Shown: positions 1 through 64,000 of the stretch, piece by piece
Position numbering within the stretch: position 1 is the first letter of the stretch
Layout: each line of letters opens with the position of its first letter
From: an uncultured Desulfobacteraceae bacterium
GTDB lineage: Bacteria; Desulfobacterota; Desulfobacteria; Desulfobacterales; Desulfatirhabdiaceae
Direction of reading: 5' to 3'
DNA length: 64,000 nt
NCBI GenBank assembly: GCA_903953895.1
Contig: CAJBLH010000133.1
Span: 1-64,000 of the forward strand
Notes under the pieces: model-generated
Databases searched by the model: none
Told to the model about the DNA's origin: nothing
The model's input: only the letters and a program-made list of their open reading frames with translations
Position numbers and translations under genes: made by a program

Positions 1-248
1 ACGGGCAGCGGGTTGTGGTCTCCGGCGGCGATTATAGCGCTGAGATTAACGCCCGGGTCAGTCCCTTCATGCATCCGGAAGCCGTGTTCATGGTGCGTGG
101 ATTCGGACGCACCATTCCGGCCGAATCCAGGGCCTGCGGCAGGGGCGTGTCAGATGTTCGGTTGATGGCCGGGGGCCTCGACCAGTGGGATACAGCCGGC
201 GGCGGACTGGCATTTCAGGAGCATTTCGTGTCGGTTCGAAAAGCCTGA
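1..248 (+). CDS. Molybdopterin oxidoreductase, C-terminal end (partial)
   Basis: Open from the left edge to a TGA at 246-248; about 81 residues are visible. The residues match, position by position, the C-terminus of the 697-aa molybdopterin oxidoreductase encoded on the minus strand at 28389-30482: both have HP-[ED]-AVF, GFG-[RH]-T-[IL]-P-[AV]-ESRA, a GGLD-x-WD-x-AGG segment and the ending FQEHFVSV. This is the molydopterin-dinucleotide-binding domain that closes DMSO-reductase-family catalytic subunits. The gene therefore encodes a paralogue of that enzyme (thiosulfate/polysulfide reductase-like, substrate unknown). It lies 138 bp upstream of nuo operon 1. It may work with the dicluster ferredoxin and NuoEF-type subunits of that operon, but a separate promoter candidate lies between them. 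The active site is outside the window. Confidence 0.8.
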   Translation, partial: GQRVVVSGGDYSAEINARVSPFMHPEAVFMVRGFGRTIPAESRACGRGVSDVRLMAGGLDQWDTAGGGLAFQEHFVSVRKA

Positions 249-299
249 CCTTCCTGAAACATACAAAAAAATAAAAATGAAAATAATGCTCATTTGTTC

Positions 300-327
300 T
301 TGACAGGTTAAAGGTCATCAGTGTAAA
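300..327 (+). promoter_or_regulatory. Candidate sigma70 promoter for nuo operon 1
   Basis: TTGACA at 300-305 is followed by a 16-nt spacer and TGTAAA at 322-327, about 60 nt upstream of the nuoA ATG. The -35 box is perfect and the -10 box matches 4 of 6. The surrounding 138-nt gap is A/T-rich and holds no ORF. Confidence 0.4.
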
Positions 328-386
328 CGGACACAGTTTATTTTTTCATAAACTTTCCACCACTCCAAACATAGGGTGAAAATCTC

Positions 387-767
387 ATGCAGTTTGACTG
401 GTTGAACTTTGCAATTATCTTGTTTCTGTTTGCCGGGCTTGCCTTCGGCGGACTCCCGGTTGTTTTATCGCTATTTCTTTCCCCAAAAAGCAAAGCAGGT
501 GATCTGTCCCTTCCCTATGAATGCGGCATCAATCCCCTGGGATCGGCACGTGTGAATTTCGGCATCAATTATTATTTTTATGCGCTGCTGTTTCTGGCTT
601 TTGATGTGGATGTCCTGTACCTGTTTCCGGTATCGGTAATTTATATGCACAGTCCCGGTTGGACGCTGTTCTGGGAACTTGCCGTCTTTTTGGGAATTCT
701 CGGGCTTGCGGTGGTATATTTCTGGCGCAAAGGAGTGTTTACATGGCCAAGAAGGATTTCCTTCTAA
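387..767 (+). CDS. nuoA: NADH-quinone oxidoreductase subunit A, operon 1
   Basis: Membrane subunit of complex I, 126 aa, three predicted transmembrane helices. The family signature YECG near residue 47 is present, followed by an [16 protein letters not shown] stretch. The usual acidic pair FD-x-E appears here as FD-x-D, a conservative change not seen in the operon 2 copy (FDIE). NuoA helps form the loop region at the quinone site. The start follows AGGGTG weakly. The 3' end overlaps nuoB by 25 nt, which suggests translational coupling. Confidence 0.93.
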
Positions 768-1300
768 AACAGGCAGCAGCGGATATCTCGGGCATAGCGG
801 ATACTGCTACGGATCCGCCGCTGATACAGATTCAACCCGTACAACAGATCGTAGATCTGTGCAGGGCCATGTCCCTTTGGCCGATGACGTTCGGGCTGGC
901 ATGCTGCGCCATTGAAATGATGGCGGTCGGCATGGCTAGGTTCGATATTTCAAGATTTGGGGCGGAAGTTTTCCGACCGTCCCCCCGTCAGTCTGATCTA
1001 ATGATTGTCGCCGGAACGGTTTCAAAGAAAATGGCGCCTGCTGTTGTTCGACTTTACGAGCAGATGCCGGCTCCCAAATGGGTAATGGCTCTGGGCAACT
1101 GCGCCATATCCGGTGGACCGTTCAGTTTTGAAGGGCAGTACGGCATCATCGAAGGTGTAGATCGCCTGATACCTGTGGATGTCTATGTGCCCGGCTGTCC
1201 GCCCCGGCCCGAGGGATTGCTGGAAGGATTGTTCGAGCTTCAAAAGAAACTTACCGGCCGGAGATGGTGGCCGGAACCCAAAGAACATTACCGCATATGA
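743..1300 (+). CDS. nuoB: NADH-quinone oxidoreductase subunit B, operon 1
   Basis: Peripheral-arm subunit that carries cluster N2, the last Fe-S centre before quinone. 185 aa from ATG 743, chosen because AGGAG lies at 731-735 and because upstream in-frame starts would lie deep inside nuoA. N2 ligands are visible: the CC pair in ACCAIEMM, the Cys in GNCAISGG and the Cys in PGCPPRPE. The [13 protein letters not shown] signature is intact. It overlaps nuoA by 25 nt and nuoC by the ATGA at 1297-1300. Confidence 0.95.
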
Positions 1301-1809
1301 AAAAGCAAACTATGAATCGCGCGCTTCCTGAATTTTTATCCAGTATCGAAGTCCGGGGAAAAGCCGTTTCCAATTACGCCAAAACCGGATGCTATGCGGG
1401 GATGCTGATAGAAAAGTCCCATCTGCTGCACGTTGCGACCCTTTTTTTCGATAACGGCTATTTTCTGGAAGATGTTTCAGGCGTTGATGTTCTGGAAGGA
1501 ATCATGGTGGTTTATCATTTCGACCGCTATGATCGCTCCGAACGCCTGACCGTCCGGGTGCTGACATCCCACGATGCGCCGTCTGTGCCGTCCATCGCAT
1601 CTATTTTCACCGGCGCAGACTGGCACGAGCGGGAATGTTTCGATTTTTTCGGGGTGATTTTCGAAAATCACCCGAATCTTAAGCCGCTGCTGCTCCCGGA
1701 TGACCTCGGGGTGCATCCGTTGTTGAAAGAAACCAACCGGCAGTCGATATATGCCGTGTTGCCCTTTGATCAACTGGTGGACGGCAATATCAACGAGCAG
1801 CCGCTGTAA
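1297..1809 (+). CDS. nuoC: NADH-quinone oxidoreductase subunit C, operon 1
   Basis: 30-kDa-type peripheral subunit of complex I, 170 aa, starting in the ATGA overlap with nuoB. The diagnostic block is recognisable but divergent: [10 protein letters not shown], then an HP-x-L and [12 protein letters not shown], where the operon 2 copy has the usual EREVYDLYGI and LYEDFQGHPLRKDYP. It is a separate polypeptide, not fused to NuoD. The divergence fits a complex whose input arm is rearranged: in this operon nuoC is separated from nuoD by four inserted genes. Confidence 0.88.
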
Positions 1810-1912
1810 ACGGCATTACTTATAATGATAGTTTTTTTTGACCAGCAGGTTCATTCATCATCACGATTTCGGACTGCTAACATTAAGCAAAAGGCATACC
1901 CGGAAGGATCCC

Positions 1913-2386
1913 ATGAAGAGTCAATACTCCATTATCCAAGATAAAGAACGATGTATCGGCTGTCTGAGCTGCGAGGTTTATTGCCTGCAGAACAAACAGC
2001 TATCGGAAGGCCCCCGGCTTTGTGAAATTGTCGTGTTGGGCAAACGAAAACAAAATGGTATTCCTCGCGAAGCCTACGTATACATGTCTTGTTTTCACTG
2101 CGAAAATCCGGCCTGTGTTGCAGCATGTCCGACCAGCGCCATGAAAAAGCGTGAGCCCGACGGGATCGTATATGTGGATTTCGATCGTTGCATCGGATGC
2201 AAGGCCTGCATGGTGGCCTGTCCTTGGGGAGCGGTACAGTGGAATCCCGAAGCTCAGAAAGTGGTCAAATGCGATTATTGCAAGGATCGTGTGGATCAGG
2301 GACTCAAGCCCGCCTGTGTCACGGTTTGCACGACCGGGTGCCTGAACTTCAAGGAACTGAGCGGCAGCGACTCGGATTCGGATTAA
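1913..2386 (+). CDS. Four-cluster 4Fe-4S ferredoxin subunit (HycB/DmsB type)
   Basis: 157 aa from ATG 1913, preceded by GGAAGG. Cys motifs for four [4Fe-4S] clusters run in order: CIGCLSCEVYC, CFHCENPACVAACP, CIGCKACMVACP, then CDYC with a closing CVTVCTTGC. This arrangement is typical of the electron-transfer subunits of molybdopterin oxidoreductases and of HycB/HydN proteins. Canonical nuo operons do not carry such a gene between nuoC and nuoE. It probably moves electrons between a molybdo-enzyme, perhaps the one ending at 248, and the NuoEF/HoxU-like proteins encoded just downstream. The partner is inferred from position only. Confidence 0.85.
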   Translation: MKSQYSIIQDKERCIGCLSCEVYCLQNKQLSEGPRLCEIVVLGKRKQNGIPREAYVYMSCFHCENPACVAACPTSAMKKREPDGIVYVDFDRCIGCKACMVACPWGAVQWNPEAQKVVKCDYCKDRVDQGLKPACVTVCTTGCLNFKELSGSDSDSD

Positions 2387-2471
2387 GTGATTTAAAACCT
2401 ATGATAGCCTTTCTGCACGAAAATGAAGGGCATCACCATCTTTGATTACCATCCAGCCTAAGGAGGCATGA

Positions 2472-2984
2472 ATGTCGGGGACAGCGTGTCAGTGCCAGGA
2501 GATCGAATGCGCGGAAGTCGAAATCGATTACACTCTTCTGGATAAGATCATTCGTGATGATTATGGCGGAAACAGGGAAGCCATGATCATGATGATGCAG
2601 GCTATCCAGCGGGTATATCGCTTTTTGCCGGAAGCGGCCGTGAAGTACTTGTCCCAGGTCATCGAGGTTCCGCTCACCAAGATTTATGAGGTGGCCACAT
2701 TTTACGCCTCTTTCAGTCTTGAACCCAAGGGCAAGTATATTCTCAGCGTCTGTACGGGCACAGCCTGCCATTTAAGAGGAAGCGGCGGCATGGTGGAACA
2801 CATCTCGAAACGGATGGGAATCGCCCCCGGCAAAACAACCGCGGATATGAAACTGACCCTGGAAACGGTCAACTGCGTCGGCGCCTGTGCCGTGGCCCCT
2901 GTCGTAGTTGTTGATGAGAAGTATTACCCCAAGGCAGATATCGCTACGCTGAACGATTTCATGGATCGTCTGGATGCGGAATAA
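2472..2984 (+). CDS. nuoE: NADH dehydrogenase 24-kDa-type subunit E
   Basis: 170 aa, thioredoxin-like [2Fe-2S] protein (cluster N1a). The four ligands fall in CTGTACHLRG (about residue 93) and CVGACAVAP (about residue 134). The start has AGGAGG at 2461-2466, five nt upstream. In complex I and in HydABC/Hnd-type enzymes this subunit partners the FMN/NAD-binding subunit, encoded next. Operon 2 has no nuoE. Confidence 0.93.
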   Translation: MSGTACQCQEIECAEVEIDYTLLDKIIRDDYGGNREAMIMMMQAIQRVYRFLPEAAVKYLSQVIEVPLTKIYEVATFYASFSLEPKGKYILSVCTGTACHLRGSGGMVEHISKRMGIAPGKTTADMKLTLETVNCVGACAVAPVVVVDEKYYPKADIATLNDFMDRLDAE

Positions 2985-2996
2985 GGGAATGATGAT

Positions 2997-4895
2997 ATGA
3001 TCGAAGCAACTCAAGTCGCAACTTCCCCTGAGGTTAATAAAATTACGTCTCCCGCCGGTCTGGATATCTTCCGGAAGGAACTTGACTCCAAACTCGACCC
3101 CAATGCACCGCTTTTGATCGTCTGCTGCGGCACCGGGTGTCAGGCAGCCGGCAGTTCCGAAGTCGTCGATAAATTCAGAGAGGTGCTTTCCGGAATCGGC
3201 TGGGGGGGGAAAGTCATACCCTTGGTCAAACCCACCGGGTGTCACGGATTCTGTTCACGGGGCCCCCTGGTGATCATCGAACCACAGGATCTGTTTTATC
3301 AGCGGGTTACGGTCGATGATGTCGAGGACATCGTCAACAAAACGATTTTGAACAATGAAGTCATCAGAAAGCTTCAATACAAGCCGGCCAATTCCAAGGA
3401 AGTCATTCCCAGAGCCAGCGATATTCCTTATTATGCCAAGCAGACCCGTCTGGTATTAAAGAATATCGGGAAAGTGGACCCCACCGAAATTAATGACTCC
3501 ATCGTCCGCGGCAGTTATTCGGCACTGGCCAAGGTCCTGACCCGCATGTCTCCGGATCAGGTCATCGATGAAGTCGCCAATTCCAAACTCCGTGGCCGTG
3601 GTGGGGCCGGGTTCCCCACCGGACTCAAATGGGAATCCTGCGCCAAGCAGGAAGGCACACGATATGTTATCTGCAACGCGGACGAGGGAGACCCCGGAGC
3701 CTTCATGGACCGATCGCTTCTTGAAGGCGACCCTCACAGCGTATTGGAGGGAATGGCCATCTGCGCCTATGCAGTCGGTTCCAATCGCGGGTATATGTAT
3801 GTGCGGGCGGAATATCCTCTGGCCGTTAAAACTCTCACGGCCGCCATCCGCCAGGCCGAGGCCCTCGGGCTTCTCGGAGATAATATCATGGGAACCGGTT
3901 TTGACTTCAAGGTCACCATTTCAACCGGCGCAGGCGCTTTCATCTGCGGTGAATCCTCCGCCTTGATGGCGTCTCTGGAAGGAAAAGTCGGCAGGCCCCG
4001 TCCCAAATATATCCGATCGGTTGAAAAAGGATTCCGGGACTGCCCGTCGAATCTCAACAATGTGGAAACCTACGCCAACATTCCCGACATCATCACCAAC
4101 GGTGGTGATTGGTACAAATCTTTTGGGACGGAGCGGTCTTCCGGAACCAAGGTTTTTGCTCTGACCGGAAATGTCTATAATATTGGTCTGGTTGAAGTCC
4201 CCATGGGGATTTCGCTGATGGAAATCGTTTACGGCATCGGCGGGGGGATACCCAACAAACGGTCCCTGAAAGGGGTTCAGACCGGTGGGCCGTCGGGTGG
4301 ATGCATTCCCATTCCGCACAAGATCCCCGACATCAATGTGGGGTACGGTAAACTGGCGGAAGCTGGATCTATCATGGGCTCCGGCGGTATGATCGTCATG
4401 GATGAAGATACCTGCATGATCGAGGTGGCCCGGTACTTTGTCAACTTTCTGGTCGAGGAATCCTGCGGTCAGTGTACGCCCTGCAGGGAAGGACTGATCC
4501 GGATGCGCGAAATCCTGAATCGGATCACCCAGGGCGACGGAAAGGAAGGCGATGTCGAACTCCTGGACGAGATTGGCAATTTCACCAATAATTTTTCTCT
4601 CTGCGGGCTCGGAACATCGGCGGCTAACCCGGTGCTGTCCACGATTCGGTTTTTCCGCGACGAATATGACGCCCACATCCGAGATAAAAAGTGCCCGGCA
4701 GGTGTCTGCAAGCCTCTGTTCCATTATGATATCGAAGCAGAAACATGTACCGGCTGCGGACTCTGCAAGACCAAATGTCCTGTCAAGGCGATCACCGGAG
4801 AGAAGAAAAAGACCCATGTCATTGACCAGTCTCTCTGCATTAAATGTATGGAATGCTATAAGAATTGTAAATTCAGAAGCGTCAAAATCATGTGA
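2997..4895 (+). CDS. nuoF: NuoF/HndC/HydB-type FMN- and NAD(P)-binding subunit
   Basis: 632 aa, about 200 residues longer than canonical NuoF. An N-terminal thioredoxin-like [2Fe-2S] domain comes first (CCGTGC near 43-48, TGCHGFC near 84-89). Then follows the NADH/FMN core with GRGGAGFPTGLKW near 198-210, ADEGDPGAFMD and the N3 ligands in SCGQCTPCREG near 489. A C-terminal bacterial ferredoxin domain carries CTGCGLCKTKCP and CIKCMECYKNC. This three-part layout is that of HndC and HydB, the flavoprotein subunits of NADP-reducing and electron-bifurcating hydrogenases. AAGGGA precedes the start. It forms a NAD(P)H-handling module with NuoE and the HoxU-like protein. Whether it bifurcates cannot be told from sequence. 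Confidence 0.93.
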   Translation: MIEATQVATSPEVNKITSPAGLDIFRKELDSKLDPNAPLLIVCCGTGCQAAGSSEVVDKFREVLSGIGWGGKVIPLVKPTGCHGFCSRGPLVIIEPQDLFYQRVTVDDVEDIVNKTILNNEVIRKLQYKPANSKEVIPRASDIPYYAKQTRLVLKNIGKVDPTEINDSIVRGSYSALAKVLTRMSPDQVIDEVANSKLRGRGGAGFPTGLKWESCAKQEGTRYVICNADEGDPGAFMDRSLLEGDPHSVLEGMAICAYAVGSNRGYMYVRAEYPLAVKTLTAAIRQAEALGLLGDNIMGTGFDFKVTISTGAGAFICGESSALMASLEGKVGRPRPKYIRSVEKGFRDCPSNLNNVETYANIPDIITNGGDWYKSFGTERSSGTKVFALTGNVYNIGLVEVPMGISLMEIVYGIGGGIPNKRSLKGVQTGGPSGGCIPIPHKIPDINVGYGKLAEAGSIMGSGGMIVMDEDTCMIEVARYFVNFLVEESCGQCTPCREGLIRMREILNRITQGDGKEGDVELLDEIGNFTNNFSLCGLGTSAANPVLSTIRFFRDEYDAHIRDKKCPAGVCKPLFHYDIEAETCTGCGLCKTKCPVKAITGEKKKTHVIDQSLCIKCMECYKNCKFRSVKIM

Positions 4896-4935
4896 TTAGG
4901 TTCAATCCGTTATCATCACATTAAAGGACACCCCG

Positions 4936-5754
4936 ATGAAAGTCCTCAACATTGTATTAAACGGTAAAGCAGTTACCGCAAAGATGGGTCAGACCATTTT
5001 GGAGCTGGCAAGGGAACATAATGTCTTTATCCCGACACTTTGCGACAGCCCTGCGCTGGAGGCCGCCGCCATGTGCCGGCTGTGTACCGTGCAGGTCATT
5101 GAAGGTAAATGGCCCAAATTCGTGACTGCCTGTAATTTCCCACTGCGACGGGATGCTGAGGTCGTCACTGATTCTCCGGAAGTGCGGCATGGCCGAAAAC
5201 TGATCATCGAACTGCTGATGGCCAGATGCCCGACATCACCGGAATTGCAGCGGCTGGCCGTGGATTACGGCTGTGATCTGGAGCGGTTTGCGCCGTTGAA
5301 CGACGATTGCGTTGTGTGCGGGCTGTGTACTCGCGCTTGCGAAGCGGTGACTGGCCGCACGTTGTCCCTGGCCGGCAGGGGCGTGGCCATTCATGTGGAC
5401 ACCGCGTTTCAGAAGGCATCAGAGTATTGTATCGGCTGCGGAGCGTGCGTTCAGATCTGTCCGGTGAATAAAATCGCAATGGAAGATGTAGACGGCGAAC
5501 GGCGGATCATTCTGCACGGGAAAATTGCATCCCGCGTCAAACTGCCGCAATGCACATCCTGCGGTAAGCATTTTGGTCCGGTGATCGACCTGCAGCAAGT
5601 CATGGAGCGCATGGGCGAACACAAGATTCCACCACCGAATGCATCGGTGTGTCCGGAGTGTTCGAGACGGAATCTGGCGATTAAACTGGGAAAACGGTAT
5701 TTTGAACAATACGGCGTTTTCGAAGATGAAGAAGGTCAGGCGAATGCTGGATAA
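4936..5754 (+). CDS. HoxU-like / N-terminal NuoG-like iron-sulfur subunit
   Basis: 272 aa. It has an N-terminal [2Fe-2S] ferredoxin fold (Cys at TLCD, MCRLC and TACN), a CVVCGLCTRAC motif and CIGCGACVQICP, and so resembles HoxU or NuoG trimmed of its molybdopterin-like domain. The tail carries two CxxC pairs (CTSC near 204 and CPEC near 239) that could bind zinc or iron. The catalytic or vestigial NuoG C-terminal domain is absent and may be supplied by a separate molybdoprotein. AAAGGA precedes the ATG. The 3' end overlaps the chosen nuoD start by 11 nt. Confidence 0.87.
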   Translation: MKVLNIVLNGKAVTAKMGQTILELAREHNVFIPTLCDSPALEAAAMCRLCTVQVIEGKWPKFVTACNFPLRRDAEVVTDSPEVRHGRKLIIELLMARCPTSPELQRLAVDYGCDLERFAPLNDDCVVCGLCTRACEAVTGRTLSLAGRGVAIHVDTAFQKASEYCIGCGACVQICPVNKIAMEDVDGERRIILHGKIASRVKLPQCTSCGKHFGPVIDLQQVMERMGEHKIPPPNASVCPECSRRNLAIKLGKRYFEQYGVFEDEEGQANAG

Positions 5755-6910
5755 ACCCTCTTTTAGTCTAAACGGCGATTACTATTCGTCCCGATTTTCG
5801 CAACTCGGTAAAGGCGAAGGCGATACCCTGGTTTTGAATCTTGGGCCGCAGCATCCTTCCACACACGGCGTTCTTCGTGTGATCGTGGAGCTTGACGGCG
5901 AATATGTTCTCAGGGCTGAACCGGTTCTGGGATACATTCACCGGATGCACGAGAAAATGGCTGAGGTTAAAACCTACATTCAGTATTTGCCAAACATGGG
6001 ACGTGTCGATTATCTGCATGCTCTGGCCTGGAATTGGGCCTATGTGGGGGCTGTGGAAAAGCTGATGGGGCTCGAGGTGCCGGCGCGCGCCGAATACATC
6101 CGGGTCATCACCTGCGAGCTGAACCGCATATGTTCTCATCTCTTGTGGTGGGGCGCCTACGTGCTGGATCTGGGTGGGTTTACACCAATTCTGTATGCAT
6201 TCGACGACCGCGAAATTCTCATGGACATCCTCCAGATACCGACCGGGTCGCGACTGACCTATTGCTATTACCGGTTCGGCGGGGTGTCTGCGGATTTGAC
6301 GGAAACGTTTCTGACCCAGACCCGTAACTTCATCGAGCGCTTCAAGACCCGGATTCCGATGTATCATGATCTGGTTACAGGAAACATGATCCTTAGAGGC
6401 CGGTGTGAAGATATCGGTGCGCTCCCGGTTGAAATGGCCAGACGCTACGGGGCGACCGGCCCGGTGTTGCGAGGGTCGGGTGTGGCATACGATGTCCGGC
6501 GTTTTGAACCTTATTCTGTCTATGACAAATTCGACTTTGACATTCCGGTCGGAAAGAACGGAGATGCCATGGACCGGTATGATGTCCGGATGGCTGAAAT
6601 GGAGCAGAGTGTCCGGATTATCGAACAGGCTCTGAACAGCATGCCAGATGGGCCCTTTGTCAACCCCGATGTGCCGGACCGCATCCTGCCGCCGGCCGGC
6701 GAGACATATTTCGCCGTGGAAGGTGCACGCGGGAAGATAGGTGTCTATCTGGTCAGTGATGGAACGGCCAAGCCGTATCGGCTGAAATTGCGGGCTCCGG
6801 GATATTCAAACCTGCATGTTTTTGCGGAGCTTGCTCAGGGGACGATTCTGGCGGATGCGGTTTCCATATTGGGTAGTCTTGACCTCGTGATACCGGAGAT
6901 CGACAGATGA
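5744..6910 (+). CDS. nuoD: NADH-quinone oxidoreductase subunit D, operon 1
   Basis: 49-kDa quinone-site subunit, 388 aa from ATG 5744; an alternative ATG lies at 5726. The Q-site loop [12 protein letters not shown] keeps both conserved histidines, and the quinone-ligand tyrosine sits in RVDYLHAL. The end, IPEIDR, matches the usual GEVDR terminus. The family segment around GYIHR is changed to [10 protein letters not shown]. nuoH starts in the ATGA at the stop codon. Confidence 0.94.
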
Positions 6911-7893
6911 CACAGCTTCTCCAGCTTTTTGCAAATCCACTGGTATACCTTCTGGTGGCGCTGATCGCAATCCTTACCTTTATCGCCCTGAACGGTCTGA
7001 TACTGGTTTATGTGGAGCGGAAGGTCGCAGGCTTCATTCAAAGAAGACCCGGACCTTTTGAAGTCGGCCCTCACGGCCTGCTTCAGCCGCTGGCCGACGC
7101 TCTGAAACTCGTTGGCAAACAGTTGGTCGTGCCAAGGGATGCAGACCGCATACTATTCTGGGCTGCGCCGCTTTTATCATTCGCACCGGTGGCCGTCTGT
7201 CTGCTGCCGATACCCTTCGGCCCGCATCTGGTGGGGCTAAACGTAAACCTCGGGGTGCTGCTGGTTTTGGCCTTTTCCGGGTTGAACGTACTGGCCCTGT
7301 GTTTGGCAGGCTGGGGCTCCAACAACAAATATGCGCTGTTGGGAGCTGCCCGCGCGGTGGCCCAGTCTGTTGCCTATGAAATTCCGCTGCTTCTCTCGGT
7401 TCTCTGTGTGGCATTCACCAGCGGGTCTCTGAATTTTGCGGAGATTACGGCATCCCAGACCCATGGACTGCTTTCATGGAATGTGTTTACTCAGCCCGTG
7501 GCCTTTTTGATATTCTTTGTCTCTGCACTGGCTGAAACCAACCGGGCGCCCTTTGACCTCCCCGAGGCGGAAAGCGAGCTGACCGCTGGTTTTCATACGG
7601 AATATTCCGGCATGGGGTTCGGTTTGTTTTTCCTTGCGGAATACTCTTATATGATCGTGGTCTGCGCGGTGGCTTCTGTCCTGTTTCTGGGTGGGTGGAG
7701 CGGGCCGTTTCTGTCCGGCCACTGGTGGATGCTCGGTAAGATATATGCCTTGATCCTGGCCATGATGTGGTTTCGCTGGACTTATCCCCGTGTGCGGTTC
7801 GATCAGTTGCTGAACCTCTGCTGGAAATGGCTCATACCGCTTTCCCTGATCAACCTGATGGCGACTGCTTTGATCATAAACCTTGTGAGGTAG
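6907..7893 (+). CDS. nuoH: NADH-quinone oxidoreductase subunit H, operon 1
   Basis: 328 aa membrane subunit that lines the quinone chamber and links the peripheral and membrane arms; about eight transmembrane helices. Signature motifs: [26 protein letters not shown] and [16 protein letters not shown] followed by GFHTEYSG. The start overlaps the nuoD stop (ATGA). Confidence 0.95.
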
Positions 7894-7894
7894 G

Positions 7895-8431
7895 ATGACA
7901 ACGATTCAAAAAACTCTGAAAGGGCTGTGGAGCCTGATTGTCGGCCTGAAGGTCACGGGAAAGGAGTTCTGCAAACCCTGGATTACCGTTCATTATCCAA
8001 GGCAGGAAGTCACGAACCTGGAATCCTACAGGGGGCATATTGATCTTGTACCGAGACCGGATGAACCCAAAAAGCCGCTTTGCATTGTCTGCAAACGCTG
8101 CGAGGAAGTATGTCCTTCTGGCTGCATTCGAGTCGAAGGGCATGTGCCTGGGGAGCAAACCGGTGAAGCCCGCCAGTTGCTGCTGATATCCAATGTGCCG
8201 CTGCCCAATTCCGCGGCTCGGGACCCCATCTGCGCTGCTGACAAGACCCTGCGGGTGCTTGATGGTTTTACCCTCAACTACAATTATTGCAGCCTCTGTG
8301 GACTTTGCGTCCAGTGTTGCCCGGTATCCTCCCTGACATTTTCCAGCGATGTCTATCTTGCCGGCGGCTCCCGCAGGGATTTTGAATATGACCTGCTCCG
8401 GCGGCTCAAAAACAGAAAGATTAAAGTATAA
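7895..8431 (+). CDS. nuoI: NADH-quinone oxidoreductase subunit I-like ferredoxin, operon 1
   Basis: 178 aa, one nt after nuoH. Two [4Fe-4S] motifs, CIVCKRCEEVCP and CSLCGLCVQCCP, match the N6a/N6b clusters of NuoI. It is shorter than the operon 2 copy (204 aa) and is more divergent between the two motifs. Position between nuoH and nuoJ supports the call. Confidence 0.9.
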   Translation: MTTIQKTLKGLWSLIVGLKVTGKEFCKPWITVHYPRQEVTNLESYRGHIDLVPRPDEPKKPLCIVCKRCEEVCPSGCIRVEGHVPGEQTGEARQLLLISNVPLPNSAARDPICAADKTLRVLDGFTLNYNYCSLCGLCVQCCPVSSLTFSSDVYLAGGSRRDFEYDLLRRLKNRKIKV

Positions 8432-8447
8432 AGTTTTAAGTGTTAAG
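8427..8447. repeat. Intergenic repeat copy 1 (nuoI-nuoJ gap)
   Basis: The 21-nt segment beginning TATAAAGTTTTAAG overlaps the nuoI stop and closely matches the segment at 12892-12912 that overlaps the nuoL-like stop. Each is followed by a TTAACCC-type stretch before the next gene, so the gap could fold. It looks like a short dispersed intergenic repeat. Confidence 0.45.
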
Positions 8448-8508
8448 CGGTATGGGCAATTCACCGCGATTATTTACCACTTAACCCCTTTTTAAAGGAC
8501 AGCAGAAT

Positions 8509-9024
8509 ATGGATCTTCATTCTATGATTCATCCGGCTTATGGGTTATATCTGGCCCTGATTGTCGGCGGCGGCGTCGTGGCGGTGTTTGCCCGCAGCTT
8601 GGTTAGGGCCCTGTCCGGGCTGATCGTCACGCTTTTTGGTGTGGCAGGGATGTATCTGCTCATGGCGGCTCCGTTTCTTGCCTTCATGCAGATACTGATT
8701 TACGTGGGTGCGGTAACGGTTCTGATTTTTTTTGCAATCATGCTGACACGGTCTTCCGACGGCGAGTCCGGCACCGAAGGCGGGCGGATCGGTCGGGGGT
8801 TTTTGGCTATCTGGGCCGCAGTATTTTCGACCCTGGTGCTTGCGGCTGTCGTGGTTCGTCACATGCCCAATGCCATCCCGCTGAAACCTGAAGTCAGTAT
8901 GGGGCGTTTGGGTGAGTTTCTTACCGGCCCATTTGCCCTTTCGTTTGAACTGATTTCAGCCGTCCTGTTTGTAGCTATGGCCGGGGCCGTACTCTTGGGC
9001 TTTGAGAGGAGAATAGCCAAATGA
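8509..9024 (+). CDS. nuoJ: NADH-quinone oxidoreductase subunit J, operon 1
   Basis: 171 aa hydrophobic subunit with five predicted helices. The conserved block FMQILIYVGAVTVLIFFAIML, which forms the pi-bulge helix important for coupling, is present. AAAGGA lies upstream of the ATG. It ends in an ATGA overlap with nuoK. Confidence 0.94.
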   Translation: MDLHSMIHPAYGLYLALIVGGGVVAVFARSLVRALSGLIVTLFGVAGMYLLMAAPFLAFMQILIYVGAVTVLIFFAIMLTRSSDGESGTEGGRIGRGFLAIWAAVFSTLVLAAVVVRHMPNAIPLKPEVSMGRLGEFLTGPFALSFELISAVLFVAMAGAVLLGFERRIAK

Positions 9025-9329
9025 ATTATTTGGTAATGTATCATCTGGCGGCGCTGATTCTTTTTGGATTGGGACTGTACGGGATTACCTGTCGCAAGAG
9101 TCTTGTCGGGATGCTGATATCGGTAGAACTGATGCTGAACGGTGCGGGTTTGGCGCTGGTGGCCAGCAGTCGGCTGACGCCAGCCATAGATGAACTCGGA
9201 CAGATAGGTACGCTGTTGGTAATGGGGCTGGCCGCTGCTGAAGCGACACTGGTACTTGCCATAATCCTGATCGTATCCCGGCGTTTCGGAACCACCGAAA
9301 TTGCCGAAATCGCAACGTTAAAGGGCTAA
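9021..9329 (+). CDS. nuoK: NADH-quinone oxidoreductase subunit K, operon 1
   Basis: 102 aa, three transmembrane helices. Both functional glutamates are present: one in SVELMLNG (helix 2) and one in AAAEATLVLAI (helix 3). The start overlaps the nuoJ stop. Confidence 0.95.
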   Translation: MNYLVMYHLAALILFGLGLYGITCRKSLVGMLISVELMLNGAGLALVASSRLTPAIDELGQIGTLLVMGLAAAEATLVLAIILIVSRRFGTTEIAEIATLKG

Positions 9330-9332
9330 TGG

Positions 9333-10805
9333 ATGATGACTGAAAGCGCAACACTTCTTTTTCCGATTCTCATTACCGGCCTGTCTCCGCTATTTATCTG
9401 GCTGCTGCGTAAAAACATCAATCAGCGCGAAGCGGCTTCTTTTGTCGCCGGTATTCTGACATTTGCATCTGTGATGAGTTTTGTGCCCCAGGTTTTGAAA
9501 GGCAATATCCTGGTATACAAGCTTTTCGAGATATTGCCCGGTATCGAAGTAAAATTCTGTGCAGACGGCCTGGGGATGATATTTGCCATTGTGGCGTCAT
9601 TTCTCTGGATACTTGCCACCTCATATAATATCGGCTATATGCGATCCCTTAAGGAACATGCACAGACGCGATATTATTTCTGTTTTGCGGTGGCTATTTT
9701 CGGAGCACAGGGCGTTGCGCTGAGCGCCAACATCTTTACGCTGTATCTTTTCTACGAAGTCATCACTGTCTTTACCTATCCTCTGGTCGCCCACCACCAG
9801 GATGAGGAAGGCTTCAGCGGCGCCCGCAAATACCTGGTCTACCTCATGGGCACATCCAAGCTTTTCCTGCTGCCGGCCATGGTACTCACCTATGTCCTGT
9901 GCGGCACCCTTGATTTTAAGCTTGGCGATATGACAACCGGCATTTTCCCTGCGGACGCCAATCCCGTGCTGGTTCAGATCACCTATTTTCTCTATATCGC
10001 GGGCCTGGCCAAGGCCGCCATTATGCCCTTCCATAACTGGCTGCCGTCTGCAATGGTGGCCCCCACCCCGGTCTCGGCTCTCTTGCATGCCGTGGCGGTT
10101 GTAAAAGCCGGAGTTTTTTCAGTCTGTCGTATACTCCTGTCCGGTTTCGGGGTCAATCTGATGACTGATCTGCATTTAGGTTATGTCACCGCCTGTTTTG
10201 CAGCCTTCACCATTGTTACGGCATCGGTGATCGCTCTGACCAAGGACGATTTAAAGGCCAGGCTTGCTTATTCTACGGTCAGCCAGCTTTCCTATGTGGT
10301 TCTGGGTGTTGCCATGCTGACACCGTCCTCCATTACCGGCGGACTGGCCCATATCGCCCATCACGCCTTCAGTAAAATCACCCTCTTTTTTGCTGCAGGT
10401 GCGATTTATGTGGCTACCCATAACAAGAAAATCAGCATGATGTCCGGTCTGGGCCGGAAAATGCCCTGGACTTTCGGGGCCTTTGCTCTGGCCAGTCTGT
10501 CCATGATCGGTGTGCCGCCGGTGTGCGGGTTTGTCAGCAAGTGGTACATGATCAACGGTGCTGTCAGCGCCAATTACACGATTTTTATGACCGCGCTTCT
10601 GGCCAGTACAATTCTGAATGCTTCGTATTTCACTCCGATTATCTTCAAGGCGTTTTTCGAAGCTCCAACCACCGATCACTCTCATTTCTCCGAAGCGCCT
10701 CTGACCATGGTGGTTCCGCTTTTTTTCACTGCGCTGGTATCGGTGTTTTTAGGGTTGTACCCGCAGGTTTTTATTCAGTTCATACATACGATCAAGGGTT
10801 TTTAA
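9333..10805 (+). CDS. MrpD/NuoN-like antiporter subunit (extra), operon 1
   Basis: 490 aa, about 14 transmembrane helices, proton_antipo_M family. The TM5 glutamate is in LFYEVITVFTYPLV, the TM7 lysine in GLAKAAIMPFHNWLP, and the TM8 lysine in AVAVVKAGVF. It resembles the MrpD subunits of cation/proton antiporters. Canonical complex I has three such subunits (L, M, N); this is a fourth, placed between nuoK and a small membrane protein. Operon 2 has the equivalent gene at 41051-42538. It is predicted to add a proton or sodium channel to the membrane arm. Confidence 0.9.
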   Translation: MMTESATLLFPILITGLSPLFIWLLRKNINQREAASFVAGILTFASVMSFVPQVLKGNILVYKLFEILPGIEVKFCADGLGMIFAIVASFLWILATSYNIGYMRSLKEHAQTRYYFCFAVAIFGAQGVALSANIFTLYLFYEVITVFTYPLVAHHQDEEGFSGARKYLVYLMGTSKLFLLPAMVLTYVLCGTLDFKLGDMTTGIFPADANPVLVQITYFLYIAGLAKAAIMPFHNWLPSAMVAPTPVSALLHAVAVVKAGVFSVCRILLSGFGVNLMTDLHLGYVTACFAAFTIVTASVIALTKDDLKARLAYSTVSQLSYVVLGVAMLTPSSITGGLAHIAHHAFSKITLFFAAGAIYVATHNKKISMMSGLGRKMPWTFGAFALASLSMIGVPPVCGFVSKWYMINGAVSANYTIFMTALLASTILNASYFTPIIFKAFFEAPTTDHSHFSEAPLTMVVPLFFTALVSVFLGLYPQVFIQFIHTIKGF

Positions 10806-10856
10806 AGGGCTTTGTCAACGGCGTTATGCGAACCACAGCAGCGGGAGTCATCAACC

Positions 10857-11108
10857 ATGTCTTTTTTTAAACAGTTTACAGATGCATCTTTCCTGAAAAA
10901 GGCGATGTATACGGTATTGTCCGTGATGGTAGTCTTAAACGTCATGATTCTGCCGCCTCACCCGCATTTCGGCGCCGAGAAGATTCCGGGGTTCTGGGCC
11001 GTGTTTGGCGTGGTGGTTGCCGTGCTACTGGCCAGGCTTGCCAAGGGGGCAGCCCACACATTTCTGGGAAAAGACCTTGATTTTTATGATAAAAAAAATG
11101 AGAAATAA
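10857..11108 (+). CDS. Small two-TM protein of the complex I operon
   Basis: 83 aa from ATG 10857; upstream in-frame codons run through the tail of the gap after the antiporter gene. Two hydrophobic helices are predicted (about residues 16-33 and 44-61) with a charged C-terminus. I do not recognise a family. A similar-sized protein with the same hydropathy lies at the identical operon position in operon 2 (42535-42792); both have a [HD]-x-[HD]-type patch before a WxxFxG/WAVFGV-like second helix. The conserved position between the MrpD-like and L-like subunits suggests an accessory membrane subunit. Confidence 0.75.
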   Translation: MSFFKQFTDASFLKKAMYTVLSVMVVLNVMILPPHPHFGAEKIPGFWAVFGVVVAVLLARLAKGAAHTFLGKDLDFYDKKNEK

Positions 11109-11135
11109 TCCAACTGCATCCCTGAAGGAGGCAAA

Positions 11136-12896
11136 GTGACCGCGTTTATTCATCCCGCCATCCTGTTTGCCGGTTGCGCGCTGATCGTTCTGTTTCTGCC
11201 GGTGAGAATCGGCAGATGGTTTCCGCCCATCGCCGCATCCTTGGCTGTGTATTGTGTTGTCACCATGCCCGAGGGCTCATTTGCGACCCTGAATTATTTG
11301 GGGATGACGCTGAATTTGGGCCGCGTGGATGCCCTGTCTCTGGTATTCGCCCATGTATTTGCCATTCAGGCCGTTATCGGATTCATTTTCGCTTTTCATA
11401 TCACAGACCGTGCCCAACATGTGGCGGCTCTGATGTATATTACCGGTGCATTCGGATCGGTCTTTGCGGCCGATTATCCCACCCTGTTTATTTTCTGGGA
11501 ACTCATGAGCGTTTCATCGACGTTTCTGGTGTGGCTCAGGCGGGCGCCGGCTTCAACCAAGGCAGGTTTTCGCTATTTCCTGTTTCACACCCTCGGCGGA
11601 CTCATGTTACTGGCCGGTCTGCTGCTTCGCTTCAAGGCCACCGGTTCCTGGGCTTTTGATGCCGTATCGCCTGCAAGTGCGCAGTTCTATGATTATCTGA
11701 TCATGATTGGATTCTGTGTGAATGCAGCCGTCATTCCCCTGCACGCCTGGCTGCCGGATGCCTATCCGGAAGCAACCGTCACCGGCGCTGTTTTTATGAG
11801 CGCGTTTACCACAAAAACCGCCGTTTATGTCTTGCTTCGCGGTTTCTCTGGTTTTGAGATCCTTGGTGTCATGGGAACGTTGATGACGCTTTACGGGGTT
11901 TTCTACGCAACCATTGAAAATGATACCCGTCGCATTCTGGCCTATCACATTGTTTCCCAGGTCGGATACATGGTGGCCGGGATAGGTATCGGCACCGCCA
12001 TGACCGTGAACGGAGCATGCGCCCACGCCTATGCCCACATCTTATATAAGGGCCTGCTTTTCATGAGTGCCGGAACACTTCTCTATGCCGCCGGCACATC
12101 CAAGCTCACGGAACTCGGCGGATTGTTTCAACGTCTGCCTCTGGTGTGTTTGTGGTACATGATCGCAGCAGTCAGCATCTCCGGGGTGCCGCTTTTCTCC
12201 GGCTTTATCAGCAAGACCATCACCATTGCCGGTGCTGCTGAAGCCCATCATCCGTGGCTTGCCATCGGCATGGAAATCGCGGCGGTGGGCACATTTCTGT
12301 CGGTCGGCATCAAGCTGCCGTACTTCGCCTTTTTCTCCAAGCAGGATCCAGGGATGAAGCTGGCCCCGATTCCCTTGAATATGCACATCGCTATGGGAAT
12401 TTCCGGGTTTCTTTGTTTCTTCATCGGTATATACCCCCAATTTTTGTATAATCTTCTTCCGAATGTTGTCGAATATGTTCCCTACACGCCATGGCATGTG
12501 TTACAGTCTTCGATACTGTTGGGGTTTACGGGACTCGGATTTTATATCATGCACAAAAAACTCAAACCCGAAGCCAAGCTCAATCTGGACTTCGACTATA
12601 TTTATAGGCTGGTTGGTCGCATGGTCGTTGCCGTTGCACGCCGACCGATTGAAGTCATCGACATTTGGTGGAGTGAATTCTACCGGATCGGTGGCCTCAA
12701 GGGCTTGCTCAAGACGGCTGCTGGCTCCGCCTGGTTCGACAAGGCTGCCATTGATGGCGTGGTCGACGGTTCCGCCTACACAGTACAGAAAATCGGACGG
12801 ATTGCGGCGATGACTCAAACTGGCCGATTACAGGATTATTTGTCTACAGCACTTGTCGTCGGATTGACTGTCTTTGCGTTGATCTGGTTTTTATAA
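11136..12896 (+). CDS. NuoL-like antiporter subunit, operon 1
   Basis: 586 aa, GTG start at 11136 with AAGGAGG about 7 nt upstream. Antiporter core: TM5 glutamate in FWELMSVSSTFLVW and the block IPLHAWLPDAYPEATVTG. The lysine usually seen in TM7 just before PLHxWLP is an asparagine here (VNAAVIPLHAW); a lysine remains in TTKTAVY. After the core is an extended C-terminal part (about 430-586) ending in a helix preceded by TQTGRLQDY, as in the tails of NuoL proteins with the lateral helix. It takes the NuoL position before nuoM. Confidence 0.85.
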   Translation: MTAFIHPAILFAGCALIVLFLPVRIGRWFPPIAASLAVYCVVTMPEGSFATLNYLGMTLNLGRVDALSLVFAHVFAIQAVIGFIFAFHITDRAQHVAALMYITGAFGSVFAADYPTLFIFWELMSVSSTFLVWLRRAPASTKAGFRYFLFHTLGGLMLLAGLLLRFKATGSWAFDAVSPASAQFYDYLIMIGFCVNAAVIPLHAWLPDAYPEATVTGAVFMSAFTTKTAVYVLLRGFSGFEILGVMGTLMTLYGVFYATIENDTRRILAYHIVSQVGYMVAGIGIGTAMTVNGACAHAYAHILYKGLLFMSAGTLLYAAGTSKLTELGGLFQRLPLVCLWYMIAAVSISGVPLFSGFISKTITIAGAAEAHHPWLAIGMEIAAVGTFLSVGIKLPYFAFFSKQDPGMKLAPIPLNMHIAMGISGFLCFFIGIYPQFLYNLLPNVVEYVPYTPWHVLQSSILLGFTGLGFYIMHKKLKPEAKLNLDFDYIYRLVGRMVVAVARRPIEVIDIWWSEFYRIGGLKGLLKTAAGSAWFDKAAIDGVVDGSAYTVQKIGRIAAMTQTGRLQDYLSTALVVGLTVFALIWFL

Positions 12897-12912
12897 AGTT
12901 TTAAGGGTTCAG
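12892..12912. repeat. Intergenic repeat copy 2 (nuoL-nuoM gap)
   Basis: This segment, TATAAAGTTTTAAGGGTTCAG, resembles the one at 8427-8447 and likewise starts at a stop codon. The rest of the gap holds a 9-bp inverted repeat (12925-12933 with 12970-12978). Confidence 0.45.
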
Positions 12913-12994
12913 TGAAGTATAAAAGAATAGAATGGTTTCTTAACCCTTGGTTCTTTACCTTAACCCGTTATTCTATTCGTCGAACGGAGAACGA

Positions 12995-14539
12995 ATGAGT
13001 CAGACCACCATGCCGATTTTATCCATTTTGACGTATTTCCCACTAGCCGCATGTTTCGTTTTGCCTTTTATCAAAAACGAAAAAACGGTTCGGGTGTTTA
13101 CCTTGCTTATTGGTATTGCAGAGGTTTTTCTGGCGCTTCCTCTGTTTCGATTCAATATGACGACTCCCGGATATCAGTTTGTTGAAAAAATCGCCTGGGT
13201 ACCCCAGTGGGGACTGACCTATTACATGGGGATGGACGGGATCAGCCTGTTGATGGTGCTTTTGACCATTCTGCTGCTGCCCTTGTGCGTTTTGTGTTCC
13301 TGGACTTACATCTCCAAGCGGGTTAAAGAATTTCATTTCAGCCTTTTGCTGATGACATCGGCCTGTATCGGCGTGTTTCTGGCCTTGGATCTTGTCCTTT
13401 TTTATGTTTTCTGGGAAGCCATGCTGGTGCCGATGTTCTTGCTTATCGCCGTATGGGGTGGGCCGGAACGGCGGTATGCATCTGTCAAGTTCTTTCTGTA
13501 TACGCTGGCCGGTAGCACGCTTCTTCTTGTCGCCATCATTGCCTTTTATAAGGCTGGTGGCACCTTTTCCATCCCGGAACTGACCGAGCAGACATTTTCT
13601 TTCCGTTTCCAGTTCTGGGTTTTTCTGGCGATGGCCCTGGCCTTTGCTATCAAAGTGCCGATGTTTCCTTTCCATACCTGGCTTCCCGCTGCGCACGTCG
13701 AGGCGCCCACTGCAGGCAGTGTGTTGCTGGCTTCGATTCTGCTGAAAATGGGTGCTTACGGTTTTCTGCGTTTTTGTCTGCCCATGACTCCGGATGCCAG
13801 CGTCTATTTTGCACCCATGATGATCGCCATTTCCGTGGCCTCCATTTTATACGGCGGTTTTGTGGCCCTGGGCCAGAAAGACATGAAAAAGCTGATCGCT
13901 TATTCTTCCGTTGCTCATATGGGGTTTGTTACGCTGGGGATATTTATATTTTCACTGAGAGGCTTTCAGGGCGCGCTCATGGTTATGCTCAATCACGGCA
14001 TCACCACGGGTGGGCTCTTCATGATGGTTGGGGCCATCTACGAACGCAGTCACAGTCGGGAAATCGCCAGCAATATGGGACTTGGCAAGTATCTGCCGGC
14101 CTATATGTTTTTCTTCGGACTTTTTGCACTGTCTTCCCTTGGGTTTCCGGGAACCAACAGTTTTGTGGGAGAGCTTTTGGTTCTGGTTGGCATTTTTAAA
14201 GCAAACCCATGGGTTGGGGCCGCCATCATCCCGGGTGTTATGCTGGGAGCCGCCTACATGCTAAGACTCGGCCAGAAACTGGCCTGGGGAGAACCGTCCC
14301 ATGCCAAGGCGTGGCCAGATCTGAACTTCAGGGAATGGAGCTATTTGGTTCCTTTGGCGATTCTGGTTATCTATATCGGACTTGCGCCTGGGCTTGCCCT
14401 GCGCGCAATCGATCCATCGCTGAACCGAATACTGGATCGCATTTCGCCCAAACCCAAAACAGCCATCGTTGAAACCGCTGCTTTGCCGACACCACAGAAA
14501 GGCATTTTTGCCGGTGGTCTGTTTTCTTTATCACGCTGA
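12995..14539 (+). CDS. nuoM: NADH-quinone oxidoreductase subunit M, operon 1
   Basis: 514 aa from ATG 12995, chosen for the GGAG at 12986-12989; the longer frame to 12947 has no ribosome site. About 14 helices. The TM5 glutamate is in FYVFWEAMLVPMF, the TM7 lysine in [14 protein letters not shown], and the family block [15 protein letters not shown] is intact, followed by the lysine in LLKMGAYGF. It is a proton-pumping subunit. Confidence 0.95.
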   Translation: MSQTTMPILSILTYFPLAACFVLPFIKNEKTVRVFTLLIGIAEVFLALPLFRFNMTTPGYQFVEKIAWVPQWGLTYYMGMDGISLLMVLLTILLLPLCVLCSWTYISKRVKEFHFSLLLMTSACIGVFLALDLVLFYVFWEAMLVPMFLLIAVWGGPERRYASVKFFLYTLAGSTLLLVAIIAFYKAGGTFSIPELTEQTFSFRFQFWVFLAMALAFAIKVPMFPFHTWLPAAHVEAPTAGSVLLASILLKMGAYGFLRFCLPMTPDASVYFAPMMIAISVASILYGGFVALGQKDMKKLIAYSSVAHMGFVTLGIFIFSLRGFQGALMVMLNHGITTGGLFMMVGAIYERSHSREIASNMGLGKYLPAYMFFFGLFALSSLGFPGTNSFVGELLVLVGIFKANPWVGAAIIPGVMLGAAYMLRLGQKLAWGEPSHAKAWPDLNFREWSYLVPLAILVIYIGLAPGLALRAIDPSLNRILDRISPKPKTAIVETAALPTPQKGIFAGGLFSLSR

Positions 14540-14553
14540 GGAAGGAGAACCTT

Positions 14554-15987
14554 GTGAAGGTTGATTTTACGCTGCTTTTACCGGAACTGGTTCAGCTCCT
14601 GATCATTCTGGGGCTATTTGTTCAGACCCTGAAAAAACCGGGAACTGAGAGTAAGGGGATCTTTGGCCTCGGTTGGCTGCCGTGGGCTGCCGCCGTTGGC
14701 ATTGCCGTTTCTGCATTCAGTATGAAGCGCTCCGGCTTACTGTTCTGGGATGCCTATCAGGTGGATGGATTATCCCAGTTTTTCAAGACGGCTGTGTCCC
14801 TTGGCTTTGCCATCGCATCTTTAAACGCTCTATCCGCACCGACAGTCAGAGAAGATCAGCGGGCCGATTATTTGATGTTTTTTGCCTTAAGCTCATTGGG
14901 TCTTATGTTGATGGCCGGCTCCGTTGAGCTGATAACCATTTATATTTCGCTAGAGATTGCTTCATACAGTCTCTATGCCATTATCCCCATCCGTGGCAAT
15001 GATCCGCGCGCCGCAGAAGCCGGCATCAAATATATCCTTTTCGGTGCTGCCGCAACGGCGATAGCCTTGTTCGGTCTGTCTTACATCCTTGCATCCCAGC
15101 ACACCACCTATCTACATATTCTGGCTACCAAGTCCTGGACCTGGGCTGATTCGCCACTTGCAGTCACCGGCATCACCTTGTTCATGGTCGGATTCTTTTT
15201 CAAGCTGGCACTGTTTCCCTTTCATTTCTGGTGCCCGGATGTATATGACGGCACCAGTAATGAAACCGCCGCCTTTGCTGCTACACTCCCGAAGCTCGGG
15301 GCTGTGGTCATCCTGATCCGCCTGGTGGCACTCCTGAAACCGGAAATAGAGATCCTCACGCTTATGGCTGTTCTGTCAGCGGCGTCCATGACATTCGGAA
15401 ATCTGGCGGCTCTGATTCAGACTGATGTCAAGCGGATACTTGGCTATTCCAGTGTGGCCCATGCCGGGTATGTCCTGGTCGGTCTGGTCGCTGCCAGCGC
15501 TGCGGGTCTTTCGGCCGCCGGTTTTTACAGCCTCATTTATCTTTTGATGAATTTAACCTGTTTCTGGGTGATATGCAGCCTGTCTACAGATGGGAAGAAT
15601 CTGAAACTGGACGATTTGAATGGTCTTTATAAACGTGAGCCCTATCTGGCCTTTATTCTGGCAGTCGGCGCTTTTGCTCTGGTCGGTCTTCCGCCCACGG
15701 CCGGTTTTATGGGCAAACTCTTTCTGCTTACCGCTGCCTGGAATCGCGGCTATAACTGGCTGATCATCATAGCAGCGCTTAACACCGCCATTTCCATTTA
15801 TTATTATTTGAACATCGTCCGCCATGCATACACCCAGGAAGCTGATGACGCGCTCGAGATTGTGCCCGCCCGGTGCTGCAGCGCCCTCTGGGGCGGAGTA
15901 CTGGCGGCATCACTGCTTGTTTTAGGAATCATGCCCCAGCCGGTTTTCTGCTGGATGGAGGAAGCTGCCAGGCAAATGATGCCCTGA
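14554..15987 (+). CDS. nuoN: NADH-quinone oxidoreductase subunit N, operon 1
   Basis: 477 aa, GTG start at 14554 preceded by AAGGAG. The TM5 glutamate is in ISLEIASYSLYA and the TM7 lysine in FFFKLALFPFHFWCPDVYDG. The lysine of LPKLGAVV and the DVKRILGYSSVAHAG block are typical of NuoN. It ends the conserved chassis of operon 1. Confidence 0.94.
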   Translation: MKVDFTLLLPELVQLLIILGLFVQTLKKPGTESKGIFGLGWLPWAAAVGIAVSAFSMKRSGLLFWDAYQVDGLSQFFKTAVSLGFAIASLNALSAPTVREDQRADYLMFFALSSLGLMLMAGSVELITIYISLEIASYSLYAIIPIRGNDPRAAEAGIKYILFGAAATAIALFGLSYILASQHTTYLHILATKSWTWADSPLAVTGITLFMVGFFFKLALFPFHFWCPDVYDGTSNETAAFAATLPKLGAVVILIRLVALLKPEIEILTLMAVLSAASMTFGNLAALIQTDVKRILGYSSVAHAGYVLVGLVAASAAGLSAAGFYSLIYLLMNLTCFWVICSLSTDGKNLKLDDLNGLYKREPYLAFILAVGAFALVGLPPTAGFMGKLFLLTAAWNRGYNWLIIIAALNTAISIYYYLNIVRHAYTQEADDALEIVPARCCSALWGGVLAASLLVLGIMPQPVFCWMEEAARQMMP

Positions 15988-16020
15988 GTATTGGATTGAG
16001 CACGTGTTATATTTGTACTA

Positions 16021-16068
16021 TGCGCTTTTGAATTCACTCTCGATTGTTTGGGGTGGTTCAAAAGCGCA
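16021..16068. repeat. Inverted repeat after nuoN
   Basis: TGCGCTTTTGAA (16021-16032) is a perfect reverse complement of 16057-16068, with a 24-nt loop. A TGTTTTAT stretch follows. It could terminate the nuo operon, but the T-run is poor. It sits in the 299-nt gap (15988-16286) that also holds a promoter candidate and no gene. Confidence 0.5.
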
Positions 16069-16168
16069 AATGTTTTATCTACATAAGCTATTAAAGAAAA
16101 GTGATCTTTTCCGCCTTCGTATCCCTATTGAGTCCGTATCCGCTGTTTTTGATCTGTCTTATCAATTG

Positions 16169-16198
16169 TTGACAATCACCTTCCAATTTCATTATACT
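16169..16198 (+). promoter_or_regulatory. Sigma70-type promoter upstream of the four-TM protein
   Basis: TTGACA at 16169-16174, an 18-nt spacer, then TATACT at 16193-16198. This is the best consensus promoter in the window. It lies about 90 nt before the ATG at 16287, so this gene can probably be transcribed separately from nuo operon 1. Confidence 0.6.
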
Positions 16199-16286
16199 AA
16201 CCGAAAAAGTCTGCAGTCGATCCTGCCTGATCTGTTCCTAAAATAGAGTCGCGCGTAAAACGCCGCATGAAAAATTAAGACGATAT

Positions 16287-17048
16287 ATGAATGAGAAATA
16301 TGATTTAAAGAACCGGGATACGATTCTGAGACTGATTGCCGTATCGGTGATCGTTCTTGAGCTGTTTATTTTCGCATGTACGCTTGTTTTCCAGCTCGAT
16401 GAAAAGAATCATATCGAAACGCCGATCACCGAAGAGATGGCCAGGCTCTATATCGACCATCCGGAAAAGCTCAAGCCTAATGAGCGGATCGCCATCAGCA
16501 CACGAAACAGTATGTACAACAACCAGCAGCTTTATCTGCTGATCAGTGACGAAGCGGTTGAAATCCCTTTTCCTTGGAAAGGGTGGATTCTGATATCCAT
16601 TGGCGCCCCCATTGGTCTGTTTTTTCTGGTGACATTGATCACTAAAGCTTATTTTCAGGCCATAGAAACCGATTTCAAGGAAGATGACACAAATGCTAAC
16701 CAGTGGGTCACGGCGCTAAACCATCTAAGTAAGATCAATGTCATATGGTTCATGCTCCTTCTGGTCTGCGCCCTGTTTCTAATCTGGTACATTCCGGAAG
16801 TCGTCAAATTCGCCGGCAGCGTCACCACCACCTGGCTGACCAAATTCTGGTGGATCCCCACCACGTTGTTTGGTATCGTTTTTCTGACGATGATCTGGTG
16901 GATTTATTTGCAGTATCGCCTTAAAGTCAATGTCATGCATATGGAGATGGAAAAATTCAAGCTTCTGCAGTTTGAGGAACAAAAGGCATTGCTGTTGCCA
17001 GAGGACACCTCCGCACAGATCAAAATGATCGAACAGGAGCAATCCTGA
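16287..17048 (+). CDS. Four-TM membrane protein following nuo operon 1
   Basis: 253 aa with no family I recognise. Predicted helices at about 14-36, 92-115, 150-170 and 185-210. Between helices 1 and 2 is a conserved soluble loop with the segment MARLYIDHPEKLKPNER. The C-terminal 40 residues are charged and coiled-coil-like. A clear paralogue follows nuo operon 2 (50489-51256), sharing EEMAR-x-YIDHPEKL, FPWKGWIL-x-SIGAP and WYIPE. Association with both complex I operons suggests a role linked to that complex, such as assembly or anchoring; this is inference. It has its own promoter candidate. Confidence 0.85.
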   Translation: MNEKYDLKNRDTILRLIAVSVIVLELFIFACTLVFQLDEKNHIETPITEEMARLYIDHPEKLKPNERIAISTRNSMYNNQQLYLLISDEAVEIPFPWKGWILISIGAPIGLFFLVTLITKAYFQAIETDFKEDDTNANQWVTALNHLSKINVIWFMLLLVCALFLIWYIPEVVKFAGSVTTTWLTKFWWIPTTLFGIVFLTMIWWIYLQYRLKVNVMHMEMEKFKLLQFEEQKALLLPEDTSAQIKMIEQEQS

Positions 17049-17111
17049 CTGATCTCACCAATCATTTCTGTTTTAAATTAAATCTCGGAGTCTATAGGAT
17101 TGAGAATCAGG

Positions 17112-17207
17112 ATGTTGAAAAGATTTCATGCCGATATGCTTTGGGTCGTCCTGACTCTTGGGCTGGCGGTTCTGTGCTTGGGTTTTTACCGGATGTGGAT
17201 GCTGTAA
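17112..17207 (+). CDS. Possible 31-aa single-TM peptide
   Basis: ATG 17112 to TAA at 17205-17207. The peptide has a basic N-terminus (MLKRFH) and one hydrophobic stretch, LWVVLTLGLAVLCLGFY, with the topology of a small inner-membrane protein. The ribosome site is weak (CAGG). It lies 63 nt after the four-TM protein gene and converges on pyrF. It may be a chance ORF. Confidence 0.35.
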   Translation: MLKRFHADMLWVVLTLGLAVLCLGFYRMWML

Positions 17208-17232
17208 AGTTCAGTACATCCGGCTCTGATCG

Positions 17233-17958
17233 TTATCCGTTGATGGCGGCAGCGATTTCATCTGCAATTTGCTTCGCAGCGGCAGCGGGGTCTTTGGCGT
17301 TTCGGATCGGTCTGCCGATAACGATATAATCCGAGCCGTTTTTTACGGCTTGGGCCGGGGTGGTAACCCGCGCCTGATCGTCAGCCGAGACGCCGTCCCA
17401 GAGCGGGCGAATGCCAGGGGTCACGGCGATAAAATCCCTGCCGAACCGCTCTTTCACGGCAGATACTTCCTGGCCGGAGCATACGATGCCGGTGCATCCG
17501 GCGGCATGGGCTGTTTCCGCCCGTTTCATGACCAGTCGGGTCGGGTTTTCAGCGTATTCCTGGCAAAATCCTGCAGCCGCGATATCCTGTCCGGAAACGC
17601 TGGTGAGTACCGTTACGCCCAGCACCCCGACCTTCCCATTGGCCCCTTCGACAGCAGCCTGCAGCATGGCAGGGTTTTCAGCGCAGTGAACGGTTGTAAA
17701 CCGAACTCCAAGCTCGGCGACACCCACCATGGCGCAGGAAACCGTTGCCGGGATATCATGAAATTTTAGATCCAGAAACACCCCCGCCGAGCCGGATTCC
17801 TGAATCCAACGCACGATGTCCGGGCCTGTGCGGACAAAGAGCTCCAGCCCTACCTTGAACAGGCCAACATGGGCTGACAGCAGGTGGATTAAAGCTTTAG
17901 CGGCATCGACAGAGGGAACATCGAGTGGGAAAATGATATAATCCTTGGCCGTTTTCAT
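17233..17958 (-). CDS. pyrF: Orotidine 5'-phosphate decarboxylase
   Basis: Converts OMP to UMP in pyrimidine synthesis. 241 aa, usual length. The catalytic block FLDLKFHDIPATV is intact, with the Asp-Lys-x-x-Asp motif. The phosphate-binding end is seen in VTPGIRP and GSDYIVIGRPI. It stands alone on the minus strand between the nuo operon and rfbB. Confidence 0.95.
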   Translation of the reverse strand: MKTAKDYIIFPLDVPSVDAAKALIHLLSAHVGLFKVGLELFVRTGPDIVRWIQESGSAGVFLDLKFHDIPATVSCAMVGVAELGVRFTTVHCAENPAMLQAAVEGANGKVGVLGVTVLTSVSGQDIAAAGFCQEYAENPTRLVMKRAETAHAAGCTGIVCSGQEVSAVKERFGRDFIAVTPGIRPLWDGVSADDQARVTTPAQAVKNGSDYIVIGRPIRNAKDPAAAAKQIADEIAAAING

Positions 17959-18040
17959 GGGCGTTCATTGCACTCCAGCTCCTGAGTGGGAGAAGGTTTG
18001 GTGGTTTCAAAAATTAAGATTATGTCCGTTGACAGTATAT

Positions 18041-19090
18041 CTACATCTTATAATGAGATTCGATCCACTTAAGATACTCTCCGGTCTTGATCCTGTCCAC
18101 CCATTTCTGATGCGTCAGATACCAGTCTATGGTCTGCCGGATGCCGGTTTTAAAAGACTCCTGTGGAAGCCATCCCAACTCCTTTTCGATCTTAGTGCAG
18201 TCGATGGCGTACCGTAAGTCGTGGCCGGGTCTGTCGGTAACAAAGGTGATCAGGCTTCTTCGGGATGTTCCGCTGTCCGAGGGAACGATCTCATCCAGGA
18301 TATCGCAGATGATCTCGACTACGGAAAGATTGGTCATTTCACAACGTCCGCCGATGTTGTAAGTCTGACCCCGGCGGCCCTGCTGCATGATACGCCAGAC
18401 AGCCCGGCAGTGGTCCGTGACAAAGAGCCAGTCCCGGATATTGCCGCCATCTCCGTAAACCGGCAATGGCTTGCCTTCGAGAGCGTTTAAAATCATCAGG
18501 GGAATGAGCTTTTCCGGAAAATGATATGGGCCGTAGTTGTTGGAACAATTTGAAAGGGTTACCGGAAGTCCGTAGGTGCGGCTGTAGGCCATGACCAAAT
18601 GATCGGATGCTGCTTTTGAGGCCGAATAGGGGCTGCTTGGGTCATAGGCCGTGGTTTCTTTGAAATAGCCTTCTTTGCCCAGGGAGCCGTACACTTCGTC
18701 GGTGCTGACATGATGAAATAAAGACAGGTGATCCTGGTGCTGCCTGGCCAGTTCAAGCAGGGTGAATGTTCCAAGAATATTGGTTTTAATGAAGGCATCG
18801 GGCTCTGCGATGGATCTGTCAACATGGGATTCGGCGGCGAAATGGCTGACCGTATCGATGTGATAGGTGTCGAACACATCGCTCATGGCCTGCCGGTCGC
18901 AGATATCGGCTTTGACAAAGATGTAGCGATCCGTATCTGTATCTATGCCGGACAGATTCTCCGGGTTTCCGGCATAGGTCAGGCGATCCACGTTGATCAC
19001 CCGGCCGCTGAAACCGGGCTCAGAAAGCAGGTAGCGGATAAAATTGGATCCGATGAATCCACATCCGCCGGTGACCAGTATGTTTTTCAT
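18041..19090 (-). CDS. rfbB: dTDP-glucose 4,6-dehydratase
   Basis: 349 aa extended short-chain dehydrogenase that makes dTDP-4-keto-6-deoxyglucose for surface sugars. The NAD-binding motif [10 protein letters not shown] is near the N-terminus. The catalytic set [10 protein letters not shown] and [10 protein letters not shown] (Tyr-x-x-x-Lys) is intact. The other rml genes are not next to it. It is divergent from selA across a 143-nt gap. Confidence 0.95.
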
Positions 19091-19233
19091 AATCTTCCCT
19101 GGGATTTTGAGTTATATGGATTGGGTGGGTATGAAAAATGGGTGAATAAATCTATTGAACCCATTGACTTTAAGATGATATGTTACTAGTTTGGAAAATA
19201 AAAGTCCATATATAAAGGCGACCCTGTTCATTC

Positions 19234-20664
19234 ATGAAACTTTCTGAAACACAACAAATGCTGCTGCCCCGGCTTCCGGGGGTTGACCGGATGCTGGAGA
19301 CGGCAAAAGCCGATCCGTTTTTCAGGGATATCCCTCTATCCGTGGTCACACGATCTGCCCGGACGGTGATCGAATCGCTTCGCGCTGACATTATAGACAA
19401 CCGCGCCGGGATCACCGAAGCAGAGTTGTCGGATGCATCTGTCATTGAAAAAATCAGGGAATCGGCGGCAGACGCCATGTTCCTGAATCTTTTCAGAGTC
19501 ATCAATGCAACGGGAGTTGTGGTACACACCAATCTGGGCCGGTCTTTGCTGGCTGATGAAGCCGTCGCCAATCTGCAGAATGTTGCCGGAAGGTACTCGA
19601 ACCTGGAATTTGATATCGGTACTGGAAAACGTGGCTCCCGCTACCGGGCTGTCGAGGACATTCTCTGTGAGATTACCGGCGCACAGGCGGCTATGGTGGT
19701 CAACAACAATGCTGCTGCGGTGCTGCTCTGTCTGGATACGCTGGCCAGGGGAAAAGAAGTCGTGGTCTCCCGTGGGGAACTGGTTGAAATCGGAGGTTCT
19801 TTTCGAATTCCCGATGTCATGGCCAGAACCGGCGCCATCTTGAAGGAAGTTGGAACGACCAACCGTACCCATATGAAAGACTACGCCCAGGCTATCCATG
19901 AAGCTACAGGCCTGCTGCTGAAAGTACACACCAGCAATTACCGGGTAGAGGGCTTTACGGCGTCGGTGCCGCTCGGTGAGCTGGTAGCCCTGGGAAAATC
20001 GCAAGGAGTTACGGTGATGGAGGATCTGGGAAGCGGCACATTGATGGATTTTTCACGATACGGTATGCAGTACGAACCTACGGTACAGGAATCTGTCGCA
20101 TCCGGCGCCGACGTCATTACGTTCAGCGGAGACAAGCTGCTGGGCGGCCCCCAGGCGGGGATCATCCTCGGAACGAAGGCCATCCTGGATGCAGTCAAGC
20201 AGAATCCCCTGACTCGGGCGCTTCGTATCGACAAACTGACGCTGGCAGCCCTGGAAAGCACGCTTCGCCTGTACCGTGATCCGGAAAAAGCCAAAGATGC
20301 CATTCCGACCCTGCGCATGTTGACGTTGCCATTGACCGTGATCCGGCGCCGGGCGGACCGGCTGTACGAAATGCTTGCCGGTATCGGGGACCTGCGGTTG
20401 AATTTGACCCAGCATGATGCGTCGTCGCGGGCAGGTGGCGGATCACTGCCGCTTCTGGATATCCCCACGGTCTGTGTGGGGATGCAGGTTGTCGGGATGT
20501 CAACACGTGCCGTGGAATCGTTTCTGCGGCATCATACACTGCCTGTTATCGGCAGAATCGAAGCCGACGTCTTTTTGATGGATGTCCGGACGGTTCAGGA
20601 GGATGAATTGGCGTTGATTCAAACGGCTGTTGCAACACTGTTATTAAAGGGGATCGGGCCATGA
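19234..20664 (+). CDS. selA: L-seryl-tRNA(Sec) selenium transferase
   Basis: 476 aa PLP enzyme that converts Ser-tRNA(Sec) to Sec-tRNA(Sec) with selenophosphate. The PLP lysine lies in TFSGDKLLGGPQAG. Conserved segments include NATGVVVHTNLGRSLL and MVVNNNAAAVLL. Its presence matches the two in-frame TGA codons in the fdhA genes of this window. selB, selC and selD are not in the window. The next gene starts in the ATGA at its stop. Confidence 0.96.
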   Translation: MKLSETQQMLLPRLPGVDRMLETAKADPFFRDIPLSVVTRSARTVIESLRADIIDNRAGITEAELSDASVIEKIRESAADAMFLNLFRVINATGVVVHTNLGRSLLADEAVANLQNVAGRYSNLEFDIGTGKRGSRYRAVEDILCEITGAQAAMVVNNNAAAVLLCLDTLARGKEVVVSRGELVEIGGSFRIPDVMARTGAILKEVGTTNRTHMKDYAQAIHEATGLLLKVHTSNYRVEGFTASVPLGELVALGKSQGVTVMEDLGSGTLMDFSRYGMQYEPTVQESVASGADVITFSGDKLLGGPQAGIILGTKAILDAVKQNPLTRALRIDKLTLAALESTLRLYRDPEKAKDAIPTLRMLTLPLTVIRRRADRLYEMLAGIGDLRLNLTQHDASSRAGGGSLPLLDIPTVCVGMQVVGMSTRAVESFLRHHTLPVIGRIEADVFLMDVRTVQEDELALIQTAVATLLLKGIGP

Positions 20665-21953
20665 AGCCGATGGCTCTTCAGAAATTAGATGCAGTTCCGG
20701 TGTCTTCATCCGGTACCTCGCAGGTGTTTTTGTTTTCACAGACTCTTTCATCTGCAAAAGCTCCTGCCGCCTCAAGTTTGCCGGATTTCTTGTCATCGGC
20801 AATATCTGATGAATTACAAGACGTCTTTTTGAATGCGTTTCCCGGGGTACTTACCGGGCAGCTCTTTGTGGATGCGGCGCTGAAGCAGATGGGCGCATTC
20901 GGGTTCAGTATCTTGATGATTCGGCCGGATTCCCGGGTAAGTGTGGTGGGAGCCGGTGCGGCGATGGACTCTTTTTTGATGAATGCCGGTGTTCTCCTGG
21001 AAGAGTTGACTCAGCCGCTTCATGCCGTGTGGGGCATGATCAACCCCCAGACACTGGGCTGCATGGTGGCGAATATCGATCTGTCAGTCTGCCGGAATTT
21101 TGGGCGAAATTTTCAAGACAAGCTCTCGGAATTTCAAAAAGAAACTGCTTCCATCGGTATTGCGGTTTACCCTCAGGCCGGTTACACCCGAAACGATGCG
21201 GTGGCGAATGCCTTGAAAGCATTGGCCCATGCAGCGCTTGTCGGTCCTGGAAGCATCGTGGTGCTGGATGCCGTCAGTCTCAACATCAGCGGAGACAATC
21301 TGTATCAGGCAGGTAACCTGCAGGGGGCGGCGCAAGAGTACCAAAAGGCGCTGGTGTTAGATCCGTTCAATGTCAATGTGCGTAACAGCCTCGGCGTTTG
21401 TTACGGCATGATGGAGATGTACGATGCTGCGGAGTCCGAATTTGATGCTGCGCTGCTGATCGAGCCAGGTGAAGTCATGTCTCTGTACAACCAGGCCGTG
21501 ATCTGTATGCTAACCGGCCAAAATGAAACAGCGCTCAATTTTATCGAAAAAGCTGTGGCAGTCGATGATGGAATTTTCGAGCTTCTCCTATTAACCGGAA
21601 AGCTTTATCTGGAAACAGGGAATCCTGAAAAAGCCAGATCCTTTCTGGAAAAAGCTGTGAGCCTCCGTCCGAAATCCGGCACTGCGCTGCGTACCCTGGG
21701 TGCCTGTCTTTCCGACCTGAACCTGTTCCGGGAAGCGGTCGCCGTCTATTCCCGTGCTGTTAAGAGCAATCCAAACGATGCCGAATCGTTTTCCATGTTG
21801 GGACTGCTTTACGACAGAATCGGAGAAAACCCGGAGATCGCCCGGTTATTTTGTCAGCAGAGTGTGGCAATTGCACCGGAAAATGACATTTACCGTGAAC
21901 GGCTGAACCGATTGGCGCAGAAAACACTTAAGGTTGCATTTTCACCTCCGTGA
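20661..21953 (+). CDS. TPR protein with a degenerate GGDEF-like N-terminal region
   Basis: 430 aa, translationally coupled to selA. Residues about 75-205 resemble the second half of a GGDEF domain (SIGIAVYP, then NALKALAHAALVGPGSIVVLD), but the GGDEF motif and metal ligands are missing, so cyclase activity is unlikely. From about 212 to the end are at least six TPR units (for example NLYQAGNLQGAAQEYQKAL, LDPFN). It is likely a scaffold or sensor protein. Its partner is unknown. Confidence 0.75.
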   Translation: MKPMALQKLDAVPVSSSGTSQVFLFSQTLSSAKAPAASSLPDFLSSAISDELQDVFLNAFPGVLTGQLFVDAALKQMGAFGFSILMIRPDSRVSVVGAGAAMDSFLMNAGVLLEELTQPLHAVWGMINPQTLGCMVANIDLSVCRNFGRNFQDKLSEFQKETASIGIAVYPQAGYTRNDAVANALKALAHAALVGPGSIVVLDAVSLNISGDNLYQAGNLQGAAQEYQKALVLDPFNVNVRNSLGVCYGMMEMYDAAESEFDAALLIEPGEVMSLYNQAVICMLTGQNETALNFIEKAVAVDDGIFELLLLTGKLYLETGNPEKARSFLEKAVSLRPKSGTALRTLGACLSDLNLFREAVAVYSRAVKSNPNDAESFSMLGLLYDRIGENPEIARLFCQQSVAIAPENDIYRERLNRLAQKTLKVAFSPP

Positions 21954-22047
21954 TGTTTCGGCGGATGGTGCCGTCTGAAACAATAGATCCCGTCGGCTCA
22001 TCCTGCGCTGACGATTCAGCATATCATTGAATAAGGAGTTCATTCTC

Positions 22048-22284
22048 ATGCCTATTTACGAGTATCGTTGTCAGGAATGTAACAAGGATTTTGAATATCT
22101 GGTGTTGCGAGATCAGGAACCCGACGAATGTCAGGCCTGCAAGAGCAAGCAGGTGATCCGGCTAATGTCCGCCTGCGGCTTTGTCAGTAAGGGCGGTGGA
22201 GGGGAAACCGTCAGTTCGTCGGCTTCGGCCGGATCTTCCTGCGGGGGATGCAGTGCTTCAAGTTGTGCCGGGTGTGGTCACTGA
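22048..22284 (+). CDS. FmdB-type small zinc-ribbon protein
   Basis: 78 aa from ATG 22048, with AAGGAG at 22033-22038. The N-terminus MPIYEYRCQECNKDFEYL and the second CxxC (CQACKSKQVIRL) form the FmdB/CxxC_CxxC_SSSS regulatory-domain zinc ribbon. The tail is Gly/Ser/Cys-rich (CGGCSASSCAGCGH). The family is thought to have a regulatory role, but the function is not established. The stop overlaps the hemC start. Confidence 0.88.
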   Translation: MPIYEYRCQECNKDFEYLVLRDQEPDECQACKSKQVIRLMSACGFVSKGGGGETVSSSASAGSSCGGCSASSCAGCGH

Positions 22285-23222
22285 TGAAATCCATTTTACG
22301 TATCGGAACCCGTGGTAGCCAGTTGGCCCTCTGGCAGGCCAACTGGGTCAGGCAGACCATCGAATCGCAGCATCCGCAATTGTCCGTCGAAATCCGGATT
22401 ATCAAAACCAGGGGAGATAAAATTCTGGATGTGCCGCTGGCCAAGGTCGGGGGCAAGGGCCTGTTTGTCAAGGAAATCGAAGAAGCGCTGCTGACCGGTG
22501 ATATCGATATCGCCGTACACAGCATGAAGGATATGCCGGGAGACATCCCGCCGGGCCTGTGTATCGGCGCGGTGCCAGAGCGTGAAAATCCCTTCGATGT
22601 GCTGATATCGCGCGGGGGGCGTTGTCTTAAAAACCTTCGGCATGGTGCGTGCATCGGCACCAGCAGCCTGCGCCGATCTGCCCAGCTATTGCACCTGCGG
22701 CCGGATTTAAACATCATCCCGCTTCGTGGGAATCTCGACACTCGCCTGAAGAAACTGGATGGACCCGATCTGGACGGCATTATCCTGGCGGCGGCAGGCG
22801 TCCGACGGCTGGGCATGGAGGACCGGATCACCGAGTATTTTGATGATGATCTGCTGCTGCCGGCAGCCGGTCAGGGGGCCCTGTGTATCGAAATTCGAGG
22901 CGATGATGCCCTTACGGCCGCCGCTGTCACCGGTCTGGATCACGCTCCGACCCGGCAAGTGGTTCTGGGAGAGAGGGCGTTTCTGCACCGGCTTGAAGGC
23001 GGCTGTCAGGTTCCGATCGCCGCACACGGAAAAACCGACGGCGCAACCATTTGTGTGCATGGGCTGGTGGCATCTACCGATGGAAAGTGCATTATCCGCG
23101 ATTCGGTCTCTGGTTCCGAAACACAGGCCGAATTCATCGGGGTTCAGCTTGCCGAGCGTCTGCTGCTCAACGGCGCGGATCACCTGCTGGCAGAACTCCT
23201 TTCAGCGGCCCAGACGCCATGA
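22284..23222 (+). CDS. hemC: Hydroxymethylbilane synthase (porphobilinogen deaminase)
   Basis: 312 aa from ATG 22284, which overlaps the previous stop. It polymerises four porphobilinogens into hydroxymethylbilane in tetrapyrrole synthesis. Motifs: IGTRGSQLALWQA at the N-terminus, the catalytic aspartate region HSMKDMP, and the dipyrromethane-cofactor cysteine in EGGCQVPIAA. The next gene encodes the two following steps. Confidence 0.96.
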   Translation: MKSILRIGTRGSQLALWQANWVRQTIESQHPQLSVEIRIIKTRGDKILDVPLAKVGGKGLFVKEIEEALLTGDIDIAVHSMKDMPGDIPPGLCIGAVPERENPFDVLISRGGRCLKNLRHGACIGTSSLRRSAQLLHLRPDLNIIPLRGNLDTRLKKLDGPDLDGIILAAAGVRRLGMEDRITEYFDDDLLLPAAGQGALCIEIRGDDALTAAAVTGLDHAPTRQVVLGERAFLHRLEGGCQVPIAAHGKTDGATICVHGLVASTDGKCIIRDSVSGSETQAEFIGVQLAERLLLNGADHLLAELLSAAQTP

Positions 23223-23256
23223 CTTTCCGGTATAACTATAGACAAAGAGAATTTTT

Positions 23257-24789
23257 ATGAATCAGTCAAACGGCAAAGTGTATTTGATCGGGGCTGGTCC
23301 CGGAGATCCGGGCCTGATTACCGTCAAGGGCTTGAACTGCATCCGGAATGCAGATGTGGTGATATATGATTATCTGGCGTCTCCTTCTCTTCTGGCAGAG
23401 GCGTCCCCGCGGGCGGAAATCATCTACGTGGGAAAAAAAGGCGGGGACCACACTCTGTCTCAAGACAAGATCAATGTGCTGATCGCTGAAAAAGCCAAAG
23501 AAGGCAACATCGTTGCACGACTGAAAGGCGGTGACCCCTTTATTTTTGGAAGGGGAGGGGAAGAGGCCGAAGTGCTGATCCGTGAAGGGATTGCTTTCGA
23601 GGTCGTCCCCGGTGTCACATCCGCCATCGCTGCTCCTGCCTATGCCGGCATTCCACTGACTCACCGGGAGTTTACTTCGACGCTGTCGCTGGTGACCGGC
23701 CATGAAGACCCGGATAAAACATCATCGAGCATCAACTGGTCTTGTCTGGCCGCAGGGGCGGGAACCCTGGTCTTTCTGATGGGGGTTAAAAATCTTCCTC
23801 AGATCGTGCATCAACTGGTTCTTCATGGCAGGTCCTCACAGACGCCTGTTGCGCTGGTGCAGTGGGGAACCACTTCCAGACAGCGCACGGTTACCGGAAC
23901 CCTGGAGACCATCGTTGACCGGGTGACTGCCGCTGAATTGTCTTCCCCGGCCATCATCGTGGTCGGAGAAGTGGTGACCCTGCGGGATCGGCTGAAATGG
24001 TTCGAAACCCGTCCTCTTTTCGGAAAAACCATTGTGGTGACCCGGGCCAGAGAACAGGCCAGCGATCTTGTGACTGCGCTGACTGATCTGGGTGCCGAAT
24101 GCCTGGAATTTCCGACCATTCAGGTGGTTCCACCGGACAACTGGTCAGCGCTGGATGCGGCCCTGGACGGTCTATCGTCATACGACTGGGTGATATTTAC
24201 CAGTGTGAACGGTGTTAAATATTTCTTTGAAAGACTGTTTGCCAGAGGATCCGATGTGCGGTCTCTGGGGCATATCCGGACGGCGGCCATCGGTCCGGTG
24301 ACCGCCCAGCATCTCAGGCGCTTGGGTCTGAATACGGATATCCTTCCGGAAAGTTTTCGGGCGGAATCTGTTGTGGAGGCATTTCGGGCCGAATCCATCG
24401 CCGGCAAGCGGATTCTGCTTCCCCGGGCCATGGAAGCCAGGCCCGTATTGCCGGACGAGCTCTCCAAAATGGGGGCTGTCGTGGATGAGGTGACGGTTTA
24501 CCAGACCCGTCAGGTCCATGGCCGGGCCGATGCCCTGATTCGGCTTCTGGAAGATCGGCAAGTGGATATGGTGACGTTCACCAGTTCATCCACTGTCACG
24601 AATTTTATGGCCCTGCTGCCGTCTGAGCGGGCAGCGGAGCTTTTAAAAGACGTTACCCTTGCCAGCATCGGTCCGATTACCTCGAGTACGGCAGAAACGA
24701 TCGGGCTTGATATCCAGATTACGGCCAGCATCTATACCATTCCCGGATTGTGCGAGGCCATCCTCCAATTTTACGGCAGCGCATCATGA
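23257..24789 (+). CDS. cobA-hemD: Uroporphyrinogen-III methyltransferase / synthase fusion
   Basis: 510 aa. The N-terminal half (about 1-245) is the SAM-dependent uroporphyrinogen-III C-methyltransferase, with [14 protein letters not shown] and the SAM loop [15 protein letters not shown]. The C-terminal half (about 255-510) is the HemD synthase fold, with [10 protein letters not shown] and [14 protein letters not shown]. The fusion makes precorrin-2 from hydroxymethylbilane, the branch point to siroheme, heme d1, B12 or the alternative heme pathway. Such fusions are common in anaerobes. Confidence 0.95.
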
Positions 24790-25772
24790 AACTGATCGAC
24801 GCCCATAACCGCAGATTGAATTATTTCCGGATTTCCATTACAGATCGCTGCAATCTCAGATGCCAGTACTGCTCCCCCCGTCATCACACCCCCATGCTGG
24901 CGCATGAAGACATCCTGAGATACGAAGAAATTTTGCATCTGATCCGGATTTCAGTTCGGCTCGGTATCAGCAAGGTACGGATAACCGGCGGAGAGCCCCT
25001 GACCCGCAAAGGGGTCTGTGAATTCATTCGAGCTGTGAATCAGGTAGAAGGCATCCGTGATGTATCGCTGACCACCAATGGGGTATTGCTGAAAAACCGG
25101 GTTGATGCCCTCATCATCGCAGGGCTCCGGCGGATCAATATCAGTCTTGACACGCTCAACCCTGAAAAATTTAAGATCATCACAGGAGTTGATGCGTTTG
25201 ATCAGGTATGGGAAGGCATACTCAAAGCGTATCAAGCCGGGATTTCTCCCATCAAGATCAACACCGTGGCTCTTCGGCATGTCAATGAAAACGAACTGGA
25301 AGATATTGCCCGGCTTTCCTTCACTTATCCATTCCATTTCCGCTTCATTGAATACATGCCCATCGGCATAACCGGTAAAGGACTGTCCGACAGTTTGTAT
25401 ACACCGGAAATCAAACAGATACTGGCAGACCGGGTCGGCCGACTGATTCCGGTGGAACACCAGAACAGCGATGGACCTGCCGATCGTTTCAGATTTGAAG
25501 GAGCGGTCGGCGAAGTGGGATTTATCAGCGCCATGAGCCATCATTTCTGCCATACCTGCAACCGGCTTCGGCTGACAGCCAGCGGACAGCTCCGCTCCTG
25601 CCTGCTCTCGGATCATCAGCAGGATCTAAAAACCCCTTTGCGCAGCGGTGCATCCGATGAAGCGCTCGCAGCCATTTTTCTGAAAGCCGCCAGTTTAAAA
25701 GGTATTCAGCACAGCCTGGCAGCCGATACGCCTGTGCAGGTTTCGAGTCGGATGTCATCCATCGGCGGATAA
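24786..25772 (+). CDS. moaA: GTP 3',8-cyclase (molybdenum cofactor step 1)
   Basis: 328 aa radical SAM enzyme starting in the ATGA at the previous stop. The SAM cluster motif CNLRCQYC is near residue 27 and the substrate-side cluster cysteines are in FCHTCNRLRLTASGQLRSCL. It ends in the Gly-Gly tail that MoaA needs. Molybdenum cofactor is needed by the FDHs and other oxidoreductases of this window. It is co-directional with the selA-hemC run, making a cofactor-supply group. Confidence 0.96.
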   Translation: MKLIDAHNRRLNYFRISITDRCNLRCQYCSPRHHTPMLAHEDILRYEEILHLIRISVRLGISKVRITGGEPLTRKGVCEFIRAVNQVEGIRDVSLTTNGVLLKNRVDALIIAGLRRINISLDTLNPEKFKIITGVDAFDQVWEGILKAYQAGISPIKINTVALRHVNENELEDIARLSFTYPFHFRFIEYMPIGITGKGLSDSLYTPEIKQILADRVGRLIPVEHQNSDGPADRFRFEGAVGEVGFISAMSHHFCHTCNRLRLTASGQLRSCLLSDHQQDLKTPLRSGASDEALAAIFLKAASLKGIQHSLAADTPVQVSSRMSSIGG

Positions 25773-25792
25773 CTCGGATCACTCACGCATTT

Positions 25793-26770
25793 TCAATACC
25801 CACCTTCGAGCCGGACGGAAAAATACATCCACCCGATTTTCGGACACCCGTCTTTTCCCGGTTCAAGCCCGAAACTCAGGATTTCCAATGTTCCCCTTCC
25901 AAAACGCCGGACGGCTGTGACTTCTTCGATTGTTACGGATCGGCCTGCTGCCGGGCCATCGATTATTGCTCCGACATCCGGTGAAAAAATAAATTTTCGG
26001 GGATTTTCGGGTCCTGCTTCGGCTGCATAGGGGCGGGATGTGCAGTCGGCTGGGGTATCGGACAGTTGCCAGCCTTCAATTTCCCTTGGGTTGGGAACAA
26101 AGTGAAAAGGCGGTGTCAGTCGCGACAGATTTTCATCCCGCCCGTATTCTGTGATGACAATATCCCATCCCACCGGGGTGGGTTCGAGAATAAACACGAA
26201 ACGGGAGCCGAAGGGTCGCTGGAACCGCTCCCCAGCCGTGATACGCCCTTTCATTGTCTCTTCAAATCGCGGATAACGGAACCGATTCAAGAATTCCGCT
26301 AAAGGCATCCGCCTCACCCGTTGCGCCGAGTCGTCGATATTGCCCACGACATCCCCGTTTTCCACACGAAGCCAATATTCGCCACAGTGCGACAGGGCCA
26401 GACCTTTGCCGGGTTTCGATCCAGGTCCGTTCAACGCCAATATCCATTCGCTGTCCGGCGGAAAACCGTCCAGGATGGGTCTGCAGTGCATGCCATCTCC
26501 CATCTGAACAACCATTCCCGAATCCAGGAGTGCACCTTTAAGCGTTTCCAGCACCAGGACATCCATGGTCGGCGATGGGCCGGCATGATGGCGAATAATC
26601 CTTCCCCGGATCACCAGAACGGCATCTTTTGATACCGTAAGAAACGGTCCCTTCCAGGTGCAGGAGCAGGCGTCGGCAAAAGATGGGATGATCGAAAAAC
26701 AAAATCCAACCGCCAACCAGGCCATCTTTCTTTTTATGCCAGGGATGCCCCTGTCCTTCCAGATAAACAT
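25793..26770 (-). CDS. Secreted protein of unknown function
   Basis: 325 aa from ATG 26770, chosen for the GGAGG nine nt upstream. A signal peptide is evident: a basic n-region with KRK, a hydrophobic core WLAVGFCFSIIPS, and a cleavage site near ADA. The mature protein opens with CSC. Several cysteines (CSC, HCRP, SHCGEYW, DCTS) suggest disulfides. The early part, with its Cys-rich start and IRGRIIRH, is faintly tissue-inhibitor-like (TIMP/netrin fold), but I cannot support that firmly. It converges with moaA across a 20-nt gap. Confidence 0.7.
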   Translation of the reverse strand: MFIWKDRGIPGIKRKMAWLAVGFCFSIIPSFADACSCTWKGPFLTVSKDAVLVIRGRIIRHHAGPSPTMDVLVLETLKGALLDSGMVVQMGDGMHCRPILDGFPPDSEWILALNGPGSKPGKGLALSHCGEYWLRVENGDVVGNIDDSAQRVRRMPLAEFLNRFRYPRFEETMKGRITAGERFQRPFGSRFVFILEPTPVGWDIVITEYGRDENLSRLTPPFHFVPNPREIEGWQLSDTPADCTSRPYAAEAGPENPRKFIFSPDVGAIIDGPAAGRSVTIEEVTAVRRFGRGTLEILSFGLEPGKDGCPKIGWMYFSVRLEGGY

Positions 26771-27413
26771 AAGTCTGCACCTCCAGATCGCCTGCAATAC
26801 AAAGCTTTGTAATCTCGAATGGCACCAAACAGGTTGGTCAAAGCGATCCCGGCCAGGGTCGCCGCCCGCGTGCCGTCTTCCTTGCTTCCCAGGCTGGCGG
26901 CATGAACCAGATAAAAAGCCAGCTCATCCAGCAAAATCAGGGCCTGACGCCCATTGAGCGCATCACGCCATTCTTCTTCCGATGGGGCACGGTCAACAGG
27001 GAACTTCACACCCAGTGCCTCGCCCAATACCACCCATACTTTCTTGTCGGTCGCACGGCCGGTAAAGGCTGCGACAACATCTGGTCGAACTGTGGGCAGC
27101 GGTTCCTTGAAGCTGACCAGACTGGCCAGATGGGGAAAACGGGCCAGGATACCGGCCACGATCATGCTTTGCGTTTTGCCGCCACCCATGGATTCCGAGA
27201 GATTGTAAATGCCGCCGGCCGAACCACTGCCAGCCATCCGGGCGAATACCTGAGGCAGCAGCATCTCCATGCCCGATGTCAATACATTGGAATCGAGAAA
27301 CTCCCGTGCTTCCGCCTCGGTAAGCCGCGGCAGGCCGGAGAGATTGACGACAAAATCGGCAGTGCCGTCAAGGACTGCCTGGCGGGGAATGCAGGACTGA
27401 AAAAGGTTTTCAT
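26734..27413 (-). pseudogene. Truncated, frameshifted DUF499-type ATPase remnant
   Basis: The frame reads MTSGMEM... with a Walker A variant ESMGGGKTQSM and a Walker B ALILLDELAFYL. Reading further upstream in the same frame continues the DUF499 N-terminus (FQSCIPRQAVLDG and onward to FLDSNV). It meets an ATG at 27413 only if one base is restored in the AAAA run just after that ATG, so a -1 frameshift is likely. Full DUF499 proteins are about 1000 aa; here the homology ends near 26800, and the last residues read into the signal-peptide gene. The ATG overlaps the antitoxin stop (ATGA). Confidence 0.7.
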
Positions 27414-27697
27414 CTCAACCTGTTCTTTTCTACCAGATACCCAGACACATACTTATGAATGATGCTGGATATCAAAGTTTGGTAAGGAATGCCTTCCTGC
27501 GCAGCGATGGTCTGCACCTGATCGAGGTCCTTCGAAGACATCCGGATGTTGATCCGCTTGTCCTTCGTCAACGTATTCCTGGCATATAACTGTAGCTTTT
27601 TCAACTCTTCATTCTTGTTCTCGACCGGCACCCACTCGTCACGATCAAAAGATTCAAGGATATCTTTTTCTTCGTCATCCAATACAATCTGTTTCAT
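27410..27697 (-). CDS. CopG/BrnA-like antitoxin
   Basis: 95 aa. The C-terminal half (KRINIRMSSKDLDQVQTIA, then GIPYQTLISSIIHKYVSGYL) is a ribbon-helix-helix DNA-binding region typical of antitoxins that repress their own operon. The start sits in the ATGA at the toxin stop, so the order is toxin then antitoxin, as in BrnT/BrnA pairs. Confidence 0.82.
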   Translation of the reverse strand: MKQIVLDDEEKDILESFDRDEWVPVENKNEELKKLQLYARNTLTKDKRINIRMSSKDLDQVQTIAAQEGIPYQTLISSIIHKYVSGYLVEKNRLR

Positions 27698-27972
27698 CGT
27701 CTATTCCTCACGTACTTGTTCGTAGCCTTCCTGCTGGGAATGATTGTTTTCAGAAAAAGTTCCTCGCCACGCTGCACATAAGGAACAAGATAGACATAAT
27801 CATCAATTTCAATCAGTGCGATCTTTTGCCCCGGATACCGTTCCTGATTGGGATGCTCTATCAAGTCCAGAATATCTCCTTTTTCCATCCGCAAGACAAT
27901 CAGCTCGAAGCGAACACCTCTCGTCTTCTTCAAGATGTCATTCTTTTCTGTATCCCATAGAAAGATATTCAT
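27694..27972 (-). CDS. BrnT-like (RelE-superfamily) toxin
   Basis: 92 aa. The N-terminus FLWDTEKNDILKKTRGVRFE and the middle LIEHPNQERYPGQKI, then FLKTIIPSRKATNKY, match a family commonly paired with CopG-type antitoxins and predicted to be an mRNA interferase. The typical distance and overlap with the antitoxin support a functional pair. Catalytic residues are not assigned from sequence alone. Confidence 0.8.
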   Translation of the reverse strand: MNIFLWDTEKNDILKKTRGVRFELIVLRMEKGDILDLIEHPNQERYPGQKIALIEIDDYVYLVPYVQRGEELFLKTIIPSRKATNKYVRNRR

Positions 27973-27993
27973 GCCAAACGACTACGACACAGT

Positions 27994-28260
27994 GTGCCTT
28001 TTGTCAATAGCCAATCCAGCGCACGAGAACAAATAAAAACCAGGAACAAGGGCCTTGATAACTTCATGCCCAGCCGGAAAAACGTGAAGAATCCAACCAC
28101 TGAAAATCTGCTGGCAGAATTCAAAGATGTCATCGAACTGCCTTCAGGAGAAAAATTCGGGTTTGTATCCAAGCTGAAGAATATCCAAAAAGACATCCTG
28201 GAGGTTTTGGGTATCCACGAACATTATTTCAACTACGGCTTTCTGTTTAATTCAACCTGA
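27994..28260 (+). pseudogene. Probable C-terminal remnant of a transposase
   Basis: 88 codons. The pattern AREQIK, then KNPTTENLLAEFKDV, then KLKNIQKDILEVLG resembles the C-terminus of IS1634-type DDE transposases (NPT-x-x-W-x-F, then L-x-x-x-QxxIL-x-x-xG). No catalytic domain is found upstream; the sequence 5' of it is the toxin gene on the other strand. It is likely the leftover of an insertion. It could also be an unrelated short ORF. Confidence 0.35.
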
Positions 28261-28286
28261 AGGCAATCTGACAATTGACAGAAGTT

Positions 28287-28307
28287 GGCAATCTGTCCCA
28301 GATTGCC
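28287..28307. repeat. 9-bp hairpin in the gap before the oxidoreductase 3' end
   Basis: GGCAATCTG (28287-28295), a 3-nt loop and CAGATTGCC (28299-28307). An extra copy of GGCAATCTGAC lies at 28262. No T-run follows on either strand, so a terminator role is doubtful. It may be an end of the insertion remnant next to it. Confidence 0.4.
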
Positions 28308-28388
28308 GTAAAAAATAATCTTCAAAAATCAAAGAGCGAAATCCAAGCTATATTTATTCGATAAAGACAATTTCCTGACAGGTGACTG

Positions 28389-30482
28389 TCAGATATTGCC
28401 GGCAGGGGCAACCGATACAAAATGTTCCTGAAAGGCGATGGCGCCGCCGGCGGGGTCCCAGATATCGAGTCCGCCTTTCATGAATTTGTTGTCCGCCAGG
28501 CCCCGGCCCAAGGCCCGGCTTTCCACGGGCAGGGTATGGCCGAACCCATGAATCACGAAAACAGCATCCGGATGGATCGCATCCGTGACCTTGGCCTGAA
28601 TGGTTTCCGAATAATCGTTCTGGCTGACCACGACCGTGCTGTTGTTGGATATTCCCAGGGACTTGGCGGCGTTGGCATTGATCCAGAGTACGTTTTCAGG
28701 CATCTGCTCGAAAAGCAGTGGGTTATTGACCGTATGCCCCTGGGTGTGCAGGGCGCATCGGCCGAATGTCAACCGGAACTGCCCTTCGGGCGGTTGTGTC
28801 GGTGACGTATAGGGAAGCAGCGATGGCAGACCCTGTTTTTCCAGTTTTTCGGAAATGATTTCCAGTTTTCCGCTTGGCGTGTTGAATTTCAGCTCTTCCA
28901 TGGTGCGGTATTTGGGGGACGCGGCCAGGTTGACGATTCCGGTAGCCTTGAAATCGGAAATACTGACACCGGTCGGCTGCAACTGATAGTTCCATATCTC
29001 TTCGATGGACGAAAAAGTCAGGGCGTTCACCCCGAGGCGTCTGGACAGCCCGGAAATGATCTCCCAGTCGGCTTTTGTGTCGTATCGGGGCTCGAGCGCC
29101 CGGTGCCGTACAAAAAATTGCGGCTTCAATCCGTTTTTGCTGGCGATGATGCTCTCTCTTTCCAGATAGGGAGATAACGGCAGAACGACGTCTGAAAACC
29201 AGGCCGTATCCGACCAACTGAAAGTGACGGATACGAGCAGGTCGAGTTTTGCGAATATCTGTTTCAACCGATCGGGGTCTGGAAATCCCATCAGCGGATC
29301 ATGGCGATAAGCCATGTAAGCCTTGACCGGATAGGGGTCATCGGTGTCCATGGCCCGGTACATCAAATGTGCCAGCCCAGCACCTCCCGTAATATGCGGG
29401 TACCGCCACCCCGCACCGTCCGCACGTTTTTCAGGTGGCTTGGGATAGAGATCCGCCAGGGGCTTGAGTCCGGTTTTTCCGACATCCCCGGGTTTGCTGG
29501 CCAGGGGCAGGCCGCCTTTGGCGCCGATGGCGCCCAGAAGGGCGTTGATGATATAAATCGAGCGGCAAATGTAAAAAGAATGTCGGTAGCGGGCCGCCAT
29601 CCATCCCGGATGCCAGATCACGGAAGGCATGGCTTCAGCCAGTTCCCGCACAAGTGTTCTGATTTCATCTGCCGTTATGCCGGTTTCGGTTTCGGCCCAC
29701 TCCGGTGTATAGGGCTTGACAAAGGCTTCGAGCTGATTGAAATCCTTGATCCACAGATGGGCGAACTTCTTGTCGTACAGGTTTTTATCGAGGAGTTCAT
29801 GAATGACCGCCAGATTGAACGCATAATCGGTTCCCGGCCGGATCATCATGAACCGTGTGGCCTTGGTGGCGGAAATATTGGCCCGGATGTCGATTACCGT
29901 CAGTTTGCATCCGCCCTCCATGGCATCCATCAGGTTGTTGACTTCCTGAACATTGACAGCTTCGAAAATGTTTCGGAATTGCAGAACCACGTGTTTGGCG
30001 TTTTTCAGGTCATACACCAACTCTTTTCGTCCGATTCCCGCCACTGACAGACATGCATGTTCGACATTTCTGGCGCATGAAGCATCATGGTTGCAGAAAT
30101 TGGGCGAACCCAATCCATTGACGAATGCCTTGTGAAGGTCTTGAAACGGCCCGCCCCGGTCTGAAAAAGCAATGCTTCGCGCCCCATGTTGTTCGGTCAC
30201 GGCCTTGAGCTTGTTTGCCACGTAATCCAGGGCTTCATCCCATCCAACCGTACGCCATTTTCCCTCTCCCCGCTCTCCTACCCGGATCATGGGGGACTGG
30301 GGCCGTTCCTTGTCCATGATCAGCGCCTTACCGGCTGCGCCCCGGGGACAGACCGCACCTTTCATGGCAGGAACATTCGGGTTTCCTTCGATGAATTTGA
30401 TTTCTCCGTGTTCGGTTTCAACCTGGATCGGGCAGCGGACCGTACACATGCCGCAGATACTGAATGTTTTTTGTATAGACAT
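28389..30482 (-). CDS. Molybdopterin oxidoreductase, PhsA/PsrA-like catalytic subunit
   Basis: 697 aa, DMSO-reductase family. The N-terminal [4Fe-4S] motif ICGMCTVRCP, with a later CPRG, is followed by the cofactor-binding body; a likely Mo/W ligand is the cysteine in HDASCARN. The C-terminal dinucleotide-binding domain is intact. There is no Tat signal, so it is probably cytoplasmic. It lies 9 nt after the FmdE/MoCF gene in the same operon, with AAGGAG before the ATG. No dedicated Fe-S or membrane subunit is adjacent. It is a paralogue of the protein whose end opens this window. The substrate is unknown; thiosulfate/polysulfide reductase, or a formate- or aldehyde-type activity, are possible. 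Confidence 0.88.
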   Translation of the reverse strand: MSIQKTFSICGMCTVRCPIQVETEHGEIKFIEGNPNVPAMKGAVCPRGAAGKALIMDKERPQSPMIRVGERGEGKWRTVGWDEALDYVANKLKAVTEQHGARSIAFSDRGGPFQDLHKAFVNGLGSPNFCNHDASCARNVEHACLSVAGIGRKELVYDLKNAKHVVLQFRNIFEAVNVQEVNNLMDAMEGGCKLTVIDIRANISATKATRFMMIRPGTDYAFNLAVIHELLDKNLYDKKFAHLWIKDFNQLEAFVKPYTPEWAETETGITADEIRTLVRELAEAMPSVIWHPGWMAARYRHSFYICRSIYIINALLGAIGAKGGLPLASKPGDVGKTGLKPLADLYPKPPEKRADGAGWRYPHITGGAGLAHLMYRAMDTDDPYPVKAYMAYRHDPLMGFPDPDRLKQIFAKLDLLVSVTFSWSDTAWFSDVVLPLSPYLERESIIASKNGLKPQFFVRHRALEPRYDTKADWEIISGLSRRLGVNALTFSSIEEIWNYQLQPTGVSISDFKATGIVNLAASPKYRTMEELKFNTPSGKLEIISEKLEKQGLPSLLPYTSPTQPPEGQFRLTFGRCALHTQGHTVNNPLLFEQMPENVLWINANAAKSLGISNNSTVVVSQNDYSETIQAKVTDAIHPDAVFVIHGFGHTLPVESRALGRGLADNKFMKGGLDIWDPAGGAIAFQEHFVSVAPAGNI

Positions 30483-30491
30483 AATTTCTCC

Positions 30492-32144
30492 TTATTTACC
30501 GAAGGGGCATTTCGGATATGAACATGTTTTGCATTCCAGACAAAACGCGCCGTGCCCCATGCGGGACAGATCGATCCGGGTGATGGGAACGCCTGCCAGA
30601 AGGCGCGGCAGCAATAAATCGAAGCTTGTGGTTTTAAAAAACAGGGCGCAGGCCGGTACGCCGATCACCTGGACGGCGCCGATACGGGCCAGAAGTGTCA
30701 TGGCTCCCGGCAGAATGGGCGCGCCGTAAAGAATATCTTCAGCGCCGGCATCGATCAGCCCCTGGCGCGTGACATCATCCGGATCTACGGAAAGTCCGGC
30801 GGTGGTTACCAGCAGATCGGCGCCGGCGGATAATATTTCTCGGACGGCGTCTGTAATTGCATCTTTGTCATCCGGAACAATGATAGAGTGGACCACGCGG
30901 CACCCAAATTTTTCGGTTTTGCCGCGGATGATGGGAATGAAGCGATCTTGAACCAGGCCACGGAACACTTCCGTGCCGGTCACCAGGATGCCGACCCTGG
31001 CTTTTTGAATTGGCAGTATCTCAAAAAGTGGGCTGTCTTCCAAAACCAGCACGGCTTTTTCAAAATCGGCTCTTGGCAGAAACAGGGGGATAGCCCGGGT
31101 TCCAGCAAAATCCTGACCTTCTCGAAGCACCGAAAAGCTTTTTCGGGTGGCGCACATCACTCCAGAAATCCGATTGAAGATTTCGAGCTGATGATCGTTT
31201 ACGACCAGGAGTCCGTCGATGGCCGCCTTGAAATTGATTTTTCCTTCCCGGGGCGGCTCTTCGAAATCAACGCCTTTACCTGCCATTTTTCCGGCAAACG
31301 CCAGGGCCGCCTTGTTTTCATGCACCCACCCATCGCCCGGTCCCTTGCCGTCATCCACATAGACATGCTGTTTTCCCATCCGATGCAGTTGACAGAGGTC
31401 ACCGGCGCCGATGATCTGCCCTTTTTTAAACACCGGTCCCTTGCTTTCACCCGGAACAATTTCCGTCAGGTCATGAAGAATTTTTTGGCCGATGGAATCC
31501 TCCACCGGTGCTGCATGAAGTTGGGGCATCGACGGGGTTTCGGTCGTGACCAGATAAGGCGATTGGCCCTGGCAGGCGCGGCAGATGCGCCCGTGATTCC
31601 GAGGATAGGCCTCGCCGCAGAGCGTGCATGTCGCAATTTGGTCTTTGTGCCGTTTTTTCAGATACTGAGGCTGAATGGTGACGGGCGCTACACTGCAAAT
31701 GTTTGAACCCGCTTCCCGAATTTGTTGCATCAAGAGTTTGCTGTCCTGTTCATTTTTAGGCTTGAGCTTGAAAAACCAGGTATAAATCTCGGAAAATAAC
31801 TGGATCTTCCGGGAATCCACGAATACCCGAAAGCCGATTCCGTTATATTTATCATAAAGACTGAGAGCATAGCGACCCAGATTGAAGACTTTGAGCCAGC
31901 CGTTTCCCGTCGTACACGGAGTTAGCATTTGAATGGCGTCCGGCAGGCAATATGTGGTTTCACTGATGGCATCGAAGAGAGTGTTCGAAGGAAGTTTCTG
32001 CATGGCAAAATCCACCATGATGCCGCCGATCACGACACCGGGAGCCTTATATCCGTGAAACGATTCCACGGCATCCAGAAACTCGTCATAAGTGTATTCG
32101 CCGACAACCGGTGAGTTGCCGGGCAAGGAGGTTTGATTCGACAT
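30492..32144 (-). CDS. FmdE-domain protein fused to a MoeA/MogA-like cofactor domain
   Basis: 550 aa from ATG 32144, supported by AGGAAA 8 nt upstream; an extension to 32333 would run through a palindromic repeat. Residues about 10-180 resemble FmdE of formylmethanofuran dehydrogenase (FHGYKAPGVVIGG). A zinc finger follows (CTLCGEAYPRNHGRICRACQ near 200-220). Residues about 390-530 are a MoCF_biosynth domain (VTGTEVFRG, TTAGLSVDPDDVTRQG, PGAM). The end is cysteine-rich (CLECKTCSYPKCPFG). It likely inserts or checks molybdopterin in the oxidoreductase encoded just downstream. That role is inferred from domains and operon. Confidence 0.85.
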   Translation of the reverse strand: MSNQTSLPGNSPVVGEYTYDEFLDAVESFHGYKAPGVVIGGIMVDFAMQKLPSNTLFDAISETTYCLPDAIQMLTPCTTGNGWLKVFNLGRYALSLYDKYNGIGFRVFVDSRKIQLFSEIYTWFFKLKPKNEQDSKLLMQQIREAGSNICSVAPVTIQPQYLKKRHKDQIATCTLCGEAYPRNHGRICRACQGQSPYLVTTETPSMPQLHAAPVEDSIGQKILHDLTEIVPGESKGPVFKKGQIIGAGDLCQLHRMGKQHVYVDDGKGPGDGWVHENKAALAFAGKMAGKGVDFEEPPREGKINFKAAIDGLLVVNDHQLEIFNRISGVMCATRKSFSVLREGQDFAGTRAIPLFLPRADFEKAVLVLEDSPLFEILPIQKARVGILVTGTEVFRGLVQDRFIPIIRGKTEKFGCRVVHSIIVPDDKDAITDAVREILSAGADLLVTTAGLSVDPDDVTRQGLIDAGAEDILYGAPILPGAMTLLARIGAVQVIGVPACALFFKTTSFDLLLPRLLAGVPITRIDLSRMGHGAFCLECKTCSYPKCPFGK

Positions 32145-32200
32145 GATTGTTTCCTGTATTTCACGATGACAATGTTGACTTAAAGTTTGAGCGGTCTGAA

Positions 32201-32303
32201 ATAGACCTTCAGAAAATTCATTTCGCAAGGCAGCAGGGAGGAGATCATACTGTAGTATATCTCCGACCGATAACGCCGCGAAATTATTTTTCTGAAGGTC
32301 TAT
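32201..32303. repeat. 103-bp near-perfect palindromic intergenic element
   Basis: The left arm begins ATAGACCTTCAGAAAA and continues to ATTTCGC. The right arm is its reverse complement, with 24 of the outer 26 positions matching. The symmetry resumes near the centre (AGATCATACT/AGTATATCT around 32241-32262). It lies in the 5' leader of the FmdE gene. The form is that of a MITE or REP-like dispersed repeat; only one copy was seen in this window. Confidence 0.7.
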
Positions 32304-32389
32304 AGAATTCCTCATCCGGCTCTCTACCACCACAGAGAGGGAGCTGAAGGAAAAAGAAGTTTGTGACCATTCGAATGTACGACAACTTT

Positions 32390-32418
32390 AAATTAAACAT
32401 TTGTTACATTGCTGACAA
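32390..32418 (-). promoter_or_regulatory. Candidate promoter for the FmdE/oxidoreductase operon
   Basis: Read on the minus strand: TTGTCA (32418-32413), a 17-nt spacer, then TAATTT (32395-32390). It would give a leader of about 240 nt that contains the palindromic element. Confidence 0.3.
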
Positions 32419-32621
32419 TTATCACTTTTTATAAATTTTTAAAAGCAGGAAGTTGGCCTGAATCATCGTATGGGCCGCAGCTCGGATTATTCGTATAATA
32501 AGAGAAAATCGTGGGGAAAATGATTTTTGTGAATATGATCGGAAGATTGGTACGGAAACGAACGTTGGGACTTCCCTGATACGGTATGGAAATGGAACAT
32601 CTGCCGCCCCGGCGTGGCTGT

Positions 32622-32653
32622 GCCGGTTCCCGATTCGGAGTTCGGAAACCGGC
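32622..32653 (-). other. Stem-loop downstream of fdhA
   Basis: GCCGGTTCCCGA (32622-32633) pairs with TCGGAAACCGGC (32642-32653) with one mismatch and an 8-nt loop, 16 nt after the fdhA stop on the minus strand. No T-run follows, so it is a possible 3'-end or processing structure and not a clear intrinsic terminator. Confidence 0.4.
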
Positions 32654-32668
32654 GCTTGTGAGGCGGGG

Positions 32669-35350
32669 TTATTTACCGATCTTTTCGATGATTACCGCGC
32701 AGGCCTTGTATTCGGCGGTCAAGGTAATCGGATCAAAGGCCGGGTTGGTCAGCCAGTTGGCGCAGGCTTCCCGGAAATGAAACGCCATCCAGACCATGCC
32801 TTTGGGTATTTCCGGGGTAATTCTGGCTTTGACCGTCACTTCCCCGCGGCGGGATTTCACCCGGATGATCTCGTCGGGTTCAATGTGCAGGGCCTGAGCG
32901 TCCTCTAAAGAGATGTCGGCCGTTTCCTCGCCCAAAATATCACTCAAGCCCCTGCACCGTCCGGTCTGAGTCCGGGTATGGTAATGATACAGTCTTCTGC
33001 CCGTGGAAAGCACAAACGGGAACTTGTCGTCCGCAACTTCCGCAGGCGGGGTCCAGTCTACGGGAACAAACTGACCCAGTCCGCAACTGAATTCTCCGTC
33101 CTTGTGCAGAAAACAGGTGCCGGAATGCTGATCGTTGGTGCAGGGCCATTGTAGGCCATTGCCTTCAAGTCTTGAATACTTGATGCCGGCCAGCGACGGC
33201 GCCAATTGGGAAACCTCGTTGTCCCAAATTTCTTGGGCGCTGTCGGACGCCCAATCGTGGCCCATTCGTTTGGCGATCTGTTTGAATATCCACCAGTTGG
33301 GTTTGGCATCTCCCGGAGGAGGGCTGGCGGTTCTGACCCGATTGACCCGGCGCTCGCTGCTCGAAAATGTGCCGTCGTTTTCGCTCCAGGCGGCCGCTGG
33401 AAGAATTACATGCGCAAAGCGGGTGGTTTCGGTCTGAAAAATATCCTGGCACACGATAAATTCAGCGCTTGCCAGCTCGTGTTCGACTTTTCTGATATCC
33501 GGCTCGGTATTGGCCAGGTTTTCGCCAAATATATAAAATCCTTTAACGGCGCCGGTGACCAGGCCGTCCATCATCTGGGGGATCATCAGACCAGTTTTTT
33601 CTGGCAGATGAGCGACATTCCAGGCTTTTTCAAATTTGGCTCGTGCATCTAAATCGCCCACTTTCTGGTATCCGGGGAACACGTTGGGAAGCGCCCCCAT
33701 GTCGCAGGCACCCTGAACATTATTCTGGCCGCGAAGCGGATTCACGCCGCCGCACTCCATGCCCATGTTTCCCAGCAGCATCTGCAAGTTGGCTGTGGCC
33801 ACCACGTTGTTTCTGCCGCAGGTGTGCTCGGTAATTCCCAGGGTATAACAGAGCATGCAGGGCTTGATGGATGCCAGCATGCGGGCGATATCCCGGATCA
33901 TGTCCGGGCTGACGCCGCATATTTTGGAAGCATCCTCAGGTGGATAGGCCTGAACTTTTTCTTTCAGTTCCTTGAAGCCGATGGTGCAGGAGTCAACAAA
34001 TTTTCGATCGTACAGGTCTTCCTGAATCAGAACGTACATCAAGCTGTTTAAAAATGCGATATCGCTTCCGACCTTGATTTGCGCATGGATATCGGCAAAA
34101 TCCGCCAGTTTGTGTTTACGGGGATCGACCAGTATCAATTTTGCCCCGTTTTGCACCGCATTTTTTACGAAGGTGGAGGCCACTGGATGGGCTTCGGTCA
34201 TATTCGAGCCGATCACCATAAACATTTTGGCTTTGGCGAATTCGCCGAAAGAATTGGTCATTGCGCCTGATCCAAATGATGTCGCCAGTCCGGCGACAGT
34301 AGGCGCATGTCAGGTACGGGCGCAGTGATCGATATTGTTGGTGCCGATCGCTGCGCGGAAAAGCTTTTGCATGTTGTAGGAATCTTCGTTGATGCTTCGG
34401 GCGCAACTGACGCCGGCCAGCGCATCCGGCCCATGTTTGGCGATAATAGCCTTGAATTTTTCGGTTACCAGATCCAGGGCCTCATCCCAAGATGCCTCTC
34501 GAAACTGGCCGTTTTCCTTGATCAGCGGCGTTTTCAGCCGATCTTCGGAATAGATGAAATCAAATCCGTATCGTCCCTTGACGCACAACCGGCCTTTATT
34601 GGGTTCAGCGTCCTCGACACCGGTCACCTGAACAATTCTGCCGTTCTTTACGTGCAGGAGCTGCTGGCATCCGACGCCACAATAGGGGCAGGTCGTGCGG
34701 ATTTTCGTCGTTTCCCAGGACCGCCAGCGCAAGGGGGATTTCTTCTCGAGCATGCCACCTACGGGACACACCTGGACGCACTCGCCGCAGGAAACACACT
34801 TATCCCGGTTAAAGGCAAGCTGAGGTCCGTCGTCTCTGTTGTCAACATCGATGGCGCCGATGCACTGAACTTGCTGACAAGCGTTGACGCATCGCAAACA
34901 TAAAATGCAGCGTTCCGGCCAATGCTTGATAAATGTTGTCTGGTAGGATGGGATATAAGACCGTTTAGGCGATAGGCAGTCAATGCTTTTAATGCCGTAC
35001 TCGAACGTAAGATCCTGAAGCATGCAGGCGCCGGATTTATCGCAAATCGGGCAATCCAGAGGATGGGAGACCAATATCTGCTTCAATGCATCCTGGCGCA
35101 TGCGGTAGAGACGGTCCGAGCGGGTCAGAACGACCATGCAGTCGGCAACCGACGTATTGCAGGCTGTGACGGGCTCAGATTGACCGTGCACTTCGACAAC
35201 GCAGAGGCGGCAGGACCCGATGGGCTTAAGTCTTTCATGAAAGCAGAGCGTTGGAATGGTAATGCCAGCATTTTTTGCTGCGTCCAAAATGGTAAAATCC
35301 TTGGAAGTGGAGACTTCCTGATTGTCAATCGTCATACGAATCGAATTCAT
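32669..35350 (-). CDS. fdhA: Selenocysteine formate dehydrogenase alpha subunit with NuoG-like N-terminus
   Basis: 893 aa if the in-frame TGA at 34310-34312 is read as Sec (residue 347), in HCART-U-HAPTVAG. AAGGAG precedes the ATG. N-terminal part: [2Fe-2S] ferredoxin (SCRLCVVEV), His-Cys cluster region (HPLDCPICDKSGACMLQ), then CILCLRCVNAC and CVSCGECVQVCP. Catalytic part: [4Fe-4S] motif CPYCGVGCQ, Sec, and the His after it. This layout is that of soluble NAD-linked or hydrogenase-linked FdhA, which oxidises formate or reduces CO2. No NuoE/F genes are adjacent, so the NuoEF-type proteins of operon 1 or complex I itself are candidate partners. It is divergent from nuo operon 2. Confidence 0.95.
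34280..34298 (-). promoter_or_regulatory. Bacterial SECIS element of fdhA
   Basis: On the minus strand, 11 nt after the TGA, a perfect 7-bp stem (TGTCGCC/GGCGACA) encloses the loop GGACT. Position and shape fit the SelB-binding hairpin of bacterial Sec genes. The same geometry recurs in the second fdhA (48724-48742). Confidence 0.8.
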
Positions 35351-35512
35351 AGCTCACATTTTCTCCTTGAGTCATTCAATAGCTACGGCTTTAAGACCGT
35401 TGTGCTGGGTATCCGGTAAGTCTTTGAACCAACAAATGCCGAAAGCGGCGCTGGCGAGGTGCAAGAGTTGAGACAGGTTGATTGTGCTCCTGCCGGGCCG
35501 GCTGGTTCAAGC

Positions 35513-35570
35513 ATATTGAAACTCAGCAACGCTATGTCATGATTGGCATAGCGTTGCTGAGTTTCAATAT
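35513..35570. repeat. Perfect 24-bp inverted repeat with a 10-nt loop
   Basis: 35513-35536 is the exact reverse complement of 35547-35570, separated by TCATGATTGG. The arms contain AACTCAGCAACGC. No T-run follows on either side, so it is not a typical terminator. In RNA it would be a very stable hairpin. It could be a regulatory hairpin, an operator or a mobile repeat. Confidence 0.75.
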
Positions 35571-35771
35571 CAGCTTGTCGCAATGCTGTCAATCATCAAA
35601 AAAAGGTGAGATAATTAGGCTCTGTGCAATAATGTTGTTAAAGTACAGGATGTTATGAGTAAACAAGATGGTTCAATTTGACAATAGAACAAACACATCG
35701 CAGCGATATTCAATAAAAACGGATAGAAAAAAAATATTTCGACAAATAAAAAAAATAATCCTGTAAATAAT

Positions 35772-35798
35772 TTGACAACCCTCAATTTTTGTTATAGG
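35772..35798 (+). promoter_or_regulatory. Candidate promoter for nuo operon 2
   Basis: TTGACA at 35772-35777 and TATAGG at 35793-35798 with a 15-nt spacer (short), 85 nt before the nuoA ATG. Confidence 0.35.
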
Positions 35799-35882
35799 GG
35801 TAACAAACTTTTTGAATGTCGTCGGGCACGAATTGTTCCTGGCGCCGAAACAGTCAAACAACGATAAAAGCAGATTGAACCT

Positions 35883-36236
35883 ATGAACGAATATATTCCA
35901 GTATTGATCATGTTATTGCTGGCATCCGCAACATCCATTGGGATGATTGTCGCCACCACCCTCATCGGGCCTAAGAAGAAATTTGCAGAAAAGATGCAGC
36001 CCTTTGAATGCGGTGAAAATCCGATCGTATCGCCCAAGCTCCGGTTTTCCGTAAAATTTTACCTGTTTGCATTATTTTTTGTGATATTTGACATTGAGGC
36101 TGTGTTTTTATACCCATGGGCCGTACTTTTTAAGGAACTTGGAATGTTCGGATTTGTAGAAATGATGGTATTCCTGACCATTTTGGCGATTGGATTGATC
36201 TATGTATGGAAGAGGGGGGCGTTGGAATGGGAATGA
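35883..36236 (+). CDS. nuoA: NADH-quinone oxidoreductase subunit A, operon 2
   Basis: 117 aa, three helices. The signature FECGENP and FDIEAVFLYPWAVLF keep the conserved acidic residues, so it is closer to canonical NuoA than the operon 1 copy. First gene of operon 2. It overlaps nuoB by 10 nt. Confidence 0.94.
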   Translation: MNEYIPVLIMLLLASATSIGMIVATTLIGPKKKFAEKMQPFECGENPIVSPKLRFSVKFYLFALFFVIFDIEAVFLYPWAVLFKELGMFGFVEMMVFLTILAIGLIYVWKRGALEWE

Positions 36237-36802
36237 TGAGATTTGGAATTCCAAAAAGAGAAACCGTTCCCGCTGTCAACCCGACAAGCCCTGACGATGA
36301 TACCCGTCTGCTGGGCGGAAGCATCATTCTGACGAAACTGGAAGCGATTAACAACTGGGGCAGGAAGTACTCCTTCTTTCAGTATCCGTTCGTTACGGCA
36401 TGTTGCGGCATGGAGTTCATGTCCGTGGCGGGTCCGAAATACGATCTGGACAGATTTGGCGCAGCACTGCCACGGTTTTCGCCGCGTCAGGCGGACCTGC
36501 TGATGGTGGTTGGAACCATCAGCCACAAGCAAGCTCCCATACTGGTAAAGGTTTACAATCAGATGGCAGAACCCAAATGGGTATTCGCATTCGGCGTATG
36601 TGCGGTATCGGGCGGGTTTTATGACAATTATGCGACCGTACAGGGTATCGACACCCTGATACCTGTGGACGTTTATGTGCCCGGGTGTCCGCCACGGCCA
36701 GAGATGGTGATTGACGGGCTGATCAGGCTACAGCAGATGGTTGTCGAAGGCAAATGGTCGGATTTTCCGAAAGGCGCCTCCCCAGTCACTAACATTGAAT
36801 AA
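36227..36802 (+). CDS. nuoB: NADH-quinone oxidoreductase subunit B, operon 2
   Basis: 191 aa from ATG 36227, preceded by AGGGGGG. N2 ligands: ACCGMEFMSV, FGVCAVSGG and PGCPPRPE. The SPRQADLLMVVGT block is intact. Closer to typical bacterial NuoB than the operon 1 paralogue. Confidence 0.95.
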   Translation: MGMMRFGIPKRETVPAVNPTSPDDDTRLLGGSIILTKLEAINNWGRKYSFFQYPFVTACCGMEFMSVAGPKYDLDRFGAALPRFSPRQADLLMVVGTISHKQAPILVKVYNQMAEPKWVFAFGVCAVSGGFYDNYATVQGIDTLIPVDVYVPGCPPRPEMVIDGLIRLQQMVVEGKWSDFPKGASPVTNIE

Positions 36803-36831
36803 TGACACGATGAGATATTGATAACGGCTTT

Positions 36832-37314
36832 ATGGAAGCAAACATAACGACAAATAAGTTGAGCGCCCGATTTTCGGATTCCATCATCGAGACGCATTCG
36901 CACCGAGGCGATGAGACGCTGGTTGTCCGGAAACAAGATATACAGGATATCTGTCAATTTTTGCGGGACGACACGGAACTCCTGTACAATTTTATGATGG
37001 ACCTGACCGCGGTGGACTATCTCGGCCAGGAACCGAGGTTTGAGGTTGTCTATCATTTGTACTCTCTGGCCTTCAATCGGCGGATCAGAATCAAGACGCG
37101 GGTCTCCGAATCGGATTGCAGCGTGGACTCCATTGTTTCTTTGTGGCCCAGCGCGAATTGGTTCGAACGGGAAGTATACGATTTATACGGCATCACCTTC
37201 AAAGGGCATCCGGAGCTGAGAAGAATCCTGCTCTACGAGGATTTTCAAGGACATCCGCTCAGAAAAGATTATCCAATCAAGAAGAGACAGCCCTTAATCG
37301 GGCCAAACTGTTAA
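36832..37314 (+). CDS. nuoC: NADH-quinone oxidoreductase subunit C, operon 2
   Basis: 160 aa. It carries the full 30-kDa signature: WFEREVYDLYGITFKGHPEL followed by LYEDFQGHPLRKDYP. Directly followed by nuoD, as in standard operons. No strong ribosome site before the ATG. Confidence 0.94.
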   Translation: MEANITTNKLSARFSDSIIETHSHRGDETLVVRKQDIQDICQFLRDDTELLYNFMMDLTAVDYLGQEPRFEVVYHLYSLAFNRRIRIKTRVSESDCSVDSIVSLWPSANWFEREVYDLYGITFKGHPELRRILLYEDFQGHPLRKDYPIKKRQPLIGPNC

Positions 37315-37335
37315 TTTCAAAATGGTTATTGCCTA

Positions 37336-38526
37336 ATGTCTGATACAGCAAAAGACCTGCATAGCGAGTACATGGTCATCAACATGGGTCCATCGCATCC
37401 GGTGACTCATGGAACGGTAAAATTTCTGTTGACCCTTGAGGGGGAAACCATCATCGACATGAAAGTGGATATTGGTTACCTACATCGGGGCTTCGAGAAG
37501 ATGTGCGAAAACGGAACCTGGGAGCAGGTCATTCCTTACACCGATCGGCTCAATTACGTTTCTCCCCTCATCAACAATGTCGGGTATGCCCTGGCCGTGG
37601 AGAAACTTATCGGGATCGAGGCTCCGCAGCGATGCCAATATATCCGGGTCATTGCCAGTGAGCTTGCGCGCATATCCGACCATTATACGAACGTTGCAGC
37701 CAGTGGACTGGAGCTTGGCGCGTTTACGGCTTTTCTCTATTTTGTTGAAGCGCGGGAGCTGATATGGGACCTCATCGAAATGTTGTGCGGTGCCCGTGTA
37801 ACGGCCAATTATGTCCGAATCGGCGGGCTGAAGAATGATCTGCCGGATGGGTTCAAGACTAAGAGCCGGGATGTGTTTAAGAGATGCCGAGAACTCTGGG
37901 CCGATGTGGATAAGCTCCTGACTAAGAATCGAATATTTATCGATCGGGTACGAAATGTAGGGGTCATGCCTCCAGAAGATGCGATTGCTTGGGGCTTTAC
38001 AGGCCCCTGTCTCAGGGCATGCGGTATTCCTTATGATGTTCGGAAATTTCATCCTTATCTCGTATATGATCAGATGGATTTCGAAGTTCCGGTCGGCGAA
38101 ACAGGAGATAATTTCGACCGGTATTTGGTCAGGATGGAAGAAATCAATCAAAGCATGCGAATTGTGGAACAGGCACTAGATAAAATGCCGACTGGTCCCG
38201 TCAATGTCGACATGCCGGAATATAGATGGCAATCCAAGGATGATATCAGCAATCGAATCGAATCCATGATTTTTCACTTTAAAACCGTTACCGAAGGTAT
38301 CAAGCCGCCCGCCGGCGAAATATATTCGGCAGTTGAAGGCGCCAACGGCGAACTGGGATTCTATTTGGTCAGCGACGGAAGCGGTAAACCCTACAAATGC
38401 CGGGTCAGACCCCCATGTTTTCCTCTGACCGCCGCCATGCCCAAGATGGTTAGGGGCTCGTTCATTGCAGATATAATTCCCACTTTTGACATGATTAACA
38501 TGATAGGCGGAGAATGCGATAGATAG
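37336..38526 (+). CDS. nuoD: NADH-quinone oxidoreductase subunit D, operon 2
   Basis: 396 aa. The Q-site loop is MGPSHPVTHGTVK with both histidines; GYLHRGFEK and the tyrosine in DRLNYVSPL follow. The C-terminus, IGGECDR, is the typical complex I end and lacks a Ni-Fe hydrogenase C-terminal cysteine motif, so this is a complex I and not a hydrogenase subunit. Confidence 0.95.
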   Translation: MSDTAKDLHSEYMVINMGPSHPVTHGTVKFLLTLEGETIIDMKVDIGYLHRGFEKMCENGTWEQVIPYTDRLNYVSPLINNVGYALAVEKLIGIEAPQRCQYIRVIASELARISDHYTNVAASGLELGAFTAFLYFVEARELIWDLIEMLCGARVTANYVRIGGLKNDLPDGFKTKSRDVFKRCRELWADVDKLLTKNRIFIDRVRNVGVMPPEDAIAWGFTGPCLRACGIPYDVRKFHPYLVYDQMDFEVPVGETGDNFDRYLVRMEEINQSMRIVEQALDKMPTGPVNVDMPEYRWQSKDDISNRIESMIFHFKTVTEGIKPPAGEIYSAVEGANGELGFYLVSDGSGKPYKCRVRPPCFPLTAAMPKMVRGSFIADIIPTFDMINMIGGECDR

Positions 38527-38528
38527 CC

Positions 38529-39602
38529 ATGGTTGCAGACCTTATAGAATCTATTGTTAAAATACTGTTTATTTTCGGCGTCAACATCGGCTTTTTTTCG
38601 CCGATTCTCGGATGGGTCGAAAGAAAACAGAGTGCGTTGATGCAAGACCGGGTCGGCGCCAATCGGGCGGATATATTTGGCTATACCTTGATCGGGTTGT
38701 TTCATCCCATTGCCGATGCCATTAAGGTTTTGACCAAGGAAGACTTTATACCAGACGGAGCGGACCGGTTGATTCATACCCTGGCCCCGTTTATCAGCCT
38801 GACGCCGGCGATCGTCGCTTTTGCCGTCATTCCGTTCGGCGGGCAGTATGAACTCTTCGGCCATCGGGTCAATCTGATCATCGCCGATCTGGATGTCGGT
38901 CTGCTCTTCGTATTCGCTTTTGCATCCCTGGCTTCCTTCGGAGCGGTATTGGCCGGCTGGTCTTCCAATAACAACTGGTCATTTCTTGGTGGACTCCGCG
39001 CATCCGCCCAGATGCTTTCCTATGAAGTGGTCATGGGGCTGAACATTATCGGTGTGATTATGGTGTACGGCACGCTCCGGCTCAGCGAAATCGGAGCCAT
39101 GCAAGTCAATTTTTTTGACTGGGGCATTTTTTTACAGCCGGTCGGTTTTGTTCTGTTCTTTACCTGCGCCATTGCAGAAAACAAAAGAGCGCCATTCGAC
39201 GTCGCAGAGGCAGAATCGGAACTTGTTGCAGGGTATTTTACCGAATACAGCGGTTTGAAATTCGTTATGTTCTGGATGGGCGAATTTCTTGAAATCGTGA
39301 CCATCGGCGGTTTGGTCACCACCATGTTTTTCGGTGCCTGGCACCTGCCCTTTGTAAGCGACCAGATGCTTCTGAATTTCTTCCGGTTTGCTGGGCCCAA
39401 CGGAGCTGCGATCCTGGCAATCCTGGTGAATATCATCACGTTTTTTACAAAGGTAATCTTTTTTATCTGGCTGCAAATGACGATCCGTTGGACCCTGCCC
39501 CGTTTTCGTTATGATCAGGTTATGAGACTCGGATGGAAAATGTTTCTTCCGATTGCCCTCATCAATATATTTATTACCGGACTGGTGATTTTGGTTAAAT
39601 AA
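38529..39602 (+). CDS. nuoH: NADH-quinone oxidoreductase subunit H, operon 2
   Basis: 357 aa with about eight helices. Motifs: ERKQSALMQDRVGANRAD, HPIADAIKVLTKEDFIP and ENKRAPFDVAEAESELVAGY, then FTEYSG. It is 29 residues longer than the operon 1 copy. Confidence 0.95.
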   Translation: MVADLIESIVKILFIFGVNIGFFSPILGWVERKQSALMQDRVGANRADIFGYTLIGLFHPIADAIKVLTKEDFIPDGADRLIHTLAPFISLTPAIVAFAVIPFGGQYELFGHRVNLIIADLDVGLLFVFAFASLASFGAVLAGWSSNNNWSFLGGLRASAQMLSYEVVMGLNIIGVIMVYGTLRLSEIGAMQVNFFDWGIFLQPVGFVLFFTCAIAENKRAPFDVAEAESELVAGYFTEYSGLKFVMFWMGEFLEIVTIGGLVTTMFFGAWHLPFVSDQMLLNFFRFAGPNGAAILAILVNIITFFTKVIFFIWLQMTIRWTLPRFRYDQVMRLGWKMFLPIALINIFITGLVILVK

Positions 39603-39603
39603 A

Positions 39604-40218
39604 ATGGCAGATATCAATATTATACATAATTATCCCAAAATGGGTATTCCCATGGGAAAATTGAAGCCCAAAAGAGTGCGTAAAAATATCGAGCTGACCT
39701 TGTGGGAGAGACTCTATATCTTCGAGATTATTCGGGGTATGCACATTACAACGATACATTTTTTTCTCAACCTGCTGGGCTTCATCTTTCCTCCCAAGGG
39801 CAAAAAGCGAAGAATTATGACGGTGTACTATCCGGAAGAGAAGCTGACGCTTCCGGTTGCTTACCGCGGTCGACCCGTTTTGGTGATGCGGGAAAACGGA
39901 ACCGAGAAATGTGTGGCATGCGGACTCTGCGAAAAGATATGTCCTGCTTCCGCCATAACGATTATCGCTGAAGAAAAAGAGAATGGTGAAAGATTCCCTG
40001 CCGCCTATACGCTTGACATGGCACGATGCGTTTACTGCGGTTATTGTGAAGAAGTCTGTCCCAAAGAGGCGATTGTCATGAGTGCCGAATATGAGGGACT
40101 TGCCAGGCGGAACCGACAAAACCTGCGCTTTTCGAAAGATAAGCTGTTAAGACCGGAAAAAAGCGTAAAAGATCGTATTGAATATATCAGAGGAATATAC
40201 GCTAAATGCAATTATTGA
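39604..40218 (+). CDS. nuoI: NADH-quinone oxidoreductase subunit I, operon 2
   Basis: 204 aa. Two [4Fe-4S] motifs: CVACGLCEKICP near 102 and CVYCGYCEEVCP near 143, with the usual EAIVMS after the second. The N-terminal 90 residues include an amphipathic region that docks NuoI to NuoH. It overlaps nuoJ by 13 nt. Confidence 0.95.
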   Translation: MADINIIHNYPKMGIPMGKLKPKRVRKNIELTLWERLYIFEIIRGMHITTIHFFLNLLGFIFPPKGKKRRIMTVYYPEEKLTLPVAYRGRPVLVMRENGTEKCVACGLCEKICPASAITIIAEEKENGERFPAAYTLDMARCVYCGYCEEVCPKEAIVMSAEYEGLARRNRQNLRFSKDKLLRPEKSVKDRIEYIRGIYAKCNY

Positions 40219-40712
40219 TGTTCTATATATTCAGCTTGGGTGCGGTGCTTTCCGCAACGTTGATGGTAACCAACATCAAGCCGGTGACAGCGGCCATGAA
40301 TTTAATCATGACCATGTTTTTTCTGGCAGGGCTATATGTCCTTCTGGATGCGCATCTGATTGCCGCCCTCCAGATTATTGTTTATGCGGGCGCCATCATG
40401 GTTTTGTTCCTTTTTGTTATTCTGCTGTTGAATATTCACGAAAAAGAAGGGGAGACAGCCCGCCGGAAAGTGATAATTCAGTTTGGCAGTATCGCAATAG
40501 TCGGCAGTCTGTTTATCGCTATGGCGAAGCTTTCGGCAATTGACCCATTGATGATAAAAGCAGTTGATCCGGCTTTTGGCACGACAAAGTCCGTGGGGAA
40601 ACTTCTATACACCGATTATTTGCTCCCGTTTGAAATCGCTTCGTTCTTGTTGCTTGCAGCCATTGTTGGAGCCGTCATCTTAGCAAAAAGGAGGATTGAT
40701 GATTCGGAGTGA
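40206..40712 (+). CDS. nuoJ: NADH-quinone oxidoreductase subunit J, operon 2
   Basis: 168 aa, five helices, with LIAALQIIVYAGAIMVLFLFV, the conserved helix 3. AGAGGA lies within the nuoI end, upstream of the ATG. Confidence 0.94.
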   Translation: MQLLMFYIFSLGAVLSATLMVTNIKPVTAAMNLIMTMFFLAGLYVLLDAHLIAALQIIVYAGAIMVLFLFVILLLNIHEKEGETARRKVIIQFGSIAIVGSLFIAMAKLSAIDPLMIKAVDPAFGTTKSVGKLLYTDYLLPFEIASFLLLAAIVGAVILAKRRIDDSE

Positions 40713-40740
40713 TCTTCATCCGAATCATGAATAGTAATCT

Positions 40741-41043
40741 ATGGTTTCATTGAACTCATACCTGATAGTGGGGGCCATACTCTTTTCAATTGGCGCGGTA
40801 GGCGTTTTTACCCGGCGAAACGTTCTGATTATCTACATGTGCATCGAATTGATGCTGAATGCTGTTAATCTAACATTCATCTCGTTTTCTAAATTTTTAA
40901 ACGATATGAACGGCCATGTGTTCGTGTTCATGATCATGACCGTTGCCGCGGCAGAAGCTGCGGTAGGACTTGCCATAATCATTTCGCTTTTTAGAAATAA
41001 AGCGACCATTTATGTGGACGACATTAATTTAAGTAAAGGTTGA
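40741..41043 (+). CDS. nuoK: NADH-quinone oxidoreductase subunit K, operon 2
   Basis: 100 aa, three helices. Conserved glutamates are in [11 protein letters not shown] and [12 protein letters not shown]. Confidence 0.95.
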
Positions 41044-41050
41044 TGAAAAC

Positions 41051-42538
41051 GTGCAGACGATTCTATCCATGAAACCCATGCTTGCGGTGCTGGTGTCTCT
41101 TCTGGCCGCGCCGTTGATTTTCGCCACAGGGGATAAGCGCCCCAATCTGCGGGAATTCTGGTCGATACTGGCCGGGGTAGTCAAATTTTTAATTGTCATC
41201 TCCATGGCGCCCCTCGTTTTTTCCGGCAACACCATAGAATACACTCTGATCAGTTTTTATGAAGGGATAGACATCAAGTTTCGGGTCGATGCCCTCGGAC
41301 TGCTTTTTGCCACCATTTCCTCCTTTCTGTGGATTGTAACCACTTTCTATTCGGTAGGCTACATGCGATCCGGAAAGGAACACTCGCAGACCCGGTTCTA
41401 TACCTGCTTTGCGATCAGTCTTTCGGCAACTGTCGGTGTCGCTTTTTCCGCCAACCTGATCACTCTGTTTATATTTTATGAAATTCTAAGCCTTGCCACT
41501 GTGCCTTTGGTTGGTCACAAGGAAACGCCGGAGGCAGTAGAAGGCGCAAAGAAGTATTTTCTCTACCTGCTCACACTTTCAAAAACTCTGCTTCTGTCCG
41601 GGATTATCATCATATATGTTGTGGCAGGAACAACCGATTTTCAAAGTCACGGGCTGCTGAGGCACGTGCAGGGATCAAGTCTGCTGTTTGTCACATTTTT
41701 CCTGTTTCTGTTCGGGTTTGCCAAAGCCGCAGTCATGCCGGTTCACAACTGGCTGCCGTCTGCTATGGTGGCTCCGACGCCGGTCAGTGCTCTGCTGCAT
41801 GCGGTTGCGGTGGTAAAAGTTGGTGTGTTCTCGATACTGCGGGTTGTGTTTCATATCTACGGGATCGATCAGATGGCAAATCTTAACCTTGGCATTACAA
41901 CAGCCTATATTGTCTCGTTTACCATTATCATGGCTTCTGTCATCGCACTGTCAAAGGACAATCTAAAGGCCAGACTCGCCTATTCCACGATCAGTCAGCT
42001 TTCGTACGTGATCTTGGGCGCTGTGTTGTTAACCCAATCGGGTATGGCCGGAGGGATCGTTCACATCGCCAATCACGCTTTCTCCAAGATTACCCTCTTT
42101 TTTTGTGCCGGCTCTCTGTATACTGCGGCGCACATGACCGAGATCAGTCAGCTCTCGAATATCGGCAAAAAAATGCCTTGGACGATGACGGCATTTTTTA
42201 TTGCATCGCTGAGCATGATCGGTGTGCCGCCAGCAGCGGGATTTGTCAGCAAGTGGTATTTGGCGATCGGCTCGATCGAAGCCAAGGAAATACCGATACT
42301 GATGGTTTTGCTGGTAAGCACTGTTTTGAATGCAGCTTATTTTCTGCCGGTCACCTATAAGGCTTTTTTTGTCAAGGAAACAGTTTTGGCCTCTGCTCAC
42401 GACCACCATGTACATCATGAGGAAATCCGGGAGAACCCCATGGTGGTGGTTCCGTTGGTGTTGACGGCCATTATTTCCCTGATTATCGGGATATTTCCGG
42501 TATATTTTTTAAATCTTGCTCAGGAGGTTCTCCGATGA
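41051..42538 (+). CDS. MrpD/NuoN-like antiporter subunit (extra), operon 2
   Basis: 495 aa, GTG start at 41051 (an ATG at 41069 is possible). The TM5 glutamate is in FIFYEILSLATVPLV, the TM7 lysine in GFAKAAVMPVHNWLP and the TM8 lysine in AVAVVKVGVF. It is strongly similar to the 9333-10805 protein, including SAMVAPTPVSALLHA and HIANHAFSKITLFF. It gives operon 2 four antiporter-like subunits as well. Confidence 0.9.
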   Translation: MQTILSMKPMLAVLVSLLAAPLIFATGDKRPNLREFWSILAGVVKFLIVISMAPLVFSGNTIEYTLISFYEGIDIKFRVDALGLLFATISSFLWIVTTFYSVGYMRSGKEHSQTRFYTCFAISLSATVGVAFSANLITLFIFYEILSLATVPLVGHKETPEAVEGAKKYFLYLLTLSKTLLLSGIIIIYVVAGTTDFQSHGLLRHVQGSSLLFVTFFLFLFGFAKAAVMPVHNWLPSAMVAPTPVSALLHAVAVVKVGVFSILRVVFHIYGIDQMANLNLGITTAYIVSFTIIMASVIALSKDNLKARLAYSTISQLSYVILGAVLLTQSGMAGGIVHIANHAFSKITLFFCAGSLYTAAHMTEISQLSNIGKKMPWTMTAFFIASLSMIGVPPAAGFVSKWYLAIGSIEAKEIPILMVLLVSTVLNAAYFLPVTYKAFFVKETVLASAHDHHVHHEEIRENPMVVVPLVLTAIISLIIGIFPVYFLNLAQEVLR

Positions 42539-42792
42539 TCAAAAAGCTAGTTGATTATATCGGCAATCCGGAGAATGTCGGTAAATTGAAAAAATTGGGG
42601 TATGTTTCACTTGTTGCGGTTTTTATATCGGATTTTTTTGTCCATCGTGACCATGCTATTTACATTTGGGATAAAACTCCGGGCTGGGGCGCATTTTACG
42701 GTTTCGTGTCATGCGTGATCATCATTCTGGTCTCTAAGTTTATTGGTCATCAGGGCGGCATCATGAAGCGCGAGGATTATTACGATGATTGA
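42535..42792 (+). CDS. Small two-TM protein of operon 2
   Basis: 85 aa, starting in the ATGA at the previous stop and overlapping the next gene by 8 nt. Two hydrophobic helices (about 21-38 and 53-70) and a charged tail ending YYDD. It is the positional counterpart of the 83-aa protein at 10857-11108, whose tail ends with a similar DFYDKKN. It is not a named family to my knowledge. Confidence 0.78.
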   Translation: MIKKLVDYIGNPENVGKLKKLGYVSLVAVFISDFFVHRDHAIYIWDKTPGWGAFYGFVSCVIIILVSKFIGHQGGIMKREDYYDD

Positions 42793-44542
42793 TTGGTTTC
42801 ACCCATCAATATTTTTTATTTGTGGGGCATTTTTAATTCCTTTCCTGAGAGGTAAGGTACAGAAAGTCTATCTTCTGGCTATTCCGGTCCTTGCAGTGCT
42901 GTCAGTTTCGATTATGTCCCCGGGAGCATACTGGACTTACAATTTCCTTGGTAACTCCTTGGTATTCGGCGCCGCAGACAAGCTCAGCATCATCTTCGGT
43001 TGGGTCTTTACCGTAATGTCCTTGATCGGTATCGTATATGCCCTGCATGTAGAAGACTCCGGCCAGCATATGGCCGCCTTTCTATATATTGGGGGGTCGC
43101 TTGGTGTGACCTTTGCCGGTGATTACTTTTCCCTTTTCGTGTTTTGGGAACTGATGGCGTTTGCTTCCGCCTATCTTGTCTTTGCCAAACGTGAAAAAGA
43201 GGCTATTGAAGCAGGGTACCGTTATATCCTTGTTCATATTTTCGGCGGTGTTTGTTTATTGGGCGGGATTATCCTTCATGCCGTCAGCACCCAGTCGATT
43301 GCCATCGGTCCCTTGGCTAAGGACGGAAGCCTTGCATTTTATCTCATCCTGATAGGGGTGATTGTAAACGCTGCTGTTCCGCCGCTTCATGCTTGGCTTA
43401 CGGATGCATATCCGGAAGGAACGGTAACTGGTTCCGTATTCATGTCCGCATTTACAACCAAAACCGCAGTGTATGTGTTGGTCCGGGTATTTCCAGGAAC
43501 CGAGCTTCTGGTCTGGATGGGAACCATCATGGCACTCTATGGTGTTGTCTATGCAGTACTCGAGAACGACTGTCGCAGACTGCTGGCTTACCATATCATC
43601 AGCCAGGTCGGTTATATGGTGGCGGGTGTCGGCATCGGAACGGACCTGTCGTTGAATGGCTCCGTATCGCATGCCTTTGCGCACATTCTTTACAAAGGCC
43701 TGCTTTTCATGGGTGCGGGTGCGGTCATTCAGATGACTGGCAAACGAAAACTCACGGAACTGGGTGGCATTTATAAGACGATGCCGATCACGTTGTGCCT
43801 TTATATGATTGGCGGCTTTGCCATTTCGGCTTTCCCCTTGTTCAGCGGATTTGTCACCAAGTCGATGGTGGTTTCCGGAGCTACCCATGACCACAGACCG
43901 TGGGTTGCTCTGCTGTTGACCATGGCTTCGGCAGGAACTTTTCTCCATACAGGACTTAAACTGCCGTATTACATGTTCTTTGCTAAAGACTCAGGTATCC
44001 GGACCACGGAGCCACCGATGAATATGCTTATTGCCATGGGTATGGCTGCGTTTATGTGTATTGCCATTGGCGTGCTTCCTGGGCCGCTTTACAAGTTGCT
44101 GCCATATCCTGTTCATTTCGATCCTTATACGGGTGAACACGTCACCAGCGCACTTGGCATTCTGTTGTTTACTGGTCTTGGTTTTTTCATGCTGCTTAAA
44201 AAACTGGATCCAGAACCCACCATCAGTGCGGATACGGACTGGTTGTATCGAAAAGGCAGCAGGGTGTTCATGTGGTTTGTCAATAAGCCTCTTGCCATCT
44301 ATGAAAACTATTTGAGCAATGTCTACAATACCTGGTTTACGAGATTCACCTTGTTTTTTTCAAGTTTTTTAGCAAGAGTATTTGATGTACGGTTGATAGA
44401 TGGATGCGTTAATGGTGTCGCTGATTTCTTCATGAACCTTGCTCAGACCCTTCGAGTGTCCGGTAGCGGCTTGGTGAGAAATTATGCGTTTACGATGCTT
44501 TTGGGAAGCGTCGTCATTCTTACTTATTATTTATTCTCATGA
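42785..44542 (+). CDS. NuoL-like antiporter subunit, operon 2
   Basis: 585 aa. The TM5 glutamate is in [14 protein letters not shown]. As in the operon 1 copy, the TM7 lysine position holds asparagine ([19 protein letters not shown]), with the lysine in TTKTAVYVL. The C-terminal extension (about 430-585) carries an amphipathic section and a final helix, like NuoL. Confidence 0.85.
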
Positions 44543-44555
44543 TAAGATCTCAAAT

Positions 44556-46151
44556 ATGATAAATGCTCTGCACTTTCCCATTTTATCCTTCATCACCTTC
44601 ATCCCGCTGGTGGGGATCTTGTTTATCTGTTTTTTGAAGGATGACAACCATGAATTGATCCGCTGGGTGGCTTTTCTGACAGCCGTGGTCTCCTTTGTTT
44701 TTTCTGTGCCATTGTATTTTCACTTTGATTCCAATACATGGAACATGCAATTCGTGGAATACATTCCCTGGGTCAAGGACTTTGGCATCAGTTACCACAT
44801 GGGTATCGACGGGATCAGTCTGCTGCTGGTACTGCTTACCACGTTTCTGTCGGCCCTGGCGATTCTGTCTACCTGGACGGCCGTAACCAAACAGGTGAAG
44901 GGATACATGATATCCCTGCTGTTTCTTGAGGTCGGCATGCTAGGCGTGTTTTGCGCTTTGGATTTCTTCTTGTTTTACGTATTTTGGGAAGTCATGCTGA
45001 TTCCCATGTATTTTATCATTGGAATATGGGGCGGACCCCGCAGGATTTACGCTGCGGTCAAGTTTTTTATATATACCATGAGCGGTAGTGTTCTGATGTT
45101 GATTGCAATTCTTTTTCTCTACTTCATGCACTACAGGGAAACCGGGGAATACACGTTCAACATTCTTACTTATCATTCGCTGCACCTTCCGGTAAATGTA
45201 CAATTCTGGCTATTTCTGGCTTTTTTTCTGGCATTTGCGATCAAAGTTCCCATGTTTCCTTTTCATACTTGGTTGCCGGATGCCCATGTGGAGGCGCCGA
45301 CAGCCGGCAGTGTGATTCTGGCAGGTGTCCTGCTTAAGATGGGAACTTATGGTTTTCTCCGGTTCAGCCTCCCGATTTTTCCGCAAGCTACCATTAATTT
45401 CATTCCGATCATCATGACGCTCGCTGTCATTGGTATCGTCTATGGTGCGCTGGTCTCCATCGCGCAGGAGGATATCAAAAAACTGGTCGCCTATTCCAGC
45501 GTCAGCCACCTTGGCTATTGTATGCTGGGTATGTTTGCATTGAATGTTGATGGCGTCAAAGGCAGCATCATCCAGATGATCAATCATGGTCTCAGCACCG
45601 GCGCACTCTTTCTTATCGTCGGCATGCTGTATGAACGCCGGCATACTCGCCTGATTTCTGATTACGGCGGTGTGATGAAAGTGATGCCAATATTCGCTAC
45701 GATATTTTTATTGGTCGCTTTTTCATCGATGGGTGTTCCCGGCACCAACGGTTTTATCGGCGAATTGCTGATTCTCATCGGAGCGTTTAAGTCCAATATC
45801 GGCTTTGCGGCTGTTGCCATGCTCGGCCTGGTCTTTGGAGCTGTCTATCTTCTGTGGATGTACAAGCGGGTGATGTACGGAGAAATTACTCACGAAGAAA
45901 ACAGGCATTTGAAAGATATGAGTCGGCGTGAGCTTGCCTACATTCTACCTATCATGGTGTTTATATTTTGGATTGGATTGTACCCAAAGCCTTTTCTCGA
46001 TAAAATGACCACTTCTGTTGATCATCTGTTGCAACAAGTTAATTGTGTTGACAATGCACGAAAAACCACACCGACGACTGAGGGGCAGAAGATCGCCGCG
46101 TTGAATTTGAATCATACGCTGCAAAACCGTGTGCTGTCCGGCCGCGAATAA
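44556..46151 (+). CDS. nuoM: NADH-quinone oxidoreductase subunit M, operon 2
   Basis: 531 aa from ATG 44556; the upstream in-frame extension overlaps the previous gene. Motifs: [34 protein letters not shown] and [16 protein letters not shown]. The extra C-terminal 40 residues are soluble. Confidence 0.95.
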
Positions 46152-46165
46152 AAAGACGATCAATT

Positions 46166-47641
46166 ATGGAACCAATGATGCCTACAATTAATCTGAGTGC
46201 CGTATACCCTGAAATCATTATCGCCCTTTTTGCATTGATTGTTTTAATGATGCAGGCTTTTGCCGATGTCCGCGGAAAAAATTTTTACGGTTATGTCAGC
46301 CTGGTTGGTGTTGTGACCGCATTCTTTATTGTTTTTCAAAAACCTTCTCCATTTGTTTTCAAATCCGTAGAGTTTGCTTTCAACGGATTGTGGGTGGTGG
46401 ACAACTATAGTCGATTTTTCAAACTGATATTTCTGCTGGGCACGGGTCTAACCCTTCTTATATCAATAAAATACGTCGAGGATGAGCGGGTGCAGCATGG
46501 GGAATACTTCGCGCTGATCCTGTTTTCTACCCTCGGTATGATGATCATGGCCAGTGGTACCGAGCTGATGACTTTGTTTTTGGGTCTCGAACTGATGTCC
46601 ATATCACTTTATGCATTGGCTGGATATACTCGAACGCGCATGATTTCAAACGAAGCTGCACTCAAGTATTTTCTGCTTGGCTCGTTTGCCACCGGTTTTC
46701 TGCTTTACGGGATGGCCTTGTTATATGGGGCTGCCGGAACGACGAATCTGCATGGAATTTCCGTTTTTATCGCCAGTAGCCATTTTAAGACGCCGATGCC
46801 TATTATCGGGATGGCGCTGCTGGTGATCGGGTTCGGGTTCAAGATTGCTGTGGTCCCATTTCATATGTGGGCTCCGGATGTTTATCAGGGTGCGCCTTCT
46901 CCGATCACGGCATTCATGTCGGCTGGGCCCAAGGCGGCGGCATTTGCCGCCTTTGTTCGGATTTTCATGGACGCCCTTCCAGGGCTCCATGATGAGTGGG
47001 TAATGTTGATATGGATTCTGGCTGCTCTGACCATGACAGTCGGCAATATCATCGCGCTGGTGCAGGACAACATCAAGCGCATGCTGGCTTACTCCAGCAT
47101 TGCGCATGCTGGCTACGTGCTGGTGGCTTTTTTGTCTGCCGGGGAGCTGGGGATCAGCAGCATTCTCTACTATATGCTGGCATATACCTTCATGAATATT
47201 GGGGCGTTTGCCGTTATCAGCGTGTTAGGCGGAAAAGGCGAAGAAAAAGTCAATGTTTCGGATTATAACGGTCTGGGGTATCGACATCCGGTTGCGGCAA
47301 TCGCCATGAGTCTGTTTTTATTTTCTCTGGCAGGAATACCCCCTACTGCCGGTTTTATGGGAAAGTTTTATATATTTTCCGCAGCGATCAAGGAAGGGTA
47401 TCTGGGTCTGGCCATTGTCGGGGTCATTAACAGTGTGATATCGGTCTATTATTACCTAAGAGTCACTGTCGCCATGTATATGAAATCACCTGACATCACC
47501 GATGAAATTCCTATCCGCGGACTCTTTTCTCCTGCATGCATCCTTGCAATCATTATTTCCGCATACGGGGTCCTGCGATTGGGGTTGTTTCCTTCAGACT
47601 ACATCGCTATTGCCAAGCAGTCCTTGCTCGCATTGCAATAG
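46166..47641 (+). CDS. nuoN: NADH-quinone oxidoreductase subunit N, operon 2
   Basis: 491 aa with the TM5 glutamate in FLGLELMSISLYAL, the TM7 lysine in FGFKIAVVPFHMWAPDVYQGAP and DNIKRMLAYSSIAHAGY. Followed after 27 nt by the second fdhA with no terminator between, so they are probably cotranscribed. Confidence 0.95.
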   Translation: MEPMMPTINLSAVYPEIIIALFALIVLMMQAFADVRGKNFYGYVSLVGVVTAFFIVFQKPSPFVFKSVEFAFNGLWVVDNYSRFFKLIFLLGTGLTLLISIKYVEDERVQHGEYFALILFSTLGMMIMASGTELMTLFLGLELMSISLYALAGYTRTRMISNEAALKYFLLGSFATGFLLYGMALLYGAAGTTNLHGISVFIASSHFKTPMPIIGMALLVIGFGFKIAVVPFHMWAPDVYQGAPSPITAFMSAGPKAAAFAAFVRIFMDALPGLHDEWVMLIWILAALTMTVGNIIALVQDNIKRMLAYSSIAHAGYVLVAFLSAGELGISSILYYMLAYTFMNIGAFAVISVLGGKGEEKVNVSDYNGLGYRHPVAAIAMSLFLFSLAGIPPTAGFMGKFYIFSAAIKEGYLGLAIVGVINSVISVYYYLRVTVAMYMKSPDITDEIPIRGLFSPACILAIIISAYGVLRLGLFPSDYIAIAKQSLLALQ

Positions 47642-47668
47642 CGGCCAAATCATGAAAGTATATTGATT

Positions 47669-50344
47669 ATGAATTCGGTTACGTTAACAATTGATGGCAA
47701 AGAAGTTGCTGTCACGAAGAATGCAACGATTCTTCAGGCGGCCAGAAGTGTCGGTATCAAGATTCCGACACTTTGTTATCATGAAAGATTGAATCCAATC
47801 AAATCCTGCGGGATGTGCATTGTTGATATCGATGGAAGTGCTGACCCTGTGCCTGCTTGCTCGACGCCCGCAGCCGAAGGTATGCGGGTTGCAACTCACA
47901 CGGATCGGCTCATACGTCTTCGTCAGGATTCATTGAAAATGCTTCTGGAGAATCATCCACTGGATTGTCCTGTCTGTGACAAAGCCGGCGAGTGTACGCT
48001 CCAGGATTTAGTGTACGAGTTAGGCGTCAAAGACATCACTACGCACGCGCCCAGGCCGTCTACCAGTGCGGTTTATGCAACTACTCTCATTAAATATTGG
48101 CCTCAGCGCTGCATTACGTGTCTGAGATGCGTCACAGCCTGTAAAGAAATTAAATCCATCGGTGCATTGGAAATGAAATCCACCGAGGACGGCTTCAATC
48201 AACTTTCTGTTAATACAGAAACATGTGTGTCTTGCGGTGAATGCTTGCAGGTTTGCCCGACCGGTGCGCTTACGGAAAATATCAGTCGCACCAAAGGACG
48301 GTCATTTCTTGTTAAAAAAGTACCGACAACCTGCTCGTATTGTGGTTGCGGCTGCCAGATCAACTTAAATGTTCTTGACAATCAGGTGGTTACCATCACA
48401 GGACGTGATGATGCCGGTATTAATCAAGGAAGCCTCTGCGTAAAAGGCCGGTTCGGTTATGAGTTTATTGCAAGTGATCAGCGTTTGACCCAGCCGCTGA
48501 TTAAAAGAGACGGTAAATTTGAAGCCGCAGACTGGGATGAAGCCCTGGATCTTGTGGCATCGAAATTTACTCAGATCAAAAATGAATATGGATCTGATGC
48601 CATCGGTGGACTCGCATCCGCTCGGTGTACCAACGAAGATAATTATCTGTTTCAAAAACTTATGCGCGCGGTGATCGGCACCAACAATGTCGATCATTGC
48701 GCCCGTCTCTGACATTCCTCGACGGTGGCAGGTCTTGCCGCCACTTTTGGAAGCGGAGCGATGACCAATCCGCTGCAGGATGTACTCAAGTCGAAAGTGA
48801 TTTTGATTACCGGCACCAATACTACCGCCAATCATCCGATCATCGCCAACTATATATATGAAGCCGTTCAGAAGCATGGGGCCAAACTGATTGTAGTCGA
48901 TCCACGTAAAATCAAATTGGTTGATGTCTGTCATATGTGGCTGCGTCCTAAGCTGGGGACGGATGTGGCTTGGATTAACGGATTGATGCACGTCATCATC
49001 AAGGAAAATCTACAGGCTCAGTCGTATATCGATGAGCGTACAACAGGTTTTGAGGATTTAAAGGCTGCGGTAGCCAGATATACCCCTGAGTTTGTATCCG
49101 ATATTACGGGTTTGCCGGTCAAGGATATCATCGAGACCGCCCGTCTGTTCGCAAATGAGGGTCCCGGATCGATTTTGTATGCAATGGGCATTACGCAGCA
49201 CACGAGCGGTACTGATAACGTCAAATCCCTCGGTGCGCTGTCGATGCTTTGTGGATATGTCGGCGTGGATGGCGGCGGTGTCAACCCGCTTCGTGGTCAG
49301 AACAATGTCCAGGGCGCCTGTGATATGGGAGGACTTCCCAATGTTTTTACCGGTTATCAGCCGGTAAACGATATCGGAGCGCAGGAAAAATTCTCCAAAG
49401 CCTGGAATGTCGACGCACTCTCGTCCAAAGTGGGGATGACTGTCACCGAAATGATTCCTGCTGCCGGAAAATCGGTCAAGGCATTGTTTATCATGGGTGA
49501 GAACCCGATTCTAAGCGATGCTGACGGGCACCATGTCGAAAAATGTCTGACATCTTTGGATTTTATGGTCGTCCAGGATATTTTTATGACGGAAACTGCA
49601 AAACTGGCTGATGTGATTCTGCCGAGTACTTGTTTTGCTGAAAAAGAAGGCACATTTACGAATACCGAGCGTAAAGTGCTTCGGGTCCGTAAAGCAATTG
49701 ATCCCCCCGGAGTTGCCAGAGAGGATTATCGAATCATTTGCGAGATTTCCGAAAGAATGGGATATCCCATGAACTATGCGCATGCTTCTGAAGTCATGAC
49801 GGAGGTCAATAAATTGACGCCGAGCTATGGGGGGGTTTTATACAGCCGTATCGAAACAACCGGTCTGGTCTGGCCGTGTCCCACTCCTGATCATCCCGGC
49901 ACTCCGGTCCTGCATACCAAAGCCTTTACCAAGGGAAAAGGCACGTTTTTCGCTATCGAGTATCGCGCTCCTGCGGAATTGGCGGATGCTGAATACCCGA
50001 CCCTGTTGACAACCGGTCGCGTACATCAGCATTACCACACCGGAACGATGACGCGAAAGGGTAGCGCTTTAAACCGCCTTTATCCCGAACCGCTGGCGGA
50101 GATCAATGCGGAAGATGCAAAAATAATGAATATTGCAGACGGCAGTTACGTCAATATCATTTCACGGCGGGGCAGGCTGAAAGTGAAGACGGCTGTTTCC
50201 GAAATGACCGACCGGGGTGTCGTATTCATGCCGTTCCATTTTTATGAGGCAGCGGTGAATGTGCTGACCAACGGGGTTCTGGATCCGGTTTCAAAAATTC
50301 CTGAATTTAAAGTTTGTGCTGTTAGAATAGAGAAAGCCGCCTGA
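47669..50344 (+). CDS. fdhA: Selenocysteine formate dehydrogenase alpha subunit at the end of nuo operon 2
   Basis: 891 aa with Sec at residue 348 (TGA 48710-48712, context HCARL-U-HSSTVAG). ATG 47669 is chosen over TTG 47663 because the paralogue also begins MNS. Domains: [2Fe-2S] (SCGMCIVDI), NuoG-like His-Cys cluster (ENHPLDCPVCDKAGECTLQ), CITCLRCVTAC, CVSCGECLQVCP, then the FdhA core with CSYCGCGCQ, Sec and the MGD-binding C-terminus. The NuoG-like N-terminus can pass electrons along a wire of clusters. In this operon, which lacks nuoE, F and G, the protein stands where NuoG would be encoded. A formate-to-complex I role is inferred. Confidence 0.95.
48724..48742 (+). promoter_or_regulatory. 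Bacterial SECIS element of the second fdhA
   Basis: 11 nt after the TGA, GGTGGC-A and T-GCCGCC form a 7-bp stem (one G-U pair) around the loop GGTCT. The loop matches the GGUCU of the Escherichia coli fdhF SECIS. Confidence 0.88.
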
Positions 50345-50378
50345 TATTATCGAGATAATCTAATATTTACAGTTTGCG

Positions 50379-50428
50379 ACATGCCTGCATTCTCTTAATC
50401 CATTGAGAATGTCAGGCATGTTTTTATT
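50379..50428 (+). terminator. Intrinsic terminator after nuo operon 2/fdhA
   Basis: ACATGCCTGCATTCTC (50379-50394) pairs with GAGAATGTCAGGCATGT (50405-50421) with one bulge, followed by a TTTTTATTT tract. It begins 35 nt after the fdhA stop. Confidence 0.85.
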
Positions 50429-50488
50429 TGATGTCTGGAGTGGTAGTAAATTTCATTCATGTTGTCTTGTCGTACCAACGCAAAAGTT

Positions 50489-51256
50489 ATGATTGAAACC
50501 AGTTCCCAAAGTGCCCGCAAAGAAATTCTCAAGCTGATCACCATCGGTGTATGCCTTCTGGAACTGCTCATTGCTGTCTGCACTTTTTTTTATCAGCAAG
50601 ATACCCAGAGTCGAACTGAAATCCCCATTTCGGAAGAAATGGCTCGGGTTTACATTGACCATCCTGAAAAACTCATGGAGAATGAGAGGCTGGCGGTCAA
50701 CACCCATTCCGTCAATCAAAAAGGCTACATACTCATCACCAATGAGATCGTTCGCCGCGCCTTTCCTTGGAAAGGCTGGATTCTATTTTCCATCGGCGCA
50801 CCCGTCACACTGGCTTTTTTGATCGTACTGGTTGCCAAAGCGTATTGCCAGGTGGCGGAACTGGATGAGAAGGAAAGCGGGAATAGTGAAAACAAGTGGG
50901 TTAACGGCTTAAACACCTTGAGCAGGATCAATGTGTCGTGGTTGATGGTGATTTTGATCGGAGCGCTGCTTTCCGTTTGGTATATTCCGGAAACAATCAA
51001 GTTTGCGGAACATGTTTCAACAGATTGGCTGGCTAGATTCTGGTGGATGCCGGTTATGATTTGTATTCTTGTATTTCTGGTCATCGCCCTCTCTTTTTTT
51101 TTCCAGTACCGTTTAAAATTAAAGGCCATGCAGATGAACATGGATCTTGAAAAATTGAAGTTTCTTCATGGCGTTAAATCAAAGGATGTTTCCGCAATCG
51201 AAAATGGCGGTAGTTACACCTCGCCGATGATAGAAAGCCACCCGGAAAAAGAGTAG
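50489..51256 (+). CDS. Four-TM membrane protein following nuo operon 2
   Basis: 255 aa from ATG 50489, or 265 aa from ATG 50459; neither has a good ribosome site. It is a paralogue of the 16287-17048 protein: EEMARVYIDHPEKLMENER, AFPWKGWILFSIGAP, LSVWYIPE and a charged, coiled-coil-like C-terminus are shared. Helices at about 12-30, 95-120, 150-172 and 188-212 of the shorter form. Separated from fdhA by a terminator. No known family recognised. Confidence 0.85.
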   Translation: MIETSSQSARKEILKLITIGVCLLELLIAVCTFFYQQDTQSRTEIPISEEMARVYIDHPEKLMENERLAVNTHSVNQKGYILITNEIVRRAFPWKGWILFSIGAPVTLAFLIVLVAKAYCQVAELDEKESGNSENKWVNGLNTLSRINVSWLMVILIGALLSVWYIPETIKFAEHVSTDWLARFWWMPVMICILVFLVIALSFFFQYRLKLKAMQMNMDLEKLKFLHGVKSKDVSAIENGGSYTSPMIESHPEKE

Positions 51257-51269
51257 AAGTAAAACATTC

Positions 51270-52130
51270 TTAGAAAGCAGGCGGAGTCCATGCTGTTGAA
51301 ATTCCGATGGACTGAAGATGTCGGATGCCGTCCGTCACATGCCTGCCCACGGTATCAACGCTGTGGGAATCGTCTCCTGGGCACACGGGAATTCCCATTT
51401 CACGGACTTTTTCCAGAATAGGTCGGGATGGATACGGCTCATGGGCGCCTTTCAGCAGGGAACGGACATTTAAATCGAGTATCAGCCCCAGCCTATCCAC
51501 CGCCTCCAGATTCCTGCATATGCGCTCCCATACGGCCTGCGTTTTCAGACGGACAGCATAGTCCGGATCAAATATCCGGATCAGATCGAAATGTCCTACC
51601 ACAGACGGTTTTAGGGTGTGAATCATCTTGTACTGTAAATCGAAATATGCTGTATACAGATTGGTGATGTTGCCGCAAGCCGATACCGCCCTGGTATATT
51701 CGGATGGATTCATATCGATGGGAATATCCGCTACATGGTGAACGGACCCCACAATGTAGTCCGGATGGAATTGATCTTGCAGCCGGATGGCGTAATCCAT
51801 CGCACCCTGGTAGGCTTCGGTTTCCATACCCACGAAAATGGTCAGCATTCCGCGATAGGCTGACTGCAGGTTTCGGCAGTGCGCCATATACCGGGTAAAA
51901 CGCTCCTGCATGGCGATTGCAGTCAGGCCGGCTGCGCGCTCATCCGGATAGAGGAATCTGTCATCGACTGGCGGCATATGCTCAGTGATGCCCACCCAGG
52001 CAAAATTCATGGAATGGTAGGCTCTGATAAAATCATCCAGGGAATCCCGGCCATGCTGGCAATAGTCGCCGCTGTGGCCGCCATGGACCGATACAAGGGG
52101 TGCTGAAAGTGGGTTGCCATTTTCGATCAT
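51270..52130 (-). CDS. Histidinol-phosphatase of the PHP family
   Basis: 286 aa. PHP metal-binding motifs are present: HGGHSGDYCQHG, GITEHMPP, then GSVHHVADIP and GDDSHSVDTVGRH. This fits the HisJ/HisK type that dephosphorylates histidinol phosphate. No other his genes are near, so a related phosphoesterase role is possible. It converges with the four-TM gene across a 13-nt gap. Confidence 0.82.
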   Translation of the reverse strand: MIENGNPLSAPLVSVHGGHSGDYCQHGRDSLDDFIRAYHSMNFAWVGITEHMPPVDDRFLYPDERAAGLTAIAMQERFTRYMAHCRNLQSAYRGMLTIFVGMETEAYQGAMDYAIRLQDQFHPDYIVGSVHHVADIPIDMNPSEYTRAVSACGNITNLYTAYFDLQYKMIHTLKPSVVGHFDLIRIFDPDYAVRLKTQAVWERICRNLEAVDRLGLILDLNVRSLLKGAHEPYPSRPILEKVREMGIPVCPGDDSHSVDTVGRHVTDGIRHLQSIGISTAWTPPAF

Positions 52131-52263
52131 CGGTCAGCTCTGTTGGATTCTTTTTCGTGTCGTTCCTTCTGCCAATCGCGGCTTGCAGCAATTTAACGTG
52201 ATATTGTTGTTAGCAGTCGGATCTATTACGGGTCAATAAAAATTCAGACATAACACAAAAAAG

Positions 52264-53562
52264 ATGCTGAAACTACCCATACGAAAATTGATTCTTGCGC
52301 GATTTGGAGCACGGCATTGCTGCGTAAGTATCTCGCTTTTAACATTTTTGCTGCTGCCGCTTTCCTGCCAGACGCTGCGGATAACCGATGGTCGGGTTTC
52401 AGTTGTTTCGGAGCCGGCGTGGGACAGACTCTTTCAGCGTAAAGAAGGATGGACGGGCGCAGATGTCGTTCAAACTATTTCACTGCAAGACGGTCGAATT
52501 CTATGGCTGTTTGGTGACACGGTAATCGGCTCGGTGCAGGATAATAAACACGCTCCCGGATCTCATATGGTCAATAACTCCATTGCAATATCTCATCCAT
52601 CCGCATCCGGTTTCACGACGGCTCCGCCTGCGGATGGGATTCGGTTCTTGTGGGGGGATAAGACGGAATCGGGTGATCCTTCCGCCTGGATAAAACCCGG
52701 GCAACTGAAAACAGAAAGCATTTTGGTTTCAAATGACCGAACAAGTCCGGATACATGGTATTGGCCTACAGGCGACGGCATCGTCCTTGCGGATCAAAAT
52801 GAGCAGAACCGGCTTGTCCTGTTTTTGTCCAAAATCAAGAGAAGAGATGGAGACTACGGCGTATGGGGGTTTATCGGTGGTGGTGGTTCAGTTGTCATCA
52901 TCGACAACTTCAGCGAAGACCCAGCCCGGTGGGTTGCACGTACCTACGACAATCCGTATGCCGTGGAAGCTTGGCGCGCGGACCCATTCAGCGATCGCTT
53001 TGAAACTTCATGGGGAATGGCTCTTATCAACGGTCGTGAATTCGAGTATGGTCAAAATGACTACTTGTATATCTATGGCATTCGAGAAGTTACATCCGCC
53101 CGCAAAAAAATGATCCTGGCAAGATCGCCAGTTGGAACACCGGAGCGGTTTGAATCATGGGAATTTTTCACTCAAGACAACACATGGTCTCCCCGAGTTC
53201 AGGATGCATTTGCGCTTGCAGACAATATGGTCAACGAGTTTTCCGTTGACCGGATAAAAGTCGGGAGTAAGAATATTTTTGTGATGATTCAAAGCGACGG
53301 CGCATTTCGGAATCAGATATTGCTGCGCACCGCCGTACGGCCGGAAGGTCCTTGGTCTGAACCGGCTGTGATTTATACGGCAACCGAAGCTTTAAACTGT
53401 AAAGACTGTTTTGCCTATGCTGCAAAATCCCATCTTTGCCTGTCCACCCCTGGAGAACTTCTGGTCAGTTACGTTGTCAATTCATCAGATTTCAATATAT
53501 TGGTTAACAATACAGATATTTATCGACCTAAATTTATCCGTGTGTTCTTGAATCAATTATGA
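52264..53562 (+). CDS. Exported propeller-like protein (DUF4185/DUF5005 type)
   Basis: 432 aa. Residues about 20-37 form a hydrophobic export signal ending LLPLSC, possibly a lipoprotein site but with Pro at -3. The body has repeated blade-like segments, with WLFGDTVIG near 80, WYWPTGDGIV near 165 and WGMAL; the [WL]-F-GDT motif is shared by predicted five-bladed beta-propellers of sialidase/arabinanase-like families. Substrate unknown. Its 3' end overlaps the tail of the next gene by 10 nt on the opposite strand. Confidence 0.65.
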   Translation: MLKLPIRKLILARFGARHCCVSISLLTFLLLPLSCQTLRITDGRVSVVSEPAWDRLFQRKEGWTGADVVQTISLQDGRILWLFGDTVIGSVQDNKHAPGSHMVNNSIAISHPSASGFTTAPPADGIRFLWGDKTESGDPSAWIKPGQLKTESILVSNDRTSPDTWYWPTGDGIVLADQNEQNRLVLFLSKIKRRDGDYGVWGFIGGGGSVVIIDNFSEDPARWVARTYDNPYAVEAWRADPFSDRFETSWGMALINGREFEYGQNDYLYIYGIREVTSARKKMILARSPVGTPERFESWEFFTQDNTWSPRVQDAFALADNMVNEFSVDRIKVGSKNIFVMIQSDGAFRNQILLRTAVRPEGPWSEPAVIYTATEALNCKDCFAYAAKSHLCLSTPGELLVSYVVNSSDFNILVNNTDIYRPKFIRVFLNQL

Positions 53563-55802
53563 GGATGTCCATTATAGCTTTCACGAACCAGTGTTAAAAT
53601 CGGTTCGGTTTCATAATCCAACACCAGATCGGTTATTGGATTTTTCCACACACGACACAGAGGTGAGCCGGATCGGACCCATGCACTCTCCAGCGGATGG
53701 CATATCGTGGAATAGATATAAGAACCCGTTGTTGGATTCCAATACTCGTACAGAGGTACTACAGCGGAAGAAGCCCCCTGTTTCCAAGCAAAATCAACCC
53801 GCTGCCCCTCGCATGTTCCGGCTTGCATCCCATCGATGGTATGCCAGTGTCCTGTCAGTTGACCATTTGTGAATTCAGCATTCATCTGGTATTGAATCTT
53901 TTCGTGTAACAGGATCAAATTGACAGCTTTGCTACTGTACGAAATTTTTATAATGGCCAATTGGTCCGGGGATATGTCGGCTTTAAGTAGTTGTCCGGTA
54001 AATTTAAAATGAAATCCAAATGGCCGCTGCACACCCTGAGCATCGATCGCCTTGCACTCCCATAAGCCTTCAATCTGTTGCGCCGGCGTCGTGTACTCCA
54101 GCGGCAGTGCATAAAAGAGGGTGTGTCTCCGTCTGTAATGTTTTTCACCGGATTTCGTATTCAGCCTGAAAACGCCATGATTCATCTGCGCATAAACTGG
54201 AATCAACCCAATAGTGTTTCGATCTGTCTTCATGGCAAAAAAATCGATGCTCTCGATATAATCTAACGTGTTCCGAGGAATAGATCGCAGCAGCTCATCG
54301 CGTAACGTATACCGGATGGTTCCGGCACCGTCATGGATTCGATAAACCGGTTGGGGCAGAGACAGTCTGGGCTCTGCAAGATCCAAACGATACATGATTT
54401 GATTGTAGTCATAACGAGGTGTCTGGACGACGCTGCCCGAAAAAATATGGGTGTATGTTCCTTCAAAATAAATCATTCGACCGTTTCGCTGATCGAAAAA
54501 TGGATGATGCGTCGGGTTGTAGAAATTGTAGCCGGAATGACTGACCACTTTTCGGGAATACACCCATGGACCGACCGGTGTGTCAGCTTCGGCAAACCAG
54601 ACCTGGCCAATATTTTCCTGAGCAATCAGTATCCATCGTCGGCAATAGTTATTCCAGAAAATGGAGCCGGGTCGGGCATCCACGCAAGCGCCGGTTTCGA
54701 TGTTCAGCAGTTGAATCCACTCCGGTGTTTCTCTTGTTTTCGGTTCGTTGTTCTGCAGATGGGTCTGAACGAGATTTCCCGTCATTTTTTTCCAGCCGTA
54801 GATATGCCGGGTCCGATCTGTTAAGCAGGCCTTAGTCCGGTCTGCATTGGACGGATTGTCGCCGGAAACGTATCGTCCGAAATATTCATATGCCATGGGA
54901 TCGGTCACGGCGGCCAGCGTGGCGCGGACCCGGCTGAATTCAAAGCCTGCCGTAAAATAGAGATAGTCCTTGCCGTTCACCCGACCAATAAACGGGTGAT
55001 GAGATAAATGCGGCGATCTGAACTTTTCTGGTAAAACGACAAACGGCTCGAAAATTTCCTTTCTATCATTGAACAGCGCAAACCCGCATTCAAGGATTTT
55101 ATCCAGAGATGCGACACGAGTAAATCGTGCGAGCAGACGATATTCTTTCTGACCATCGCGAACCGGCGCCACCCAATCCAACCATACGCGGCCGTATCCG
55201 AAATCAGGGCACATGGGTTTGGCAAATCCCCTGTCATCAACGAAATAAGACAATTCCACACCCGAACTCGGATTCAGCCCCCCCGTGTCGGGCGGCTGCG
55301 ATGTCGCCCCGGCAACTGCAAAATTGAATGTATCAACCCCCCAGGTATCTCCCCAGAACCAGAAAATCTTTTTCCGGTAAGCAACTGCCAGCACCGTATC
55401 CTGTCCCATCACATCAGCATTCAAACAGGAATTGCCGATCGGGGAAAAACGGCCCGACAACATGCTGTGACAGTATATTCCCTCTCCCGTAATGCGATAC
55501 AGCCGCTCTGCCACATTGACCCGGGTTACCGTCAAAACCGCATTTTGCCCGGAGATCGTCTTCAACACAACGCCTGGCCTGCCGTGAACCAGTGTTTTGA
55601 AGCGATAACCATGACTGCGGATCTGAAAAAAAACATCCCGGTTCATCAGGGCGGGTTCGAAAAACGCCAGTACGCCGTTACTGTCCGTATAATCGCGTAA
55701 TCCGTTGACCAGACTGATTTCGACCAATGGAACACCACGCCCTGTACTATCATCCACCACGGTAATCATGAAAAATCGATCTTTCCCGCACAAATTCATC
55801 AT
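53553..55802 (-). CDS. Large propeller-like protein with an N-terminal Ig/CNA-like domain
   Basis: 749 aa without a signal peptide. Residues about 10-90 look like a carboxypeptidase-regulatory-like domain (GRGVPLVEISLVNG, DSNGVLAFFEP). The middle is a predicted beta-propeller (IFWFWGDTWGV, YLYFTAGFEF, WNNYCRRWILIA, IYFEGTYTH). The last 90 residues contain PLYEYWNPTTGSYIYST, a motif of DUF5648-type repeats. Last gene of the cluster that begins beyond 64000. The precise start is uncertain (ATG 55802 or 55769). Confidence 0.7.
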   Translation of the reverse strand: MMNLCGKDRFFMITVVDDSTGRGVPLVEISLVNGLRDYTDSNGVLAFFEPALMNRDVFFQIRSHGYRFKTLVHGRPGVVLKTISGQNAVLTVTRVNVAERLYRITGEGIYCHSMLSGRFSPIGNSCLNADVMGQDTVLAVAYRKKIFWFWGDTWGVDTFNFAVAGATSQPPDTGGLNPSSGVELSYFVDDRGFAKPMCPDFGYGRVWLDWVAPVRDGQKEYRLLARFTRVASLDKILECGFALFNDRKEIFEPFVVLPEKFRSPHLSHHPFIGRVNGKDYLYFTAGFEFSRVRATLAAVTDPMAYEYFGRYVSGDNPSNADRTKACLTDRTRHIYGWKKMTGNLVQTHLQNNEPKTRETPEWIQLLNIETGACVDARPGSIFWNNYCRRWILIAQENIGQVWFAEADTPVGPWVYSRKVVSHSGYNFYNPTHHPFFDQRNGRMIYFEGTYTHIFSGSVVQTPRYDYNQIMYRLDLAEPRLSLPQPVYRIHDGAGTIRYTLRDELLRSIPRNTLDYIESIDFFAMKTDRNTIGLIPVYAQMNHGVFRLNTKSGEKHYRRRHTLFYALPLEYTTPAQQIEGLWECKAIDAQGVQRPFGFHFKFTGQLLKADISPDQLAIIKISYSSKAVNLILLHEKIQYQMNAEFTNGQLTGHWHTIDGMQAGTCEGQRVDFAWKQGASSAVVPLYEYWNPTTGSYIYSTICHPLESAWVRSGSPLCRVWKNPITDLVLDYETEPILTLVRESYNGHPHN

Positions 55803-55833
55803 CTAAAGAAGCGTCTTTTCTTTCATTGATAGG

Positions 55834-56769
55834 CTATAACTGTTCAATTTTATTGAATGAATTATTCAGACGGACCGCCATGGCATTTTGAATATCCGGA
55901 TGAAGGTCCCGGTTTTCCTTCCACAGCTTCAGAAAAGAATCCACAACGGATTGAACAACTTTTTCCCGGTTCATTCCGGAGATGTTCAATATTGACATCT
56001 GGTTCCGGGACCGGTCGTCTGATTCGTCACATAGATCATTCAACCACTGCGAATAGGTGGAATGGAAAGAAAGAAAGGATAGGATACGGTTCCGGATAAT
56101 TGGTTCGGCCTTCCTGAAAAACACGACATGGAGTATGCGGTCATAGGCTACAGCCTTGTGCCGGATAACGGATCGATACAACCCGGAATCAACAACAATG
56201 TCGGCAGAAAGTGTTTCACAAAGCGCACCTGCAAATACGCGGTTGTAAAGCCGCATGACTTCGGTTGCGGCATCAAGACAATCCATTTTGATCAGATGAC
56301 GGAGCGATGTGGTGATCAAGAAGCTTCCTGCCGCAGAACTGATTTCAGCAGCCTTGTGCTCGCCGTATTTACCTGCTAAAAATCCATAAAAACTCTGAAA
56401 TTGTCCCTTGTAATCCAGATGATGATCAATCGCATCATCCATCAGCCGGGCGCCGAGATAGGCGATGAGACTCAGCACATAGATTTCGGTATCGTCGGCA
56501 AGACCGAGGGGCGGCCCAAATTCACAATCCCCCCACCCCACCCATTGCATGGAAATCAAGTAAGAAAAAAGCGCATCATGGGAATGGCCACAATCTTCAC
56601 GAACCGATTCGCTTCCGTATAAATTTTTCAGCATACCGCCAAGCCGGCTTTCATAGCTCAGCGCCATATGGCGCATCAGTCTGGTAACCGCATCACCAAA
56701 AAATAACCGGTGGTGATCACAGGATGCCGTGATCTCGGCAGCAATCGTATTCCAGGATTCCGAATCCAC
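55834..56769 (-). CDS. Isoprenyl-diphosphate-synthase-like protein, copy 1
   Basis: 311 aa from GTG 56769, chosen because GGAGG lies 5 nt upstream and the previous gene ends at 56783; the longer frame from 56907 has no such site. Mostly helical. GPPLGLADDTEIYVLSLIAYLG is followed by ARLMDDAIDHHLD, an aspartate-rich motif placed like the first DDxxD of polyprenyl synthetases or terpene cyclases. The second aspartate motif is not clear. Paralogue of the next gene upstream. Function unproven. Confidence 0.6.
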   Translation of the reverse strand: MDSESWNTIAAEITASCDHHRLFFGDAVTRLMRHMALSYESRLGGMLKNLYGSESVREDCGHSHDALFSYLISMQWVGWGDCEFGPPLGLADDTEIYVLSLIAYLGARLMDDAIDHHLDYKGQFQSFYGFLAGKYGEHKAAEISSAAGSFLITTSLRHLIKMDCLDAATEVMRLYNRVFAGALCETLSADIVVDSGLYRSVIRHKAVAYDRILHVVFFRKAEPIIRNRILSFLSFHSTYSQWLNDLCDESDDRSRNQMSILNISGMNREKVVQSVVDSFLKLWKENRDLHPDIQNAMAVRLNNSFNKIEQL

Positions 56770-56782
56770 TTTTTCCTCCAGA

Positions 56783-57727
56783 TCATGCCTCTGCGGTGAT
56801 CCGTTGATCCATCTGTTTGGCGGCCATCCATCCGGCAGTTCTTTCCAGCCCCTCGTGAAGTCTGACATCAACGGCATCCCGATAATCCGGACACAGGCTG
56901 CAGGCATCGGCCCGGATGGCCATAACCCGGTCTATCAGATGGGTAAGCGCCGGCAGATCGCTTCGGTCACCGGTTGCAGTAATTTCAACGCTACGGGCAT
57001 TCGAATCTGTCAAACGGTGAATCATTTTTCGAAATAAATGGATCTGGGATGCGATCTCTAAAAGCCGAATACGAATTGTTGCGGGGATGGTCCGTAAAAA
57101 AATATGCTCCAGCATCGTGTGCCGGTGCATCTCTTCCCCTTTAAAAAAAATATCCTGTGGATCGTCATGCAAAGTAGGCGTTCTATCAGCGTGTGACACA
57201 ACGCTTTTGGAAACAAATTGTGACATTCTCATCACAATTTGCGCGACATCGGGAAGATGGTTCGACAGGCATTTTTCGGCAACAGTATTCAGTATGGCCG
57301 TACTGACCATGATACTGAGCGCAGTGGCGGTGCGGCCGTCAAAACCCGCTGCGATCAGATAATCGGTAAAGGGGGTTGTTTTCTCCGGATAAGGTCGTGC
57401 GCTTTCCATTACACCCACAGCGCCGTATCCGATGAGTCCGTAGCAGAAGTCATTCACAGGGGAAATCCCCAGTGGCGGCCCCCACACGCATACATCCAGC
57501 CCTGTTTCACTTTCTGCCAGAATGGATTGAAAAAGCAGAGAGCGGCTCATTTCATTGATGAAGGCGATGTTCCGGTCCTGAACCAGAAAAAGAAGCACGT
57601 GGTCCAGTTCCTGCTGAAACTGTTGCCAAACCGTCTTGTAGTATGTGGAGCTGTCCGGCTGAAAATGTGTTTCATATCGGACACAAGCTGATGTTACACT
57701 GGCACGCAGGGCATCTATATCAGTCAT
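56783..57727 (-). CDS. Isoprenyl-diphosphate-synthase-like protein, copy 2 (Asp motif lost)
   Basis: 314 aa from ATG 57727 (ATG 57736 also possible). It shares the helical layout and the CVWGPPLGISPVND segment with copy 1, but the DDAIDHH motif is replaced by ESARPYP, so ionisation of a prenyl diphosphate by this copy is unlikely. The paired arrangement suggests a heteromeric enzyme with one active and one structural chain, or two divergent functions. Overlaps the upstream gene by 8 nt. Confidence 0.55.
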   Translation of the reverse strand: MTDIDALRASVTSACVRYETHFQPDSSTYYKTVWQQFQQELDHVLLFLVQDRNIAFINEMSRSLLFQSILAESETGLDVCVWGPPLGISPVNDFCYGLIGYGAVGVMESARPYPEKTTPFTDYLIAAGFDGRTATALSIMVSTAILNTVAEKCLSNHLPDVAQIVMRMSQFVSKSVVSHADRTPTLHDDPQDIFFKGEEMHRHTMLEHIFLRTIPATIRIRLLEIASQIHLFRKMIHRLTDSNARSVEITATGDRSDLPALTHLIDRVMAIRADACSLCPDYRDAVDVRLHEGLERTAGWMAAKQMDQRITAEA

Positions 57728-59501
57728 GGTGATCATTTTGCTCCAGTGACTGCAGATGGTGACCCAGATGAACAATCATGGCGCAGAATTTTCGAAAATG
57801 CGATTTGTTGATGATATCCACCAACCAGAACCGGATTTTTTCATCCAACCGATCATCGGAAAGCCAGGCGCAAATTCTGGGCCAGGCATAATTGGCATCG
57901 ATTTCGGTAATCAGTCGCCGGTAACGATGAGGGATTTGACTCCAAGCAGCATGACAGGTCGTCAGAATGTTCTGAAAGTCCTTATGGGTCGAAACATTTG
58001 CAAAGGTTGAGAACACCTTGTCCACTGCAATCAGCTCAGCCAGGGGCATCAGTTTTTCCAGGCGGCTGCCTTGTGCATTTTTCTCACCACCGGCCAGACT
58101 GAACAGCAGAGATGCAACATCGGTTATGGTATCCAGGTCGTGTCGCAGCTCGATCCACCAGGAATTGAACACATCCGGCCAGAAAGCGATGTTGCGCTCG
58201 TAACAAAGATTTACGGATGCAACGGACAGCATTGCCGCCAGGTGAGATGTATAGGTGTCGATTCCAATCAACAGCCGGCTTTCCGCCATGGCCTGATAGA
58301 CTGTGGAAAAAGCGCTGTCAGCGGAAAGCGGATCTCCGCCTCCCAGGACATTGATATCGAATTCCGGCAGCGATCTGATGGATAGTTGTTCAACAATCTG
58401 CCGAGCATAGTCGGCTGAAGATGCAGACATCCCCGGCAAGACGACACACGAAACCGGTTTTCGATTTCCCCCGGTAGCCAGCGTTTTTTCGATCACGTCG
58501 GCCCAGTCTGCAGGGGTTAAAAAAATGGGTTTGGATGTCAGCGGACTGATGATCATCTGGAAAGTTTTTTTATTGCAGATTCCACCTTTCGGCGTTGCCG
58601 AAGGGTGGATATCCCCGACCAGTTGTTTCGATAATCGTCGAAGCGCTCTATAGTTTTCCGGATAGAGCAGGTCCATGGTATGCGAAATCTGAATCGGAGA
58701 TTTAAACCGGGGCATGAACCACATTTTTCCCTGCCCAACAGCTATTTCAACAATATCGGGCCGGTGGCGGTCGAGACAGAACGCCAGATGAAAACACAGT
58801 CCGGTAAAGTTGATATAAACGACCAGCAGATCATTCCATTTTCCATCTGTCATCGCCCGGTCGACACATTCAAATGTCATCATGGGGTGTCCGGTCAGCG
58901 TATGGGATTGGAACGTTGGATCGATCCGAGGCCATACGCCAAAATAATATCCCCAAAAAACAAATTCAGCCGTGGGAAACCGCATTCGCAAAGAACGTAG
59001 CAATTCCGCACAGGATATTTCATCTCCCAACCCGATGCCAGGGCCGATCACCACCAGAATACGCTCATAATCGGTTTTCAACAGCGGTGTGTCAGAGGCT
59101 GGTGCATAGGTGGTTTCATGATACCAGTATTCCTTGAATTTAGTTTGATCACAAACCCGAACGATTCGGTCAAACGCCTTTTTGGTCTTGCTACTGGAAA
59201 TATTCAACAAGAGATGGGCGATACGCCCGGCCATGACCTGCCATGCCGGTTTCAACCGCGGATGCAGATCGTTGATAGCCGATCCGATCTTCTGCAAATC
59301 GGTCACCCTTTCTGCCAGATACCCTTTGTTTCCGAAACTGATCGGCCGGTACGCCACAGCGGCGGCATGCTCTCTGGCCAGAAACAGTAATTGCAATAGA
59401 CGGCGCGGCGGCCTGAGTGTCAGGCCTCTATGGCTCCGTCGATCGATCAGATCATCGAATCCATCGGAAAACGCAGGAAGTTCGGCGGGGAAATCCTTCA
59501 T
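57720..59501 (-). CDS. Glycosyltransferase family 9-like protein
   Basis: 593 aa. From about residue 140 the protein resembles GT9 heptosyltransferase-type enzymes: ILVVIGPGIGLGDEISCAELL, FVFWGYYFGVW, and near the end LLIGIDTYTSHLAAML, the nucleotide-sugar-binding block. The N-terminal 130 and C-terminal 130 residues are not recognised. Starts in the ATGA overlap with the upstream gene (59498-59501), so it is translationally coupled. Confidence 0.65.
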   Translation of the reverse strand: MKDFPAELPAFSDGFDDLIDRRSHRGLTLRPPRRLLQLLFLAREHAAAVAYRPISFGNKGYLAERVTDLQKIGSAINDLHPRLKPAWQVMAGRIAHLLLNISSSKTKKAFDRIVRVCDQTKFKEYWYHETTYAPASDTPLLKTDYERILVVIGPGIGLGDEISCAELLRSLRMRFPTAEFVFWGYYFGVWPRIDPTFQSHTLTGHPMMTFECVDRAMTDGKWNDLLVVYINFTGLCFHLAFCLDRHRPDIVEIAVGQGKMWFMPRFKSPIQISHTMDLLYPENYRALRRLSKQLVGDIHPSATPKGGICNKKTFQMIISPLTSKPIFLTPADWADVIEKTLATGGNRKPVSCVVLPGMSASSADYARQIVEQLSIRSLPEFDINVLGGGDPLSADSAFSTVYQAMAESRLLIGIDTYTSHLAAMLSVASVNLCYERNIAFWPDVFNSWWIELRHDLDTITDVASLLFSLAGGEKNAQGSRLEKLMPLAELIAVDKVFSTFANVSTHKDFQNILTTCHAAWSQIPHRYRRLITEIDANYAWPRICAWLSDDRLDEKIRFWLVDIINKSHFRKFCAMIVHLGHHLQSLEQNDHHD

Positions 59502-60169
59502 AACTCTCTTTTCAGTTCCTTCGAGATGTTCATTTTTTTCACGATTTCAATCAAAATGGCTTCCGGAACATAAATGGGGACCATTCCCGAAGGAGCAACC
59601 GGATCGGCTTCTGGTTCCATAACTTCCGATTTGAAATCAGGGCCTGCACCCTGAACCGGGTACGCCAAAAACGGACTGGCTGATGCCATACCGAAATATG
59701 TTGTCTCTGCATGCAACGCTTCATGGATTTCCAGTGAATTGCCGATGGCGGCCGCAGCGTTTTTTGCAGGAGCCGAAGACCATGTGGACTCTTGATGAAT
59801 GAATCCAAGATATTCCGGAACCCATTCACTATTCTGATGAATCATACCCATATGCATGACAGCATCGAATTCTTCTTCTTCCCATGTCTTTTCGTTGGTC
59901 CAGACCAGTTGTGTCAATGCGGACAGGGATGCCCTGGCGCCATTTTGATTGAGTGTGATCACCTTCAGAAAAAGAAATTCCATGTCATCGGAACCATCGC
60001 TGATTTGTTCAAACCGATCGATAAGATCAGCGGCGGAGCCCGGCCGATCGAAGATCCAAAGTGGTATGCAACCCAGCAATGATGTTATTTGTCCGTTGTC
60101 TTTCCACTCGATACAACTTTTGATACGGCTGATAAGAGCCATCACATGATCCTTGATTTCAATTTCCAT
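59498..60169 (-). CDS. Unknown 223-aa protein of the exporter cluster
   Basis: No family recognised. AAAGGAA precedes the ATG. Residues 1-100 are helical and acidic; residues about 105-200 contain WSSAPAKNAAAAIG and PYFG/ASASPFLAYPVQG, and the C-terminus is a charged helix. It shows no Walker, Rossmann or metal motif. Position between methyltransferase and GT9-like gene suggests a cluster-specific role, perhaps a carrier or adaptor. It lacks the nitrile-hydratase-like leader pattern of NHLP precursors. Confidence 0.55.
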   Translation of the reverse strand: MEIEIKDHVMALISRIKSCIEWKDNGQITSLLGCIPLWIFDRPGSAADLIDRFEQISDGSDDMEFLFLKVITLNQNGARASLSALTQLVWTNEKTWEEEEFDAVMHMGMIHQNSEWVPEYLGFIHQESTWSSAPAKNAAAAIGNSLEIHEALHAETTYFGMASASPFLAYPVQGAGPDFKSEVMEPEADPVAPSGMVPIYVPEAILIEIVKKMNISKELKREL

Positions 60170-60170
60170 C

Positions 60171-60950
60171 TTAATTCCTTTTCTTTATTGATTGGTTGAA
60201 TGGACATCGTCTTTCCGCCATGATCAATGCCGGATGACATTGCATCAGCGCAAAACCGCTGTTTTTCGAATATGCCCGGAAGACAATCCAGGGCTGATTT
60301 CGACGATGCCAGTCCCGAACCGCCTGGCGGACATCTGAAATGGAGTGATAATCATGAACAAAAACAAGCCGTGGCCCATCTGGCCGTAAGGTTCTGCACC
60401 CAATCTTCAGATCCCACCATGCGCCTTGGTACGAATGATCCCCGTCAATCAAAAGAAAATCGGTTTTTGGCGGTTGCAATGCCAGTTCGGCTAAAACGCC
60501 CCGGGGGACATCGGGGAGTTCGTTCCGGCTTTCATCCCAGGTCTGGACCGAATATCCCCGGTGCAGAATCACCCGGTTTGAAAATGCTTGACGCAATACC
60601 TGCTCGGCGATGGCAACCGGATCTTTCCGATCGAACCCGCCGTACTGCCACGGAGCCGGATCGATGGTTTCAATTACACCGTCGGAATGAAGATCGTTCA
60701 TGGCGCATGCCATGGCGGCTGTGGTACACCCGACAAAAGTACCGGTTTCAATGATATGGCGTGCATCGATCAATTTGACAATGGTAAACAGCGCACTGAG
60801 ATACTGCTGCTGATCGATCGGATCTGTTGTCATCTCGATACCGTTTTCACGGTAAATCGCTTCAATTCGCCGGCAGAGCGGGGCAGAATCGGACTTCCAG
60901 TCGTTACGGATTCTATCACAAAGGCTGTCAATATTAATAAAGTGGTTCAT
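60171..60950 (-). CDS. SAM-dependent methyltransferase (Methyltransf_24/CmcI-like)
   Basis: 259 aa. Class I Rossmann methyltransferase: motif I IIETGTFVGCTTAAMA near 67, motif II IDPAPWQYGG, then FLLIDGDHSYQGAWWDLK with the acidic residues that often bind a metal. It lies one nt before the 223-aa gene and 20 nt after the ABC transporter. The substrate is unknown. Confidence 0.8.
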   Translation of the reverse strand: MNHFINIDSLCDRIRNDWKSDSAPLCRRIEAIYRENGIEMTTDPIDQQQYLSALFTIVKLIDARHIIETGTFVGCTTAAMACAMNDLHSDGVIETIDPAPWQYGGFDRKDPVAIAEQVLRQAFSNRVILHRGYSVQTWDESRNELPDVPRGVLAELALQPPKTDFLLIDGDHSYQGAWWDLKIGCRTLRPDGPRLVFVHDYHSISDVRQAVRDWHRRNQPWIVFRAYSKNSGFALMQCHPALIMAERRCPFNQSIKKRN

Positions 60951-60970
60951 GCTTAAGTCCCGATTTTTGT

Positions 60971-63877
60971 TCAGGCGATCTGCCGCTTGGCAAGCTGGGC
61001 GAACGGGCCGTCCTGATCAATGAGTTCTTCATAAGTCCCGGTTTCGACGATATGCCCCTGCGCCATCACCACGATACGATCTGCATGGATAATGGTACTC
61101 AATCGATGTGCAATCACAACCCGGGCAGCTCGCAGATTGTTCAGGCTATTGCTGACAATGGCCTGAGTTCGATTGTCCAACGCGCTGGTCGCTTCGTCAA
61201 AAAATAAAATCCGGGGCTTTCTGACAATGGCTCTGGCGATCATCAACCGTTGACGTTGCCCGCCGGATAACGACCCACCGCCAAAACTGATCATGGTCAT
61301 CATCCCCAGCGGCATTTCCGAGATATCCTGATCCAGGCCGGCCATCTTTGCCGCTTCCCATGCATCCTCCATGCTCAGATCGGCAGAACCCACGATATTT
61401 CGGAAAATACTGCCGGGCATGATGCTGCCGTTCTGTAAAACAACACCGATCTGACGCCGGACTTCGCGAATATCCAGCAAAGCCAGATCCTGTCGATCGT
61501 AAAAAACAGCGCCGGTTTCCGGTCTTTCAAACCCGAGCAACAATCGCAGCAGCGTTGATTTCCCTGAACCGGAACCCCCCACAATGGCCAAAAATTCACC
61601 GGACTTCACTGTCAGAGAAATGTTGTTTAAAATCAGCGGGCCGTCCGCATCATACCGAAAAGAGACCTGGCTGACCTCGATATCTCCGCTGAGTTGACCT
61701 GGATGGCCCTTGTTTTCATCCACTTCCGGCAGTGCGGAAAAAATGGGCTTGGCTCGCTCATAATACGGCGCAGCATTCATAATGGAAGTCAATACCGTGC
61801 TCATTTGCAGCAGAGCAAGCTGAAACGTCAGAAATGCTGCATTGAACGCCACAAATGAACCGGTCGTAAATGCGCCGGCGCTTTTTTCCATAACCCAATA
61901 AAAAATGATCATGGAAATGACAATCGGATAGGCCGTGTTAAACGTGTCTAGGCTGTTTTGGATAGTGCGGCTTTTAAATATGAGCCGTCTTTTTTTGCTG
62001 TAATCATTTGCCCAGACAACGAATGCACGGTCCTCGGCATTTGCCACGCGAAGCTTTGCAATTCCGGAAATTAATTGAAGCAGCATGCCTGATATATGGC
62101 CTTCGATATCGTTTATCAGTCGCTGATATCGTATCTGCAGAATGCTCGAAACGATGCCGAAAATAATGCTCAGCATCGACAGCCCCACGGCAACGAGGGC
62201 CAACCGCCATTCATACCAGAACAAGAGGATTAGATTCACAGAGGAAAACGCGCATCCCAGTACGGCTTGCAGTATTATTTCCGATAAAGACTGGCTGATG
62301 GTGCAGATCCCCATACTTCTGTTCGCCAGGTCCCCTGATGAATAGCGCCGAAAGAAAAAAACAGGCAACGAAATCAGCCGATCCACCACAGCGGCCTCGA
62401 CCGTCGGATCGATTTTTCCTTTCAATCTGAGGACAGAGATGGATTTGGTCATCTCCAAAAGGGTTGCACCGATTGTACAGATCAACAGGATACATACGAT
62501 CTGTATCAGTCGGGATCGGGATGCCTCGGGAATGACATTGTCAAAAATCAGGGCGGTTACAATCGGTGTCATCACACCAAGCAGCGCACCCAGAATTCCG
62601 GTCAATGCAACGGATAAAATGTCTTTTGCGCATCCATGGATACCGATTCCCGCTACATCCCATGGCGTCAGGCTGCGGTTCGGCAGCCGGCGGTAAAATT
62701 TATACGCGTTCGGCGACAGCGAGTTTGCAACTTCCTGATCGATCACCTGACGGGTTCTTGTTTGCGGATCAACGGCAAGATATTTACTGGATGATATGGG
62801 TAACAATGCCACCGGTTTTTCTTGTTTTCCTGCAAAACCAAGCAGCGCTTCACTGTCGTGTTTCCACCATTTTCCCTGGAGCGTTACCTGTCGAATCCGT
62901 ATATGCGACGCCCGGACGATATCGTCGAGAGATATCTGTTCATCGTTTTTCACCTGGGGGCCGGATGGCGCGACAATGGAAATGCCGATGGCATCCCCTA
63001 CCATGCAACATGCCGTAAGCAGGGGATGGGCCGAGTCGAAATGCGGCCATTGCCTTGTTTTCCGTCTTTCACCGACAGAGGTCAGGCGCACCAACGATTG
63101 GCTCATCCGACTGCTGTCTCGGCTCTCCCTTTCCTTCAGCAGATTGTGCGCATCGGCAGCGGCAAGATTTCTTTCGATTTCCTGACACCGGCCGGCCATC
63201 TGATGAAAAAGGTCGAGACCGGACCAGTAATATCTGCTTTGATATGCCGTCCAACCACTCACAATCGTCAGCGTTACCGGTGTGGCAGTTTGAATCCATG
63301 CCGGGTCAGCCAACGGAAAATAAAGCTGTTCCCGGCAGACCGGCACGTCTTCCAGTCCCAGAAAGGTGGCATGACCCTCGTCAAGACGAATCCAGACAAC
63401 CCCCTTTCGGGCGCATGCCCGGGTATCGACCGGCAAAACGACTTGTGTTTCGCCTTCCAGAATCATATCGGACGGATCATGAAGGTCGGCACGAATAGAT
63501 ATGGAAAAGGATTGAACCCACTGATCGACCTGCTGAATCACCGCCGTTGCAAAATCGGATTCGTGCAGGAAATTTCGAAAAGCGGATGTCGGCAGACATT
63601 TCAGCCGGGTGTCGGTATTGCCCACAGCCAGAAAACCAGTACTCTTGTTGCTGTCGGCTCCGCTCATTCCAAAGAGAAGCCGACCGGTTGCCGCAGTAAA
63701 CATATGATTTCGGACACCGACCGGCTGCCCATCCGTGAGCGTTACCGCAAAAATCTCCACCTGCCCGGATTCGATCCACCAGACTACATCCTGGCCATTC
63801 AGCAGAAAAGGCGCATTTGCCTGTGCTGTCATGGTACGACTGTTCCGGTCAAATATCCGATCGATTACCGATTGCAT
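60971..63877 (-). CDS. NHLM-type natural-product ABC exporter, permease plus ATPase
   Basis: 968 aa. Residues about 1-400 are an N-terminal domain without the C39 peptidase motif, partly resembling the cyclic-nucleotide-binding-like region of the second NHLM-family transporter (ABC2). About 420-690 is a six-helix ABC membrane domain. About 730-965 is the nucleotide-binding domain with Walker A GGSGSGKST, Q-loop VVLQNG, signature LSGGQRQRL, Walker B ILFFDEATSALD and the H-loop AHRLST. Follows the tail of a second ABC gene, as in two-transporter NHLM loci. Confidence 0.82.
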   Translation of the reverse strand: MQSVIDRIFDRNSRTMTAQANAPFLLNGQDVVWWIESGQVEIFAVTLTDGQPVGVRNHMFTAATGRLLFGMSGADSNKSTGFLAVGNTDTRLKCLPTSAFRNFLHESDFATAVIQQVDQWVQSFSISIRADLHDPSDMILEGETQVVLPVDTRACARKGVVWIRLDEGHATFLGLEDVPVCREQLYFPLADPAWIQTATPVTLTIVSGWTAYQSRYYWSGLDLFHQMAGRCQEIERNLAAADAHNLLKERESRDSSRMSQSLVRLTSVGERRKTRQWPHFDSAHPLLTACCMVGDAIGISIVAPSGPQVKNDEQISLDDIVRASHIRIRQVTLQGKWWKHDSEALLGFAGKQEKPVALLPISSSKYLAVDPQTRTRQVIDQEVANSLSPNAYKFYRRLPNRSLTPWDVAGIGIHGCAKDILSVALTGILGALLGVMTPIVTALIFDNVIPEASRSRLIQIVCILLICTIGATLLEMTKSISVLRLKGKIDPTVEAAVVDRLISLPVFFFRRYSSGDLANRSMGICTISQSLSEIILQAVLGCAFSSVNLILLFWYEWRLALVAVGLSMLSIIFGIVSSILQIRYQRLINDIEGHISGMLLQLISGIAKLRVANAEDRAFVVWANDYSKKRRLIFKSRTIQNSLDTFNTAYPIVISMIIFYWVMEKSAGAFTTGSFVAFNAAFLTFQLALLQMSTVLTSIMNAAPYYERAKPIFSALPEVDENKGHPGQLSGDIEVSQVSFRYDADGPLILNNISLTVKSGEFLAIVGGSGSGKSTLLRLLLGFERPETGAVFYDRQDLALLDIREVRRQIGVVLQNGSIMPGSIFRNIVGSADLSMEDAWEAAKMAGLDQDISEMPLGMMTMISFGGGSLSGGQRQRLMIARAIVRKPRILFFDEATSALDNRTQAIVSNSLNNLRAARVVIAHRLSTIIHADRIVVMAQGHIVETGTYEELIDQDGPFAQLAKRQIA

Positions 63878-63910
63878 CCTTATCCAACCCCTGAATCCTG
63901 TAAGCCGGCT

Positions 63911-64000
63911 TTATAAAAAATTGATGAGATCCGCATAGGGTCCGCCTGAAATTTTCATTTCATCGTGGGTGCCGCGTTCAACCACCCGACCGTGGTCCAG
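63911..64000 (-). CDS. C-terminal end of a second ABC transporter (partial)
   Basis: 30 codons including the TAA at 63911-63913, open to the window edge. The residues LDHGRVVERGTHDEM followed by YADLI are the usual end of an ABC ATPase domain. In NHLM loci the first transporter (peptidase-containing, ABC1) lies upstream of ABC2, so this is probably that gene. Confidence 0.75.
   Translation of the reverse strand: MDHGRVVERGTHDEMKISGGPYADLINFL

Follow-up and report, generated by a model that had tools for sequence, protein, structure and literature searches.

Two complex I operons with a proposed replacement of NuoL by D1, a small protein, and D2, and a possible non-pumping role of D2

Two complex I operons were found in the analyzed stretch of DNA from a sulfate-reducer-like genome (64,000 nucleotides, hereafter the window), and each encodes two antiporter-like proteins, D1 and D2, with a small ORF, s, between them. 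D1 and D2 together replace NuoL, as was published for green complex I. With moderate confidence, we read each operon from its sequence as encoding a membrane arm of the green complex I type, in which D1-s-D2 would stand for NuoL and D2 would be no independent fourth pump. This reading builds on what was directly observed, namely which genes are present, their protein families and clades, residue patterns, the spacing of the lateral helix, and co-occurrence.

The order of genes, taken from the ORFs of the window, was K–D1–(small ORF)–D2–M–N in both operons. In operon 1, four long ORFs follow nuoK (9333-15987); the same four follow nuoK in operon 2 (41051-47641), where the longest ORFs comprise 495, 585, 555, and 491 aa. 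The following features were located:

387..9329, + strand: remainder of operon 1 (A, B, C, D, H, I, J, and K plus redox genes)
1838, 2472, 2997, and 4936: 4Fe-4S protein, NuoE, NuoF, and short NuoG/HoxU-like protein, respectively (operon 1, between C and D)
9021-9329: nuoK of operon 1 (PF00420)
9333..10805, + strand: D1 of operon 1, antiporter-like, 490 aa, without lateral helix
10857..11108, + strand: s of operon 1, 83 aa, two predicted membrane helices
11136..12896, + strand: D2 of operon 1, 586 aa, antiporter-like with NuoL-type lateral helix and last TM helix
12947..14539, + strand: NuoM of operon 1, 530 aa, TM7 Lys, TM12 Glu
14554..15987, + strand: NuoN of operon 1, 477 aa, TM7 Lys, TM12 Lys
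35883..41043, + strand: remainder of operon 2 (A, B, C, D, H, I, J, and K)
40741-41043: nuoK of operon 2 (PF00420)
41051..42538, + strand: D1 of operon 2, 495 aa
42535..42792, + strand: s of operon 2, 85 aa
42785..44542, + strand: D2 of operon 2, 585 aa
44562..46151, + strand: NuoM of operon 2 (44562 being the assumed start)
46166..47641, + strand: NuoN of operon 2, 491 aa as the longest ORF
47663..50344, + strand: FdhA-type formate dehydrogenase, immediately downstream of NuoN in operon 2

The small ORF, present in both operons, was absent from the list of the initial annotation. In operon 1, a longer ORF for s (10812-11108) has a TTG start; in operon 2, s shares 4 bases with D1 and 8 with D2. 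The longest ORF of NuoM in operon 2 starts at 44484, within D2. NuoE, NuoF, and NuoG of operon 2 were not found among the ORFs annotated in the window. The FdhA-type gene contains an in-frame TGA at codon 350 (motif DHCARLUHSS), which likely encodes selenocysteine.

All eight antiporter-like proteins matched PF00361 (E 4e-43 or better), so that four such proteins are encoded per operon, one more than the NuoL, NuoM, and NuoN which are the sole antiporter-like subunits of canonical complex I. NCBIfam models assigned D1 to NF006236, "putative monovalent cation/H+ antiporter subunit D" (803 and 713 bits, cut-off 663), D2 to NF009310, "Na(+)/H(+) antiporter subunit D" (713 and 761 bits, cut-off 564), M to TIGR01972 (572 and 657 bits, cut-off 263.8), and N to TIGR01770 (339 and 463 bits, cut-off 332.6). 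Against the NuoL model TIGR01974 (cut-off 407.5), D1 scored only 206 and 197 bits and D2 only 127 and 145, and "L-like" therefore denotes resemblance only. These scores and the gene order agree with the initial annotation in that each operon has four antiporter-like genes, with an additional one between K and the L-like gene, and the HMM assignment it proposed as a check yielded no NuoL. Its description of the set as L plus an extra did not hold: in the trees, D1 and D2 formed separate well-supported groups, both outside the NuoL clade, and they replace NuoL jointly. In the AU test (LG+G4, 36 rows), grouping of NuoL with D1 (p 0.145) or with D2 (p 0.238) was not rejected. MrpA, NuoL, and D2 were trimmed to 520 residues for the trees; one MrpA row of the clade tree had an end branch of 8.29, probably owing to a wrong frame, and two MrpA and three Hyf rows were omitted from the later trees and AU rows.

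A single NuoL match at E <= 1e-110 was found in the source genome; it presumably corresponds to the NuoL of another nuo cluster, on contig C217. Because the source genome does have a NuoL, that genome alone does not speak against a NuoL supplied from elsewhere. However, 11 of the 28 sampled genomes with the complex-I-type cassette had no match in the NuoL list, and no protein over the NuoL cut-off was found in 12 genomes (these 11, picked by hand, plus G228), all carrying the cassette. A NuoL from elsewhere was thus set aside, and the initial annotation's own counter-scenario, with one of the four members outside the complex, was not borne out. Genomes G057 and G228 had two and three further PF00361 matches, respectively.

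For antiporter-like subunits, PMC10212512 names a set of residues made up of TM5 Glu, TM7 Lys, TM8 Lys/His, and TM12 Lys/Glu, and it describes the TM7 lysine as conserved and of key importance. We compared these positions in 71 D2 sequences, comprising 62 places in 60 loci picked by hand for family spread, 7 copies in named loci, and the 2 copies of the window; by gene pattern, 37 were of the complex-I type, 29 of the Mrp type, and 5 unassigned. D2 lacks the full set, the TM7 position being Asn in 71/71, the 29 Mrp-type sequences included (in the window, Asn196 of operon 1, codon at 11721, and Asn195 of operon 2, codon at 43367). The lysine was present in 70/70 D1/D1b, 28/28 D1a, 39/39 M, 40/40 N, 2/2 canonical L, and 30/30 further NuoL, the last being the best-scoring of the NuoL match list; these types and D2 make up the comparison. 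D2 nevertheless keeps TM5 Glu, TM8 Lys, and TM12 Lys, each in 71/71, which indicates that it is constrained and not decaying. His at position 151 occurred in all 71 D2 and in no other subunit type, and it could stand in for the TM7 lysine; Arg265 was found in 70 of the 71, the other subunits having mostly Lys there.

D1 of operon 1 has TM5 Glu142, TM7 Lys227, TM8 His252 and Lys258, and TM12 Lys403. The TM8 His insertion is common to D1 and NuoL and is missing from D2, M, N, and D1a. D1 thus combines a helix-8 histidine of the NuoL/MrpA type with all the key channel residues checked, and it has no lateral helix. "MrpD-like", as D1 was initially called, holds as a family name only, its helix-8 His and Lys pattern being the one described for MrpA. 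Each operon therefore encodes four predicted antiporter folds, three of which (N, M, and D1) keep the TM7 lysine. The higher ion stoichiometry predicted by the initial annotation does not follow from a fourth subunit without this lysine, since counting subunits is not the same as counting pumps.

The NuoL-type lateral-helix motif "DG..NG.A" was present in complex-I D2. Its spacing was 85-86 residues in D2 of the window versus 75-76 in 30/30 NuoL, and 84-88 in 36 of the 37 complex-I-type D2; E. coli NuoL had a spacing of 70 in one alignment and 73 in another. The lateral helix of D2 is thus about 10 residues longer than that of NuoL, whereas 26 residues are reported per added NuoM. In the Mrp-type D2, the C-termini aligned poorly and the spacing varied from 52 to 103. 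The predicted structure of D2 had a mean pLDDT of 50, with residues 239-586 under 50 (7 sequences).

The small protein was present at 70 of the 71 D2 loci (missing in L111), a count that is partly circular because the profile was built from 60 copies found by blast and then applied to that same set of loci. Neither Pfam nor NCBIfam gave a match for s at E 0.001. By hydropathy, two segments were predicted in 64/70 copies, three in 5/70, and one in 1/70; the predicted structure consisted of two long helices and one short helix (pLDDT 63). D1 lay upstream of D2 in 71/71, and 130 of the 136 genomes having either gene had both. The order K-D1-D2-M-N was observed in 33 of the 37 complex-I-type loci; in L088, L103, and L113, the cassette came after N. 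D1, s, and D2 also travel together in Mrp-type antiporter clusters, as D1b-s-D2. Among the 29 Mrp-pattern loci, upstream genes were run against Pfam in three: five of the six tested in L104 belonged to Mrp families, and two genes of L107 and one of L061 were run. An earlier mention of the lysine loss in D2 or of s was not found in a literature search of one paper collection.

Regarding function, D1 would do the ion-channel work of NuoL, as its channel residues in TM5, TM7, TM8, and TM12 suggest, while D2 would provide the lateral helix and the last TM helix, bracing the arm, and s, with its two helices, would link the two. Because its TM7 lysine is replaced by Asn, D2 would act as a structural or relay element and not as an independent fourth pump; protons per two electrons would then be about those of ordinary complex I despite four antiporter folds. 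Lysine counts may, however, mislead, because the domino model sends every proton out through the end subunit (PMC10212512). Loss of the lysine also need not stop transport: NuoL K229A is cited as strongly lowering the activity of complex I, but in the Mrp setting NuoL K229A and MrpA K196A were almost without effect on growth or sodium (PMC4938563). This tolerance, together with the D2-only His151 and the TM5, TM8, and TM12 residues kept throughout D2, favors a true four-pump complex I, in which D2 would move an ion via Asn196/His151 and about 5 H+ (or Na+) would be pumped per two electrons; two MrpD-like subunits have been counted as ion-pumping (PMC9040806). We regard this alternative as rather doubtful, given that the lysine is found in every other antiporter-like subunit examined and its loss is fixed in 71 D2. 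The initial annotation had taken the four-pump view, as does the Manganitrophaceae paper for relatives (PMC9040806).

It is very unlikely that D1-s-D2 is a separate Mrp-type antiporter merely co-transcribed with complex I, even though the cassette occurs in the Mrp cluster of L104, along with MrpE, MrpF, MnhG, MnhB, and MbhD/E genes, and the trees intermingle the D1 and D2 from complex-I-type and Mrp-type loci. The window ORFs that were scanned near the operons contained no Pfam family of the MrpE, F, G, or B type, the PF00420 genes there being the nuoK of each operon. Furthermore, the complex I of the 12 genomes with no NuoL over the cut-off would be without an end subunit if the cassette were separate, and complex-I D2 carries the NuoL lateral-helix motif at a near-fixed spacing. 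An independent antiporter was therefore set aside.

The order of subunits in the arm is a further matter, and we lean slightly against D2 being outermost in place of D1, with its lateral helix crossing D1, M, and N; such an order is compatible with D2 being either a pump or a brace. It is favored by the complex-I D2 of L092, which has a helix region 26 residues longer and a second VDGxVNG motif with no second NuoM in the locus; its genome (G057) has only two other PF00361 matches, both on another contig. Against it, the usual D2 spacing of 85 exceeds the 75 of NuoL by about 10 residues, not 26, and the E. coli gene order is K-L-M-N, where the outermost subunit is NuoL, D1 being here the first after K. 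Gene order is not strict, though, as the three loci with the cassette after N demonstrate. An acidic residue after the TM12 lysine, present in 30/30 NuoL, was absent from both D1 and D2, so this mark of the end subunit does not decide the order.

We tentatively suggest that the lateral-helix subunit is a retired pump, in green complex I and in its Mrp cousins alike, the two tasks of NuoL, as proton channel and as brace, being split between D1 and D2, with the previously unrecognized subunit s joining them. If so, the literature, which counts four or five pumping subunits in these complexes, would be one too high. Whether pumping proceeds via each antiporter-like subunit or only the end one is disputed (PMC10212512, PMC9271201), and a natural complex I with four antiporter-like subunits, one of them lacking the TM7 lysine, and with brace and NuoL-type channel on different chains would be a ready-made test of these models. 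It would also cast doubt on deducing added energy conservation from an additional antiporter-like gene, a step taken in interpreting the energetics of uncultured microbes.

Among known systems, the layout of the cassette is already known from rhizobia, in whose green complex I two MrpD-like subunits replace NuoL (PMC9040806, PMC7415380); such a pair, with M and N, is common to both operons of the window. Plasmids of Rhizobium lentis and Sinorhizobium meliloti have the same order J-K-D1-s-D2-M-N, s included. Identity to the rhizobial subunits was 55-60% for D1, 47-64% for D2 (47-48% for operon 1 and 63-64% for operon 2), 52-53% for M, and 31-44% for N. The rhizobial D2 has the same TM7 Asn and a lateral-helix spacing within one residue of that in the window. 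In the rhizobial operons, J to N precede A to G, with H and I apart, while those of the window run from A to N; this difference concerns the operon and not the membrane arm. The redox genes also differ: a short NuoG/HoxU-like protein and a 4Fe-4S protein are encoded in operon 1, and operon 2, without NuoE/F/G among its annotated ORFs, is followed by the FdhA-type gene. Additional 4Fe-4S clusters are described for the NuoG of green complex I (PMC4967309); the short protein is the sole NuoG-like one in operon 1, and operon 2 has none before FdhA.

The D1b-s-D2 cassette is shared with Mrp (CPA3) antiporters, but redox subunits, and no MrpB/E/F/G, were found among the ORFs scanned around the operons of the window. 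The 2M complex I, with a second NuoM and a NuoL lateral-helix insert of about 26 residues (PMC9040806, PMC7117926), also has four antiporter-like subunits; the operons of the window have one NuoM each, no NuoL, and a D2 spacing only about 10 residues over that of NuoL. Complex_I_3 of Candidatus Manganitrophaceae is described as having five subunits, among them two NuoM and two MrpD-like subunits said to resemble most closely the pair in rhizobial green complex I, and its MrpD2 has an insert of 26 residues (PMC9040806); by this published description, it resembles the operons of the window in its two MrpD-like subunits.

Two complex I operons were encoded in the window, and a formate dehydrogenase gene was found behind the second:

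387-15987: operon 1, from A (at 387) to the end of N, including NuoE, NuoF, a short NuoG/HoxU-like protein, and an extra 4Fe-4S protein
35883-47641: operon 2, from A (at 35883) to the end of N, with the FdhA-type gene next after N
47663-50344: FdhA-type formate dehydrogenase after NuoN of operon 2, with an in-frame TGA (motif DHCARLUHSS)

The gene order after nuoK was identical in both operons: D1 (the first antiporter-like protein), a small ORF s encoding a two-helix protein, D2 (the second antiporter-like protein), M, and N. Successive gaps from nuoK through N were 3, 51, 27, 50, and 14 bases in operon 1 and 7, −4, −8, 19, and 14 in operon 2 (NuoM start taken as 44562). The closest named relatives of operon 1 D2 were from Desulfobacteraceae, Desulfobacterales, and deltaproteobacterial MAGs. 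Where a full NuoG is expected, operon 1 contained a 4Fe-4S dicluster protein (1838-2386) and the short NuoG/HoxU-like protein (4936-5754). The ORF at 16287-17048 after operon 1 NuoN had no Pfam match; its blast relatives follow NuoN in loci L022, L023, L026, and L059, and lie at a greater distance from it in L058, in L060, and after operon 2.

D1 and D2 each exceeded the cut-off of a different NCBIfam "antiporter subunit D" family, and M and N exceeded those of NuoM and NuoN. D1 and D2 both scored far under the NuoL cut-off, so of the MrpD-like, L-like, M, and N proteins listed in the initial annotation, the "L-like" label holds as a resemblance only. The D1 and D2 groups, each including Mrp-type cousins, and the distinct NuoL, NuoM, and NuoN clades all had support of 100 in maximum-likelihood trees (SH-aLRT, from short searches); neither NuoL+D1 (AU p 0.145) nor NuoL+D2 (0.238) was rejected. 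Ordinary L, M, and N are encoded elsewhere in the source genome, in a cluster of their own on contig C217; the whole genome gave one NuoL match at E ≤ 1e-110.

Among 296 sampled genomes of the phylum, D1 (E ≤ 1e-150) and D2 (E ≤ 1e-100) were each found in 133, with both present in 130 of the 136 genomes having either. We inspected 71 D2 places, of which 60 fetched loci supplied 62, named loci 7, and the window 2. D1 lay upstream on the same strand in all of them, and s was detected in between in 70. Typing by gene pattern gave 37 complex I places, 29 Mrp-like ones (at least two D1-type genes), and 5 placed in neither. The upstream genes of one Mrp-like cluster, L104 (MrpE, MrpF, MnhG, MbhD/E, MnhB), identify an Mrp antiporter, at least there. 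The order K-D1-D2-M-N was scored in 33/37 complex I loci; in three (L088, L103, L113) the cassette D1-s-D2 followed N, and in L021 K was annotated, though unlabelled by the order-scoring script. D1-s-D2 thus moves as one unit. Locus L098 (2374-9774) carried an Mrp-pattern cluster with two tandem s-D2 pairs (D1 D1 s D2 s D2), and L108 a pair of Mrp-pattern cassettes, both within 20 kb and on opposite strands.

The list of NuoL matches (E ≤ 1e-110) omitted 11 of the 28 sampled genomes carrying a complex-I-type cassette. A laxer search of these 11 and one further genome (G228) found no NuoL over the cut-off; top scores were about 140 to 210 bits, mostly at D1, D2, M, or other antiporter-like places. 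Control genomes expected to have NuoL (e.g., E. coli) exceeded the cut-off in the same search.

At the position of E. coli NuoL Lys229 (TM7), the joint alignment showed Asn in every D2 (37/37 complex-I, 29/29 Mrp-type, 5/5 others), and the lysine was kept in 70/70 D1 and D1b, 28/28 D1a (D1a and D1b being D1-type proteins of Mrp-like clusters), 39/39 M, 40/40 N, and 2/2 canonical L; it was also present in 30/30 further NuoL. The alignment at this site is secure in the window, where the D2 sequences NAAVIPLHAW and [10 protein letters not shown] stand opposite K....P[FV]H.W in D1, M, and N. TM5 Glu, TM8 Lys, and TM12 Lys were retained in 71/71 D2. His151 (operon 1 numbering) was peculiar to D2 (71/71), other subunits having Thr, Leu, Gly, Ile, Ala, Asn, or Ser; Arg265 occurred in 70/71 D2, the others having mostly Lys. 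TM8 of D1 has the same one-residue His insertion as NuoL and retains its Lys as well, a combination that PMC7419157 describes for MrpA. Judged by these residues, D1 but not D2 is predicted to form a complete channel of the NuoL/MrpA type.

Read most economically, the three proteins D1, s, and D2 would jointly stand in for NuoL, with D1 supplying the channel, D2 the brace, and s uniting the two. From the one fixed substitution of TM7 Lys by Asn, we infer that D2 may not be an independent pump. This inference is opposed by the other key residues that D2 retains, by its His151, and by passages of PMC4938563 reporting that K229A and K196A were tolerated in Mrp assays. The higher ion stoichiometry initially predicted from a fourth antiporter-like subunit may therefore hold or not; four antiporter folds by themselves give it no support.

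Measured from the end of TM15 to where the last TM helix begins, the spacing was 75 or 76 in 30/30 NuoL, 73 in the E. coli protein, 74 in that of C217, and 85 in 30 of 37 complex-I D2 (86 in four; 84, 88, and 111 in one each). According to passages of PMC9040806, MrpD2 has a 26-residue insert where a second NuoM is present, NuoL of the 2M type (with a second NuoM) has one of similar length, and such inserts also occur in NuoL without an extra NuoM. The approximately 10 extra D2 residues look too few for crossing another subunit of that size. In L092 (D2 at 9004-10833), the case with a spacing of 111, the region was 26 residues longer, with the VDGxVNG motif twice, and the locus had no second NuoM; together with the published inserts lacking an extra NuoM, this argues against a simple rule, and the outermost subunit may be either D1 or D2.

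Since the FdhA-type gene follows NuoN and no NuoE, NuoF, or NuoG was found within operon 2, a formate-fed complex I is suggested; L058 and L105 had the same layout. The window also encoded SelA (19234-20664) and, on the minus strand in the region 28389-35350, a second FdhA-type ORF pair (34310-35350, by Pfam; 32669-34261, by blast), adjoining FmdE-like and molybdopterin oxidoreductase genes. In L018 (6332-11313, minus strand; genome contig C49), a 635-aa antiporter-like protein adjoins a 1013-aa flavin and 4Fe-4S protein that resembles HdrA by eye.

Our literature search gave no pointer to the loss of the D2 TM7 lysine or to the conserved two-helix protein, which is no proof of their being unpublished. 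The arrangement itself is already known from rhizobia: green complex I, in which two MrpD-like subunits replace NuoL according to passages of PMC9040806 and PMC7415380, has the same composition as the operons of the window. Two copies in one desulfobacterial genome are a new membership of this type.
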